Assembly: GCF_052324685.1 (NCBI RefSeq)
Contig: NC_135212.1
Location: 973,501-1,037,500 of the forward strand
DNA length: 64,000 nt
Direction of reading: 5' to 3'
Source: Brachyhypopomus gauderio
Taxonomy: Eukaryota > Chordata > Actinopteri > Gymnotiformes > Hypopomidae
How positions within the stretch are numbered: position 1 is the first letter of the stretch; each line of letters opens with the position of its first letter. The position numbers and the translations under genes were made by a program. Under the pieces are notes generated by a model. The model saw only the letters and a program-made list of their open reading frames with translations. It was not told the DNA's origin and did not search any database. Shown piece after piece: positions 1 through 64,000 of the stretch.

Positions 1-2112
1 GTGTATCAGGTTGATTGGGAGCACATCGAGAAGCATTGGGTCACACAGGTTAATAAAGAGAAAAAAAGATTAGAGGCTAGCGGAGCCCTAACTAAGCAAA
101 AGCGTAAAATCCAGCTGGAAGAAGCTGAAACTTATTTGTCGTATGTGAGAACATTTCGGAAAATTTGTCAGAAGATTAATGATAAAGAACGAGTTGAAAC
201 CAAAAAGACAGAACTCCCTGTGCCCCCTCCCTATGCAGAAAAAGCGTGTGAACCCAGTGCTCCTCAATGTCCGCGTGCAGCGCTGATGGCGCCTGTGTCT
301 GTGAGTGAAATGAGTGACGTTGGTGTGGACGGGGCTTCTGCACGTCCAAAATCAGTGAGAGAGCGTGAATGTGATGAGGGGAGACAAGTGGTAATGGAGG
401 TTGTCAGTGATGTGGCTATGGACAAAATAGAGAGTAGACTAGCGAGGCTCGAAGACTGTGCGCGTGAGAAAACTGGAGAAACAGAGATAAGTGATGCATT
501 GCAAAGAATTGAACAGCGAATGGCTGAGAGTTTGAGTCTGAGTGCCCCCACACGGTTCGAACAGACGTTGAACAGAGCAGAGAAAGTGGTCTGTGATGTG
601 GAGAAAGCCATCAGGCAAGAAGAAGCTAAGTTGGAAAAAGAGCATGCGAGACAGCTAGAGGAATGCGCTGCGGATGATAGGAGGAGAGATAGAGGTGCAC
701 CTGACAGAAGAGATACATTGATTGTGACTGGTGAAAATTTAGAATGGGAAGTGGAGAATGACGAGGGTGTGGCGAACAGACGAGTGAAAACTCCCTCTTC
801 AGAGGAGAGCGAGGTGGGAGATGAATGTATAAACCTGACTGAATCCGAGCAATGGGTGAGAGTGCCCGCCTACTATGACAGGCACGGTGTGGTCACGCGA
901 TCAAAAGCCAAGAACATGTCGACCCCTGGTGGCCATTATCCGCTAATGGCAGTACCAGGGAGCAGTTACGCACACACATACGCACCGTGGACACACAGAG
1001 ATTTGCACACTATGATAGATAAATTACCCAATCCTAAAAAGGGCGTTCAGTATTTCTTGTCTAAATTTGAACAGTACACGGCTGGGGACATGTTGTGTTT
1101 GGGAGATATAAGGACATTGTTTAAAGCTATGGGAGTTTTGAGTATGTTGTCTACAGCCGAGAAGGCGGCTGGAACAGAGCATCTGGCTGATGAGGCCCCG
1201 TTCGGTAGAATAAGAAGTGCTTTGTGGGGACAGCTGAGATTGCAAAATCAGGACACGTTTGACACGGCAGCCTTATCAGGGGTTAAACCTAAAGAAGATG
1301 AAGACCCGATGTCGTATTTAGATAGGTGCAAAGAAATCTGGCAAGCTAAAACTGGCGTTAGGCATGATAAATCAATCCCAGTGCGGGCTGTGTACAGAGC
1401 AGCGGTCGTGGCGAGTTTATCTGAGGGAGTGCAAACGAAACTAAAAGATGTGGTCGCGCTGGATCAAAAGGAAGAAGGTGAATGGGAAGCTGTAATTACA
1501 CACCATATGAAGCGTGAGGCAGAGAAGGGCGAAAACACTGATAAGTTAATGAAGGATGCATTACTCAAATTGTTGAGGGAGAAGGACAATTCAAAGCCTA
1601 AAAAGCAATTAGTGTCAAAGGAAGACACTCCAGCACAGGTAGCGGCCGTACAGCCACCCGCACAACCAGTGATGCAACCCATACAACCCATGATGCAACC
1701 TTATGTTATGCCACAACAGGTCAACAGCTGGGCGGTGCCACAACAGCCCGGTTACTACGCCCAGGCAGGCCCATACCGAGGCAGAGGCAGAGCCAAAGGT
1801 AGGTTCAGGGGAGGCAGAGTAGGGAACTTCCAAACCACACAAAGCAACGGCTGTTTTAGTTGTGGCCAGATGGACCACTGGGCAAGAGATTGTCCGATGA
1901 CGCAGCAGCAGCAGCCAATGCAGTACCAGCAGCCAATGCAGTATCAGCAGCAACAGCCAATACAGCAGCAACAACCAGTACAGTATCAACAGCCAATACA
2001 GTACCAGCAACCCCAAAATGTAAATTACCAGCAGAAACCCACACTCACACAAGGACAACAGGTTGTGCCTCCTGGCATGCAATACATGCCAGCGCCACCT
2101 GGTGGCCAATGA
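1..2112 (+). CDS. gag: Retroviral Gag polyprotein, 5'-incomplete
   Basis: Structural polyprotein of the provirus, open for 703 codons to a TGA at 2110-2112. The first codon is GTG, and the frame is open to the window edge, so the real start is probably upstream. A PPPY late-domain motif lies near residue 75, followed by charged, coiled-coil-like sequence (about 130-260). A capsid-like region runs from about residue 330 to 530. One CCHC zinc knuckle (CFSCGQMDHWARDC, near residues 618-631, nt ~1852-1893) marks nucleocapsid. The tail is a glutamine-rich low-complexity stretch of repeated Q-P-[MIV]-Q-Y units. Matrix/capsid borders are inferred only. Confidence 0.9.
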   Translation: MYQVDWEHIEKHWVTQVNKEKKRLEASGALTKQKRKIQLEEAETYLSYVRTFRKICQKINDKERVETKKTELPVPPPYAEKACEPSAPQCPRAALMAPVSVSEMSDVGVDGASARPKSVRERECDEGRQVVMEVVSDVAMDKIESRLARLEDCAREKTGETEISDALQRIEQRMAESLSLSAPTRFEQTLNRAEKVVCDVEKAIRQEEAKLEKEHARQLEECAADDRRRDRGAPDRRDTLIVTGENLEWEVENDEGVANRRVKTPSSEESEVGDECINLTESEQWVRVPAYYDRHGVVTRSKAKNMSTPGGHYPLMAVPGSSYAHTYAPWTHRDLHTMIDKLPNPKKGVQYFLSKFEQYTAGDMLCLGDIRTLFKAMGVLSMLSTAEKAAGTEHLADEAPFGRIRSALWGQLRLQNQDTFDTAALSGVKPKEDEDPMSYLDRCKEIWQAKTGVRHDKSIPVRAVYRAAVVASLSEGVQTKLKDVVALDQKEEGEWEAVITHHMKREAEKGENTDKLMKDALLKLLREKDNSKPKKQLVSKEDTPAQVAAVQPPAQPVMQPIQPMMQPYVMPQQVNSWAVPQQPGYYAQAGPYRGRGRAKGRFRGGRVGNFQTTQSNGCFSCGQMDHWARDCPMTQQQQPMQYQQPMQYQQQQPIQQQQPVQYQQPIQYQQPQNVNYQQKPTLTQGQQVVPPGMQYMPAPPGGQ

Positions 2113-5100
2113 AGCTGCCCGATGTCCAGTTCCCCCACATGCAGTGAACCAGTTGTATGTCTATTGGTGGAGGGGGAGCCAGTGGAGTTCTTAGTCGACA
2201 CGGGAGCCACCACGTCAGTCTTAACAGACAGGAAGTGGAAAGGCTACTTGTCGAAGATGTCACTATCCACTACTGGATTTCTGGGAAAAACTACACTGCA
2301 GCCACTGACTGTGCCCTTGAAGGTGTCAGTGGGCTCAGGCCCACAGGTCGAGCACACATTTTTGTTTTCAGAACAGTGCCCAATTAATTTGTTAGGTAGA
2401 GATTTGTTGTGTCAATTTTCAGCCATTATCGAATGCACACCGAGTGAAGGTAAATTAGCTGTCTCTGTCACCAACCACGATGAGCGCCTCAGAATACTTA
2501 ATCAACAAGCAGCAGACGGCCCAGCTCACATTTACTGGGCCACATTACAACATCCTGAGGAACAAGCAACTGCAAAAAATTTGCTTTACACGTTTAATTT
2601 ATGGAAACCATGGTTCCTGTCACTTCAGAGTATGACCCCACCAATAGACAGCACACACTGCACTTTTAATTACATCAGAGGGGAGGATGGGGTTTATGGA
2701 CAGCTGTGGAATAACATTGAAGGTCAATTACAAAATATAAATTGTGAATCAATGATTTTTGGACCTGAAGGTGTGGCTGCACTAGTTGTGTTAACAGGAG
2801 AACAGATGACGTACTGGAGAAACCCGGACCAGCAGGATTCACTACCACATGCCTCGCTGTTGGTCTCGGCTGGACACGAACCTCGTGAGCTGGGCCCCAT
2901 GCTGGCCACTGCCATGAAGGAACAGTTTCGCCCAACCTGTCTGCCAGGGGTAGAGGGTACGTCGGATGGTAAGTACTGGAGAGTCGCATGTGACACCAGT
3001 GACTTGGCGTACTTCTGTAACCAGCCCCTGACAGCCACACACGGCAGAGCACTGTTGGATCACCCCCAGGCCAAAGAACAACTAGAGACGGTCCCAGCCA
3101 ACTTGTGGACCACAACAAAGGTAGATGTAGGATGTGCATCACACCACATGGCTCCTATTAGGTTAAAGCCAGGAGAAACAGTCGTTCATCAGCCACAGTA
3201 CCGAATCAAGCCAGAAGCCATGGCAGGTATTACAGACACCATTGCAGATTTGATCAAAGTTGGAGTTCTGAAACCCACGACGTCACCGTGGAACACGCCC
3301 ATACTACCTGTTAAAAAACCTGGAAAAGATGAGTATCGTATGGTGCATGATTTGAGGCGCATTAATGATGTCACTGTAACTGAGAACATACCAGTACCTG
3401 ACCCCTATCGATCTTTGCAGAACCTAACGACTGAACACTGCAGCTTTTCATGCATAGATTTAGCTAATGCTTTCTTTTCTATACCAATTGATGAGAATGT
3501 GAAAGACATTTTTGCGTTTACCTTTAAAGGTCAACAGTACACATACAACAGGCTACCTCAAGGCTACAAAGACTCACCAGGCATCTTCAATCAATGTCTG
3601 TTGAAAGATCTGTCTAGATTAACTGACAATGATTTGATTGACTCTAACACCGTACTAATACAGTTCGTGGACGATTTGTTAATAGCTAGTACTTCACCTG
3701 ATAAGTGCCTTAGAGACACCATAACCATTCTAACCTTGTTAGCTGAATTAGGTTACAAAGTGAACAAGTCAAAACTCCAGGTGGCCAGGCCGATGGTCAC
3801 CTTTCTGGGGAGAAACATCTCACACAAAGGTCACACCCTGACTCCAAATCAGAGACAGTCAATACTGTCATTTCCAAAGCCCACTACAGTGTCCCAAATG
3901 ATGTCATTTTTAGGCCTGACAGGCTACTGCCGCAACTACATACCTAACTACAGTGATTTAGCTCACAGCCTCAGAAAACTCGCAGTGTCAAAAGGTCTGA
4001 GTAACGGGAAGGTGGAGCTTGACTGGACGGTTGAGGCAGAGAGGGATTTCATAACTCTGAAACAAGCACTTGCTAGCGCTACTGAATTAGCAGCACCAGA
4101 CTACACACAACCTTTTCATTTAAATGTCTCTGTAAGAGACAATCATGTTCATGCTTGTCTCTTTCAGAAGGGGGAGAGTGAAGGAAGGAACATTTTATTT
4201 TTTCACAGTTCCAAATTAGATCAACCAGTGATAGGAACAGGACCATGCACAACATACATGGCAGGACTCACCACAGCGATAGAGAAGACAGCACACTTGG
4301 TAATGTGTCACCCACTAATAGTCAGCACCAATCACGGAGTAATGGCGTTCATAAACTCACAAGCCTTTTCTTTGTCAAGAGCACGACAGAACAAGATAAA
4401 AGCCATACTCACACAGCCACACATCACGTACAACACTGCGTCAAAACTTGTGAATCTGACTGATAACATTGAAGTAGCCGAAGATGCGACACCACATGAC
4501 TGCGCTGACGCCACAGAAAGATACATTCAGCTCAGACCAGAACTGCACAAGGTCAGAATTACTAAACCAGGAGCATGGGAACTCTGTTCAGATGGGAGTT
4601 GTTGGAGACAAGGTAACGAACTGAAGGCCTCTTACGCTGTGGTACAAGCATGTGGGGAAGAGTGGGAGGAGGTGGAATCAGGAGTGGTTCCACAACCAGC
4701 TTCAGCTCAGCTGGCAGAAATGGTCGCACTCACTAGAGCACTGGAACACGCGTCAGGTCAGATTGTGAACATTTACACAGATTCAGCATACGTGCACGGG
4801 GTCATCCACCATGAACTAGTCAGGTGGATGGATAATGGGTATACTAACGCCACGGGACAGCCAATCAAACATTTGAGAGCAGTACATGAGTTGAGTGAAG
4901 CTATCATGTTACCCAAAGAAGTGGCTGTGATAAAGGTAAGAGGACATCAGGGTAATGACAGTTTTGTTTCTAGAGGTAATGAAGCTGCTGACAGAGCAGC
5001 CAAAGCTGCTGGAGGGTACAACCCACAGAGCTTGTTGTTGCTGGAAACTCATAACATGCCTGAGTTGACGGAGAGCCACCTGGCACAGATCCAAGAACAA

Positions 5101-5323
5101 GCCACGGTCTATGAGAAGCAATTGTGGATAGACCGGGGAGCCACAGTCACTAAAGGACTCTGGAGGAGTCCAGAAGGGAGAGTAGTTTTGCCCTTAGAGA
5201 AGATGAAATTGATACTATGCGAAGCACATGGGCCTACTCACTCCGGAGTGTCGGCCATGGTGACCAAATTAGAATGTTTATGGTGGCATCCATACCTCAG
5301 AGACCACGTGAAGCAACACAGAC
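2113..5323 (+). pseudogene. pol: Retroviral Pol, first part: protease, reverse transcriptase, RNase H, integrase N-terminus
   Basis: Pol continues in the gag frame directly after the gag TGA, so expression would need stop-codon readthrough as in gammaretroviruses; an in-frame ATG also occurs at 2122. The protease has a DTG active site (Asp codon at 2197). The reverse transcriptase has the LPQG motif and an FVDD catalytic motif (about 3663-3677). RNase H acidic residues are visible in SDGS (about 4590), AEM, YTDS and GNEAAD. The integrase zinc domain keeps its two histidines (HGPTH, about 5227), but the paired cysteines and the first catalytic aspartate are absent where the frame changes near 5310-5323. 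Everything upstream of that point looks intact. Confidence 0.92.
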
Positions 5324-6634
5324 ATGGGGCCAGACAACAGGGTAAGGGGGTACAGGTACCTGTTGGTCATGGTAGACAGATTCACCAAGTGGGTAGAAGC
5401 TATACCCACCAAAAAGGAAGATTCAAAATCAGTCATAAAATGGTTGCAAAATGAGTTGATTCCCAGGTACGGCCTACCAAAAGTGATTAGAAGTGACAAT
5501 GGGTCCCACTTTGATAACAAACACTTGGCAGAAGTAGAACAAAAGCTGGGCCTAACCCACAAGTTTGGCACTGTCTACCACCCACAGTCACAGGGGTTGG
5601 TGGAAAGAGCCAACCAGACCATTAAGACTAAACTGGCCAAGGTGTGCGCAGCAGGAGACATGGACTGGGTTCAGGCGCTGCCACTAGTGTTGATGTCCAT
5701 GAGAGCGACCCCCACGGGAGAATACAATCTCTCACCACACCAGCTCATGACAGGACGACCCATGCCAGGGTGCCCTCGACCAAGGATTGAGGGACCAGCT
5801 TTGGAAATCCAGGAACAGGAGATGTCAGAGTACATGAGAGAATTAACCAAGTTGCTTTGTGAAATCAATAAGTCTGTTCAACAGGAAAAAGGAGAAGAAG
5901 ACCTGGAATCACCCAAGGTGAAGGTGAAGCCAGGGGACTGGGTAAGGATCAAGGTGCACAAGAGGAAGTGGAACGAGCCACGGTGGACAGGCCCGTGGGA
6001 GGTCGAAGGTGCCAACGAGCACTCAGTGAAAATGAGGAAAGACAAAGGTAAGACCTGGTACCACATTTCACACTGTGTTGCAGCAAAAGAACCAACAAGA
6101 ACCACAGGAGAGATCAAGACACACCTGGAGGAGACAGGAGAAGCCCCAGGGAAGGAGTTAGTGGTAAGTACCGACCCCAGTGTAGCTTTTTACAGAGAAT
6201 ACATCACAGCCGAGGACTGGTGGGAGGAAGGTGAAGGAGACCTGTTGGAGACTGACTGTGAGGCTATAGCACACTGTGTGAGCGCGGACCTGAACCTGGG
6301 AGCTGGAGTGGCTCTGCAGATCAGACAAGCGTTTGGCACTACAGGTATAGCCAAGGTGCCCATAGGCAAGTGTGCCACACAAACCACACAGACACACATC
6401 ATATTCCATTTAGTGACCAAAAGATATTACAGGGAGAAGCCAGAATTAGGAGATCTGATTTCAAGCATACAACACCTGGCCACATTGTTAATATCATTGA
6501 ACATTAACGCTCTAGCCATACCGAAGCTGGGTTGTGGACTAGACGGATTAGACTGGAGGACTGTGAAACCAATCATTAAAACTTTACTTAAACCAACCGG
6601 TACCAAGGTGGTGGTGCACCATCTTCCATCCTAG
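5324..6634 (+). pseudogene. pol: Retroviral Pol, second part: integrase core, C-terminal domain and a macro domain
   Basis: Same polyprotein resumed one frame over. The integrase core keeps the second aspartate (codon 5495) and the glutamate 36 residues later (DX35E), but the first aspartate is lost with the upstream deletion. An SH3-like integrase C-terminus follows (PGDWVRIK... near 5935). From about nt 6160 a further 150 residues resemble the OARD1 class of macro domains: GDLL, a long loop containing NLGAGVA, then CGLDGLDW near the end. Such domains bind or remove ADP-ribose. The frame runs to a TAG at 6632-6634, one base before env. A macro domain at the end of pol is not standard for retroviruses. 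Confidence 0.85.
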
Positions 6635-6635
6635 G

Positions 6636-8870
6636 ATGGAACTGTGGGAAATAAGAGACATGTTGTCGGGACGTGTCGGACGTCCAGATGAGGCTCAGTA
6701 CCAACAATATGTTAGAGTAGGGAGATTAACTTTGAGAACATGGACTTGGCTATGGGGGGGAACATTTCTAGCCGCGGTGATAATAGGAGCGGTGGTGATA
6801 TTTAGTGTAGGAAATCAGAAACAATCCAATAACGTGAACGTAACTTTGTGTCGGTGGGACGACAATCACACTGCCTGCAAAGAGGTGAGGCCCGATGAGA
6901 TCCACAGCCCTAACCCGCTAGTAAACGCGACCAAACCAGAGAAAATAGACTTTAAAGTAAGAAAACCAAGAGGAGCTGGAACCAGGCCAGTAGGACAGTC
7001 CAAGGACCGGTGTGTACGGACATACGGAGGTGTGGAATTGAGTTATAGAGATGGTACAGCCTCGAGCTGGACTTTTGACTTATGTGAGGTAGTGGACTGC
7101 GGGGGAGCCAATGCCTCATACAGAGGATGTGATTTGTACATATGTTGGACCAATCAAGTTAATGCGGGCTGTCATGGAAGGGGGAGTTTCTATAGTGCAG
7201 ACTGGTGTCCTGGTTGGGGGTCGGTGATAAAGTACTCGGGGAGATGGAAACCGACATTAGGAGATAAGAAAGGTAACCCTTCCACGACCTCTTTGAGCAA
7301 ATGGTGGGTCGATGTGTCGTTTCAGCGAGATTATCACGTGTCCCAAAATCCAGTGACTTTTTCTGTCAAATGGAATGGGCAGATATGGGGTAATAACAGA
7401 CAGTTGTACTTCACCCTGGGGGTGGAACAATCAGGACGTGACATATGGGGAATAATTAAACTCAGCTATTTAGCCAAACCCAAGCCACTCAGCCCAGCAA
7501 AACCTGAGGCAAAAATAAAAGAGGTGGAGGATTCAGCAGACAAGTTCACTCTAACCACAGATTTCACTAAATTATCGTCCCAGCAGTTAATAGAATTAGC
7601 AACCGGTTACAGCGGCTCGAATTTGTGGTTGTCATGGCTAGAACAAAACAGTAGAGAAAATGGGTTAGAAGGTTGTGTGGCCTGCGCAGCGGCCCGACCC
7701 GCGTTAATGACCTCACCAGCCCCACTGAATCCTGAAACAGATCCAGTAGGATATCAGTGTATGTTGAATTTAACTAAGGTGAAAAGTATTGCGACCTCAA
7801 ATTGTTCCAGCCTGGACAGTATTTTTCCGTACGTCAAAAATTTGGAAGGAGGTAACGCTCCTTTCGTGCCAGTAAAACTTAAAGGACAGTACCAATGTTT
7901 TAACTTGACCGAGAAAGACGCAATCATGAGTGTGGGAGAAATTGAACCAGATTGGTGTAACGCCACAACGAAGGTCCCGGGGATAGGGAGAGTAGCCCGG
8001 GCAGGGATCTGGTGGTACTGCGGAGGACACACTCTGTTGGCATTAATACCAGGAAGAGCTAAAGCAATCTGTGCTATGGTTAGACTAATCACACCAATAA
8101 CAATGATAGGGCTGAGGGAAATCACACCGCAGCCTGCTATAGCCCAAGGGAGAAAGAAGCGTGATGCCTTTGATTTGTCCATAGGGTCACCAACATACAT
8201 TGACTCCATAGGAGTGCCTCGGGGGGTTCCCAATGAATACAAGCTAGTTGATCAAATAGCTACGGGCTTTGAGAACATTCCAATTATATCAGCCTTGTTT
8301 CCAGTAACACCGAACAAGAATGTAGATAGGATCAACTTTGTCCATTACAATGTGCTGAGATTAACCAACCTAACGAGAGACGCAATAGAGGGGCTGAGCG
8401 AACAACTGAGAGCTACCTCACTGATGGCCGTACAAAACAGAATGGCTCTAGATATGCTCCTGGCGGAAAAAGGGGGTGTATGTTTCATGTTTGGCGACAA
8501 CTGTTGTACCTTCATTCCCAATAACACCGCACCGGACGGGTCGGTGACCAGAGCTCTGGACGGACTGAAGGCTTTATCTAAGGAGATGCAGGAGGCCTCA
8601 GGTATCAGTAACCCCATGGAGGAGTGGTTCACGAAGGTGTTTGGGAAATGGAAGGCACTGATTATGTCCTTGTTTATGTCAGTAGCAGTGTTCATTGCAA
8701 TTGTTGTTATTTGTGGATGTTGTTGTATACCATGTATCAGATCTCTCACCCAAAGGTTGATCACAGCCGCGATTGAGAAGGGGGATGCAAAGAACCCACC
8801 ACCATACACCATGCCACTGATGGTGGAGGATGATGATGACATATCATCTGAAGAAGACGATTCTGTGTGA
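6636..8870 (+). CDS. env: Retroviral envelope glycoprotein, full-length open frame
   Basis: 744 codons, starting one base after pol stops and probably expressed from a spliced mRNA (inference). A hydrophobic segment at about residues 36-58 would be an unusually internal signal/leader. Many N-X-S/T sites follow. A CVAC (CXXC) motif lies near residue 347 and a dibasic furin-type site (RKKR, nt ~8151-8162) separates surface and transmembrane parts. The transmembrane part has heptad-like sequence, a CX6CC motif (Cys codon 8481, paired Cys at 8502-8507), a membrane span of about 25 residues and a Cys-rich juxtamembrane patch. The tail holds a PPPY motif and an acidic end. CXXC plus CX6CC is the gamma-type arrangement for a disulfide-linked Env. 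No break is visible. Confidence 0.93.
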   Translation: MELWEIRDMLSGRVGRPDEAQYQQYVRVGRLTLRTWTWLWGGTFLAAVIIGAVVIFSVGNQKQSNNVNVTLCRWDDNHTACKEVRPDEIHSPNPLVNATKPEKIDFKVRKPRGAGTRPVGQSKDRCVRTYGGVELSYRDGTASSWTFDLCEVVDCGGANASYRGCDLYICWTNQVNAGCHGRGSFYSADWCPGWGSVIKYSGRWKPTLGDKKGNPSTTSLSKWWVDVSFQRDYHVSQNPVTFSVKWNGQIWGNNRQLYFTLGVEQSGRDIWGIIKLSYLAKPKPLSPAKPEAKIKEVEDSADKFTLTTDFTKLSSQQLIELATGYSGSNLWLSWLEQNSRENGLEGCVACAAARPALMTSPAPLNPETDPVGYQCMLNLTKVKSIATSNCSSLDSIFPYVKNLEGGNAPFVPVKLKGQYQCFNLTEKDAIMSVGEIEPDWCNATTKVPGIGRVARAGIWWYCGGHTLLALIPGRAKAICAMVRLITPITMIGLREITPQPAIAQGRKKRDAFDLSIGSPTYIDSIGVPRGVPNEYKLVDQIATGFENIPIISALFPVTPNKNVDRINFVHYNVLRLTNLTRDAIEGLSEQLRATSLMAVQNRMALDMLLAEKGGVCFMFGDNCCTFIPNNTAPDGSVTRALDGLKALSKEMQEASGISNPMEEWFTKVFGKWKALIMSLFMSVAVFIAIVVICGCCCIPCIRSLTQRLITAAIEKGDAKNPPPYTMPLMVEDDDDISSEEDDSV

Positions 8871-9348
8871 AAAACTTGTTGTTTTTGATTAATTATGCTT
8901 GCTTTGTAGGTATTGGCAGCGACAGCGACTGATGAAGAATGAAGACGCACCACACATTAGAGCACAACCAACAGCACATGAAAGCTGATTCACTAGCTTA
9001 AAAGTAATATGCATGACACATGGGCACATTAATAGAACGGGTCGAGGTGATCTCCCACCAGGCGGGACCTGGGTCTCGGGGACAACGTCAAGTCACGAGA
9101 CCGTGGGAGATGAAGGGGGGCATCTCCGAATAGTCTGAAAGGTCTCGGCCCACAACTGGGGAGTGATCCAGAACCCACAAATCACATAAAAGAACACATA
9201 GACGTTGTACTAAGTGACATAGTCACACTATGAATGTATACACATTTAGGGATTTTTATGATTGTCTTTCTTTTAATAAGTGCACTGGGCTAGATAGATT
9301 TTAGTATTAGACTAGAGTTAGACCAATGTTTTGGTCTAAAAGGGGGAA
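8871..9348 (+). other. Proviral 3' untranslated region ending in polypurine tract
   Basis: 478 bases between env and the LTR with no coding frame worth calling. A GC-rich stretch at about 9040-9120 contains complementary segments (ctcccac near 9051 and gtgggag near 9104) that could fold. It ends in the polypurine tract AAAAGGGGGAA at 9338-9348, directly abutting the LTR 5' TG, as required for plus-strand priming. Confidence 0.75.
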
Positions 9349-9893
9349 TGTTGGAAAAAAAAGAAAATTAAAGGCTAATAACTTGATGTGTCAATTTAGT
9401 GTTTTTCAGGAAGACGGTGGGAAAGCAGGAGTAAGGAGGCCTCAGTGGCCTTGAGGAGAACAGAAGGGGCCTATTCAGTGCAGGATGTGTAGCAAGCAGT
9501 TTTTAGATAACCAGGCACACAGGCTGGGAGAAGAGGAGCAGGTGAATTTCCATGGAGAGCAGCCAGGATTGGGGGAGTTATCGAAACTTAACAATTCGAA
9601 ACGTATGGACAGGGAGTATGAAAGAAAGGACATCGCCCAGCACGAGAGGCTTTTCGCTTGGACACTGCTGAGATCCACTTGGGTTAGGTAGATTCCTAGG
9701 CAACTAGCACCAGTGCACTGAAGAGTTTGTACCACGTATACTTCTATTATATTGCATTCAATTATATTCTATATAAATCATTTTAAAAGAACTTTTGTTG
9801 TCGAGACTTTGCTTGGACCACTCAGTCAAAAACCAGTCGGTTCATCGGGGCGGTGTTGGGGCCCGTCTGGGTCGGAGAAGAAAATTCCCAACA
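9349..9893 (+). repeat. 3' LTR of the endogenous retrovirus
   Basis: 545 bp, opening with TGTTGG immediately after the polypurine tract and closing with CCAACA, a perfect 6-bp terminal inversion with the TG...CA ends of retroviral LTRs. A TATA-like element (tctatataaat) lies at 9768-9778. The LINE reading frame resumes at 9894, which fixes the right border. The target duplication would be the first bases after 9893 (acgc...), but its partner is outside the window. Short open frames inside it on both strands are incidental. Confidence 0.9.
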
Positions 9894-12148
9894 ACGCCCA
9901 GGTTCTTAACACATTGTCTGGCTTTCAGATTCATTTGATTTAAATAAGTCTGGACATCGTTCCTTTGTGAATCACTGCCAAGAACAAGAACCTCTGTCTT
10001 CTGTTTATTTAACTGCAGAAAATTGTCAGACATCCATGTCTGTATATCATCTATGCAGTCAAACAGTGAGCAAATTGATTTTAGGGCTTTAGGTTCTAGC
10101 GAAATATAAAGTTGAGTGTCATCTGCATATTGATGATAACTAATACCATGTTTATTAATGATGTGTGGTAATGGAAGCATATATAGGTTGAATAGTAACG
10201 GCCCAAGAATTGATCCTTGGGGGACACCACAAGTTATTTTTTGACGTGTGGAGGAAGAGGTACCTAATGCTACATAGTAATCACGCCCAGTTAGGTACGA
10301 TCTAAACCAGTCTAAGACTAAGCCACTAAGGCCTACCCAGCTCTGTAGTCGATCAAGAAGTATTTCATGATCAACGGTGTCAAAAGCGGCGCTTAAATCT
10401 AGCAGAAAAAGGACTGAGAGTTTGCCTGCATCCTTATTCAATCTCAAGTCATTTACTACCTTAACTAGGGCTGTTTCAGTGCTGTGGAGAGCTCTGAAAC
10501 CAGATTGAAAAGTGTCATTTATTTGATTTACTTTGACATAGTCATTCAACTGGATTGACACTACTTTTTCAATGATTTTGCTAAGAAAGGAAAGGTTAGA
10601 TATAGGTCGATAATTATTAAGAATTGTGGGATCAAGATTTCTGTTCTTTAATAGTGGTTTAACCATTGCAGTTTTAAAAATTTTAGGGAATTCACCCAAT
10701 TGCAGAGACTGATTAACAATCGTTAGAACTTCATTTGCTAATGAGCTCAGAACCTGCTTGAAAAAGCTTGTTGGTAAAGGGTCCATTTCACAAGTAGAGG
10801 ATTTTAGTGATGAAATCACATCAAGTAGTGTTACCATGTCAACTTCTTGGAAATATGACATATTAAAGTTAGGCTGAGTAACTGATATAAGGGTTGATGG
10901 TCTATTAGTGCTTGTTGCTATGTTCTGCCTTATACTAGTAATCTTGTCCCTAAAAAATATAGCAAACTCCTCACATTTTTCAACTGAAACAGTCTCAGGG
11001 AAGCCACAGGAGGTGGGGTTTACTAGCTGATCTATGCTTCTGAACAAGACAGCTGAGTTATTATTGGATGAATTGATTAAGGTAGAGAAATAGTTTTTCC
11101 TTGCTGATTTCACTTCACTGTTGTAATTCTGCAATGTTGTTTTATAAATATCAAAATGTACTTGCAATTTTGACTTTCACCAACGTCTCTCAGCCTGCCT
11201 ACAATCTTGCCTAAATTTTACAATAGATGGAGTGTTTCTCCAGGGCATCTTAATTTTACCAGAGATTATTTTAGTTACCTTTGGTGCCACAGCATCAATA
11301 CAGTTCCTAACTCTGTGTGTGAATGTTTCAACTAGCTCATTCCCATTTTCTGAGAGGGGAGGGAGGGACTGTATCATGTCTGTGAAGGCCACGGCACTGC
11401 CAGCACTGAGATAACGCTTGGTTATTGTGCGCTTTTCACTGAGTGTTCTAGTAGATAATGACATGTTGAAAAATACACCAAAATGGTCAGAGATTGCAAC
11501 ATCAGTAATTTCAGTATTATTAACCTCTATACGTTTAGAAATGACCAAATCTAAAATGTGGCCATGCTTATGAGTTGGGCCTGATACATGCTGTATGAGA
11601 TCAAAAGAGTTAAGCATCCTCATGAATTCTGAAGTGATTGGATTTGTGGATATATCCATGTGAATATTAAAATCCCCAGCAATTAAAACATAATCAAAAT
11701 CAATTAAAATCCTTGAAAGCATTTCTTCAAAATCTTCAAGAAAATCTGCATGTAGTCTGGGAGGATGATAGATAACAATCAAAAGAACTGAATAAGTACT
11801 GTTGAGTTGTACTGCCAGATATTCAAACGCAGGATGTTCCCCTAATGAGATCTGCTTACATCGGAATGCTTTATGGTAAAAACATGCAACACCACCACCT
11901 CTCTTATTTACCCTGGAGACATTAAAATAGTTAAAGTCGGGAGGTGAAGCTTCATTTAGCACTATTGCTCCATTGCTATCAAGCCAAGTCTCTGTTAGAA
12001 AAAGAAAGTCCAGACAGTAATCTTCAATTAATTTAGCTATTATAAAAGACTTGTTTGTGAGTGAGCGGACATTTAGTAAGGAGACTTTGAAGACTTGATG
12101 TGTTTGATCAGCATCGCTTACATCACTTGTGCATTTCACTGGGATCAA
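9894..12148 (-). pseudogene. LINE ORF2: AP endonuclease plus reverse transcriptase, interrupted
   Basis: The endonuclease half (12148-11177) has the VRSLTNK start, LFLTETWL, GGGVACFY, GDFNIH and SDHFGVF motifs of LINE AP endonucleases. A single TGA at 11174-11176 then interrupts the frame between RRW and KSKLQ. The same frame continues as reverse transcriptase (NYRPISNLSF, LLDLSAAFDTVDHE, GVPQGSILGP, QYADD). The RT catalytic motif is intact. The frame is cut by the LTR at 9893, so the thumb and C-terminus are missing. A homologous join in the LINE at 15490-18622 reads through with a lysine, so the TGA is a mutation. Confidence 0.9.
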
Positions 12149-12283
12149 ATTTTGTTTGTTACAATGTTTTGTACCCTTATGTTTTCTTCTGATTACATTT
12201 TTATTTCGATTCTGAGAGCCATGCCACCGGCTATTTAAAATAACTGGAATGTAGCACTGACTAGGAGCATGGGTTCCAGTGTG

Positions 12284-13954
12284 TCAGACCTGAGAATTCA
12301 CTGAGTGTGCAGGAGAAGTGGGTGAGTTCCTGCAAGACAGCAGGCTGTAGTGTTGCAGAACCTCTTCAATCTCCTGGAGTTTACCTCTGAGACTGTGGAC
12401 AGATTCTCTGACAGGAGATGGTGGGCTCCTTTGACTGACATTACTGACGTTACTGCTGGCGGTTGGGTGCGGATTCCGCATGTGAGTGATTCCATACATT
12501 AGATTGTCCACAAGCATTTGAGTCCCAGCCCTGTTAGGGTGAAGCTGATCAGGTTTAAAAAGCTCAGGACGCCTCCAAAAAATGTTGAAATTGTCAATGA
12601 AGTTTACCTTCCGATGTGCACAGGCTGTAGTGAGCCAGCTGTTTAGAGCCAGCAGTCTGGTAAAGTGACCACTGCCTCGACGTGCAGTTGGTATCGGTCC
12701 AGAAATGAACACTTCACACCGGGAAAACTCCAGAATGTCGAGCAGATGGTTAAAATCCTGTTTCAGTATCTCAGACTGTTGTTTGTAAACATCGCTAGAG
12801 CCGACATGTACAATCAGTCTTTCCGTAGCTGGATGGTCATGCAATATGTGTGGAATCATGGGTATCACTTCACAGACAGTAACACGAGGAAAGCAAAAGG
12901 CCTTAATACTGTTGCTCCATACATCTCTGATGACTGAGTCCCCAATTAGCAGCGTTTTGGGCTGTGGTGGTGTTCCTCGTCTTCTTTCACCATTAATGCC
13001 TCGGCGGCTAACATGGTTACCACCCCGATGGCCAACATGGTTACCACCCCGATGGCCAACATGGTTACCACCCCGATGGCCAACATGGTTAGCATCCCGA
13101 TGGCCAACATGGTTACCACCCCGATGGCCAACATGATTACCACCCCGATGGCCAACATGGTTAGCATCCCGATGGCCAGCATGGTCACCACCCCGATGGC
13201 CAACATGGTCACCATCCCGATGGCCAACATGGTCACCACCCCGATGGACAACATGGTCACCACCCCGATGGCCAACATGGTTACCACCCCGATGGCCAAC
13301 ATGGTTAGCATCCCGATGGCTAACCCTCTTAGCATGCTTGTTAGCATGCTGCTGGCTAACACAGTTGGCAGCCTGGTGGTTGGTCCGCGATTGGCCAGAG
13401 TTATTTGCAAGCTTAGCAGCCAGACTGGAGTCGGATCTCTGATGCTGATTGGGGTGCGTTTGATGTCCTTGATGTCCTGGAGAGGGAGGCAGTATGTTGT
13501 GATGAGACTGCTCAGTTTCTGCTACTTCAGTTGAGGCAAGAGCTTCATATCTGTTATCGAGAAGAATGTTCTGTTCTGAAGATTGCTGCTTGCCGCCGCT
13601 GCTGTGCTGGTTTCTGCTACGTTCCTTCCCCCGAACAAGAGTCCAGCCCTTATCATTGTTGTTGTTAACAGGATTAGGAGTTGAGGCCAAGATGAGCTTA
13701 GGCTTTGCCCCCAGTACATCCCAGCGACAATGGAGAGAAACGTCTCTTTCTTTGCCAGTCACAGGGACGGTTTTGTCAGCGGTTTGTGTGGCAAGAATCG
13801 AGTCCAGATATTCTTCCTCCTCCCTTATAGAATGTAAGGTATGGATTCTTTCCTGAAGTTCTGAAACCCTCTGAGACAGTTTGATACACTCAGAGCAAAT
13901 AGATGATGTGGAAGCATGAGGCATAATCGCAAAAGCACCGGGCACAAGGCTCAA
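12284..13954 (-). CDS. LINE ORF1 with SGNH-esterase domain and 13-copy coding repeat
   Basis: 556 residues, uninterrupted. The N-terminus has a Cys pair (CSEC) and a short coiled coil. A low-complexity Ser/Gln/Asn region follows, then the 8-residue repeat HRGGNHVG. The C-terminal half resembles an SGNH/GDSL hydrolase: LLIGDSVIRD (Ser block), IVHVGSSDV (where Gly-x-Asn-Asp is usual) and DQLHPNRAG (Asp-x-x-His block). ORF1 proteins of CR1/L2 elements bind their RNA; the esterase role is unresolved in the literature. The Asn block is altered to GSSD. ORF2 begins about 135 bases downstream. Confidence 0.87.
   Translation of the reverse strand: MSLVPGAFAIMPHASTSSICSECIKLSQRVSELQERIHTLHSIREEEEYLDSILATQTADKTVPVTGKERDVSLHCRWDVLGAKPKLILASTPNPVNNNNDKGWTLVRGKERSRNQHSSGGKQQSSEQNILLDNRYEALASTEVAETEQSHHNILPPSPGHQGHQTHPNQHQRSDSSLAAKLANNSGQSRTNHQAANCVSQQHANKHAKRVSHRDANHVGHRGGNHVGHRGGDHVVHRGGDHVGHRDGDHVGHRGGDHAGHRDANHVGHRGGNHVGHRGGNHVGHRDANHVGHRGGNHVGHRGGNHVGHRGGNHVSRRGINGERRRGTPPQPKTLLIGDSVIRDVWSNSIKAFCFPRVTVCEVIPMIPHILHDHPATERLIVHVGSSDVYKQQSEILKQDFNHLLDILEFSRCEVFISGPIPTARRGSGHFTRLLALNSWLTTACAHRKVNFIDNFNIFWRRPELFKPDQLHPNRAGTQMLVDNLMYGITHMRNPHPTASSNVSNVSQRSPPSPVRESVHSLRGKLQEIEEVLQHYSLLSCRNSPTSPAHSVNSQV
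13010..13321 (-). repeat. 24-bp minisatellite, 13 units, inside LINE ORF1
   Basis: Thirteen head-to-tail copies of a 24-bp unit (plus-strand phase aacatggttaccaccccgat then ggcc) fill exactly 312 bases. On the coding strand each gives 8 residues, mostly HRGGNHVG with variants HRDANHVG and HRGGDHVG. Because the unit is a multiple of three and lacks stops, several frames on both strands stay open here; those frames are not genes. The two main variants alternate in blocks, suggesting expansion by unequal exchange or replication slippage of multi-unit segments. Confidence 0.95.
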
Positions 13955-14302
13955 ATATCCAAGTTAAAAATCCAAAGTGCAAAAATAACACCAAATAAGT
14001 TCTGGCAGGTATTTCACAGCTGAAAACAATATCAGCTGCTGATAAAACAGTGCACAAAAACCACTCACAAGGATGAGGCGCAAAAAACAGTTCACTCGCA
14101 GTGTCGGACTGTCGGAATGTAAAAAAATGCTAAATAATCCTTTATAGATGAATGTAAAAAAGCTTACCAAGTGAAGTAACGAGTAATGGATCCTTTTAAC
14201 TTGTAAAAATAACTTGAACTTGTAGATATAACTCAAATAAATGAAAGGACAAGCAGAGCTGACAGAAAAGCGTCTGTACAGGAGGAAAGCAGGAAGTGAC
14301 TT

Positions 14303-14332
14303 TAATTGAGGGGCTTTAAAGCCCCTCAATTA
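14303..14332. repeat. 30-bp perfect palindrome at the junction of two opposed L2 segments
   Basis: Sequence centred on ctttaaag reads identically on both strands over 30 bases. Its right half is native to the plus-strand L2 3' region: the same bases occur at about 39086-39100 in another copy. Its left half is therefore an inverted duplicate of that end, attached to the 5' end of the minus-strand L2. Confidence 0.9.
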
Positions 14333-15182
14333 TGGAATAGCCTTCCAGCTCCAATCCGAGATTCTGACACAGTTCCAATCTTTAAATCTAGACTTAAGAC
14401 TCACCTGTTTAATCAGGCCTTCAGCTAATATTCCCCTTGTAAGGTGTAGGGGCTTGGGGACCCCCAGACGTTGAGATTTCTGGTGATCTGAGATGTTGAT
14501 GCTGTCATCCAGCTGTGTCATGGCATCACTCTACTTGTGACAATGACTTGACTGGAAAGCAATGTTTCAGTGAGCCCTCATGCCTGTGGTCACCTCTGAA
14601 CCCCTCCCTTTAGTTATGCTGCTATAGATTAGCCTGCCGGAGCCACATGCTCATCACTGGCACATGAGCTATGTACATTTAAATCAATGGTGGTTTAAAT
14701 TCATGTCCACTCAGTCTGTATTGTCTATCTTTTTGCATGCCTCCACCCAAGACGATTGGATACAGGCACCTACAGGCACCTGGGGGATGATCTGCCGGTG
14801 GATGTGCTGATGCCGAAGTTGGATGAGCCGTTGCCACGAGGGGTCATGCTGATGCTGGCCCGCCTGAGGCCCACCCCCTGAGGCCCACTGCCTGCACCGA
14901 GGAGACTGAGGCTGCTTGGCCGGGGAACAGGAGCCTTGACTGTTGCTGTGGAACTTTGAAACCACCCTGCGACCACGGGCTTGTGTTAACGGGCCGCTCA
15001 ATGGAGGATGGGTTCCCTTTTGAGTCTTGGTCCTACCGAGGTTTCTTCCTAATCCCCACCCTATAGGGAGTTTTTCCTCGCCACTGTCGCCTTTGGCTTG
15101 CTCATTAGGGATCTGGACCCATATGATTGTAAAGCTGCTTTGTGACAACGTGTGTTGTGAAAAGCGCTATATAAATAAATTT
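14313..15182 (+). mobile_element. L2-type LINE 3' end, plus strand
   Basis: Starts inside the last ORF2 codons (FKAPQLWNSLPAPIRDS, IFKSRLKTHLF) and runs through the 3' untranslated region to an ataaataaattt tail at about 15170. A second copy of the same family lies at 37629-40715, with closely similar sequence in both the ORF2 end and the untranslated region. It is either a separate 5'-truncated insertion or the sense half of the neighbouring inverted LINE. Confidence 0.85.
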
Positions 15183-15489
15183 GACTTTTACTTTAAGAGG
15201 GCATATTCAGTCAAACATGAATTTTTAAGCCTACATACTGTACATTAAAAGGGGTTGATAACCTGTTTATTCAGCTAAACATGAGATTTGAAATGTAAGC
15301 CAACATTTAGTACATTTAACCTGTTTTCGGCAGTGCCGACTCTTCCCCTGGGCTTCATCAGTGCTTGACCCAGCGTCAGCAGCATTAGCAAATGGGTGCT
15401 TTGCGTTTAAATGGTACTTCAGACTGGTAAAACTCCTAGAATAAACTAATTCCGCGTTGCATAAGGTGCAAACAACTTTAGTCTTTCAG
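15183..15489. other. Unassigned spacer
   Basis: About 300 bases between two LINE segments. No open frame, terminal repeat or known repeat motif recognised. Confidence 0.6.
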
Positions 15490-18400
15490 AGGGACAAAGG
15501 AAGATGGCGCCTGCGTGTTTGGCTGGCCGTCTGCTCCTTCTATTTTCAGTTTTCTCTTCTTTATGTATGTATGCATGTGTTTGTCTGTTTGTCAAGCACA
15601 CAGAATCAACTGCACTGATTTACGATCGCCAAACTTTATTGAGCATACGATCAACTGTTACGGACTTATGTATCCTAAATGCTGGAGAACATGATTCTCG
15701 TCACCATTGCAGCACGCTACCTGAATGCTTTCATCGCCTATCCTGCTGCATTCCTCAGAAAATGAAGCACAGCAGAAAACGAGGGAAGCGTGGTGGTGTT
15801 TTATAGAGGATTAAATGTCTTGCACGCGTTCATCACGGAAATGCGCGTTTTTTAAATCGTGTCAACAATGCTGGCTTAAAATGGACTCTCTCACACCGTT
15901 CACTGGAATTATGCTATGCTGATCTTCTGGCTGTTCACCCGGATCAGAGCTGTCCGATGAGACTAAGACTGCACGCTCGCAGAAGAGGAGGAGTAGTTCA
16001 CCAGAATATTCGAATACTGGATCACATAACACAGGAGAAGAAGAGGGAACCCGTTACTATGGTCAAGGTGGCTCTGATAAATGCAAGATCTGTCTCCAAT
16101 AAGACATTTATTTTAAATTACTTTTTTACATCCCGTGGACTCGATCTTCTATTTTTAACAGAAACATGGCTTACTGTTGGTGAACTTGCTCCATTTTCTA
16201 AAATATGTCCCGTGAATTGTGGCTTTCTTAGCTCACCTAGGATTTCAGGTCGAGGTGGAGGTGTAGCAACAATTCATAAAAATGTTTATAAATGCTGCCG
16301 TGTTCCAATTGAAAAGCCCCCTAGTTTCGAGGTCCAAATTGTAAAAATTGGTTTTACAGACCCTTTAATATGTGTCCTCATATACAGACCACCAAAAACA
16401 AACCAACATTTTATTAGTGAATTTTCAGATTTTTTATCTTTTATCATGACTACTTCAGACAGGATATTGATCCTAGGTGATTTTAACATTCATGTGTGTT
16501 GCCCATTGAAACCAATGGCCAAGGACTTTATCCATATCTTGGATTCTTTTGGCATAACACAGTATAATAAGGGTTCTACACACAGTCACGGTCATACATT
16601 GGATCTTATTCTTTCATATGGTTTCTTAGTTGAGGAAATGGTTACTGAGGATATTGGCTTTTCTGACCATAAATCAATAACTTTTAATTTAGTGCTACCC
16701 AATAAGATGGTTCCTGGTAGAACATCAGGAAAACTTTCCCGAATATTCAGACCTTGTGCAGCTGATCAGTTTTCCATAGCATATACAAATACTCTTAACA
16801 GTTCTGACCTTGTAAATTTGTCTCAGATGGGCATGGAAGAGGGGGTGGATTCATTTTATTCTGCATGTACTGAAATTCTTGATGTTATTGCCCCTTATAA
16901 AGTTAAACATCCTAGATCTAGCACACAACCTTGGGTAAACGACGAGATTAGAACATACAGAAAAGAATGTAGGAAGGCAGAACGCAGATGGAAAAAAGAT
17001 AAGTTACAAATACCTTTTGACATTCTGAAAACTACTCTGTCTAAGTTTCAAGAGGCTTTTAAATCAGCCAGGGCAGCGCATTTTTCAAATCTTATATCAA
17101 GAAATGCCCATAGACCAAAGATCTTGTTTAGTACAATAAACTCCATACTCAGCCCTCCTATGCCAGATGGCCTTGAAGCCTGTCCAAAAATATGTGAAGA
17201 TTTTTTAGTTTTTTACAGATAAAATCAAAAATATTAGACAGCATATTATACCTAAGATTATAGAGCCTGTTACATATAAACCATGTACGTCAACATTCAA
17301 AACCTTCAAACCAGTGTCCCTTTTACAGTTAAGAGATATAGTTTTTAAAATGAAGGCAACTACTTCACCGCTAGACGCTATTCCATCATGGCTGCTTAAG
17401 GAAGCTTTTGATGTTTTAGGACAAAATCTTCTAACTATTATAAATACAAGTCTCAACACAGCTACTGTTCCTGTTTGTTTCAAACATGCTGTTGTTCAAC
17501 CTCTCCTTAAAAATCATAATCTTGACTCTGAAGCCCTGAGCAATTATAGACCTATTTCCAAATTATTATTTTTATCTAAGATTTTAGAAAAGGTTGTCTT
17601 TAAGCAGCTTGTAGATTTTTTAAACATGAATATTTACGAAGCTTTTCAATCTGGTTTTAGATCAAAACATAGCACAGAAACTGCACTCTTAAAAGTGACT
17701 AACGATTTGCTACTTGCCAGTGACTGTGGTGATTGCTGTATTTTGGTTGTTTTGTGTGGTTCGACCAAATTAGCACAAACCAGTAAAATTAATTTAGGCT
17801 CTCTGAACTCCTATGTTTGATGTCACGTAAGGAATCTGGGGGTAATTTTTGATGCAGAGTTGAAATTTGATAAACAAATCAGTACAGTTGTCAGAAATAG
17901 TTTTTTTCAATTAAGAAGCATTGCCAAAATGTAATCATTTGTTACTACGCATGATTTAGAGATAGTTTTTCATGCTTTTATTACTTCCCGTTTGGACTAC
18001 TGTAATTCCTTATATTATGGAATAAGCCAATCCTCTGTTAATCGTTTGCAGCTTGTCCAGAATGCAGCACCCCGCCTTCTCTTGGGTATAACGAAAAGAG
18101 AACATATCACCCCAATTTTAGCTTCTCTCCATTGGCTACCTGTGAAATTCAGAATTGAATACAAAGTTTTATTGCTTGTTTTTAAAGCCCTGCATGGAAT
18201 GGCTCCGTCTTATATTGCGGATATGCTGGTACCATACACTGCTCAAAGATCATTAAGGTCTTCTTCTCAGTCTCTCTTGACAGTGCCCCGAGTTCGGTTA
18301 AAACAAAAAGGAGATCGTGCTTTTTCGACTGCAGCGCCAAGAATTTGGAATTGTTTACCCCTGGAATTGAGGCAATCAACATCTTTAATTTCTTTTAAAT

Positions 18401-18622
18401 CCAATCTTAAAACACATTTTTATTCTCTTGCTTTTGAAAATAACTAACAACGTGTGTGATCAACGTGTGATCGTGATTATATGTGTGCTGTAAAGCTTTT
18501 GGTCTATATTGGACATGTAAGAAGGGGGAGATATGAGCAGGATTTTACAATATGTAAAGCACTTTGGTTAACACCCTGTGTTTTTAAATGTGCTATATAA
18601 ATAAAGTGAACTTGAACTTAGT
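15490..18622 (+). mobile_element. L2-type LINE, plus strand, internally deleted
   Basis: Begins near gaagatggcgcctgcgtg with a 5' leader that carries a short signal-peptide-like open frame (from 15504). It continues with ORF2 and ends with a 3' tail reading tgctatataaataaagtgaa then a gaactt repeat at about 18590-18620. It belongs to a different subfamily from the minus-strand L2. Dead for mobility because of frameshifts and loss of the RT palm. Confidence 0.85.
15957..18447 (+). pseudogene. LINE ORF2 remnant: endonuclease and partial reverse transcriptase
   Basis: Endonuclease motifs (NARSVSNK, LLFLTETWL, GRGGGVA, GDFNIHV, SDHKSITF) run from about 16060 to 16700. A frameshift occurs near 17217 in the codons for FYRDK. 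The reverse transcriptase resumes with NYRPISKL and FRSKHSTETAL but jumps near 17745 from the CILVVL strand to sequence normally lying after the YADD palm. The catalytic aspartates are therefore deleted. A stop (17818-17820) and others follow. The C-terminal part (LDYCNSL, LHWLPV, RAFSTAAPRIWNCLP) ends at 18447. Confidence 0.88.
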
Positions 18623-18685
18623 CTTGTCAATTTTTTATATCGCCCGATAAGAGTATCACATTATATTGTCAATTCCAGGTTCCGC

Positions 18686-18810
18686 AATTAAAAGTCCTCA
18701 CCAGGATTTTGCTCAAGCTTGCTAGATTTTCTAATTAGCAATCCAGGTAAAATTAGTTGAATCAACACAATCCAGGAAGCCTGAGCAAAATCCTGGTGAG
18801 AACTTTTATT
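18686..18810. mobile_element. MITE inserted in the left terminal repeat of the P-type transposon
   Basis: 125-bp element with near-perfect terminal inverted repeats (aattaaaagtcctcaccagg left; its inverse ending gagaacttttatt right, about 28 bp). It interrupts the P-element repeat between ...ggttccgc and cgcggcagagcc; CGC on both sides could be a 3-bp target duplication (18683-18685 and 18811-18813), as in PIF/Harbinger. No coding capacity. Confidence 0.8.
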
Positions 18811-18976
18811 CGCGGCAGAGCCGTAGAAAGAGAGAGTTGCGACACTCTGTGATCTCGCCGCTCAGAGGTCACGTGGTTCATGGAGGACCATATAGTTCCA
18901 ATCAAACACGAACACTGAATGGTTTTAAACGGGAAAGACATCAGCGGTTACCGTATTTCTGGTAAATATTACAACA

Positions 18977-19137
18977 TACAGGGTTGCCAACACGCATTTG
19001 ACCGTTTTCACACGCTCTCACGCCACACTTCCGATATCTCACGACGAAAAAAAATATCCAGTTTATTTACCTCAGATCCACAGATGTGATTCAATACGTT
19101 ACTAGCTCGCTAGCTCTGGCGCCATCCACCGGCGATA
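18977..19137 (+). repeat. Dispersed MITE-like repeat, copy 1 (cagggttgcc family)
   Basis: Shares cagggttgccaac, cacgcatttgaccg, tcacgccacac and agtttatttacctc with copies at 58268-58446 and 63651-63765. The CAGGG start is hAT-like. Right end not defined. Lies within the non-coding 5' part of the P-type transposon. Confidence 0.65.
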
Positions 19138-19453
19138 TAACACTTAATCTGCTTTATATCAACTTAATATTTATATCAACTTTCAATAAATATTTATTGA
19201 TATAATTTTTATAGTATCTTTGAACAAAACTAGAGTTACAAATAGCCTGTTGAAGCAGCCTGCACTATTAAAGGTTCAGGCATAGATTTATTTAGTCCAC
19301 AAAACAACACTAAAAACACATTTAACATTTAATACATAGATTTATTCTGTAGTCTACACTACAACACTAAAATAACATCATTAAATACATAAATTAATTC
19401 ATCCCTAACATTTTCGTTTCACATCAAACTTCTAGATTGATTTCTTATTGAAC

Positions 19454-22422
19454 ATGGTTGGCTGTGCAGCATTTGGATGTACCAATCGGTCCGAGAAAGG
19501 GATCCGGATGTATGGGTTTCCAAAAGATACCTACAGAAGAAAAAAGTGGTTGGCCCAAATCAGTAGAAGCAACCTGACCATCACAAGAAATTACAATAAC
19601 AGAAAACTATGTGCAGTAAGTTCTGTTCATACACCATATGTGCAGATCATGATTTATTGTTTCATTTTTGTGTTGCATTGCGTACCTGACTTCAAATAAA
19701 GATATGATATGTGGTCTGAGATTGTGAGGAATTTAAACTCATTCTGCAGGCACACTTTGAGGGAGAACAATTCACGACAACCAAAACAGGCCAAGTGAAA
19801 TTGAAAGCTGATGCTGTTCCAACCATATTTATCCATCGTCCTGAGCCTAAGAAAAGGAAGGCCCCTGCTCTGAGAACCCCAAAATCTCCTGTCATTTCTC
19901 TTGCAGTGACGAGTGACCACACATATTGTCCTAAAATAAAATTTGGTATGAATGATTTTAAATAATAATTCATACGATTATAATTAATAAAGTTAATTTG
20001 TATTTCAATTGCTAACCCCGTTTTTTAAACCTAACAATGCCATGTAATAATTTCAGATATTACTGAAGGAAATGAGGAAAGACAGAGAAGGGAAAGTGAG
20101 GGAAGTGAAATAAGGGAAGGTGGAGGCTGTGAGGAGACTGAGAGAGGTATACCAGAAAGCAGTGAGCCAAGTACGAGTGTGCAGCATCCAAGTGAGCCAG
20201 GGGCAAGTGAGAAAGACCTGAGGGAGAACCTAAAAACACAAATAAAAAGTTTAGAAGCAGCCCTTAAACGATAAAAAAGAATAAATGCAGTCCTACGGAG
20301 AAGAAATTTAGTTAGGGAAAAAAAATTTGGGGCAGTTTTTTCTAAAACTCAGATGAATGCAATTAGAATGAAGAGCAAGAGGGGCATCAGATGGGGAAAT
20401 GACATCATTAAAAAAGCCATAAAACTCCATTTTGCTACAGGCGCAACAGGCTACAAGCTCCTGCAGGACATGAAGATTCCTCTCCCTGACATTAGAACCC
20501 TGCAAAGAAGACTACAGTTTATAAAGATGGAACCAGGAATATTGGGGGAAGTGTTTGACATGCTTAAGCTGAAGGTAGATAGCCTAAATGAGATGGAGAA
20601 GGAATGTGTGCTGACTCTTGATGAGATGTCAATCACACCAAGCGTGGAACTGCACCTGGGAACAGGAAAGCTTTATGGGGATATGACTTTACCTGGCCAC
20701 ACAGGAGAAGCAACGCATGCATGTGTTTTTATGTTGACAGGGAGCACAACACGCTGGAAACAAGTAGTGGCTTACCACTACAGTGGTAACTCCACTGATG
20801 GGGCAGTTTATAAACCACTCATTTTAGACATTATTCACAGAGCAGACTCCATAGGGCTACATGTTATTAATATCACCACTGACATGGGCAGCCCTAATCG
20901 GGCAATGTGGAAGGCTTTCGGAGTGGACCATAATAAAACATCTATTCCACATCCAGCAAAACCAGACAGAAGGCTATACTTTAGGCCAGATGTCCCACAT
21001 CTAGTTAAGAACTTGAGAAGTGCCCTTGTCCGTGGACAGACGTTTACAATTCCTCCAGATATAGTGGAGAGGGAGAAGCTCTCTTCCTGTGAAGCTTTGA
21101 TTGGCCCGTTGCAAGATTTGGTGGCTTTTCAAGAGGGGATGACACTAAAAATAGCTCCAAATGTGTCACATAAAACCCTTCACCCCAGTCATTTTGACAA
21201 GATGAAGGTAGGCCCTGCATTAAATGTCTTTAGCAAAACAACAAGTGCCGGGCTGAAATACATGGTGGAGCAAGAACAACGACCTGACTCTTACCTGACA
21301 ACAGCATGGTTCCTGGAGCAGGTGAACCACTGGTTTGACATCATGTCTTCTCGCCACCCAGTAATGGCACTGAGCAGGCATAATAACGATCAATATCATA
21401 AATCAATCATGTTCCTTCAGCAAGTGATCCAGTTGTTTCATGGTCTGAAGATTGGTCGACAGGGTAGCTGGAAACCTGTGCAAACAGGAATCATTATGGC
21501 AACATCCACAATATTGTCAATCCAAGAAGACATGCTGGCCCAGGGACACTTTTTTGTGTTGACAAGCAGGTTTACACAAGACTGTCTTGAAAATCTGTTT
21601 AGCTGCATAAGACAGAGGAATCCAGTCCCAACTCCTGTAGAGTTTCACCAGGCACTAAGATCAATATCAGTTGGACAGTTTCTTATTACACTAAAATCAG
21701 GAAGCTATCAGGAGGATGACAGTAGCCTATTGGCAGACTTCCTGGATGCTAAAGAGGAATTTCCCAGTCCTGGCATCAGAGTGGATGACCTGTTGGAGCA
21801 CAACCCTGTGACTACACCCTCACCTGACTACACAAAAATGGAGACCTGTGCTCTCTATCATCTGACAGGGTACATTGTGAATCAAGTAATCAAATATTCC
21901 AAAATTTGTAATGAATGTCAAATTGCAATTAAGCACAGAAACGAGAGCCCTGAAGAAGAGCACAGTATTTTACTAAAATTGAAGGAATTCAAGTCAGGTG
22001 CACTTTGTCGGCCATCACAGGAGGCTTTTGATCTAGTTCGGAAAATCGATCAATTGTTTCGAACTAGGACCAGTGCCTCACTTATGGCACTCCCTAATGC
22101 AAAACATTTAATGGAGATAGAGGCTAGGCTCTTAGACAGTAGGCTTCCCTCATGCCATGATGTTAAACAAAAAATAGCTAACAGATACATCAGGCTGAGG
22201 TTGAGAATCGCAGCAAAGCACATCCAGGCTGAGAGGAAGAAACACACACTGTCCAAAACTGGCCATTTTGGAAGTAAAAGCCAGATGAAAATGTCTAAGA
22301 AAAGCCAGCAAAGCCATGTAACACCTGTAAATACACCCCCATCAAATACTTTCATTGTTACCATGAATGTGCTTGGTCTGTCTTTAACTCCTACAAATGT
22401 CCTGCCACCCAGTGGTACTTAA
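19454..22422 (+). pseudogene. THAP-domain P-element transposase, three exons, one nonsense codon
   Basis: Exons by splice consensus and phase: 19454-19615, 19750-19945, 20057-22422 (907 codons plus stop). Exon 1 and the start of exon 2 form a C2CH THAP zinc finger: Cys pair in CAAFGC, then C-A-A-H-F across the intron, followed by the family signature AVPTIF. Exon 3 starts with a Glu/Ser-rich linker and a Leu-zipper-like coiled coil that is interrupted by TAA at 20272-20274. The catalytic region follows, with LTLDEMSI and ITTDMGSPNRAMW carrying likely catalytic aspartates. The 689 codons from 20353 are uninterrupted. It would cut and paste the element; THAP binds the ends. The single TAA is the only defect seen. 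Confidence 0.88.
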
Positions 22423-23172
22423 ACTTCAGTAGGTATGGAGGATCTGTTTCTCATCCCCACTCCACCAGTTACTGCAGTAATTACCAATCTGCATTGCTCC
22501 ACTGGTCTGGTCATCACACCACTGGCCTAAAAAAATATTTTAAATGTTATGATGGTAATGACAATCCTAAGCATCATACGTAATTAAATTAAAAAAATTG
22601 TTACTAAATTGTGTTGAGATTATATATAGACCTGTTGATTGTTGCATCCTGTATAAATAGTGGTCATCCATGTACAAGCAGCTGGTTTTATCACCTGTCA
22701 CTGAAACACTAGCTAATTAATTAATCAACCAAAGAGTAACTTCATTACAATCCAACCATCTTTTCTACTTCAGATAGTTACCATTAATTACAATATGATC
22801 AAATCTATATAGGCATTACTGAATTTAACAATTATCCTAATGACTGAATACTCTGAGGCTAATGCACCGCTAAGCGATTCCTGCTTTTAATAGCATAGCT
22901 AATGCTAGCGAAGTGTAATTTAAGCTAACGGCATTTAAAATGCAGAAATAAACTAACAACAAGTGACCACTTAACTATAACAGTAATACTAATCACATTT
23001 ATGGAGGATTATATAGGAAACGATGAATAATTCATTAACTTACCAGAAAAACAGCCGCGGAAATGCTTCAAATATACGCAGTTCAATGCTGGAACTATAG
23101 CATGTTTGGAACTATTGGTCTCCCCATGGCACGTTTACTTCCGCATTCCTGAATTACAATAGGAGTCTATGG
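22423..23172. other. P-type transposon 3' non-coding segment
   Basis: AT-rich tail between the transposase stop and the right terminal repeat. No gene seen. Confidence 0.6.
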
Positions 23173-23509
23173 GAGTGTCGCAACTCTCTCTTTCTACGGC
23201 TCTGATTCGCGGAACCTGGAATTGACACCTCTAATATATATAAAAATTTATATTCATGTGTGTGTGTGTGTGTGTGTGTTAATCAGTAATGAATGCAAGG
23301 AATCAGCAGTCATTCTGTAAAGAATAAATCCTATATTGCAAAATTCTTATGCTTCCAAATTTAATGCGTCCAAAATTATTTTTGTGCATTTTACAAAGTG
23401 TCTTCATCCATTAGGGCACATATCCTGTTGTTTGCATGATATGGCCTCGCTATCTCTTCCCCTGTAGCATGTGCCATCCTGCTCCTTAAAGTGGACTGTG
23501 AGAGAGTAT

Positions 23510-24690
23510 AGCTATCTGAGGAATCGTTTCAACTTCTCAGTGCCACTGCTGCAGTGAGCAGAGAGTTTTAACCAGTCTGAGTGGCAGCGGCTCCAATATG
23601 CTAATCTGCCATATGGCTGGAAGAATATTCCTCCAGAGGGTAAAATTTATGGTCAAACTCACCTGTGCTAGGCTTAGTCCATTCAGACTAAATGTATCTT
23701 TGTGTGTGATTTGAAGAAAATGGCTTAGAAGCAGATTGAATATCTTATGCAGGTTTATTCACTCTCAGCTAACCTATTCCTCCATGTCCCCAATACCACC
23801 AGTTGTGAGCTCTGCCCTGTCACTGCTGCAGAATTCTTCTAGCAGTCGTCTATTTGAACGAAAGTCCCCAGACCAGTGTGTGCGTTGTGCAGTGGTCGGC
23901 AATGATAGAATCCTCAACAGTTCAGGACAGGGGAACGCCGTCCACAGTCATGATTATGTCTTCAGGTTTGAGCATCTCTCCTCTTTTTATGTCTTCTTCC
24001 TCTTACCCCAGTTTTAAGGTGGTTTATGAAACATTTCTATGAAAACACACCCCAGTGAGATATTCTATTCATGCTGAAGAGGATGTGTCTTTGTATTGTT
24101 TATTTGCTAGTGAAACATTTATCTTAGCGTTGGTTTCAGTGAGTGTGAGTTCAAGTATAGCTTTTGTAAATGTTTGGTAATGGGGCCTGATTGTAAAATG
24201 GACACTTGGTATTCCTGCAAAACATGCAGGCTTTATTGTTCAGGTTTCTGTTTGTTGGGAAGTGAATGTTCCTATACGACATTCTGTGTGCTTTATAGAG
24301 AGTTCAAGGCTACTTGACCAAAGAGTAATACTGAATTCCTGACAAATAAGTAAATGTCTGTCATTTCCAGTGTGAAGGGAGCAATAATCAAAGGCTTCGA
24401 GGAGGATGTGGGCACTAAAACATCTTTCTATGGATTCACCACAAATTCCATGAAGAATTCACTCGTAGCATACAGTGCTGATGGCTTCACTAACGTGCCG
24501 CAAGACCCAGTAAATGATGACTTTTTCAAAGACATTTCAACGTAGATAATTCTGACAGGCCTATTTTTGAGATAACATGGATCACATAATAAATAAAGCT
24601 GTTTTCCAAAATTTGCTGCTGCCATCCAAGGTGTTCCAGTGTCATCAGGATATGATGAAGGAGACCAGTAAGTGTTTTCACACAGAATGA
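23510..24690 (+). pseudogene. ST6GALNAC-type sialyltransferase gene remnant
   Basis: Three or four decayed exons in order. One ends at 23639 with sequence like FNFSVPLLQ, a stop (TGA 23555-23557 where Trp is expected), then SEWQRLQ...PYGW. One at about 23784-23954 has SSALSLL and sialyl motif L (CVRCAVVGN, SHDYVFR), but the usual GNGGIL reads GNDRIL and the usual Asp before SHDY is His. One at 24371-24545 has [20 protein letters not shown], then a stop. A trace of the next (GVPVSSGYDEGD) is near 24630-24680. ST6GALNAC enzymes add alpha-2,6 sialic acid to GalNAc in the Golgi. No 5' or 3' gene parts are recognisable, so this is a relic or a duplicated fragment. Confidence 0.72.
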
Positions 24691-24699
24691 GCTGTGGTA

Positions 24700-25510
24700 C
24701 AGCTTTGATGCAGCTCTGTGATGCAGCTTTGTCCAATGGTGTTTCTTTCCATGAGCAGTAGGGAGCAGCACATACAGTGTTTTTCAAATGCCTTTTATTC
24801 CAAAATGTCACAATGCCTCTTCACAAAATGACTAGACGATGTCGCCCATGTCGCACTAAAGGACAGGGTTTCAGTCTTCAGCCATATCTTATTTAAATTA
24901 TTATTTATCATTATTCAGAACTGCAAGTAGGAGAAACTTTATTTTAATACTCAAAATTTTCTATTTAAACAAGTCCAATTAAATAATCCTTTTAGACTTT
25001 TGAAAAGACTTTAGACTTTTTAAAATTCCTAAGAATATATATTTCCCTATATATTACCTGTCAATATATTAAATTATTTTGTGTTCTGATTTACTGGCTA
25101 ATTGAAAAGATTTAACAAATTTAATATTCCTCTTGGCTACACTAAGTGATACAAATTAATAATTAACTGATAAAAAGCAGATAATTTTTATTACCAAAAT
25201 GTATTGGAAATATACAGACTTATATATTATGTTATATAATAATCAATATATTACAATATATTTAAAAATACATAAGGAATTGCCGCTTTTCATATATTTT
25301 ATATGATGTAAAATATATTTACTCATATATCTTAATATATTTCATATTATATTTAATAATACATTTCATTATATATATATATATATATATATATATAATG
25401 AAATGTATTAATCAATATAATATTAAATATAATAAGATATATGATGTAGAATACATAAAATATATTTACTCATATATCTTAATATATTTCATATTATAAT
25501 TAATAAAACA

Positions 25511-25589
<79 letters not shown>

Positions 25590-26039
25590 TTACCATATAG
25601 CTAACATATATTACCACACACTAAGGGGTAATCAAATTTTTTTTTATTTGGCTTTGGAAAAAAAAAACCTTTCACACAAAATGTTATAACACACAGTTAT
25701 AAACAATAAAGTGCATCTCAGAACCATTGTGAAATTTAGTAATTGCTTGGACTTTAGCCATTCACCTTTTAGCCATTCAAGATAATCACTCGTGAAAATT
25801 TAAGTCCACCTTGTGAAACACATCAATTTGTGAAACACCGTCAGTTATCTTATTTAACATTGTCCATACTGTTCTTTCTCTTCACCTGGTGCCTTAACTC
25901 ACAAATTCTTGTGTTGATTGATTTTCTAAGATCTGAGATCTTGGCCCCTGGATGCTGGTTTACAACAGCATCTGTGAAACACAACAATAACAAATAATTA
26001 GACATTCACAAAATACAGCATGAAATATAAGTACATTCA
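24700..26039. other. AT-rich, low-complexity region
   Basis: Very AT-rich with many copies of aatatatt-like words (25040-25510), an (AT)n run at 25371-25397 flanked by an inverted pair (aatacatttcatt / aatgaaatgtatt), and a (CA)n microsatellite at 25513-25585. No gene. The words resemble those at 34880-35045 beyond the transposase gene and could be subterminal repeats of one large element. Confidence 0.7.
25513..25585. repeat. (CA)n microsatellite
   Basis: Uninterrupted CA dinucleotide run of about 73 bases. Confidence 0.97.
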
Positions 26040-26360
26040 TTGTGACACGGGAGGCGGCTGACGGACGAGACACGAGTCTGCTGGTATTTCTCACGGTCAC
26101 TGTTTATTTCTCACAAATGTAGCGCAATAAGTGCACGGGCAACACATAGACCTTTACACACAACGTGCAGACTTAGACAACGACGAGCACAGGACACTGC
26201 GCGAGCACACATTAAATAGACAAACCACATGAGCCCCACGTGATTACGAGACGAACCACAGGTGAGACGGATATTCACAAGACATAACCACAACCACGAA
26301 GATCCACAGACGCAGACGATACACGTGGACAACGTAAACACAAGCCCAAAAGGGAGGGGC
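26040..26360 (-). repeat. Dispersed non-coding repeat, antisense copy
   Basis: Read on the minus strand it ends with an AATAAA-type signal followed by a GC-rich tail and gcctcccgtgtcaca. The same layout recurs at 26575-26880 (+), 44280-45180 (+) and 48128-48612 (-). Shared features are layout and short words rather than extended identity. Confidence 0.45.
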
Positions 26361-26574
26361 CGGGGTCCTCAACGTGTCATTTATAATATTTTAAATGAAC
26401 TGGTTTGTAATGCAAATAATGGAAGGACAGAGTTTGTATATTTTGGCCTGAGGGTGGTGCCACCAAATTTGGCCTGATTCATTTGGGATGCATTCATGTG
26501 CTAATCAATTTCAGACCATGAGATATCAAAATTCTTACACTTCTTACACACAAATTCTTATAGCCTATTATATT

Positions 26575-26880
26575 TCTGTCATGTTACAGCCCTGGACCCT
26601 TCCCTTTGGGTATGTGCATGTGTAGTCTGTGTCCATATATGTACGTCCTGTGGGTGTGGTTGTGTATGTGTTCACCCATCTCATCAGTATAAAATGTTAT
26701 ATGCGGTGCTCGTTATGTGTTAAATTAAGTATATATGGCGTGAGTTAGTATTGTCCTGTGCTTGTCTTTGTGAGTCCCTTACATGTCAGACATATGCCAA
26801 GGAGCTACGTTATTCGTTCAAATAAACATTTATAGGATCACTCATCTCTGCATCCTGCATTATTTCACATGTGACAACTT
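26575..26880 (+). repeat. Dispersed non-coding repeat, sense copy
   Basis: T-rich body, caaataaacatt near 26820, then ctctgcatcctg and a gtgaca end near 26876. Possible member of the family seen at 26040-26360 in the opposite orientation. Confidence 0.4.
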
Positions 26881-27044
26881 CAATGATTCGGTATGTAATC
26901 TGTGGTTATGCTTTTTTTTTTTTTTTAAGAGGTCCTGCAATATTTAGCTATGGTTTATGCCAATGTGACTGCATATGCTGCTGGCTATGGTAGTCAAACA
27001 ATATTCTAATGAGCTAGTGTTTTACTTTAATGTATTAACATAAT

Positions 27045-29136
27045 CTATATGGTACATACATGTGTCCTAAAAGCTCCTCCTTTGTTATAATTGTGACAAA
27101 TAAAACTGGAAATTCTGGCACCAAATCTGAAAAAAAAAATGGATATTTTACCAAGTAAAGCTTGCAGTTTTTTCCCATCGAGAGGCTGTCGTCGTTGTGC
27201 AGTGGGATCGACTTTGTTGATCCCTCCGGTCAGATTGGATTTTAGGAGAACATCAACACTAAAGAGGCCCAACAGCAGCACTCGTGCCATCCCACTGGCT
27301 GTAGGTTGGGATTTTGCAGTCTCCCAACAATGAGCTGAGACAGTGGTGGTGCCATCTTTCCCCAGTTTCATCTTATTAATTGTAAAAAACAAAACAAAAA
27401 ACAAAGAAAATCACCACAAGCAACAGAATATGTTATGGTATGTTTTCAACTCTAAACGTAGCAACTGCAAAAATGCTTACTTCTGAAGGTGTACAAGATG
27501 TAGTTTCACCCTCATTTTCATCTTCACAGACAGTAACATCTTTGGTGGGATTACTATTGGCGAGAACCTTTTTAATGTCCACTAACAAAGATGGAATTTC
27601 TGTAAAATAATTTTAATAAGAAAATGAATGTGGGGTAGCTCAGTGTATCACTGCAAGAATCCTTGGGTGGAGTGGTCTGGGTCCTTTTCAAGTTTCAAGA
27701 TTTACTTTCTGTGTGGAGACTGCATGTCGTCCACCTGAGTTTACTCCGGGTACTCAATTACTAAATCAGTAATGAATTCTTAATGAGCAGTTAGGTAATA
27801 TATCTATTATAACTAATATATTACATGTAAAATGAAACACCACTATGAATTAAATTTAAAATGCAAAGATACTCATTAGCATTTAATATGAAATAAATAC
27901 TTGCCTTTAACTACCATGTGGCGCAGTCTGGTATTTTCCTTCTGCAAAGCCTTGACCTGGTTCTGGAGGTCTCTGATTTGCTCAGCATTTTCATTGCGTG
28001 ACCCTTCTGCTGGACTCTGGATTTCTGGGGTAAGTTGGTTGTTTTCAGAAATAATGTTTTCCTCTGCCTGCCTCCGTGCTGCAAGTTTGGTTTTTTTCTA
28101 TAAGGTAAAGGGTTTTGATTATGGATGAATCAATACATAAACACTCTTAATTTGATATCATTTCCAGCTTTCAAGTCATTCGCAAATTGCAATTCCTAAT
28201 ACAGTATATAAGTAACCATGTTACAAAACTCTGACAATAAAAAGAACAAAAAATGTGTGTCAAAGCAGTACTAAGTTTAAATAAGAAGGCAGTTGCCTGT
28301 ATAGATGCTAGAGTAGACATTGGTTGCATCAAACTGCAATCCATTCACCACCTAATCTGTTAAATTACCTTTTTTGGAATTTCACAGTTTGAAGCATCAT
28401 CTTCATCACAGAACTGGCGATTGGGTTTCCTGGATCTCTTGTGGTCTTTTGGGATGTCCTCTTTGAAAAGTTCTCGTTCAGCAGATTTCAGTGTAGACTC
28501 TTTTTCTACATTAATGAATACATAAATTCGAAATATCGAATTTTAATGGCACAAAGATGCCAACCAATACATGTATTAAAACAATAATTTAAAAACTGAA
28601 AAATGTGACCCATTATTGATTTATTTAAAAAGCAGCTCTGTAAATCCAGTTAACATACCTCATAGTTATAGTTATATAAATGGAACATTCATTCATTCAT
28701 TCAGTTGGTCGTTATTGCTAACAATTGCTTCGTGGGATACATAACCTGATGTGCACCTTGAGTGGTGTAGTTAGCATATTTTCCAAGAAGCAACAACTTC
28801 TTGGAATATATATTTCTTCCAATGAATATATATTTCTTGGCGATATATTTCAATACTTCCTTATTAGCAGCATGTGGGTTTGCTAATTTTCGTTAATATT
28901 TTACACTATTGTTAAAATCAATAGTTGAACTTACCTGCTAATTTTAGCACCACTGCATGTTCAACTTGCCATCCGTTGACAGGCCTCTTAGTGTTAGTCA
29001 TCCGACATTCAACTAGATATGTTCTAGATGTATCTGTTGGGTCAAAGTCGATTATCCACTTTGTTGGTACGATGCTAATCGCATCTTTGTCTGGTCCATT
29101 AGTCCATGAAACAAGGGCATACCGATAGCTGGACAT
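27045..29136 (-). CDS. BEN-domain protein, five exons, intact
   Basis: Minus-strand exons with matching phases: 29136-28935, 28505-28369, 28097-27905, 27599-27481, 27371-27045. They give 325 residues with no stop; an upstream in-frame ATG at 29169 would add 11. The N-terminal exon (SYRYALVSWTNG..., VNGWQVEHAVVLKL) is a compact globular segment I do not recognise by name. Exon 2 is basic, exon 3 a coiled coil (EQIRDLQNQVKALQKEN), exon 4 acidic. The last exon matches BEN domains in pattern: CWETAKSQ, ARVLLLGLFSVDVLLKSNLTG, VDPTAQRR. BEN domains bind DNA or chromatin factors. Intron 3 uses a GC-AG donor. Its head-to-head transposase partner suggests a transposon accessory protein (inference). 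Confidence 0.8.
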
Positions 29137-29337
29137 TTTACGTATTTTATCCAAACTTGAGTTGCACATCTACAATTTCAACCGTCCTTTTCCCTCCACG
29201 TCCGTTACGTAAACGTCGCCCTGTCCTACTGAACTGTGATTGGCTAGTTACTCGTATCTCCGAAATCTTCCGGTTCCGCGATCCAATCACGGCGCGCTGA
29301 TCCAGAAATCGCGGGTGCTGCTGTCCCGCTCGACTCG
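29137..29337. promoter_or_regulatory. Bidirectional promoter between BEN gene and transposase gene
   Basis: Only 200 bases separate the two divergent start codons. The interval is CpG-rich compared with its AT-rich surroundings, lacks a TATA box, and has two CCAAT-type boxes in opposite orientation (tgattggcta near 29237 and gatccaatcacgg near 29280). That layout is typical of TATA-less divergent promoters. No transcript data were used. Confidence 0.6.
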
Positions 29338-29864
29338 ATGCTCACATGTGACACAGATGGAAAAATGGACCGATTGAAGAGGAAATATATTCTCCTGGGT
29401 TCAGAAGACACGGAGATTCCAGCAAGAACAAAACGATGGAAATTAAGGTTAGTTTTTTTGCTTCATCATGGCCGAGTAACTTGTGTCGTGATTCTGTACT
29501 AGCGGTAGGTTACAGATGAGTTTCAGGGTGAGTTCATGGTGACTCGCCAGCTCCATTCAGCTGATTTTCCGACAGGTAGATGAAGGTAGATGGATAGTTT
29601 GCATTTTTTATAAGTGGGATTGTATGAGGTACTTAAACCTGGCAGTAATCTGAGATCATTTATTTTTTGTTATTTAAGCTTTAACAACTGCTTTGTGTAT
29701 GTAACTTGAACCTTTTGGCTAAACTCCTTAGACTGATAAAGTGCAGTGAGTGTGTGTGCCATACGATAGATTTGTGCCTAGGGTTGTTCCTGCCTTGCAA
29801 ACTGGCTATGCACTGGGACCCTAGAAACCGGGAATAAGTGGTTAAGATAATGAATGAATAACGT

Positions 29865-29938
<74 letters not shown>

Positions 29939-32900
29939 TTTTCTTTAATCACAGGAAAGCATTGATAGAGGCCAACAACATTGAGATTCATCAGTCAGTC
30001 CAGGACCTGGTGAGTCATGAACTTAAAATATGTTAATATAAAGTTAAACCTTTTCGTAGACCTTTTGGAAGTTACTTGTGCCATTTGACCATTGTGTCAG
30101 TAGCCAGCTACTTTGAAAAATATTGAGAAAAAACTTTTCATCACTCAGTCTTGCCAGACACCTCTCCTGCAGCAGAAGTATTTATCAATACCTTGAAATA
30201 TACATAGCTATTAGATTGTGAGTGATCTTGCAATATTAATTTTTAGTCTGGAGACGATTTTGGAAATGTTGTTTTTTGCTAAATCTGGTACACTCTTTAC
30301 ATAGAAAGTGTTTTGGATATGAGAGGTTTGTTCTTGTAATTTTTTTTTGATAATTAGCCAGCAGCCCATGACAGTCCTGGTGTCTGGAGCCCCCTAAGTG
30401 GACAGTCCACACAAAGTCTGTCGGGAACTACAGATGAAGTCAATGTAAGCTTGAACTGCTTTATTTCTTATTTCCAAGATAGTGATGATCCATTTTGATC
30501 AATAATACATCAATAATGTCTTCCCTATGTGTTTCTGTGTTTTATTAATATTTCACTGAGTGCACTTAAATATGTTAATTTAGTCAGGACATTGATATTT
30601 TTCTCAAATAATTTTTAAATGCACATTTTTTGTGTTAGGTTTTGTCTTAAAAATATCTTAAGAGGTAACCCTGTTACATGTTAACTTTGGACACATACAG
30701 TTTGGTTAGTAGAATGTATGGGAATTTATTTAGTTATCTGTTTTATAGGTAACTTATGACAATTCTGAAGATTGGTCTCCTCTCAGTAAACAACAGAGTT
30801 TGTCAGGAGTGGAAGTCTCTGTAAGTTTTGGCTATGTAGCTGAACAAAATATTCTTTGTCAATGATTTGAACTTTGACAAGAATCTGACTTGTATTAGCA
30901 ATAACAGCCTTTTTGTTTTTACACAACAGAACCTGAATCATAATTCCTCTGAATGCGACTCTGACAGTAGCTCCGAAGATGCACACAGTGGTGGTTACGT
31001 TAGCGTAAGTGCAATGAGCTTTTCAACTTAAAAAAACAAAACAAAAAAAGCATAACCACAGATTACGAACCGAATCATTGAAATGTCACGTGAGGTGAAT
31101 TGGTTGTTACCTTAAACTTAACCAAACTGCTTTATTTATGTAACTTTAACTCTTAATCTCATCTCTAACCGTTAGCCTTTTGACTGCCTGGTTTAACCCC
31201 CTTGCACGCAAACTTTACCTTACATTTCCCATCAAGTAAATTCATAATGATCAAAAACATTTGGTCTATATTGTACATGAACATCAAATTCATATTGTGT
31301 ATCTACTGTTTGCATCACGCTTACATTAAGTGAAACATTCAAAGTCAAGATGCCTTTTTTTTTTGGCTGCAGCATTATGTCAAATAGAAAATATCTTAAG
31401 TCGTGTGCATAATTTCATACACATGTCCCTGTAATTCAGCAGCACCTTGGTACTTTTGGGAACATCGAGATCTCTACTAAAATTTGTGTGCCAGGGTCAT
31501 CTTTTCATTGTATCATTGTTTTGTAGTCTATGTGGCACATATGTTTTTAATTATTTTTTAGAAAACAGCTGATGAACTCTCTGAAGCTTGGACTCCTATC
31601 AGTGGACAGTGCTGTCTTTCAGGAGAGGAAGCATCTGTAGGTATCAGTTATCATGTGTGTACATTATCAGGGTATGCTCTGTTAAAGGCAAAACAAAAGC
31701 CTTGTTTTCTTGTATTAATGTGTGCAATGATTTGAAGCTGCATAGTTTGAAAATGATTAAAAATGTCGTCATTGTTCTCACAAAACAGAACTTGATGTGC
31801 CATAGTTCTGACCATAACATTGAAAACATCTATGAAGATACTCACAATGCTCAACACACAACTGTAAATATACTATATATGAATGTATTAGTTCATAGAT
31901 GCTATATATCACAAGCTTTCTGCTTTTTGTTTCTAATTTGGTATTAGTTCTTGTGCATCTCAAAAATCAGATAGTTCCTCTGAAATTATTATACTGGAGG
32001 TTACAACAGGTGTACAAAATCAGTTTATTTGTAAAATGTTTGTTGGGATATGTATAACTATTTTTGGGTCTATGTTTAATACATTTCTATTATTTTATTT
32101 GTTATAATCAGAAACTTCTTTTTTTGTTCCCTATTCCAGATCCTGCAGGCTGACTGTGGTGATTCTATGTCCAGGTGTCCTACATCCCCACTCTTGTTTG
32201 AGGATGAATGTTCTATGGAGTGTGATCTTCACTTCAGTGATCGACCAAATTCGAGCCCATTATCAGAGTCATTAAGTGACTTCAATCCTGATGACTTGGA
32301 TGACAGTGTCGGTATGAGTATGTTGGAACCAATGCAGTCTTTTATTGAGTCTGACTCTGAATCCATTCTTGGCAGTGGAGAACAATTTTCCCCTGTATAT
32401 GAAAGCAGTCCTAACGAGTCAGTAAATGAGGGAGAAGATAGTAATGAAAAGTTTCCTCAGTTAAATGAAGAGCCACTTTACACTGGTTCACGACTAACCA
32501 AAGCTCAGAGTTTTTTACTTATAATGTCATTTGTTTTAAGACACGCACTCACTGGTGTGGCCCTTTCTGATCTTCTAGATTTGATTAATATCCACTGTCC
32601 AGAAAACATAATGTCAACATCAAAACATCTGTTCTTAAAAGTGCTTAAGCCAATACAGGGTCACCTACAGTGTCACATATACTGTCCAAACTGTGAGTAT
32701 TACATCGGTGACAAAGTTAGTGAAGGGCAGTGTACAGTCTGCAGCACAATGTGGGATAAAGACAGTTCACTAAAAAATGGAAACTTCTTCATATACTTAC
32801 CAATCCAAACACAGTTGGAACATCTTCTTCAAAGACAGGATATTGCATGTTGTCTCAAGTTAGGAAATGACACATTCAGTTCTGAAAATTATGATGACAT

Positions 32901-34659
32901 ATGTAGTGGTAAACTCTACCATAATCTGAACAAAGAAGGAGGCCCGCTTGATGGTCCTCATGGATACTCCTTAACACTCAACTGTGATGGTGTGCCTGTG
33001 TTTAAATCATCACTGTATAGTATTTGGCCATTACAAGGGATTGTAAACGAGCTTCCTTACCCTGTGCGCAAAGAAAACGTTTTGCTTTTTGGCTTGTGGT
33101 TTGGCAGTAAAAAGCCAAATGTTAATACATTTTTAAAACCTTTCACTCTGGAGTGTCAGAAGTTGTCAACTGTGGGCTTTAAGCTAAAAACAAACAGCAC
33201 TGAGGAACAATGTAGAGTTGTGGCAGCTCTTATGATGTGTGATTCAGTTGCCAGGCCCATACTACAAAACATGACACAGTTTAATGGTCAATATGGGTGC
33301 AGCCTCTGTCTACATCCTGGTGAACAAGTTCAAAAGGGAAATGGTACTGTCAGGGCATACCCATATAAAGATGTTCCAAAAAGGGACCACACTTCAACCA
33401 TAAGAGATGCAAAGGAGGCTCTGCGCACCACAAAATCTGTGAGAGGTGTTAAAGGGCCCACATGTCTTATAAACATCCCACACTTTGACATCATAACTAG
33501 TATGCCTCCTGACCATATGCACAATGTACATCTTGGTTTAGTTCGTCAAATGGCAAGCATGTGGCTGGACAGTGAAAACCACGAGAAACCATACTACATT
33601 GGTAACCGAGTGAATGAACTTGATGAACAACTCTTACTAATTAAGCCTCCTTGCAATGTGACAAGAGTCCCTCGATCTCTTCAGCAAAGAAGGTTTTGGA
33701 AGGCTAGTGAATGGCAGAACTGGTTACTGTTTTATAGTATATTTGTGCTAAAAGGAATTCTGCCCCAGATATTTTATCAACACTGGTTACTTCTTGTCAC
33801 ATTCATGTTCTTACTGTGCAAGGACATCATTACAACAGAGGAGTTAAAAAGATGTGAAAATTTGGTTGTAGATTTTGTCAAACAATTTGAAACACTGTAT
33901 GGAAAGCAGAATGTGTCATTTAATGTACATTTATGTCTTCATTTACCTGAATCTGTAAAGAATTGGGGGCCTTTGTGGGCACATTCAGGATATATTTTTG
34001 AGTCATTTAATGGGGTATTACTAAAAATGTTTCATGGCACTCAGTGTGTTCCTTTACAGATAATGAAAGAATTCACTTATAGACAAGTATTGCCTCTTTT
34101 GAGAAATGATGCACTGAGAAATGCAGTGCCTGAATGCATCCAGCTGTATAACCACTTAAGTGGTCAAAAAAGACTGAGGCAGTTTGAAAGAGTAGCAGAT
34201 CAGGTTCTTACCCTTGGTTTGCATTATTCTCGAAAACTTACTAGTGAAGAGTTACTGGCCATGAGAGAGCAACTTTCAGTCACAGTGGATACAGTCGTGA
34301 AAATATTCAGTAGAATTCTAGTCAATGGACAACTGTATTACTCACAAGAATTCACCAGAGTAGTGAAAAGGAACAGCTTCACTGTTTTGCTGGAAAATGG
34401 ACACATAATCTCTGTTTACTACTACATCATAGTAGAGCAACAAGGCAACAGAAAATGCTTTGCTCTTGGAAGAGAGTATGATAGATCACACAATACATTG
34501 ATTAATACTGAAAATGTAGTTGGTCTGAAGAGAGTGTTGCGGGGCAGGAAACAGATATTTCATGTGACAATGTTTAAAAGAAAATGCTTGCTAATTGATC
34601 TGCCACGATATCCTAGCCTCTATGCATGTATACCGCCAAGATCCAGTGTGGAGGACTGA
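29338..34659 (+). CDS. Tnp2/CACTA-like transposase, eight exons, intact
   Basis: Exons with consistent phases: 29338-29447, 29955-30009, 30358-30444, 30749-30820, 30930-31004, 31562-31636, 31789-31863, 32140-34659, giving 1022 residues without a stop. Exons 3-7 are all phase 0-0 and 72-87 nt, three of them encoding W-[ST]-P-[LI]-S-x-Q...LSG peptides. The last exon has an acidic leader, a zinc-ribbon-like Cys set (CPNCEYY ... CTVC, about 32689-32745) and an RNase H-like transposase region. Its likely acidic residues are in NCDGVPVF (about 32980), PPDHMHNVHLG (about 33510) and YIFESFNG (about 33990). This pattern fits Tnp2-type (EnSpm/CACTA) transposases. A tcaataaaac poly(A) signal lies near 34843. 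Terminal repeats of the element were not found. Confidence 0.82.
29740..29863 (+). repeat. SINE/MITE-tail-like fragment in intron 1
   Basis: Contains gttgttcctgccttgc..., actgggaccctagaaaccgg and ataagtggttaagataatga with a gaatgaata tail, resembling widespread fish short interspersed repeat tails. Family not identified. Confidence 0.4.
29868..29934. repeat. (AT)n microsatellite
   Basis: About 65 bases of AT dinucleotide in the first intron of the transposase gene. Confidence 0.95.
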
Positions 34660-35539
34660 AAAGTGGGGTGGGGGTGGTGGGGTTTAAATATGCTGATATG
34701 CTCAAACGTGTTTGGTTTTGAAAGGTCTGTGTTTGAATTGAATATATACTGTCAATTTTTTCATGTATGGAATGTGTCATTATGCAAACAGTGGAATAAC
34801 TTGAAAATCAGTTGAGCATTTTGTAAAAGTAAACTCATTGATTCAATAAAACATTCATTGTAAAAATGTAATGCAGTTTTTGCCTTCATTGCAATATATT
34901 TTTTTACATGTGTAAATATATAGACATACATGTTCTATGCATATATTGCAGTATATTGAAAAATATAAGCACTTGTTTCCCATATATGAAGTTGTATAAT
35001 TTAATATATTGAAGTATATTTTCCAGTATATTGCCATATATTTTTGTTTCATAAGGGGAAAACTCCCAGTATAGATGTGCTTAGACTTGCTATGATTTTA
35101 ACATTACAAAACATAGGTTGATGTGACTACTGAGCAGGACGGACTGGTGAGAAAAAGTGGCCCGAGAGATTGTGACGGACTGAGCCACTATATATATATA
35201 GTCTATGAATCTATACATGGCACGTAGTGTATATGATAGCTTTTATTGTCATATGGACAATATTACTATATTACTTCCAGCAATAATATGATTACAAAAC
35301 CACATAGTGGCATAACAAAATAACTAACAAACCTAACAACTTGACCCTGACAAAATACAGGGCAAAAACAACTGGAAAGCTGCTGAAAGTCACTCTCAGC
35401 TTTTCAGCGCCACCTTTACATTTCATAGTTTGTTTAGACCCTGGCTTACACTGCTCCATCTTTACGGCAATGCTGACTTATTTTTTCACGTTTCAATCAT
35501 GTCAATCATGTCGCGGAGGGATTACATGATGAGTTAGAC
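34660..35539. other. 3' flank of transposase gene, AT-rich
   Basis: Poly(A) signal near 34843, then multiple atatattg/caatatat words between 34880 and 35045 that echo those at 25040-25510. From 35060 to 35539 no gene or repeat recognised. Confidence 0.55.
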
Positions 35540-35851
35540 CAGGGCTATTCAACTGGCGGCCCGCGGGCCCTTTAATGAATTTGTAGCATTATCTCCCCAT
35601 AAATAATAATAAATATTTGATAAACTGCCACAAAAATAAATAACATTTTATTTGCAACATTTTACAACACTGTGTGGCGCTTTACGGCATGTTGTTTCTC
35701 TATGCGGCTCTATGTTACGTTTGCCACTCCCCCCCCGTCAACAAATTACATTAAATTTTACATCCACTGTGACAGTATTGATATAGATCTGAAAATTGTC
35801 TGGCCCACAGGTATGCCAATTCTAATATAAAAATATAGTTGAATAGCCCTG
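35540..35851. mobile_element. hAT-type MITE with perfect ends
   Basis: 312 bp bounded by perfect 15-bp inverted repeats (CAGGGCTATTCAACT and its complement). Flanked by a perfect 8-bp target duplication AGTTAGAC at 35532-35539 and 35852-35859. An 8-bp duplication plus CAGGG ends identifies the hAT superfamily. No coding sequence. Confidence 0.95.
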
Positions 35852-35859
35852 AGTTAGAC

Positions 35860-36369
35860 CCTCAGCAGTGTCAGTGTGCAACTGGCGTCTCTTTCCATTT
35901 CCGTTTTTCTGGGACAAATTGTTTTGTTTTTTTTTCTCCGCTGCATACTGTCAGCCCACATCAGCTGGCCCAGTCCGCGGTCCAACTCGCTCATGTGTTT
36001 ACAGGCTCAGTCCGCGGCCCTATAGTGGAAAGACCTGTTAAAAATAACAGCAGTAAAGCAAGTGTGAAATGAGTGACTCATGGCTCAGAAGAACACAAAA
36101 GGAAGAACATGATTACTGTTATTGAAATTGACAGCTCTGAAATGTTGCTCTGCTGAATTCTGCCAACACCCTCCACCCCCACCTCCCCACCCTTGGTTAA
36201 CTGAATTTATTGTAGCCCTATGAAAATATATCCTTTAATAAATAGTTGATGCAATAAATAATTTACATAGAGTTCATGATTTAATAAAAAAGGTTTAGTT
36301 TAAAAAGGTTAAAAACATTTAGACCTTTGATAATGAGCATTCATTACATTGAGTGTGTGGTGACGTCAT
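35860..36369. other. Unassigned spacer
   Basis: About 500 bases between the hAT MITE and the L1 ORF1 fragment. No supported gene or repeat; short open frames are AT/CT composition effects. Confidence 0.55.
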
Positions 36370-36812
36370 GTTAAATGAGAATGTTCCGCAGTATGAGAGA
36401 CAATTTAATATTTGCAGGTATTCCGGAGAAGGCAGACGAAGACCCCGAGACCACGGTAAAAACATTTATGCAAAATCACCTGAAAATCTCAGAGGCCACC
36501 GTCAAAACCATCAGTTTTCACGGCGTTCACCGCCTGTGGGGGGAAACGGCCGGATGCTCGAAGACCCAGACCGATCGTGGCTAAGTTTGAACATAAAGAA
36601 CTGCTAAAGAGCCGCGGCCGGGAGCTGAAAGAAACGGACTTTAGCATCAACGACCAGTTCCCCAACGCAAGGTCTTGTTCCGACGCAAGGTCTTGTTCCC
36701 CATCCGCAAGAGTTTCATCCAAGCAGGTTCCCGGGCTGTAATCTCAGTGGACAAACTCTACGTGAACGGTCATCTTTACCTCGACACAAGCGCAACACCG
36801 TGGCTGTTCTAA
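36370..36812 (+). pseudogene. L1-type LINE ORF1 fragment
   Basis: Encodes an RRM-like start (MRDNLIFAGIPE, TVKTFMQNHL) and, after frame changes near 36545-36660, the L1 ORF1 C-terminal pattern (LFPIRKSFIQAG, VDKLYVNGHLY) ending at a TAA/TGA cluster near 36810. A short imperfect duplication (caaggtcttgttcc twice near 36670-36695) accompanies one frame break. L1 ORF1p binds RNA. 5' truncated. Confidence 0.75.
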
Positions 36813-37049
36813 ACAGCTGAACTGTATCAACACCGACACCGGCGCCAACTCTTTATGACACATTACTTTTCGTCTAGAACAATAAGATATGTCTAAGTTT
36901 AAATAACTAATGCCGGTCTAATTAGCACCGTACCGTATGTTTTCCGTCATAAGTCTTAATTGTTTATACTTTTTTTTTGTTGTATATGCACTTTCAGTGT
37001 ACGTCACCTTTTCCCTTCCCCTCTCCTTTTCTCTTTCTACACACACCCA

Positions 37050-37208
37050 GCGATTTGTTCACCCACTTTCAAGACTGCAATGTATTGTATGCACACACAC
37101 ACGCACATGCAGGCAGGTAGGCAAAACAGACACACACGTAGACATATAGCACAATCTCACACTAACACACAGGAGACACACACACACGACCGATTCATGC
37201 AGGCACAG

Positions 37209-37241
<33 letters not shown>

Positions 37242-37310
37242 TATAGCACAGACACATACACGAAACATTCAACACAGGCATACAACACACACACCTTTAG
37301 CAACCATCCA
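37050..37310. repeat. CA-rich low-complexity spacer in the L1 element
   Basis: Interrupted CA repeats (pure run about 37207-37236) between L1 ORF1 and ORF2; long open frames of alternating His/Thr here are artefacts. Confidence 0.85.
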
Positions 37311-38090
37311 ACACTCAAACAAGTAGTCTTAACATGAGTTCACTGAAGTTTGTCACATGGAATGTACGTGGAACTGGTTCGAGGGAAAAGAGATTGAAAA
37401 TTTTTAATCGGCTAAACGACTTACAAGCAGATATTGTCTTTCTACAGGAAACACATGTCCAAGACACCTACATACACACTGACCTCTCCTCAGTTCCCAC
37501 ATTTGAACTCAGCCTGTTACAACTCAAAACAAAGGGGGGTGGCCATATTAATTAACAAAAGGATAAGCTTTTCCATTAGCAACAATATAACAGATCCAGA
37601 TGGTAGATACATAGTACTTCATAGTTCGTAGGCATGGCATTAGCTTCCATTGCTACGCAGATGATACTCAGTTGTATATATCTTCTAATCCAGATGATAC
37701 CACCACAACTCTCAAGATTGAGAACTGCATCCAGGATATTAAAAACTGGATGGCGTCTAATTTTCTTAAACTAAATTCTGACAAGACTGAGGTACTGATT
37801 CTTGGGCCTAAAGCTGTTAGAAGCAATTGGGCTGATATTCCCCTTACCCTAGATGGTTTTTCAGTAACACCAAAATCTACTGCAAAAAGTTTAGGTGTCA
37901 CTATTGATTCTGATCTTTCATTTGACACACATGTATGCAATGTCACTAAGGCTGCCTTTTTCCATTTACGTAATATTGCCAAGCTGAGACACTTACTTTC
38001 ATTAGCTGATGCAGAGAAGCTAGTTCATGCTTTTGTCTCGTCGAGATTAGACTACTGTAATAGTCTTCTAATTGGATGCTCTAAACCACA

Positions 38091-38900
38091 TATGTCAAAG
38101 TCAAGGCCCGCGGGCCAGATCCGGCCCGCGAATTGATTATCTATGGCCCCCTGGATGATATTTAATTACTATTAGAACCGGCCCGCAGGCCACAGCCGCC
38201 CGCTGGTGTTTTGCACGCACAAACACTACATTCCCCACAATGCAACGGTAGCCCGCGAAGTCACTGCAGCGCACACAAGCGGCAGAGGTCCGCTCGGCGA
38301 AAATGACGTAATCGCAGTGGCTCCGCCTGTGGGCGAGGGCGTCGCGCGCTGTCGATTCGCGAGGTCGTGCACCTCTCGAATTTTGTAACGTTGTGCGCAC
38401 CACCACGTTAAACTTAATTAAGTTAAATTTTTATACATATATTCGAAATGATTCGACATAATTCGCTTTTATTCACATTATTTAATGGTTGTTTATTTTC
38501 AAAACGCCCAATCTTAACGTCTTCACGTTCTCTCATGTTTCGTCCTGGAATTACAAGAGGCTCGTATTTGTTAACTGTTCAGTCAGACAGATATTTGTTG
38601 TGAAATGAAGTAGTTACAATTTCAAGCATTTTCAAGTACTTTAGCCTAAATTCCAGCACTTTTCAAACCTTTATTACTTTATTCATTTAATGTACAGGAC
38701 ATGTTTTCTTTGAAGGAAGTTTGTTTTTATCTGTTTGCTTGTTGAAAAATGTTTTCACTTGAAATTACTGACAGATCCATAAGAAAGTATTGCTTTATTC
38801 ATTTAAGCATTAAATAATAAACACTGTGTTAGGTCTTGGTTCAATAGGCTATGTGCAATCATTTCAATGTTTTAATAAACATTGAACCAGTCAGGCCCTC
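38091..38900. mobile_element. hAT-like non-autonomous element 1 inside the L2
   Basis: Opens with gtcaaggcccgcgggccaga, internally GC-rich then AT-rich. The segment 38340-38660 is strongly similar to 39420-39860 in the second insertion (for example cgaggtcgtgcacctctcga, and the cgcccaatctt...cacgttctctcatg stretch). A matching right terminal repeat is not evident, so its right side may be deleted together with flanking L2 sequence. Confidence 0.6.
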
Positions 38901-39183
38901 GGCTTGTAGCAATTTAAAGTTCTCCTGTTAACCTATAAGGCGTTAAATGGTCTTGCCCCACAATATCTGAGTGAACTCATTGATTACTACAACCCATCTC
39001 GCCCTTTGCGCTCCCAAAATGCTGGATTTCTCGTAGTTCCAAAAATTTGTAAAACTACAGCCGGAGGCAGAGCTTTCTCTTTTAAAGCCCCTCAATTATG
39101 GAATAGCCTTCCAGCTCCAATCCGAGACTCTGACACAGTTCCAATCTTTAAATCTAGACTTAAGACTCACCTGTTTAGTAGGG

Positions 39184-40045
39184 CAGGGGTACTCAACTGG
39201 CGGACCGCGGTCCGGATCCGGACCCGAACGCAGTCCTGTCCGGACCCAATCCCAATTCCTGATTAACTGGATATGGACCAAAACAAAACCGTAGCATTCA
39301 TTTCAGGGCTATTGAAAAAACACTCCGTCACGAGTGTTACGTTTGCCACTCCCCCGCTCAACAACCCGCTCAACAAGTTCGCCACCCCCCCCTGCCTGGT
39401 TGACGCTTCGCGAGCGGCGCGAGGGTCCGCGCGCTGTCGGTTCGCGAGGTCGTGCACCTCTCGAATTTTGTAACTTCGCGCCGCGCTTCAGCGCAATGAA
39501 CAAAGTCACGTTTTCAGGGTTCATACACCTTTATAAGGTGGAATTAAAGCACTTGTACGTCACTTTCAAGGTCCATTTCAATATTTCCCAGCATGTTAAA
39601 CATAATTAAGTTAAATATTTATACGTATACTCGAAATAATTCGCTTTTTATCACATTATTTAATGGTTGTTTATTTAAAAAACGCCCAATCTTCACATCT
39701 TCACGTTCTCTCATGTTTCGTCCTGGAATTACAAGAGGCTCGTATTTGTTAACCTAATACAAGAGAACTATTCAGTCAGACAGCTATTTGTTGTGAAACT
39801 AAGTAGTTACAATTTCAAGCATTTTAAAGTACTTTAACCTAAATTCCAGCACTTTTCAAACCTGAAACATATAGCAACATTAAAATTGGTCAGGTAAATG
39901 TTCATTCCCCTGTTTTGAGGGTTTCTATCACATATCGTTTCCCCCCCGCTCAACAACTTACGTTCGGCACCCCCGCCGCACCGGACCTCAGGTCACAGGT
40001 ATCTGCCAAAATTGGACCGCGGACAAATTTAGTTGAGTACGCCTG
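39184..40045. mobile_element. hAT-like non-autonomous element 2 inside the L2
   Basis: 862 bp starting CAGGGGTACTCAACT and ending with the near-inverse AGTTGAGTACGCCTG. Flanks tagtaggg (39176-39183) and gtgtaggg (40046-40053) agree at 6 of 8 positions, consistent with an aged 8-bp hAT duplication. No transposase. Shares several hundred bases with the element at 38091-38900. Confidence 0.8.
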
Positions 40046-41147
40046 GTGTAGGGGCTTGGGGGCCCCCAGACGTTGAGATTTCTGGTGATCTGAGATGTTG
40101 ATGCTGTCATCCAGCTGTGTCTTGGCATCACTCTATTTGTGACTATGACTTGACTGGAAAGCAATGTCTCAGTGAGCCCTCATGCCTGTGGTCACCTCTG
40201 AACCCCTCCCTTTAGTTATGCTGGTATAGATTAGTCTGCCGGAGCCACATGCTGATCACTGGCACGTGAGCTACGTACATTTAAATCAACGATGGTTTAA
40301 ATTCATGTCCACTCAGTCTGTATTATCTATCTTCTTGCATGGCTCTACCCAAGACGATTGGATACAGGCACCTGCCCTGCAGGCACCTGGGGGATGGTCT
40401 GGCTGCCGGTGGATGTGCTGATACCGGGGTTCACCTGGGGAGTAACACTGCAGTTGGAGCCTACAATACCAGCATCACTGCTCCGACACGGAATGAAAGC
40501 CTGGCATTCATCAACAGACATTTACAGTGACAATATCAAAACCCAGAACTTTCAATTCTACCTTTTACCTAGTCTGATTGTGTGAATTATGTGTGACTTT
40601 GGCTTGCTCATTAGGGTTCTGGACCCATAGTATTGTTAACCTTGTAAACCCTGTAAAGCTGCTTTGCGACAACTTGAGTTGTTAAAAGCGCTATACAAAT
40701 AAACTTTGATTGATTGATTGATACTTAACCTGTCCATTCTAAATATGTGTTTATGTTTTGCTAACATATATGGGCCGAATGTTGACGACCCCTCCTTTTT
40801 CCACAATATTTTCACTGCACTCTCTGATCACTCTGACACCAAACTAATAATAGGAGGAGACTTCAACTTGGTACTTGATCCAGATATCGACAGGCTCAGT
40901 ACAGCAGTGAGTCAAAGGAACTGGCAGTCTGCAGACACCCTAAAACAATATATGAACGATTTTGGGCTCTCTGATGCGTGGCGTTCACAACACCCCACTC
41001 TCCGGGACTACTCTTTCTTTTCGGCAGTACACCACTCACATTCTCGTTTAGACAACTTCTTAGTTAGCAATTCCATTATGACAGATGTCACAGACACTTG
41101 TATTCACCCTATCACTATCAGTGATCATGCACCGGTCTCTCTCTCAA

Positions 41148-41430
41148 TTCAATTTTCAATTTCAATAAGCTTTATTGGCATGACCATATTCAGTTACAGT
41201 ATTGCCAAAGCAATGTTATCATTCAACATGAATAACTCATTGAAAAATATGAACAATTCTAATTATGATGAACTTGAACATGAATTTAAAGTTGAAGAAG
41301 TGAAAAGAAAGGAAAGCAAATAAATAACAAAAGTAGAGGAGAAAAATAAATAAATAAACAGATCAACATAAATCAGTGTGTTTACAAACAGGGTATGTGT
41401 GTGTGCGTTTGTGTGTGTATGTGTGTGCGT
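41148..41430 (-). repeat. 3' tail of an unidentified LINE/SINE (antisense)
   Basis: Starts caattcaattttcaatttca then ataagctttattggcatgac, the inverse of a retroelement 3' end with a poly(A)-signal-like aataaagc and an A/T-rich tail. It ends in GT-rich low-complexity sequence near 41390-41440. It abuts the broken L1 endonuclease. Confidence 0.6.
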
Positions 41431-41689
41431 GTTTTTGTGAAAAATCAGTACAAATGTCATAATACACAGTCACGAAGTTAGGACTCATGTAAAAGTCAGT
41501 ACCAAAAACCATGTCCTAACTTTTCTGACGATGCTACGGTGTTCAGAGAGGTATAATGTATCTCTGTAATTGATATCGCGAAAGTACAAAATTTTAACAA
41601 TCGTCAGAACAAATCTGGGTGTGGGTGTGGCAATTTGGCTGAAGTGTGTGCACGCCACCAGCGGATTATTGAGGAACTGCAAGCAAAGC

Positions 41690-41882
41690 CACGCACACTT
41701 CGGAAGACGCGTCAGCTATTCCCGGATGTGACGTCAGTAGTCTACTAGGAAGCATCCAATCCATCCAATACTCATTAGATAAACAAATAATCCTTCGAGC
41801 GTTCGCGGCAAAATTACGTCACGTTTTTCCCGGGAAAATTGGAGAAGTTGGACGGAGAGCTTTTATTACCTGCGTGGATGTG
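41690..41882 (+). promoter_or_regulatory. Promoter and non-coding first exon of the SET-recombinase gene (putative)
   Basis: Compact CpG-containing block unlike its AT-rich neighbours. It holds a perfect CRE palindrome TGACGTCA (41729-41736), a second acgtca-type site near 41817, two ccaat words near 41756-41768, and a donor-like gtggatgtg|gtaagt at about 41881. The coding exon starting at 43914 has an acceptor (ccctag at 43891-43896) with no exon upstream of it in frame, so a non-coding first exon here is plausible (inference). Confidence 0.5.
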
Positions 41883-42263
41883 GTAAGTTAAAAAACATAT
41901 TTTTTTCTTGTTAATGTTTTTAGAGTATTTGACAACCTTATTATATACGTGTCTATATTAATTTGTTTTTCTTTCTTCATGCGCTTAGAACAAATTACTT
42001 TTAAATGCGTTACCTAGAGTGAAACACTTTGCTGTTAAATTCGTATGTTTAACCTGGCAAGTGTCCGTCCAGTTTATCAGACTTAGATTTCTTTACGAGT
42101 TATTTTATCAGTATAAGTAACAGCAGGGGATCCGTGTTATGTAGTTGTTTTTATATAAATTATGTAATAAATTTGACATCTTCGAATTAGATATATCCAA
42201 ATCTCCACTTAGTCGATTCAGCTCTCGTCAGTCATCATAATTGGGTTTTTGTTACACGCCGCT

Positions 42264-42616
42264 TAAAGCTGGGCGTACACTGTGCGATTTTTGGCCCATT
42301 TTCAGCCGATTTTTCACTCGTGTGACTATCTTTGCGATCGGGCTGAGTTTCGGCTCAATAGCGTGTCGTGCATCGTATAGTTTACACAGGTAAACGAGGA
42401 GCGATTCACACCTCACGACCAACTCCCGATCAGAAATCGCAGCGTCGCAAGAATATCAAACATGTTTGATATTCAAATCGCTCCTCGTGAGAGTATCGCA
42501 CTGTTGAAGCAGCTCTACGAGCCGACTCTCCTTTTAAACCCTGCGATTTAGTCGTACAGTTTGAGATGGAGCTGAGTACACCATTTAAAATATCGTACAG
42601 TGTATGCCCAGCTTTA
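42264..42616. mobile_element. MITE with about 28-bp inverted ends
   Basis: 353 bp; left end taaagctgggcgtacactgt, right end the near-inverse acagtgtatgcccagcttta. Internally fold-back: a 24-bp perfect palindrome at 42451-42474 and an inverted pair gaggagcgatt / aatcgctcctc. No coding capacity. The superfamily cannot be fixed without a clear target duplication; PIF/Harbinger is one option. Confidence 0.85.
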
Positions 42617-42689
42617 CTCTTGATCCGTTTCAGTTCCTTTGCGCGAGCGGTATTACATGCTTTTTCAACACGGCAGAGTGGGGGAAGGG

Positions 42690-43210
42690 TGGAGACAGTT
42701 GTGTAATGGCGGACGTCAGAAAGTTGTGCTGAATTTAAACATATATTTACACATATATAATTTATTTAATTGTTAGGAAAATGTATATTTTGAATGTATA
42801 TTTTGAACATTTCCAGAAATATTCCAAATACTTAGTCGATTGAGATCGTAATACGCTAACCCTAATCCTGTCCGCATTAGAATGGGGGAGGAGGGGTGCC
42901 AGTTACGTTTCTCAGCTTTGCAGAGTGGGGGAGGGGTGGAGACTAAGCAGAGAGGGGGAGGAGTTAGGGTTAGGGTTAGGGCTAGAGTGGCGAGTTCTGA
43001 ACTTTGAGGGATTTAGCTGGGCAGTGCAAGTTGCTGTTCGGGTGGGGGAAGGTGCACTGGTGACGTTTGCAGTTGTGAAATGGCGGACGTCAGAGAGTTG
43101 TGCAGAATTTAAACATATATTTACACATATATAACTTATTTAATTGTTAGGAAAATGTATATTTTGAATGTATATTTTGTGAAATGGCGGACGTCAGAGA
43201 GTTGTGCAGA

Positions 43211-43273
<63 letters not shown>

Positions 43274-43440
43274 GTATGTAATTGTTAGGAAAATGTATAT
43301 TTTGAACATTTCTAGAAATATACCAAATATTTAGTCGATTGAGATCTGTAACCCTAATCCTGTCTGCATTAGAATGGGGGAGGGGTGCCAGTTACGTTTT
43401 GAGCTTTGCAGAGTGGGGGAGGGGAGCAGAGGAAGCAGAG
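42690..43440. repeat. Imperfect tandem duplication with AT microsatellite and short TTAGGG run
   Basis: Three partial copies of a segment containing aatggcggacgtcag, attgttaggaaaatgtatat and cctaatcctgtc...gcattagaatggggg. They lie at about 42705-42950, 43070-43180 and 43180-43440. A 59-bp (AT)n sits at 43213-43271, and three ttaggg units lie at 42965-42983. No gene. Confidence 0.8.
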
Positions 43441-44279
43441 TGAGGTATTCTGTGAGAACGAATCGCTTTATAAATAGTGCTGTGAAAATAGGGTTTTTTT
43501 GTTGTTTTTTTTTTTAACTCAACTTTAGTTTAGGAAATAATGGTTAATTGCAGTTTTAAAGAAGCAACGATAAACAGACATTCACTTACTGGAATTATCT
43601 AAAGTATTTATGTATTGATATTTCCAAATACATATTTTAGAGGCGATCAACATAAAGGCAACATATTTAAGTTAAAGCTGTAAAAATTGTCAGTGTCTGG
43701 TCTACATATTCAAAAAGAACATCCAGTATTCTGAAAAGCACGAGGGCCTTTTTGTGTTTGTTTTGAAGTTATTATGCTTTTAGAATTTTTTATTGGAATT
43801 AAGATTGGAATTGGAATTAAGATGTTTTTAGGCTGACCTAAAATGAATGAACATTTAATGTTTATTTCCATGTAATTCAGAATTTTATTGTCCCTAGACA
43901 ATCCTGTACAAACATGTCAAAAAGAAGAACCAGGCTTAGTCCGGTAGAAGATGCTACTGGGCATGTTATTTCTCAAAAAGATAAACCTTGGTTTGAAGAA
44001 AGACTCATAAATGCATATAAAGGTAAGCCTTAATTCATGAGTTTTCCTTAATGACTTCATGATTTGGTTTAGCACATGAAGGTGAAGTTCTTAATTGAAG
44101 GTTTTCAAGTAGACACATCTCTTCATCCACATTTCACTACATTAAGCCCACACCACCATACCCAGTCTACACCTGGCCCCATTGACACCGTTAATGTGTA
44201 CTCCGTCCCACCAGTTCCATATAAATTTTTACCTATTTCATCATCAAACACTAATTACAGAATAGATCCATACTGGCAC

Positions 44280-45180
44280 ACTGTCATGCCCAACTCCACC
44301 CCCCTCGATTGTCCTGCCTTGTTTCCCCATTGCCATAGTTCCCTTCTGTCTGTCACGCCCCTGTCCTCAGTGTTCCCACCTGTGTCTTGTTTAGTTTCCC
44401 TGTCCCAGTGTATTTTAGTCCTTCTGTTTCAGCCATCTGCGTCAGTCATTGTGTTTGTGAGTACTCCTTTATCCTGCCCTGCCTTGCTCTGCTCTCCATT
44501 CCGTGTAGTCTCTCTGTCTTTGTCTAGGTTTCGTTTTCTAGAGTGCTTTGTGTTTTTACATCTACCTGTTTTCCCGTGCGCTGATCTCTCCTTGCCTGCT
44601 TATCGTTTCTCCCTTGCTTCCCCAGTATTCCGGTTTGGTCAGTTCTGTTTGGTCTTCCTTATGTTCCTTACCATGTTTCCTACTTGCCCGTGACATTTCT
44701 GTTTCCCTCTGAGCTCATTGTCTTTTGCTATAGTCTATTTTCCCTGATCTAGTGTTCCCTACCTGGTTATTCTCTCGTAGTTTTATGCTTTCAGTCTAGT
44801 GTTGTCCTTCCGTCATTCCACCCTCCCGATAAGTGTTCTGCATTTAAGAATATAACACGAACACAGTAACTAGATTCCTGTGTTCTGTACCCCTAGTGTT
44901 TAAAACCGTATGTTTTATTCTGTTCTTTTATCTCGGTTGATTATATTAGAAATATGCATTCGTGGTTGCTTGTATGTCTGTCGTCTTGAGTTGAACTAGG
45001 TCTCTGGTAGCATGTTTAATATTTTTGTTCTGGTAGTGTGTTGCTTGTTTGCTGTGTCATTAAGTTTATGTTCCCTTTAGTGTACATCCCCTTCTACCTG
45101 ATTGTTCTCCTTGGTTCTATTGTGTTTATTTCATTTAATAAATTATTTTAAAACTTGCGGTTGCGTCACACCCGCCCCTT
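44280..45180 (+). repeat. Dispersed non-coding repeat in intron 1 of the SET gene
   Basis: CT-rich body (ccctgtcctcagtgttccca, cctgtgtcttgtttagtttc, gtttgtgagtactccttt), an aataaattattttaaaact signal near 45138, and a gcggttgcgtcacacccgcc tail. The gagtactccttt word and layout recur, inverted, at 48128-48612. It has a 205-codon open frame (44076-44693) of biased Ser/Leu/Phe composition that I do not regard as coding. Confidence 0.55.
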
Positions 45181-45304
45181 GATACGTTATACACACCCAG
45201 TGACTAACGCCATCCCCAGCCCCACTTGCACTGTTAATGTCCACCTATGCTATAAGGCACCCTGTGTAACTATAACTCACGGACTCCACTCTAGCTTTAT
45301 TACC

Positions 45305-45644
45305 TCATCCTTACACCCTGACCAACCAACCTCATCCTTAAACTAAACTTAAACTTTATTGATCCCACAAGTGGAAAATTCAGTTCCCCCGGGACCACGG
45401 TGTAAAGCACAGAGATCCCAGAGTGGCCACACCCTGACCAACCAACCTCATCCTTACACCCTGACCAACCAACCAACCTCATCCTTACACCCTGACCAAC
45501 CAACCAACCTCATCCTTACACCCTGACCAACCAACCTCATCCTTACACCCTGACCAACCAACCTCATCCTTACACCCTGACCAACCAACCTCATCCTTAC
45601 ACCCTGACCAACCAACCTCATCCTTACACCCTGACCAACCAACC
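45305..45644. repeat. 27-bp VNTR interrupted by a retroelement tail
   Basis: Unit accctgaccaaccaacctca then tccttac (27 bp). After the interruption there are one 27-bp unit, two 31-bp variants with an extra accaacca-type step, four more 27-bp units and a partial unit (45430-45644). One unit lies before the interruption (about 45315-45341). The unit is a multiple of three, so minus-strand frames stay open; these are not genes. Confidence 0.93.
45342..45429 (-). repeat. Short LINE/SINE tail inside the VNTR
   Basis: aaactttattgatcccacaa, ggtgtaaagcac and gagtggccacac match a longer copy at 63780-63875. This is the inverse of a retroelement 3' end (gggatcaataaagt). Confidence 0.7.
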
Positions 45645-47429
45645 TGTTCTGCAGCCCTTTGCAACATATATCTCAATTACTTTTTTTAACCCAATAATTT
45701 GTTGGTTATTTTATACAACCATTTCTATTTGATGCCTGAAGATGCTTAGTCGTTACTGTCCTCTGCTTACATGATCAATGTACATGTTAGAGCTCTTTAT
45801 TTAGCAGCAGCATCCTCCAAAATCTTTGCATTTTAGATTCATTGTCTTTAAATTAAACAAAAATGTCCTTTACATTTAATTTCTGTTCTATTTTAGGAAG
45901 GGGAGTGTTTGCCCTCATGCACATTGAGAGTGGATGCTTTGTGCTTGAATATAAAGGAAAACATCTCACAAAAGGAGAGTTTTAAAAGACAAAGAAGATA
46001 TACAGAAAAACAAAATGGGTTTTTGTTTGACTTTGAGTGGAATGGAAGCTCATGGTGGTACGTCACGCTGTAAATTTCTAAACATTTCTCTGTTAGTCTA
46101 GTTGCTAACTTGCATGCAAGATAAAATCACATTGTGCCTGAAATGTGCTGATTTGTATTTTTATTTTTTCAGGGGTTTATCTATAGTAGATATTAAAATA
46201 TTTTGTGCAATTGGTATATTTCCTGTAACGTACTACTAATCCATCAATGTTCATGTATTGAGTGGAATACATCTAAGATAAGAATGTTTCTTTCAGCATT
46301 GATGCTTCTGAAGAGGATGGAACACTTGGCAGGCTTGTGAATGATGATGCAAAAAATGCCAACTGTAAAATGAAGAAAATTGTAGTTAATGGCAGGCCAC
46401 ACCTGTGTTTATTCGCGATCAAGAATATACTCCCGGGGGAAGAAATAACATACGATTATGGAGACAGTGCTTGGCCGTGGCGTTCACTGGTGAGTAAAAA
46501 AAAACACTGAAAAACAATATATGGGAACGATCATCTCTTGCACCATATTTGGGCACCTGTTTGGGTAGTTTGTTTTTGTATCTGAGATAGAGATGTGATG
46601 GATGACGGTGTTTAGCTGAATGTTAGTAAAATGTTACACAATTTTACATGATTTTGTATACTAATTGACTTTGTTTTGTCATAAAAGGTTAAAGTTAATA
46701 TTTCAAAGAAAGACATGTTACAGAAAAAACGTTTTGGTGAACCTGAACCTTCTCTGGCTTCTGAGAGACTGGAACAAATAAACGCTATTTCACAGGTACA
46801 ATCTGTCTATATACTCAACACTCACTTAGATGTCCTGAAATAACATTCAGAGGCACTGTTGGGGTGAAATTTAAATAACCTGCTAAGCCTTAATGTGCTT
46901 TGACTTTTTATTAATAAATTTTCTGAAGGTTGATGGCAAAAAATTCTTAATGGGAAATTTTTAGACTGGTGTAGAGTCTACAATGTCATAACAGTTGTCT
47001 GTGTGATGTCCTAATTGTTTGTGTATTTGTTTTGCTGTTTAACATTTTTCTATGTACTAAACACATTTAGTTTTTGCCAATAATGTTTAAGATAGCAATG
47101 GAATTTGTATTTTTACATAGTTTTACAATAGCTGAGATGTGCAGAGAGCATATTTACCAATTCCGACCTGCTGGAAGTGTAACTTGTCCTGATATTGGAC
47201 TGGACCTGAAAGTGTGTGTGTGTGTGGTCCTAATTATTCACCTTGGCGTAATTGATGTTTAATAAACTGTAATTGATCCTGCTTTAACTACTAATTGTGT
47301 TTTTTCTGCTATTGTGGCATTATTAATGGTGATTATGAAATATGTGTGTTCATTTAGAATGTCAGCAGTGACATGCAAGAAGACTATAAGGCACAGTCTC
47401 AATTACGGACACTATTTCTGTACAGTACT

Positions 47430-48977
47430 TACCGGTATTCTGTACGGCATCATATTAGGCACATGCTAAAACATACGGTCTACAAGAAAAGTAAAGGACG
47501 CGAAACAGTGATTTTTAAAAGTTTATTATACTACTTGACAAAACACACACAATTTTCTTCTCCTCTTCTCCCACAAATCCATCAAAGTCCTCATCTTCTG
47601 TGTCTGAATTAAAAAGCTGCGCAATTTCACTAACGAGCACTCCGGGTTCCAGGAGTCACTGACTATATCTGAGTCAGTCTCGTTGCCAGGTAGCTGTTCA
47701 GCAATGAGGCCGGCTTTCGCGAAAGCTCGGACAACAGTTACAGCAGAAACTTTGGCCCACGTGTCCACAATACATTCACAAACGGTGGCATAACTCGTAA
47801 CTCGCCCGCCGCTGCCTTCCAGTTTTAGTAAACGTGTGTTCGCCGTCTATCATCCATTGCTCCCACGCCACTCGCAACTTTAAATGCCCCATTTACGCCA
47901 ATGTCCAGCGGTTGGAGTTGTTTGTTTAATCCTCCCGGAATGACAGCAAGCTCAGAATTAATTTTCTTCACTTGCCTTTTAACGTTGTCTGTGAGATGAG
48001 CACACATAGTCAGATCAGCAGGGATAGTGATGTGTGGAAAAAAGTGAAAACGAAATGAAATCTCTGTCTCGACTTCTTTACTTGACGCAGTTCATTTTCC
48101 TGTTTCGTCCATTTCCAAACCATAGATTCTGTAACGTTCTGCGTAGCGCAGAGCAGGGAGGCGGACACAAACGCTGAGGAAAGCGAGATTTATTAAGGGA
48201 AATTCCAAACTCTGAGTCAAAAAGGATGGCATGGGTCAGATTATTAAGGGAGTCCGAACATTGAACAATGACATTTTAACAAAAGGAGTACTCACAAAAA
48301 CCCGGCAGGGAAAACGGAACAGGCTGAAACACACGGGGAAACACGAATACAAACACAAGAGACCGCGAACGTGAAGAGAGATACATGCATAGCACAAAAC
48401 AACCGATAACCAGACTGGGGGAAATACAGGGACTATATAAACATGGAACTAACAAGACACAGGTGAGGACGATGATAACAAGGCGTGGCAGACAAGGGAA
48501 ACCGGGGCAACAGACGAGCTGGGCGGGATCGAGGAGCAGGGAACAACACACACACGAGGGAACAAGGGAAACCGGAGTGACAGCTAGGAGAGGGGGCGTA
48601 GCCCTACGTGACAGATTCATTTATGCCAAATTGTATCGCAGCTGCTCTATTCCCGTTTACAGCTGCATAACTGATAGCCTGTAGCTTTAAGTGTGCCTCG
48701 TAAACGTGTCTCTTCACTGGTGCCATTTTCGAGGGTTCTGGAAAAACAAATGTTATTTTGCAGCATACCTGTAGGTAAGCGTAAGTACTGGTACTGTACG
48801 TATTACGTAGTGTTCTTTGATTGGTTTACGTGGGGTACGTTCTGTACGTATTACGTTCCTGTGTCAGATATCGGAACTCAGTACTTGTATAAGGCGCACC
48901 GGATTATAAGGCGCACATCCGATTTCTGGGAAAATTTTTGGCTTTTAGGTGCGCCTTATAGTCCGGAAAATATGGTA
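47430..48977 (-). mobile_element. Tigger (pogo/mariner) DNA transposon remnant in intron 4 of the SET gene
   Basis: The right end reads gcgccttatagtccggaaaa then tatggta, preceded by a second half-site aaggcgcaccggattataag, typical Tigger terminal sequence. The left end near 47430 (accggtattctgtacggcat) is a diverged match. Only the transposase C-terminus survives on the minus strand: 48007-47825 (CAHLTDNVKRQVKKINSELAV, PGGLNKQLQPLDIGVNGAFK), a break, then 47768-47560 (WAKVSAVTVVRAFAKAGLIAEQ, NETDSDIVSD). Interrupted by the insertion at 48128-48612. Non-functional. Confidence 0.85.
48128..48612 (-). repeat. Dispersed non-coding repeat inserted in the Tigger remnant
   Basis: Antisense member of the CT-rich family. 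On the minus strand it reads from gtcacgtagggctacgcccc through tttttgtgagtactcctttt to cgcctccctgctctgcgcta near 48135. Its orientation and position interrupt the Tigger sequence between the transposase remnant and the right end. Confidence 0.6.
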
Positions 48978-51887
48978 ATTTGTGATGGGTGTAAAAGTGT
49001 AAAAGTAGTCATCTATGCATTTTTCATTGTTCTATCTTTTTAGACTGCTGTCATGGATGAATCCACTGATTACTCTGAATGTACAGACTACAGTGATGAA
49101 GACTATGAACCAAATATAGACAGTGAATCTTCAGACCTTTCCAGCTGTAGCAGGTCTGACATGCTGAGTAATATTTCGCCCAAAAAACTAAAGAGAAACA
49201 ATGATAAAGACAGTGTGATAACACGAATCCAGCAAAAGGGGGCAGTCAAAGCTGTCAACTCCCAGTGTCAAGTGTCTTCTTCAGAAATTCATGCAAGTAG
49301 CTCACGTGAAAGCTGTCCTACAGAACCTGATACCAGCACCCCTTCAGATCAGGGTTGTGTTCATGTAGTTCCAATGCCAACCTCAAGTAAAAGCTGGCGA
49401 TACGCAAAGAAGCAGTACTGCCTTTATTGTGAGAAGCCATACTCTAAAATATCAAGACACCTGCAGTATGTACATCACAATGAACCAGACGTAGCAAAAG
49501 CATTCAGCTTTGATAAAAAATCAAAAGAAAGATGAGTTCGATTACGTTTGTTGACCACCAGAGGCAATTTTTTGCATAATGCTTTGATATCAAGTAGTGG
49601 CAAAGGAGATTTGGTTGCCCGTAGGAGACCTCAGAAACTAGGATCCACTCAAGAGTTTACACACTGTATACACTGCCAGGGTCTATATGCAAGGAAGTCA
49701 CTCTGGAGGCATATTAGAAACTGTCCACAGAACCCTAAAGTTGATGAGCCTGGGAATAGAAAAAAGATGGTTCAGTCACTCAACTGCATGGCACGTGTTC
49801 CTCCTGATGTTAGCAAAGCATTTTGGAAAACTGTTATGTGTCAAATGAAACATGATTAAGTTTCTGCTGTAATTAGAAATGATAAATACATATTACTTTT
49901 TGGAGAACAGATGTTCAACAAGCTGAACCCAAGTTCCACAAAGAATGATTACATTAGTCAAAAAATGAGAGAGGTGGGACGTCTACTCTTGGAGGCAAGA
50001 AGACTGACACCTATTCGGTCTATGGAAGATTTTGTCTTGCCATCAAATTTTCCCCATGTCATAAAATCTGTGAGAGCTGTTTCTGGGCATTGTGAGAAGA
50101 CCAACACTTACAGGATTCCATCGTTGGCTCTGAAGCTTGGCCACAGTTTATCAAAAATAGCAACTTCAGTGGAATGCAGTGCAATAATAACGGGCAGAGA
50201 GAGGCTGGCTGAGGATGCACGCAGCTTCAGGGTTCTCCAAGAGCATAAATGGAATGAGTCCATTTCAGCAGCAGCAGGAACAACTCTTAATGAGGCAAAA
50301 ATGAACAAACCTCAGGTTTTGCCCTTCACAGAAGACGTCAAAACTTTGCACTCCTTTTTAAATACTGAGATGACAAAATATCAGCATGCTTTGAAGGACC
50401 ACTCTGATGTTAAAACCTATGCAAGCTTATGCAAGTTGGTGCTTGCCAAAGTCATCTGTTAAAAAGAAGGAGGGGTGGAGAGGCTTCAAGGATGAAGCTG
50501 GAGTCTTATGTTTCAAGAGTAAAATCACCAGTTCATGAAGACCTTGCCTCTGGTCTTAGTGATTTTGAAAAGAAGCTGTGTGAACACTTCCAAAGAGTAG
50601 AAATTCGTGGCAAGAGGGGCAGGAAGGTGGCTGTGCTGCTGACACCTGATATGGTCAATTGCATGGACCTCCTCGTCCAGCATAGAGATATCTGTCAGGT
50701 TCCGGAGGAGAATGTACACCTGTTTGCACGTCCAAACGCTCTTTCATCTTATCGTGGATCAGATGTTCTGCGTGAGTTTGGAGAATCCTGTGGTGCAAGA
50801 AATCCATCAGCCCTTTCATCCACAAAATTAAGGAAGCAGATTGCAACTCTGTCAACGGTGTTGAATTTGAAAGACAATGAAATGGATCAGCTTGCCAGTT
50901 TTTTGGGGCATGACATTAGGATTCATCGCCAATACTACCGTTTACCTGAAAGTACTTTGCAACTTGCCAAAATGAGCAAGCTTCTTATTGCAATGGAAAG
51001 AGGGACACTATCAGAATTCCAGGGTGCTACGTTAGATGAAATTGTCATTAATCCACAAGGTAGGGAACTTTTATAATATGTAAAAACTGTGTGTGTGTGT
51101 GTGTGTGTATATATGTATGTATGTATGTATGTATGCAAATGTTTTTTTTTCTTGATCAGATGAAATTGAAGACTCTAATGCTGATACATCAAGTGATGAG
51201 GCAGAGTCAGATGACCCTCAGCCAAGCTGTAGCTCCAGAACTCCTGAACCATCACCCTCTGAAAGTGCACAGTTCTCAAATCCACATGGTAAGCTAGCTC
51301 ATTTTTTGTCCTCTGTTAGCTTCATTATCTTTCATGTAGGCATATGTTTGATCAAAATTGTCTCATGGTTTGACTTATGACAATGTCTTTGCATGTTCAT
51401 GAAATGTCCACTTTATTATATTTATATTTAAGATAACATTTCCTGTTCTTTAAGATCGGGGTAATAAAGGGATGAAGCGGAAACATGACTTGTCTCTTGA
51501 CCAAAGTCATCAACATTCCACACAGACTACTGGTAAAGAAACTTAAACTATGTTTTGTTTAGTTTTTTTGTATGTAATCTGCAGTTATAGGTTTTCAAAC
51601 ATTTAGCATTTACTGTATTTGTGCTTGTGTGAGAACTGGGAGTGCATTTCACAGTACATTTGTCTGCAGGCATCACACAGAGCAAGAAGAAGTGGTCAGA
51701 TGATGAGGTACAAGCTGTTGAGAAACATCTAATGCGATTTATAAACAGTTGCCAAGTTCCTGGTAAGAGAGACTGTGTCTCATGCCTACTATCTGAACCT
51801 GATGCTCTTAAACACCGTGACTGGACTGCCCTCAAATACTATGTGAAAAACCGAATAGTGGCTCTGAAAAGAAGACAGAGTTTGTAG

Positions 51888-52880
51888 TCTCCAAGATTTT
51901 TCTTAAATAAAGTTTCTTAAAATTGTTTAACCTCAGTTACACTTTTCAGGACAATTCGTTGCACTTTATCTGCTTTGTTTGCACTTCATCTGCTTATTCA
52001 TTTTATTTCCTTTTTGAGTGCATTTTTATTTATTAAATAATTTCCCATTTTGAACAGTATGTAATCAGTAGTGATCACAGTGACTAGTTTTAGGACAGTC
52101 AGTTAGTCATGGGATTAGTAGGTGATGAGATTTTCATTATGTGAATTGGCCCTTATTAAAACTAGCAAAGTTTTAAGTTTACCAGATTGGTAGTGTATGT
52201 GGCAGATATGCATATGGCATGCAGAAATCAAAATGTGGTTCAGAACTGAATTAAAAACAGTAAAGTAAAGCTGGATTCCTGGTGATTTGTATTATTTAAT
52301 GCAAAGTATTGAAACTTCACTTTTATAAATGCAGGAAATATGACTATATAAAGGATTTGCAATTAACAACCTACTGCTCTTGTTTTTGTGAATAAGGCCA
52401 GAACATTTACTTCTGTAAATGCTAGAGTAAAGCACTTTGGTTTCAGGATATCACACTTTTAAAAAATTGATGGACTCATTTAGATTCAAAAACATCATTC
52501 GTCTCACCTGTTTTGTGTTTCTTAATCTGTGGCTAGTGTGTCCTTGACTTGTACTGTACCAAGTGTGTAACTTGGTCCTTGTATTTACTATGTCCTTATT
52601 ATGTTGGTAGTGTGAGACTTAAATGAGTGTGTGCGTACATGTCCTAGAAATGAACATAAACCTGAAACTGTCCTAAAATATACCTTAAACCAGAAAAATC
52701 TCAGCTTTTTGTAATAAGCACTTAGTGAAAAAATCAACAGATAGACATCATGTGGGTGCTATATGCAACAAAAATCTTGCTTGTTGTGTCTCTAGAATAC
52801 TCAGAAAGGCATGTCCCCATTTGGTATGGTTTCCCCTGGTGTTCTGATATTTCACGAAAACTCGTATGTGTGTGTTTGTG
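51888..52880. other. Unassigned spacer
   Basis: About 1 kb downstream of the composite gene. A poly(A)-like aataaag lies near 51906. Otherwise AT-rich unique-looking sequence without a supported gene, then a (TG)n run at about 52866-52900. Confidence 0.6.
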
Positions 52881-52900
52881 CGTGTGTGTGTGTGTGTGTG

Positions 52901-55900
52901 CTACTCACTGTCCCTCATGTTATGTAAGGTAGATACATATCTCCCCGCTAAAGTGCTGCTTTCTTTCTTTTCTCCCAGGAGGATGGGGAGTTTGTCATTA
53001 TTAGATAGGGACTTAAAGTTGGGGTGAATCAGCTCAAATTTTGTGAAGTACATAAGACGTATTTGTTGAAAAGTTTCACATTCAGTGAGGAAGTGCAGCT
53101 CTGTCTCTATAGTTACACTTTTACACTGTTGGCAGAGTTTCTGCTCTCTGGGCAGCCATGATTTCTTGTATCGGCCGGTCTCGATGGCCAGGCTATGTTC
53201 ACTAAGTCTGTACTTTGTCAACGTGGTTCTGTGTTTAGTATCAGTCACTGTAAGCAGGTAGTCTGCTACAGTGTACTGTCGTTTTAGGGCCAGATAGCAC
53301 TGCATTTTGTTTTGTGCTTGTGTTTGTGCGTTTCAATGGGTGATGTAGTTTTGTTTTTGAAGTGTTATAATTTGGTTTGGCCTGATTGATTGTATTCCAG
53401 TCTGGTCCTGATGTGGAACAGTGTTAGTGTTGGTTAGTGTCAGGACCAGCTGTGTGAGGGGACTCTTCTCTCTGCTCAGCTCTTGGCATTGCAGGGCTTT
53501 GTAGTGGTAGGAGTGGGGGTCACTGTTTTTTACATGTAGCCAATATTTGATACTCCTTTTTTGAATTTTGAGTAATAGTGGGAATTGGCCTAATTCAGCT
53601 CTACAGGCATTATTTGTTGTCTTCCTGTGAATGTGCAGAATACTTTTACAAAATTCTGAGTGCATTATTTCAATTGGGTGTCCGTTCCATTGTTCAAAAT
53701 TGTGGTTTACGAGTGGCCCCCACACCTCACTACTATACAATAGAATTGGTTCTATGACGGACTGGAATATTTTTAGCCAAATTTGAATTGGTATTTGAAT
53801 TTGAATTTGCCGTTTGATTGCATAGAATGCCCTGCGTGCTTTCTCTCTCAGTTCATTAACTGCTGGATTGAAGTTTCCAGTTGAACTAATCTTCAAACCT
53901 AAGTAATTGTAGACTGTACAGGACTCTAAGGTTTGTGACCCTAGTGTGAAATGTGATGTGCTTCCCTGAGATCTGGCTCTTTTTTGGAAGATTATTGTTT
54001 TGGTCTTTTTCAAGTTCACTGCCAGGGCCCAGGTCTGGCAGTACTGCTCCAGCAGGTCCAGGTTCTGCTGCAGCCCCTTCTCTGTGGGGGACAACAGAAC
54101 CAGATCATCTGCATAGAGCAGAAACTTGATTTCTGAGTCATGTAGAGTGAGACCAGGTGCTGCAGAGCGTTCTAAGATGGTGGCCAATTCATTGATATAT
54201 ATGTTGAATAATGTTGGGCTTAAGCAGCAGCCTTGTCTCACTCCACGTTCCTGGGAGAAGAATGTGCTTCTTTTGTTGCCAATCTTTATACCGCACCTAT
54301 TCTTTGTGTACATGGATTTAATAATGTCATATATTTTACCCCCTACACCACTTTCTAATAATTTGTAAAATAGACCATTGTGCCAAATTGTGTCAAATGC
54401 TTTTTTAAAATCTATGAAACATGCAAATATTTTGGCTTTTTTCTGGTTAACATGTAGATCAATTAGGGTGTGTAGGGTGTAAATATGATCTGATGTGCGG
54501 TGATTTGGTATGAATCCAATCTGGCTTTTACTCAAAACACTGTGCTTCATAAGGAAGTTTATAAGACTTGAATTAATGATACTACAGAGTAGCTTCCCCA
54601 GATTACTGTTCACACAGATGCCTCGGTAGTTATTAGGGTTGAATTTATCTCCACTTTTGAAAATCGGTGTTACAAGTCCTTGATTCCAGATATCAGGGAA
54701 GTGACCTACACTCAGAATCATGTTGAATAGTTTGAGGATGGCCAATTGGAATTTTTTGCTTGTATGTTTTATCATTTCATTTAAAATGGTGTCAGGCCCA
54801 CTTGCTTTTTTTGGTTTTAAGGTAGATATTTTATTTCTAAGTTCCTGCTCAGTAATGGGGGAGACCAGGAGATTCTGGAACTGTTTTAATGCCCGTTCTA
54901 ATATGTTAAGTTTTTCAGTTATATGTTTTTGTTCAGGTATTGTATTGGGTAATTTATTATAGAGTGACTTAAAATGTGTTATCCATGTCACTATTTTGTT
55001 TCTTCAGATTTAGGTTTATGAAGAGTGTTCCAGTGGTTCCAAAAATTATTTGTATTGATGGACTCCTCAATTAGTGTCAGTTGTTGTTGTGTATATTGAG
55101 CTTTTTTGAGTGTACGTTTGTAGAGTTTCAGTGTTTCACAGTACTGAAGGCGTAAATCTGCATTGTTTGGGAGTTTGTGTTTTTGGTTTGATAGTTTTCT
55201 TAATTCTTTTCTGATGTTTTGACATTCTGTATCAAACCACTTATTATCTGTTGGATTTGGTTTGTTCCTTAATTTTCTTAGGTTGCAAATTTTGGCAGTT
55301 TTAATAAAAATGTGATTTATATTCTTAACTGCAAGATTAATGCCTTCGTTACTGTGAGTGTGTGTGGTGTCCAGAAAGGTGTCTAAAAGTGTTTGAATTT
55401 CTTGAGTGCTGATTGCTTTCTGGAACTCTTCTGCGTTGTTTTGGGCCCATCTGTATGGTCTCCTGATATTAAACAGCTTACTGGGCTGTGTGAGTGCAGT
55501 GTTGTAATTCTCTGTCCTTTTAATGAACACAGTGATTTGGCTGTGATCAGACAGAGGAGTTAGTGGTTTAACAATAAATGCACTGAGAGAGAAAGGGTCT
55601 AAATCTGTTATGACATAATCTACTGTACTGTTGCCAAGAGGTGAGCAAAAGGTGTATCTCCCCAAAGAGTCCCCTCGTGTCCTACCGTTGACGATGTACA
55701 GACCCAGATTTCGACAGAGCTGCAGGAGGTCCTTCCCATTCTTGTTTGTCTGTGTGTCAGAATTATATCGGGGCAAATTATTCAAGTTTCTTGGGTAATG
55801 ATATCCTAATATGTGATTGTTACCTTGTTCTGTGTTGAGATCAGGTAGAGATCCGGTACGTGCGTTCAGATCTCCACAGATCAGCACACTTCCCTGAGCC

Positions 55901-56340
55901 TGGAAGATGCTGATTTGATCATGGAGACTGGGCAAAATATCTTCGTTGTAGTAAGGGGATTCACATGGAGGAATGTAGATTGAACAAAGGAATATATTGT
56001 TTGGAGTGTTTAGAATTTCTTTATTAATTTTAAGCCAAATATGTGTTTTTTCTCATTTTAGGGGAGTTATGAATTTAGACAGTTCTGATCTATACCAAAT
56101 AATGATTCCACCTGAGTCTCTGCCTCTTTTGATGTTGGGCTGTTTAACAGAAGGGATTATTATTTCCTTGTAGTTTGCGGGACAGTGAGTGACTGAGTCT
56201 GATTTACTCCAGGTTTCCTGGAGAATTATAATGTCATTGTCTTTTGTGTTGTTTGTGAAATCAGTGTTTGTGGTTTTGTGTCCAAACAGGGATGATTTAA
56301 TACCCTGAATGTTCCACATGGAGATAGATAATGGTTTCAT
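52901..56340 (-). pseudogene. LINE ORF2: AP endonuclease, reverse transcriptase, Cys-His finger
   Basis: Endonuclease: LSISMWNIQGIKSS, IILQETWSKSD, IYIPPCESP, CGDLNARTG, SDHSQITVF (56335-55480). Reverse transcriptase: PIFKSGDKFNPNNYRG, FIDFKKAFDTI, GVRQGCCLSP, LLYADDLVLLS. C-terminus: a CX2C...HX4C finger (CQQCKS ... H.LTEC, about 53090-53030). Only three breaks: TGA at 56050-56052, a one-base slip in an A run at 54994-54997, and TGA at 53330-53332. Both stops could be CGA to TGA changes, the expected decay of methylated CpG (inference). Otherwise full length, so a fairly recent copy. Confidence 0.88.
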
Positions 56341-56799
56341 TCTTTAAATGTGATATATAATACAAGTACAAAAGAATTAGAATGAGATAAACCTGTAAAT
56401 ATGAAGTATTGCTATTATATATGTAAACATTCATACATATAAACATACATGTTAAGATGTCCAACGACCAACAAATATATATACAATGTTAAATATTTAT
56501 CTGTTTATCTATTAATTTATTTCTCAATTTATGAATTGTGATCATGGGACTTAGCTCAACAGTCTGTTGCATATGAGGTTGAGGAGCTGCTTGATTTCGT
56601 CCATCTCTGTATTATTTGTGGGGGTTGTAGTTTTTATTGCAGAGGTGTATGTCTGTTGGTGTGGCTGCTTGCTGTGGTTGAGTGTTGGTGGTGGGTGTGT
56701 CTGGCTAGATGTTGATGGTGAGTGAACTTCTCTGTGGGCTGCTGGTCTTGGTTTGGTGTGTCTCTGCGGGGTTGTGGTTTGGCGTGCTGGTCTTGTACG

Positions 56800-56945
56800 A
56801 TGTGATGAGAAGTCGTGTTGAAGGTGAAGTGGGGGTGTGGGGTGGTAGTGGGTGTATTGTAGATGAGGTGGGGGTGTGCGGTGGTAGTGGGTGTGTTGAA
56901 GATGAGGTGGGGGTGTGCGGTGGTAGTGGGTGTGTTGAAGATGAG
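56800..56945 (-). repeat. Coding minisatellite in LINE ORF1 tail
   Basis: Three to four copies of a unit of about 45 bp (gatgaggtgggggtgtgcgg, then tggtagtgggtgtgttgaa), each coding a 15-residue HLQHTHYHRTPPP-type repeat. Confidence 0.85.
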
Positions 56946-57417
56946 GTGGGGGTGTAGGGTGGTAGGTGCGGGTGGTTGAGTGTGTGTTGATCTTCCTGGG
57001 TGAAGGAGCCTGTAGTGATCTGGTTGCATGTAGGCCGGGAGTTCTGCTGCTCCTTGGTGGGCTGTCTGGGCTGCGTCCAAGAGCCACGTCTTTCAGATTT
57101 TTGGCAAAGATGCTCATGGTGTCTTTGTGCAGGTGGACGTGGTCATGAAGGTCGTGGGTGCTAAGGTTGGTGTGGTGGGCCAGGTGTACATTAGCCATCA
57201 GTGCGCAGCCACGGGAGATTTCTGCGTTTATCTTGTGGATTGTAGCTGGATGGAAGTCTTTTCTAGGTAGGATGGTAGAGATGATGACTTTGGAGGAGGG
57301 GAAGCTTTCTGTGGCTCTCTGTGCTACTCTTCTTACACATTCTGCTACCTTCTCTTGCTTTGTTCTCAAGTCATTTGTGCCAGTGTGGATGATGATATGG
57401 CTTGGGTTACTAGAAAT

Positions 57418-58858
57418 CAGAGGTGGGACCAAGTCAGTGTTTTGCAAGTCTCAAGTAAGTCCAAGTCTTTATCCTCAAGTCCCGAGTCAAGTCTCAAGCA
57501 AAGACAGTCAAGTCAAGTCAAGTCTCGAGTCAAGACAGGCAACAGTCAAGTCAAGTCCCAAGTTTGAAACTTGGAATTTCAAGTCCTTTCGAGTCTTTTT
57601 TTTTTTTTTTTAACCAATGTTGCAGGTATATTTTAAATGTAAATAATAGACATGTGTTCTTTTTTAAATCTGTATTCTCCTCAAATCTTGATAAAACATG
57701 TGCAACTGAAAACACGAAGTATAAAAAAAATTAAATTACACCTCTTTATTGCACAGTTCAATTTGTTAAAATTAGCTGCAAAAATATTCATACTTTAAAC
57801 TACAATTTTCCAGAAATAAATATTCTGTGAAAAAGTCATAAGTAGAACTCCATGTTCAAATAAAAAGTGCTGATATTTTCACAGTACAATACAAAGAACC
57901 ATAACAGCATTTTCCCCTCTCTTCTCTTATCTGGTTTCTTGGAGAACATGTGTGTCCATGTGTGAGTGACACAAGACAAATAAATATAAGAACTGAACAA
58001 TTAACAGGAATCAGGAATGCAACTTTAGACATTTCAGTAAACTATTCTGCATTGCATTTGCAAAAGACCAAACTGGCCAAAAGTCTGTCTGTCATTTGTG
58101 CACGATGTAGAATGATGTCCCCATAGCTGAAAACTCGCTCCACTTTTGTCAATATATTTTTTTCTCGACGTAGATGTCTTCAAATACACAATCCATGCTG
58201 AGATAGAACTGGATATGATGGTGACAGAGAGAGGCTCTCTTCCCTTAGTTCAGATACAGAACCCAGGGTTGCCAACTCTCACGCATTGAGCATGAGACAC
58301 ACGCATTTGACCGTCTTCACACGCTTACACGCCACACATCCGATTTCTCACGCCGAAAAAAAAATCTAGTTTATTTACCTCTGATCCTTATCTATGATTC
58401 AATGAGTTACTAGTTCGCTCTGGCACCAACCACTGGCGATCGATCGATCGCAATATAATACTTAATTTGTGTCCATTTTACACCCCGCCCGGTAACAATT
58501 CACGTTCACTGACTCCCCCATTTGATTGGTTGTGCTGCAGCTCATGCACACACACACACACACACATACAGAGTGTGGAAAAGCAGAGGACCGGTCTGCG
58601 TCAGAAGGACGGAAATGAAATGAATGGGGTGCGCTTTATAAATATTAATATGCATTTTAAAATTTAGATTTGGGGTAAAAAAATCAAGTCTTTGCAAGTA
58701 AACAGGTTCAAGTCCAATTCAAGTCCCAAGTTATTGGTGTAAAAGTCCAAGTCAAGTCTAAGTCTCTGAATATTTTTTCAAGTCAAGTCAAAAGTCTTAA
58801 TATTAATGACTCGAGTCTGACTCGAGTCCAAGTCATGTGACTCGAGTCCCCACCTCTG
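57418..58858. mobile_element. hAT non-autonomous element, 1441 bp, inserted in LINE ORF1
   Basis: Ends CAGAGGTGGG...CCCACCTCTG, flanked by a perfect 8-bp duplication CTAGAAAT (57410-57417 and 58859-58866). Both ends (about 57430-57600 and 58680-58850) are packed with AAGTC words in matching inverted orientation, likely transposase-binding subterminal repeats (inference). No transposase gene; the interior is AT-rich and holds a copy of the cagggttgcc repeat at 58268. Confidence 0.95.
58268..58446 (+). repeat. Dispersed MITE-like repeat, copy 2 (cagggttgcc family)
   Basis: cagggttgccaactctcacg, catgagacacacgcatttga, ttacacgccacacatccgat and agtttatttacctctgatcc match the copies at 18977 and 63651. 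Nested inside the 1441-bp hAT element. Confidence 0.75.
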
Positions 58859-59520
58859 CTAGAAATGGCATGTGTGAGGAGTTGAAGGGCATCACTGGTT
58901 CGAGGACACCAAATCTTGGCAACCCTGGAACTTGGGAAGAGCTGTTCCTCATTTAAGAATTTTCCATTGGAATCAATTAAAATCACTATGTCTGCGTCTG
59001 TAGGAATATTTGAGTGTGTGTTAGGAGTTTTGTCTGGCTCAGATTGTGCCGGTTGTAGCTCAGGTTGTGCTGGGCGGGGTTTAGGATCAGGTTGGGCTGG
59101 GTTTGGCTCAGGTCTGGCGGGAGGTGTTTTAGTAGAGTTGGGACGTGGTTCTCATTGGGTGCGAAAAGATTCAGATTGAGTAAGGAGATGTTCTGGATGG
59201 ACTGGGTGGGTGTTATTGTGGGCAGTCTGTGGCATAGGGTCAATTAAATGTTTCTCTGCAGAACTGGATGTCTGCTGGTTGGCTTTCAGTTTCTGTAGTT
59301 CCTCCTCCAGACTGATCATAGTGTTGTTCATGGGGTGTAGCTCCTATTTCAGGCTTATCATGGTGTTGTCCTGCACGTGTAGTTCCTCTCTGACTGCAGT
59401 GAGCTCCCTCCTGAGGGTCTCTCAGTTTTGTCTCAGTTTTGTTTCTTGGTTAGTGTAATAGTTTGCTTGGTTAGTGTAATAGTTTGCTTATTTGTCTGTG
59501 TGTTATTCTGTTGGCATATA

Positions 59521-60095
59521 TGTCACTAGATTATCATGTTCGTTCGCCACACCACTAACCCACTGGCCTGCACCCCCACTGTGAAGCGTTCACATTTTTT
59601 GTCTTGCTAATGCTACAGACCCCCACATCCACAGAAAGCTTGTTCGATACTCAGAGAAGCAAAGTGAAGCCCGTAGACCGAGCTAAAGCAAGTTTGTTTG
59701 TATACTCAATGTTACGCCATTTCAAGTTTTAATGTCTAAAAGTTGTGTATGTTAGTGAATTGTAGGCTATGGTGAACATAACAAATCTACAAATAAATGT
59801 CTATAATGTTTTGTGTTAGACAAAGAACAAAAAGCATAAATAGGTAAAATAATTACAAAAATATCCTTATAAAAGGTAGGCTATGTACCTTTGCGTAACA
59901 AAACGCAAAATTATTAAAAGGAGACGGATGGCTTCACGAATATAGTTGCCTCTCTCCTCTCTAATGTTCACTTTTTTATCTAGCCGTATTGTGTTGCCGT
60001 TTCAAACGAGGTGTTTGATTGGTGAATAGCCGATGTGTGATCCCACGTCCTAACGTGTTATCACCGAGCGTTATCACCATTCGGTGATTTACATG
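59521..60095. other. Unassigned spacer
   Basis: No supported gene or repeat between the LINE 5' end and the 198-bp tandem array. Confidence 0.55.
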
Positions 60096-60541
60096 TAGCG
60101 TATATTGCATAAGTTTCGTTCCCCACCTCAAATTAAGTTCCATTTATGTAGTGAATTGTGAACTTGAGAATAAACCTCCACCGCTGTGGTTAATGTTCAT
60201 GCACTGTTTGAACAATATTTATTCATTACAGCTAGGTTTTGGAGGTTGTAGAACACAGCTACAGGCCAACAACGGGTGCATCCCGTCTCTCTTTAGCGTA
60301 TATTGCATAAGTTTCGTTCCCCACCTCAAATTAAGTTCCATTTATGTAGTGAATTGTGAACTTGAGAATAAACCTCCACCGCTGTGGTTAATGTTCATGC
60401 ACTGTTTGAACAATATTTATTAATTACAGCCAGGTTTTGGAGGTTGTAGAACACAGCTACAGGCCAACAACGGGTGCATCCCGTCTCTCTTTAGCGTATA
60501 TTGCATAAGTTTTGTTCCCCACCTCAAATTAAGTTCCCTTT
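60096..60541. repeat. 198-bp tandem repeat derived from the adjacent piggyBac element
   Basis: Units 60096-60293 and 60294-60491 are nearly identical; a partial third (60492-60541) runs into the piggyBac remnant. Within each unit, cactgtttgaacaatat, ggttgtagaa and caggccaac match the piggyBac coding strand region at about 60790-60925. The array therefore combines the piggyBac 3' flank with an internal coding segment. Confidence 0.9.
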
Positions 60542-61519
60542 GTTTTAATTTGTGTGTCAGCTTCACACAACTCAACATTCAAAACACAGCTTAGGTGCAG
60601 TCTTTGCACATTTGCCACAGACGAGTCGCTTACATGTCTGGCAGATGTCATACGTTTTGTTCCCTGAACATCTGCCGACTTGGCATTGTTTTCTTTTTGA
60701 GGGCGGGCAAGGAGCTTCAGGTAAAATTCGCTTTTGTGCCACTGCCCTAGCCGCTTTCGCCATTTTCTGCTGTGCACACAGCTTCTTTACCAACTCGAGA
60801 ATAAACCTTCGTCTGCTCAGGTTAACGTTCTTGCACTGTTTGAACAATATATGTGCATTTATTGCAGCCAGGTCTAGGAGGTTGTAGAAAACCGCGACAG
60901 GCCAACGACGGGTGCCTCCCTTCACTGAATACAGTCGTGCCATTTGATCCATAACATCAACGCCACATTTAGTCGTGTTGTAATATGAAACAGTTTCAGG
61001 CAGTTTCTTTGCGCCATTATCAATTGAAACTGTCTGATGCATTGAGCTCAGGATGCATACATTTTTTTAGGTTTTGCCTGGTAAATCGTTAGTTATTTTT
61101 CCAGCCCGCAACACCTTGGTGGAAAATCTTTCAGACTGTGCCTGTGTACATGGGGGCATCTCACGTCTGATTTTATTCATCGTACCAACAATAGTGGTTT
61201 TGTTCGCCAAAAGGGTGTTTGCAAGTGCCAATGAAGTGAAGAAATTGTCAGTCGTTACATTTTTTCTTTACCCGTGAAAGGCTCCATCAAACGCAACACA
61301 ATATTTTCAGACAACCGTTGACCAGCCGGCCTGCTTTCATCTTTCCCTAGATAGGGAATGGCGTTCAACATATATTTTGTTTCAACATCAGCGGCCACCC
61401 AGAACTTAATCCCAAATTTATCGGGTTTATTGGCCATGTACTGAGTGAAATGACAGCAAGCTTTAGTTGGGAACAGTTGCTCATCAACAGTTATGTTCTC
61501 ACCGGGCGTGTAAGAAGCA
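60542..61519 (-). pseudogene. piggyBac transposase remnant
   Basis: The minus strand begins at YTPGENITVDEQLFP (first catalytic Asp), continues with NKPDKFGIKFWVAAD, then, after a one-base slip in an A run at 61260-61265, TTDNFFTS (second Asp). After a TAA at 61067-61069 comes CGVDVMDQMARLYSVKGGTRRWP (third Asp). It ends in the Cys-rich C-terminal finger (CRLVCGKCAK type, about 60620-60575) that piggyBac enzymes use to bind chromatin/DNA ends. The N-terminal third is missing, cut by the MITE at 61523. Not functional. Confidence 0.9.
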
Positions 61520-61522
61520 ATA

Positions 61523-61667
61523 CAGTGGTACCTCGAGATACGAGCTGCTCTATATACGAGCGATCCAAGATACGAGCACCGAGACGAGCAAAATTTCTGT
61601 TCGACACCCGAGTGCACGCTCGAGATACGAGCATGAACCACTAGGTGGCAGTACAGTACTTTTTTGT
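61523..61667. mobile_element. Mariner/Tigger-type MITE fragment
   Basis: Starts TA then CAGTGGTACCTCGAGATACG, a characteristic Tc1/mariner (Tigger-like) terminal sequence, with repeated gatacgag words. The right end is not clear; the sequence runs into the next LINE near 61668. Confidence 0.65.
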
Positions 61668-63460
61668 AAATGAACTTAACAGACCAGAAAATTGATATTC
61701 TTTGTCTAACTGAAACGTGGGTTCAATCTGGTGATTATTTAACTCTAAACGAAGCCACTCCTGTGGGATATAGTTATATACATAGACCTAGACTGTCAGG
61801 CAGAGGAGGTGGAATATGTATAATCTATCGTGATTGTTTAGAAATTCATCAGAAATACTTAGATATCTCAAACTCATTTGAGATGCAGTCTATTAATGTA
61901 ATTAGTCCATCTGAAAATAAAAATACATTCTCCCTAACTAATGTATACAGACCACCAGGGCCTTACTCAGATTTCTTAAACGATTTCACCGATTTTGCAG
62001 CAAATTTAGCAGTATGTAGTGACAAAATAATAATGGTAGGAGACTTTAACATACACTTTGATAATGCGGAGGATCCACTGACAAGGGCTTTTACTTCTAT
62101 ATTGAACTCTGTCGGCATTAAACAAAACGTAGTAGGACCTACACATTATCGAAATCATACCCTAGATCTAATATTAACGCTGGGTATCGACATAGATAAT
62201 ATAAACATACTCCCGCAAACCGTAGCAATCTCTGATCATTATTTAGTAAAATTCGATTTTCACCTTAACATAAATACCCGCCCGTCTCCTCGGCAGTGTA
62301 TAAAGCGCTCGATAAATTCATCAACAGCAACACAGTTTATTGAAACCCTCCCTGACTTAACTGCTTTAGCCCACTCGCCATCCGATCCAGGAGAGTTAGA
62401 TAGTCTAACCGACTACTTAGAGAATACCTGCAGATCAGCTCTAGATATAGTAGCTCCACTAAAATATAAAAAAGCTAGATCCAAAAAGCTCGCCCCATGG
62501 TACACTGACCAAACTAGAAACTTAAAACAAATAGCACGTAAATTAGAGCGGAAATGGCGAACTACTAAATTGGAAGTATTCCACTGTAGGATAGCATTAT
62601 TGACTACAAACGGGCACTCACTAAAGCACGCTCAGCATACTTAGCCTCACTGATAGAGAAAAATAAAAACAATCCTAGATTTTTTTTTTATACTATTTCT
62701 AAACTTACAAAAAATCAAGCAGGCACAGAACCTCAAATTCCAATAAACCTCATTAGTAATGTATTTATAGATTTCTTTGATAATAAAATAGAGAATATTA
62801 GACAAAATATAAAACCCTTTATTAGCAATACAACTGGTATGTCATCTGGTTTGGTTGATATTGATTTAAATTACATACCGGGAGAAAAACTTGATGCTTT
62901 TCATCCACTCCCAAAATCAGAATTAGAGAAAATAATAATCAAACTTATAGACAGCTTCTCTTCTATAACAGAATATTCCATCAACTGGGGTAAATCAACA
63001 GTTTTGCCTATAAATTGTAGTTTCCAGAACACGACCACCACTCCACTACAATCAGGTAATATTAGATATTTAGGCGTACATGTCTCTGCTAAACTTTTAG
63101 AATTAGTGCAGTTAAATCATATCCCTCTATTAAAAACAATAGAAGATGATCTCACACGCTGGAACGTTATACCTATATCACTCATAGGGAGAGTCGCTAC
63201 CATTAAAATTATGGTTCTACCCAAAGTCAATTATTTATTCTCACTAATCCCAAATAAACCCTCTGCTGCTTGGTTTAAATCCTTAGACTCAAACATCTCA
63301 AAATTCCTATGGAAAAACAAGCCATCAAGAATAAGTCTGAAAACCTTATAAAAGCCAAAACTCAGAACTACCAAAGTTTTATCAATATTTCTTAGCCAAT
63401 AGATTACAATACATTTTAAAATGGATCAAATACGACTTAACAGTCACATGTTCCAGGTCT
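61668..63460 (+). pseudogene. Chimeric LINE: L2-type endonuclease joined in frame to L1-type RT C-terminus
   Basis: L2 endonuclease motifs run from 61690 (LCLTETWVQSGDY, GRGGGICIIY, GDFNIHFDN, ISDHYLVKF). A frame slip near 62620 precedes YKRALTKARSAYLASLIEKN. The frame from 62839 has L2 sequence (GEKLDAFHPLPKSELEKIII) and then, at about 62943, continues without a break as L1-type post-RT sequence (SINWGKSTVLPI, IRYLGVHVS, LIGRVATIKIMVLPKVNYLF, FLWKNKPSRI). After the stop at 63349-63351, YQYFLANRLQYILKWIK follows to 63440. The whole L2 RT palm and L1 upstream domains are absent. Confidence 0.82.
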
Positions 63461-63645
63461 GTAGAGCAGTGACTGTCTAGTATACATGCATCTTTACACC
63501 AGTTGTTGTGTGTGTAAACGCATAAGCCCCCTGCTCTGCTCTTACCGGAGTCACCGTTTCTGTCGTAGCAGTGAGCCGTGTAGCATGCTAACTCGATAGC
63601 CGTGTCCGGTGTGCTTGGCTGTAGCCAGGTTTCTGTGATCAGTGT
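63461..63645 (-). pseudogene. LINE endonuclease fragment
   Basis: The minus strand encodes ITETWLQPSTPDTAIELA, GDSGKSRAGGLCVYTHNNWC and HCSTDLEHVTVK, the early endonuclease motifs of a further LINE family common in fish. Only about 60 codons, both sides truncated. Confidence 0.75.
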
Positions 63646-63650
63646 TCTCA

Positions 63651-63765
63651 AGTCTCACGCATTGAGCGTGTGACACACGCATTTGACCGTCTTCACACTT
63701 CCGATTTCACACGGCGAAAAAAAAAATCTAGTTTATTTACCTCTGATCCATATCTATGTCGCCCT
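63651..63765 (+). repeat. Dispersed MITE-like repeat, copy 3 (cagggttgcc family)
   Basis: tctcacgcattgagcgtgtg, acacacgcatttgaccgtct and agtttatttacctctgatcc match the copies at 18977 and 58268. The start is replaced by the LINE endonuclease fragment and the right end is interrupted by another repeat near 63770. Confidence 0.72.
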
Positions 63766-63769
63766 CCAC

Positions 63770-63900
63770 TAAGATAAGATAATATAAGATAAACTTTATT
63801 GATCCCCGAGGGGAAATTCAGTTTCCCCAGGACCCCGGTGTAAAGCACCGAGAACCTAGAGTGGCCACACTTCAGGGTGCCGCCGTACAGATTAGGGAGA
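63770..63900 (-). repeat. LINE/SINE 3' tail, longer copy
   Basis: agataagataatataagata then aactttattgatccccgagg and ggtgtaaagcaccgagaacc; the same tail occurs shorter at 45342-45429. Runs toward the window end, so its extent is unknown. Confidence 0.7.
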
Positions 63901-64000
63901 AACATAGAGATAGACATTAGGAGGAGACAAAAAAATATGACCACAGATTATTCTCACGAACAGGACAACAGTCTGTGTGCATGCAAAAAATCCCCATAGC

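Follow-up and report, generated by a model that had tools for sequence, protein, structure and literature searches.

The window analysed here is a stretch of 64,000 nucleotides from the genome of Brachyhypopomus gauderio (C2:973501-1037500; genome size 796.5 Mb). Within it lies a gene region that reads, in order, a KMT5A-like SET domain, a tandem phase-0 linker, two zinc-finger motifs, a tyrosine-recombinase (YR)-like region and a C-terminal helix-turn-helix-like domain (Table 1). A sequence-only reading of this DNA had placed a single spliced gene at 43914..51887; the element to which the gene belongs is larger and spans approximately 41,431-52,867. The SET exons with their YDYG motif and WCIDAS junction, the two zinc-finger-like motifs in the long exon, the LGHDIRIHRQYYR region and the Myb/homeodomain-like exon that closes the gene were all found where that reading had located them, and Pfam SET matches the main SET exon. 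The observation of a SET-recombinase gene is thus partly confirmed, and its interpretation as a fusion, a recombinase and a mobile unit is supported by the data described below. The death of the window copy, the ends of the element, the (GT)n tracts and the tandem exons are features beyond that reading.

Table 1. Features of the element copy in the window and of its flanks (positions are those of the window).
Feature	Position	Strand	Evidence
Left flanking GT-rich tract (target-side microsatellite)	41393..41430	.	GT tract at same place in 4/4 other left ends
Left end, arm of imperfect 18-bp inverted repeat	41431..41448	+	16/18 match; left 261 bp at 18 elements
Exon 1 (ATG; N-terminus of SET protein)	43914..44022	+	Same exon in L031, L036, L023
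Minisatellite in an intron (unit 27-31 bp), shorter than in other copies	45429..45645	+	
Exon 2, first half of SET domain, out of frame in window copy	45897..46057	+	2 bp shorter
Exon 3, second half of SET domain (LGRLVND, EITYDYGD)	46297..46489	+	Pfam SET E 4.8e-11
Exon 4, 36-codon phase-0 linker exon	46688..46795	+	
Tandem linker exon remnant; array lost in window copy	47358..47384	+	Array of 3-11 units in 9 other copies
Exon 5, zinc fingers and tyrosine recombinase, broken	49044..51059	+	Open, 676-677 codons, in 17/19 family-A places
Exon 6, acidic linker	51160..51288	+	Matches P0001 residues 697-747
Exon 7	51455..51532	+	Matches P0001 residues 746-772
Exon 8, C-terminal Myb/homeodomain-like domain and stop	51670..51887	+	
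Right end, arm of imperfect inverted repeat; element end ~52867	52844..52861	+	
Right flanking GT-rich tract, 8 bp uninterrupted in window	52868..52900	.	14-46 bp in 8 other copies

The window copy is a broken, dead copy of the element. Compared to all nine other family-A copies that were read (the family to which the window belongs), its exon 2 carries a 2-bp deletion and is consequently out of frame, while exon 5 is interrupted by two stops, TGA at 49533-49535 and TAA at 49857-49859, and changes frame within 50414-50462. All seven internal donors are GT and six of the seven acceptors are AG; the acceptor of exon 7 is AG as well if that exon starts one base earlier, at 51455. The earlier proposal that compatible reading phases run through the whole gene fails for the window copy, which is not open, but holds for exons 1-5 of a second copy, on contig C114, which join to 863 amino acids with no stop and with AG/GT at every internal junction. 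This splice omitted the three 105-bp array exons of C114, which would keep the frame.

Among solved structures, the closest relative of the SET domain is KMT5A/SETD8, an H4K20 monomethyltransferase which acts on H4K20 in nucleosomes. For P0002, a protein of family B, KMT5A/SETD8 is both the nearest solved relative (E 4.1e-27) and the nearest fold of the structure model (mean pLDDT 68). Residues were counted in the 34 proteins with a full SET domain and YR, out of 45 aligned. Without exception (34/34), EYRG keeps its Tyr and YxYG keeps both of its own; in the NHS-type motif the Asn is always kept (34/34), while the His is replaced by Asp in every case (34/34, and 49/49 by a looser test), with a one-residue insertion close by in the alignment with KMT5A. 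The element thus shares with KMT5A the SET fold and the catalytic Tyr, and differs from it in the Asn-His pair of the cofactor motif, in the insertion and in the recombinase joined to it.

Changes of the NHS-type His inactivate several SET enzymes, and the uniform Asp raises the prospect that the domain is catalytically dead and acts only as a nucleosome- or protein-binding module, either to guide integration or to shield the element. We regard this as a serious alternative, falling somewhat short of an even chance, since the Asn before the Asp and the three Tyr residues are all retained, and the invariance of the Asp looks like a constrained change and not like decay. The domain may be a writer of chromatin marks or a mere nucleosome-binding tether. 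In either role it has been inherited together with the recombinase: the pairwise distances of the two parts co-vary among the 34 proteins with r = 0.899, where the highest of 2000 permutations gave 0.179. Being conserved, co-inherited and in frame, the SET domain is unlike passenger DNA.

Between the SET domain and the recombinase lies what is apparently a new feature, a linker made of tandem phase-0 exons. In family A the array consists of units of ~382 bp, each with one 105-bp exon bordered by AG/GT, and in nine copies 80 of 80 units are open, 105 bp long and in phase 0. C114 has 3 units and the other copies have 7-11, with L031 truncated at the end of its locus; the array is nearly gone from the window copy. 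As the exons are in phase 0 on both sides, any number of them keeps the frame. Family B has an array of its own, with a unit of 1158 bp and a 102-bp exon that is open in 25 of 25 units at five loci; the exon encodes a 34-residue repeat which occurs three times in P0002, and from the SET-to-YR distance of 17-47 kb we estimate 14-40 units per copy. More widely, an exact 8-mer is repeated in the linker of 40 of the 49 SET-bearing proteins among the best 120 of 384 homologues, some of these being isoforms of one gene. Within the family-A arrays the exons diverge as much as the introns (0.0150 vs. 0.0160) and first codon positions vary the most, so that a purifying signal is absent and only the openness of all 80 units stands; recent amplification could produce the same openness.

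Gene models in other species bear on whether the two domains belong to one protein. A protein database search, in which 7992 candidates were scored, returned 384 proteins at E <= 0.001, and the best 120 were examined. The B. gauderio protein P0001 (LOC143500340) matches the family-A YR exon with 100% identity across 99% of the query. The sequence-only reading had suggested collecting related fish loci, and public gene models indeed place the SET domain and the YR region in one protein: 52 of the best 120 are SET-labelled, from ~30 genera (29 fish and one frog), and models without the label among these 120 include another frog and a polypterid fish. By a stricter test, both motifs are present in 36 of the 120 models, with SET before recombinase in 36/36. 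The order of SET before recombinase recurs in diverged families of the B. gauderio genome, and gene models show it in many fish and in a frog.

It could nonetheless be argued that SET and YR are two genes of one element, with SET as cargo on its own transcript and the joined protein an artefact of gene prediction. P0001 has no SET domain and starts inside the 105-bp linker exon, where it is joined to the YR exon; the SET motif is absent from 71 of the 120 best homologues; and several joined models carry the labels of host genes such as PAK1 and NCK2a, an indication that predictions of this kind may be faulty. We nevertheless find this explanation improbable, given the phase-compatible open frame of C114 with intact borders at every junction, the linker exons that are open without exception in both families, which would be unexpected for a non-coding intron, and the recurrence of joined SET-labelled models in ~30 genera. 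On the basis of gene models we infer that transcripts join SET to the recombinase in B. gauderio.

For the recombinase itself, the Arg, His and Tyr positions named in the sequence-only reading are conserved in 100-101 of 101 homologues. The box I Arg is present in 101/101 (two candidate Arg residues, each 101/101), the Lys in 99, the box II Arg in 101, the box III His in 100 and the Tyr, residue 662 of P0001, in 100. The His of the box II HxxR motif, read earlier as TKLR, is Thr in 100/101; this position varies within the tyrosine recombinase superfamily. Structure prediction of the YR region gave tyrosine recombinases and topoisomerase IB as the nearest folds, with XerH, XerD and topoisomerase IB closest; the catalytic fold is common to Xer, Cre, lambda integrase and topoisomerase IB. 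The predicted fold and the Arg/Lys/Arg/His/Tyr set thus support membership of the tyrosine recombinase superfamily, with Thr where the box II His is expected.

In profile comparison against solved structures, a four-family alignment gave one weak match, to a sensor kinase (E 0.01), so that sequence alone does not identify the region as a YR. In ten proteins scanned, no Pfam-A model scored above cut-off on the YR region and DUF3504 gave no match, while PF00589 (Phage_integrase) reached E 0.059 at best, in one of four members. NCBIfam returned a single match to an unrelated regulator (E 0.071) and PHROGs a single match (E 0.14), which falls on the SET part and involves a family whose function is unknown. 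A scan of viral contigs yielded 169 pattern matches and 0 confirmed relatives of the YR, and a fold search of BFVD gave one unnamed match under E 0.001, with nudivirus VLF-1 at 2.0e-3. The lack of a Pfam-A match would explain why many fish models are called 'uncharacterized' or carry a SET label only.

That the unit is mobile, as had been proposed, is supported by its repetition in the genome with defined ends. Part of the recombinase exon, used as query in a protein search, matched 66 places. Family A accounts for 19 of these at 96-100% identity, and the two without an open frame are the window and C55. Family B occupies six places (67% identity, 611-639 codons), the C19/C71/C158 family three (65%), families C and D two and seven (62% each), and the C92 family three (61%); the remaining matches are weaker, down to 31% identity. 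Of the 43 best recombinase places, 34 have a SET match no more than 60 kb upstream in the same orientation, as do 40 of all 66, with one downstream and none antisense; this is more than chance would give, as ~0.35% (0.0035) is expected per place; the genome list of SET domains is a lower bound, as 150 of 172 candidates were scored. No SET match was within reach in the C19/C71/C158 family, and the domain may be dispensable there or have been missed. Between families A-D, dN is 0.27-0.52 and dS is not estimable, precluding dN/dS. A DNA search with the whole locus scored 2 of 4483 candidates, so its matches understate copy number.

The ends of family A are fixed. In 9 of 9 readable copies (the window, C114 and seven fetched copies; a tenth reads N) the right end is CTGATATTTCACGAAAACGCGTAT, one base off in the window, with a GT repeat directly after it and unlike flanks beyond; the uninterrupted GT runs are given in Table 1. 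At the left end, a GT tract is followed by TTTGTTTTTGTGAAAAATCAG in four fetched copies, and the window has a near-identical sequence preceded by a GT-rich tract; a fifth fetched stretch is not an end. Among 139,777 background positions in the window and 11 loci, 42 mark the start of a 12-bp GT tract. The arms at the two ends pair as an imperfect inverted repeat (Table 1), with a fit that 0 of 5000 shuffles equalled. Genome-wide, the left 261 bp also gave one 76% partial match besides the family-A elements, and the right end with its GT tract was found at 16 places (C22 and C55 not among them) against 0 for the reversed control; this pattern includes the GT tract, and its count is no independent test of it. 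Both ends are defined in 15 elements, of 11.4 kb in the window and 15.9-20.0 kb in the rest, nested insertions included. In every end read, the orientation of the element relative to the GT strand is constant. For family B, a 1.5-kb stretch searched for the right end shows no GT tract. Judging from the GT tracts at the ends read, insertion would be specific to microsatellites, and the element has the appearance of a tyrosine-recombinase DNA transposon that targets GT microsatellites.

A domesticated host gene family, in which KMT5A and a former recombinase were segmentally duplicated and are not mobile, would fit the strong conservation of both domains, the open frames and the spread across fish and frogs, but is hardly credible when 15 units share the same two end points at scattered places, the flanks are unlike wherever read (nine right ends, five left ends), and several diverged families, with broken and intact copies side by side, occur in one genome.

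We consider it likely that the window holds a degraded copy of a large DNA transposon (~16-20 kb elsewhere, nested insertions included) with a single SET-YR gene, moved by its YR much as follows; its copies are interspersed and near identical, with fixed ends. The YR would bind the imperfect inverted arms at both ends and excise or copy the element as a circle, whose junction would carry a GT-rich spacer between the two arms in a loxP-like layout. Recombination of this junction with a genomic (GT)n would account for elements always facing the same way with respect to the GT strand. On its tether, the stretchable repeat linker, the SET domain might engage nucleosomes at donor or target, where it could methylate histone or the recombinase, or only bind. 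More tentatively, and with some doubt, we speculate that the one protein of this vertebrate transposon acts as a DNA recombinase at GT microsatellites and also methylates nucleosomes, either at those sites or in its own chromatin, and that its reach is adjusted as copies gain or lose tandem phase-0 exons.

Among the closest known systems, SETMAR is a domesticated primate gene in which SET is fused to a mariner DDE-type transposase; like the element, it joins SET to the enzyme of a DNA transposon, but it is one gene with a different SET class, whereas here the fusion lies inside a mobile element and in several families. Host chromatin silences transposons, and the long retention of a histone-methyltransferase domain beside a recombinase points to an action of the element on chromatin that helps it to move or persist. 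DIRS and Ngaro YR retrotransposons have a reverse transcriptase (RT) and RNase H beside the YR; no RT domain was found in P0001, P0002 or the window ORFs of at least 120 codons inside the element.

Like Cryptons, CryptonV among them, the element would be a DNA transposon that carries a tyrosine recombinase, and no reverse transcriptase was found in it; the ends that were read lie in microsatellites. CryptonV is a natural candidate because some of its families are described in the excerpted text of one source as inserting specifically into microsatellites (PMC8869645, citing Repbase Reports 2012), and it is the closest kind in print, compared by description. Relative to that description, the element adds SET, the tandem-exon linker and the C-terminal helix-turn-helix-like domain. 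Excerpts of a second source give the Crypton catalytic tetrad as R-H-R-Y and the animal CryptonA and CryptonI as without terminal repeats (PMC3212892); here the R, R and Y are present with Thr for H, the terminal repeats are inverted and imperfect (16/18), the length is 16-20 kb or more, and DUF3504 gave no match in the ten proteins scanned. Filing the element as a Crypton is not justified on this evidence, because the tetrad is incomplete and the ends are inverted. The YRs of endogenous nimaviruses, which target telomere repeats and rDNA, with (TAACC)n as the arthropod target, similarly carry C2H2 zinc-binding and SAM-like N-terminal parts and insert in simple repeats, but stand in a viral gene context, and the excerpted text mentions no SET (PMC10871703). 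In searches of the open-licence PMC literature, a scope outside which Repbase Reports falls, no listed title or abstract start was recognised as describing a SET-YR element.

In practice, SET-YR gene models may pass for KMT5A-like genes of the host. Provided that the YR acts on GT repeats in the way we suggest, it would be a site-specific integrase, naturally present in vertebrates, whose target is a common simple repeat. The tandem exon array is an unusual means of changing the length of a protein tether among otherwise near-identical copies. Should the more tentative reading prove true, this would be a mobile element with its own chromatin writer on a length-variable tether.

Two candidates were set aside. 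C114 resembles a haplotig, but its flanks are unlike those of the window. The L054/L062 stretches (C10:5216900-5217900) were considered as a left flank; the left end of that copy is at C10:5214353, which puts them inside the copy, where they are probably a nested insertion. In the window, pieces of non-LTR retrotransposons adjoin the element on the outside.

Exon-intron units stand in tandem between the SET and tyrosine recombinase (YR) exons at genomic loci L024-L028, L017-L023, L031 and L036, and the number of units in these linker arrays varies among near-identical copies. Linker repeats of the same kind are found in 40 of the 49 SET-bearing homologues among the 120 database proteins listed, with arrays noted in P0002, P0005, P0073 and P0114.

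At five places in the genome, related loci carry paired SET exons ~4.85 kb apart (L034, L035, and further matches on contigs C11, C13 and C164); L034 has a weak match to the C-terminal domain beyond the SET exons, and none of the 66 places matched by a search with a stretch of the recombinase exon lies near these paired exons. YR relatives with 36% identity lie within two very long open frames, and no SET match was found within 60 kb of either in our set of SET matches, which is a lower bound.

The element is also contained in gene models named as host genes (a LENG8 homologue, PAK1 and NCK2a). Such host-labelled models, P0008, P0029, P0046, P0048 and P0049 among the 120 proteins listed, are either exonised insertions or annotation artefacts. 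A published gene tree unites four genes with a SET domain from Chr4R Region-2 of the zebrafish sex chromosome and also includes members without SET (PMC11075544); these genes may be copies of this element.

Positions of element-related loci and of other putative mobile-element sequences
Feature	Position	Details
Paired SET exons, L034	C7:11757500	
Paired SET exons, L035	C20:4133000	
YR relative	G000:C35:333962	1732-codon frame
YR relative	C70:401001	1772-codon frame
Endonuclease and reverse transcriptase fragments of non-LTR retrotransposons	window 40718-41320 and 53336-55003	minus strand
Open frame	window 32080-34659	859 codons; weak Transposase_21 (E 1.1e-4) and DUF4218 (3.5e-4), both below curated cut-offs
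Open frame	window 20275-22422	715 codons; TNP-like RNase H domains, E 8.7e-28
Three long adjacent open frames	window 2113-8870	1113, 440 and 767 codons

In the window, the non-LTR retrotransposon pieces flank the element closely, outside both its ends. The 859-codon frame is perhaps a CACTA/EnSpm-like transposase, and the three adjacent frames look, by eye only, like parts of an endogenous retrovirus. The 715-codon frame is a P-element-like transposase.
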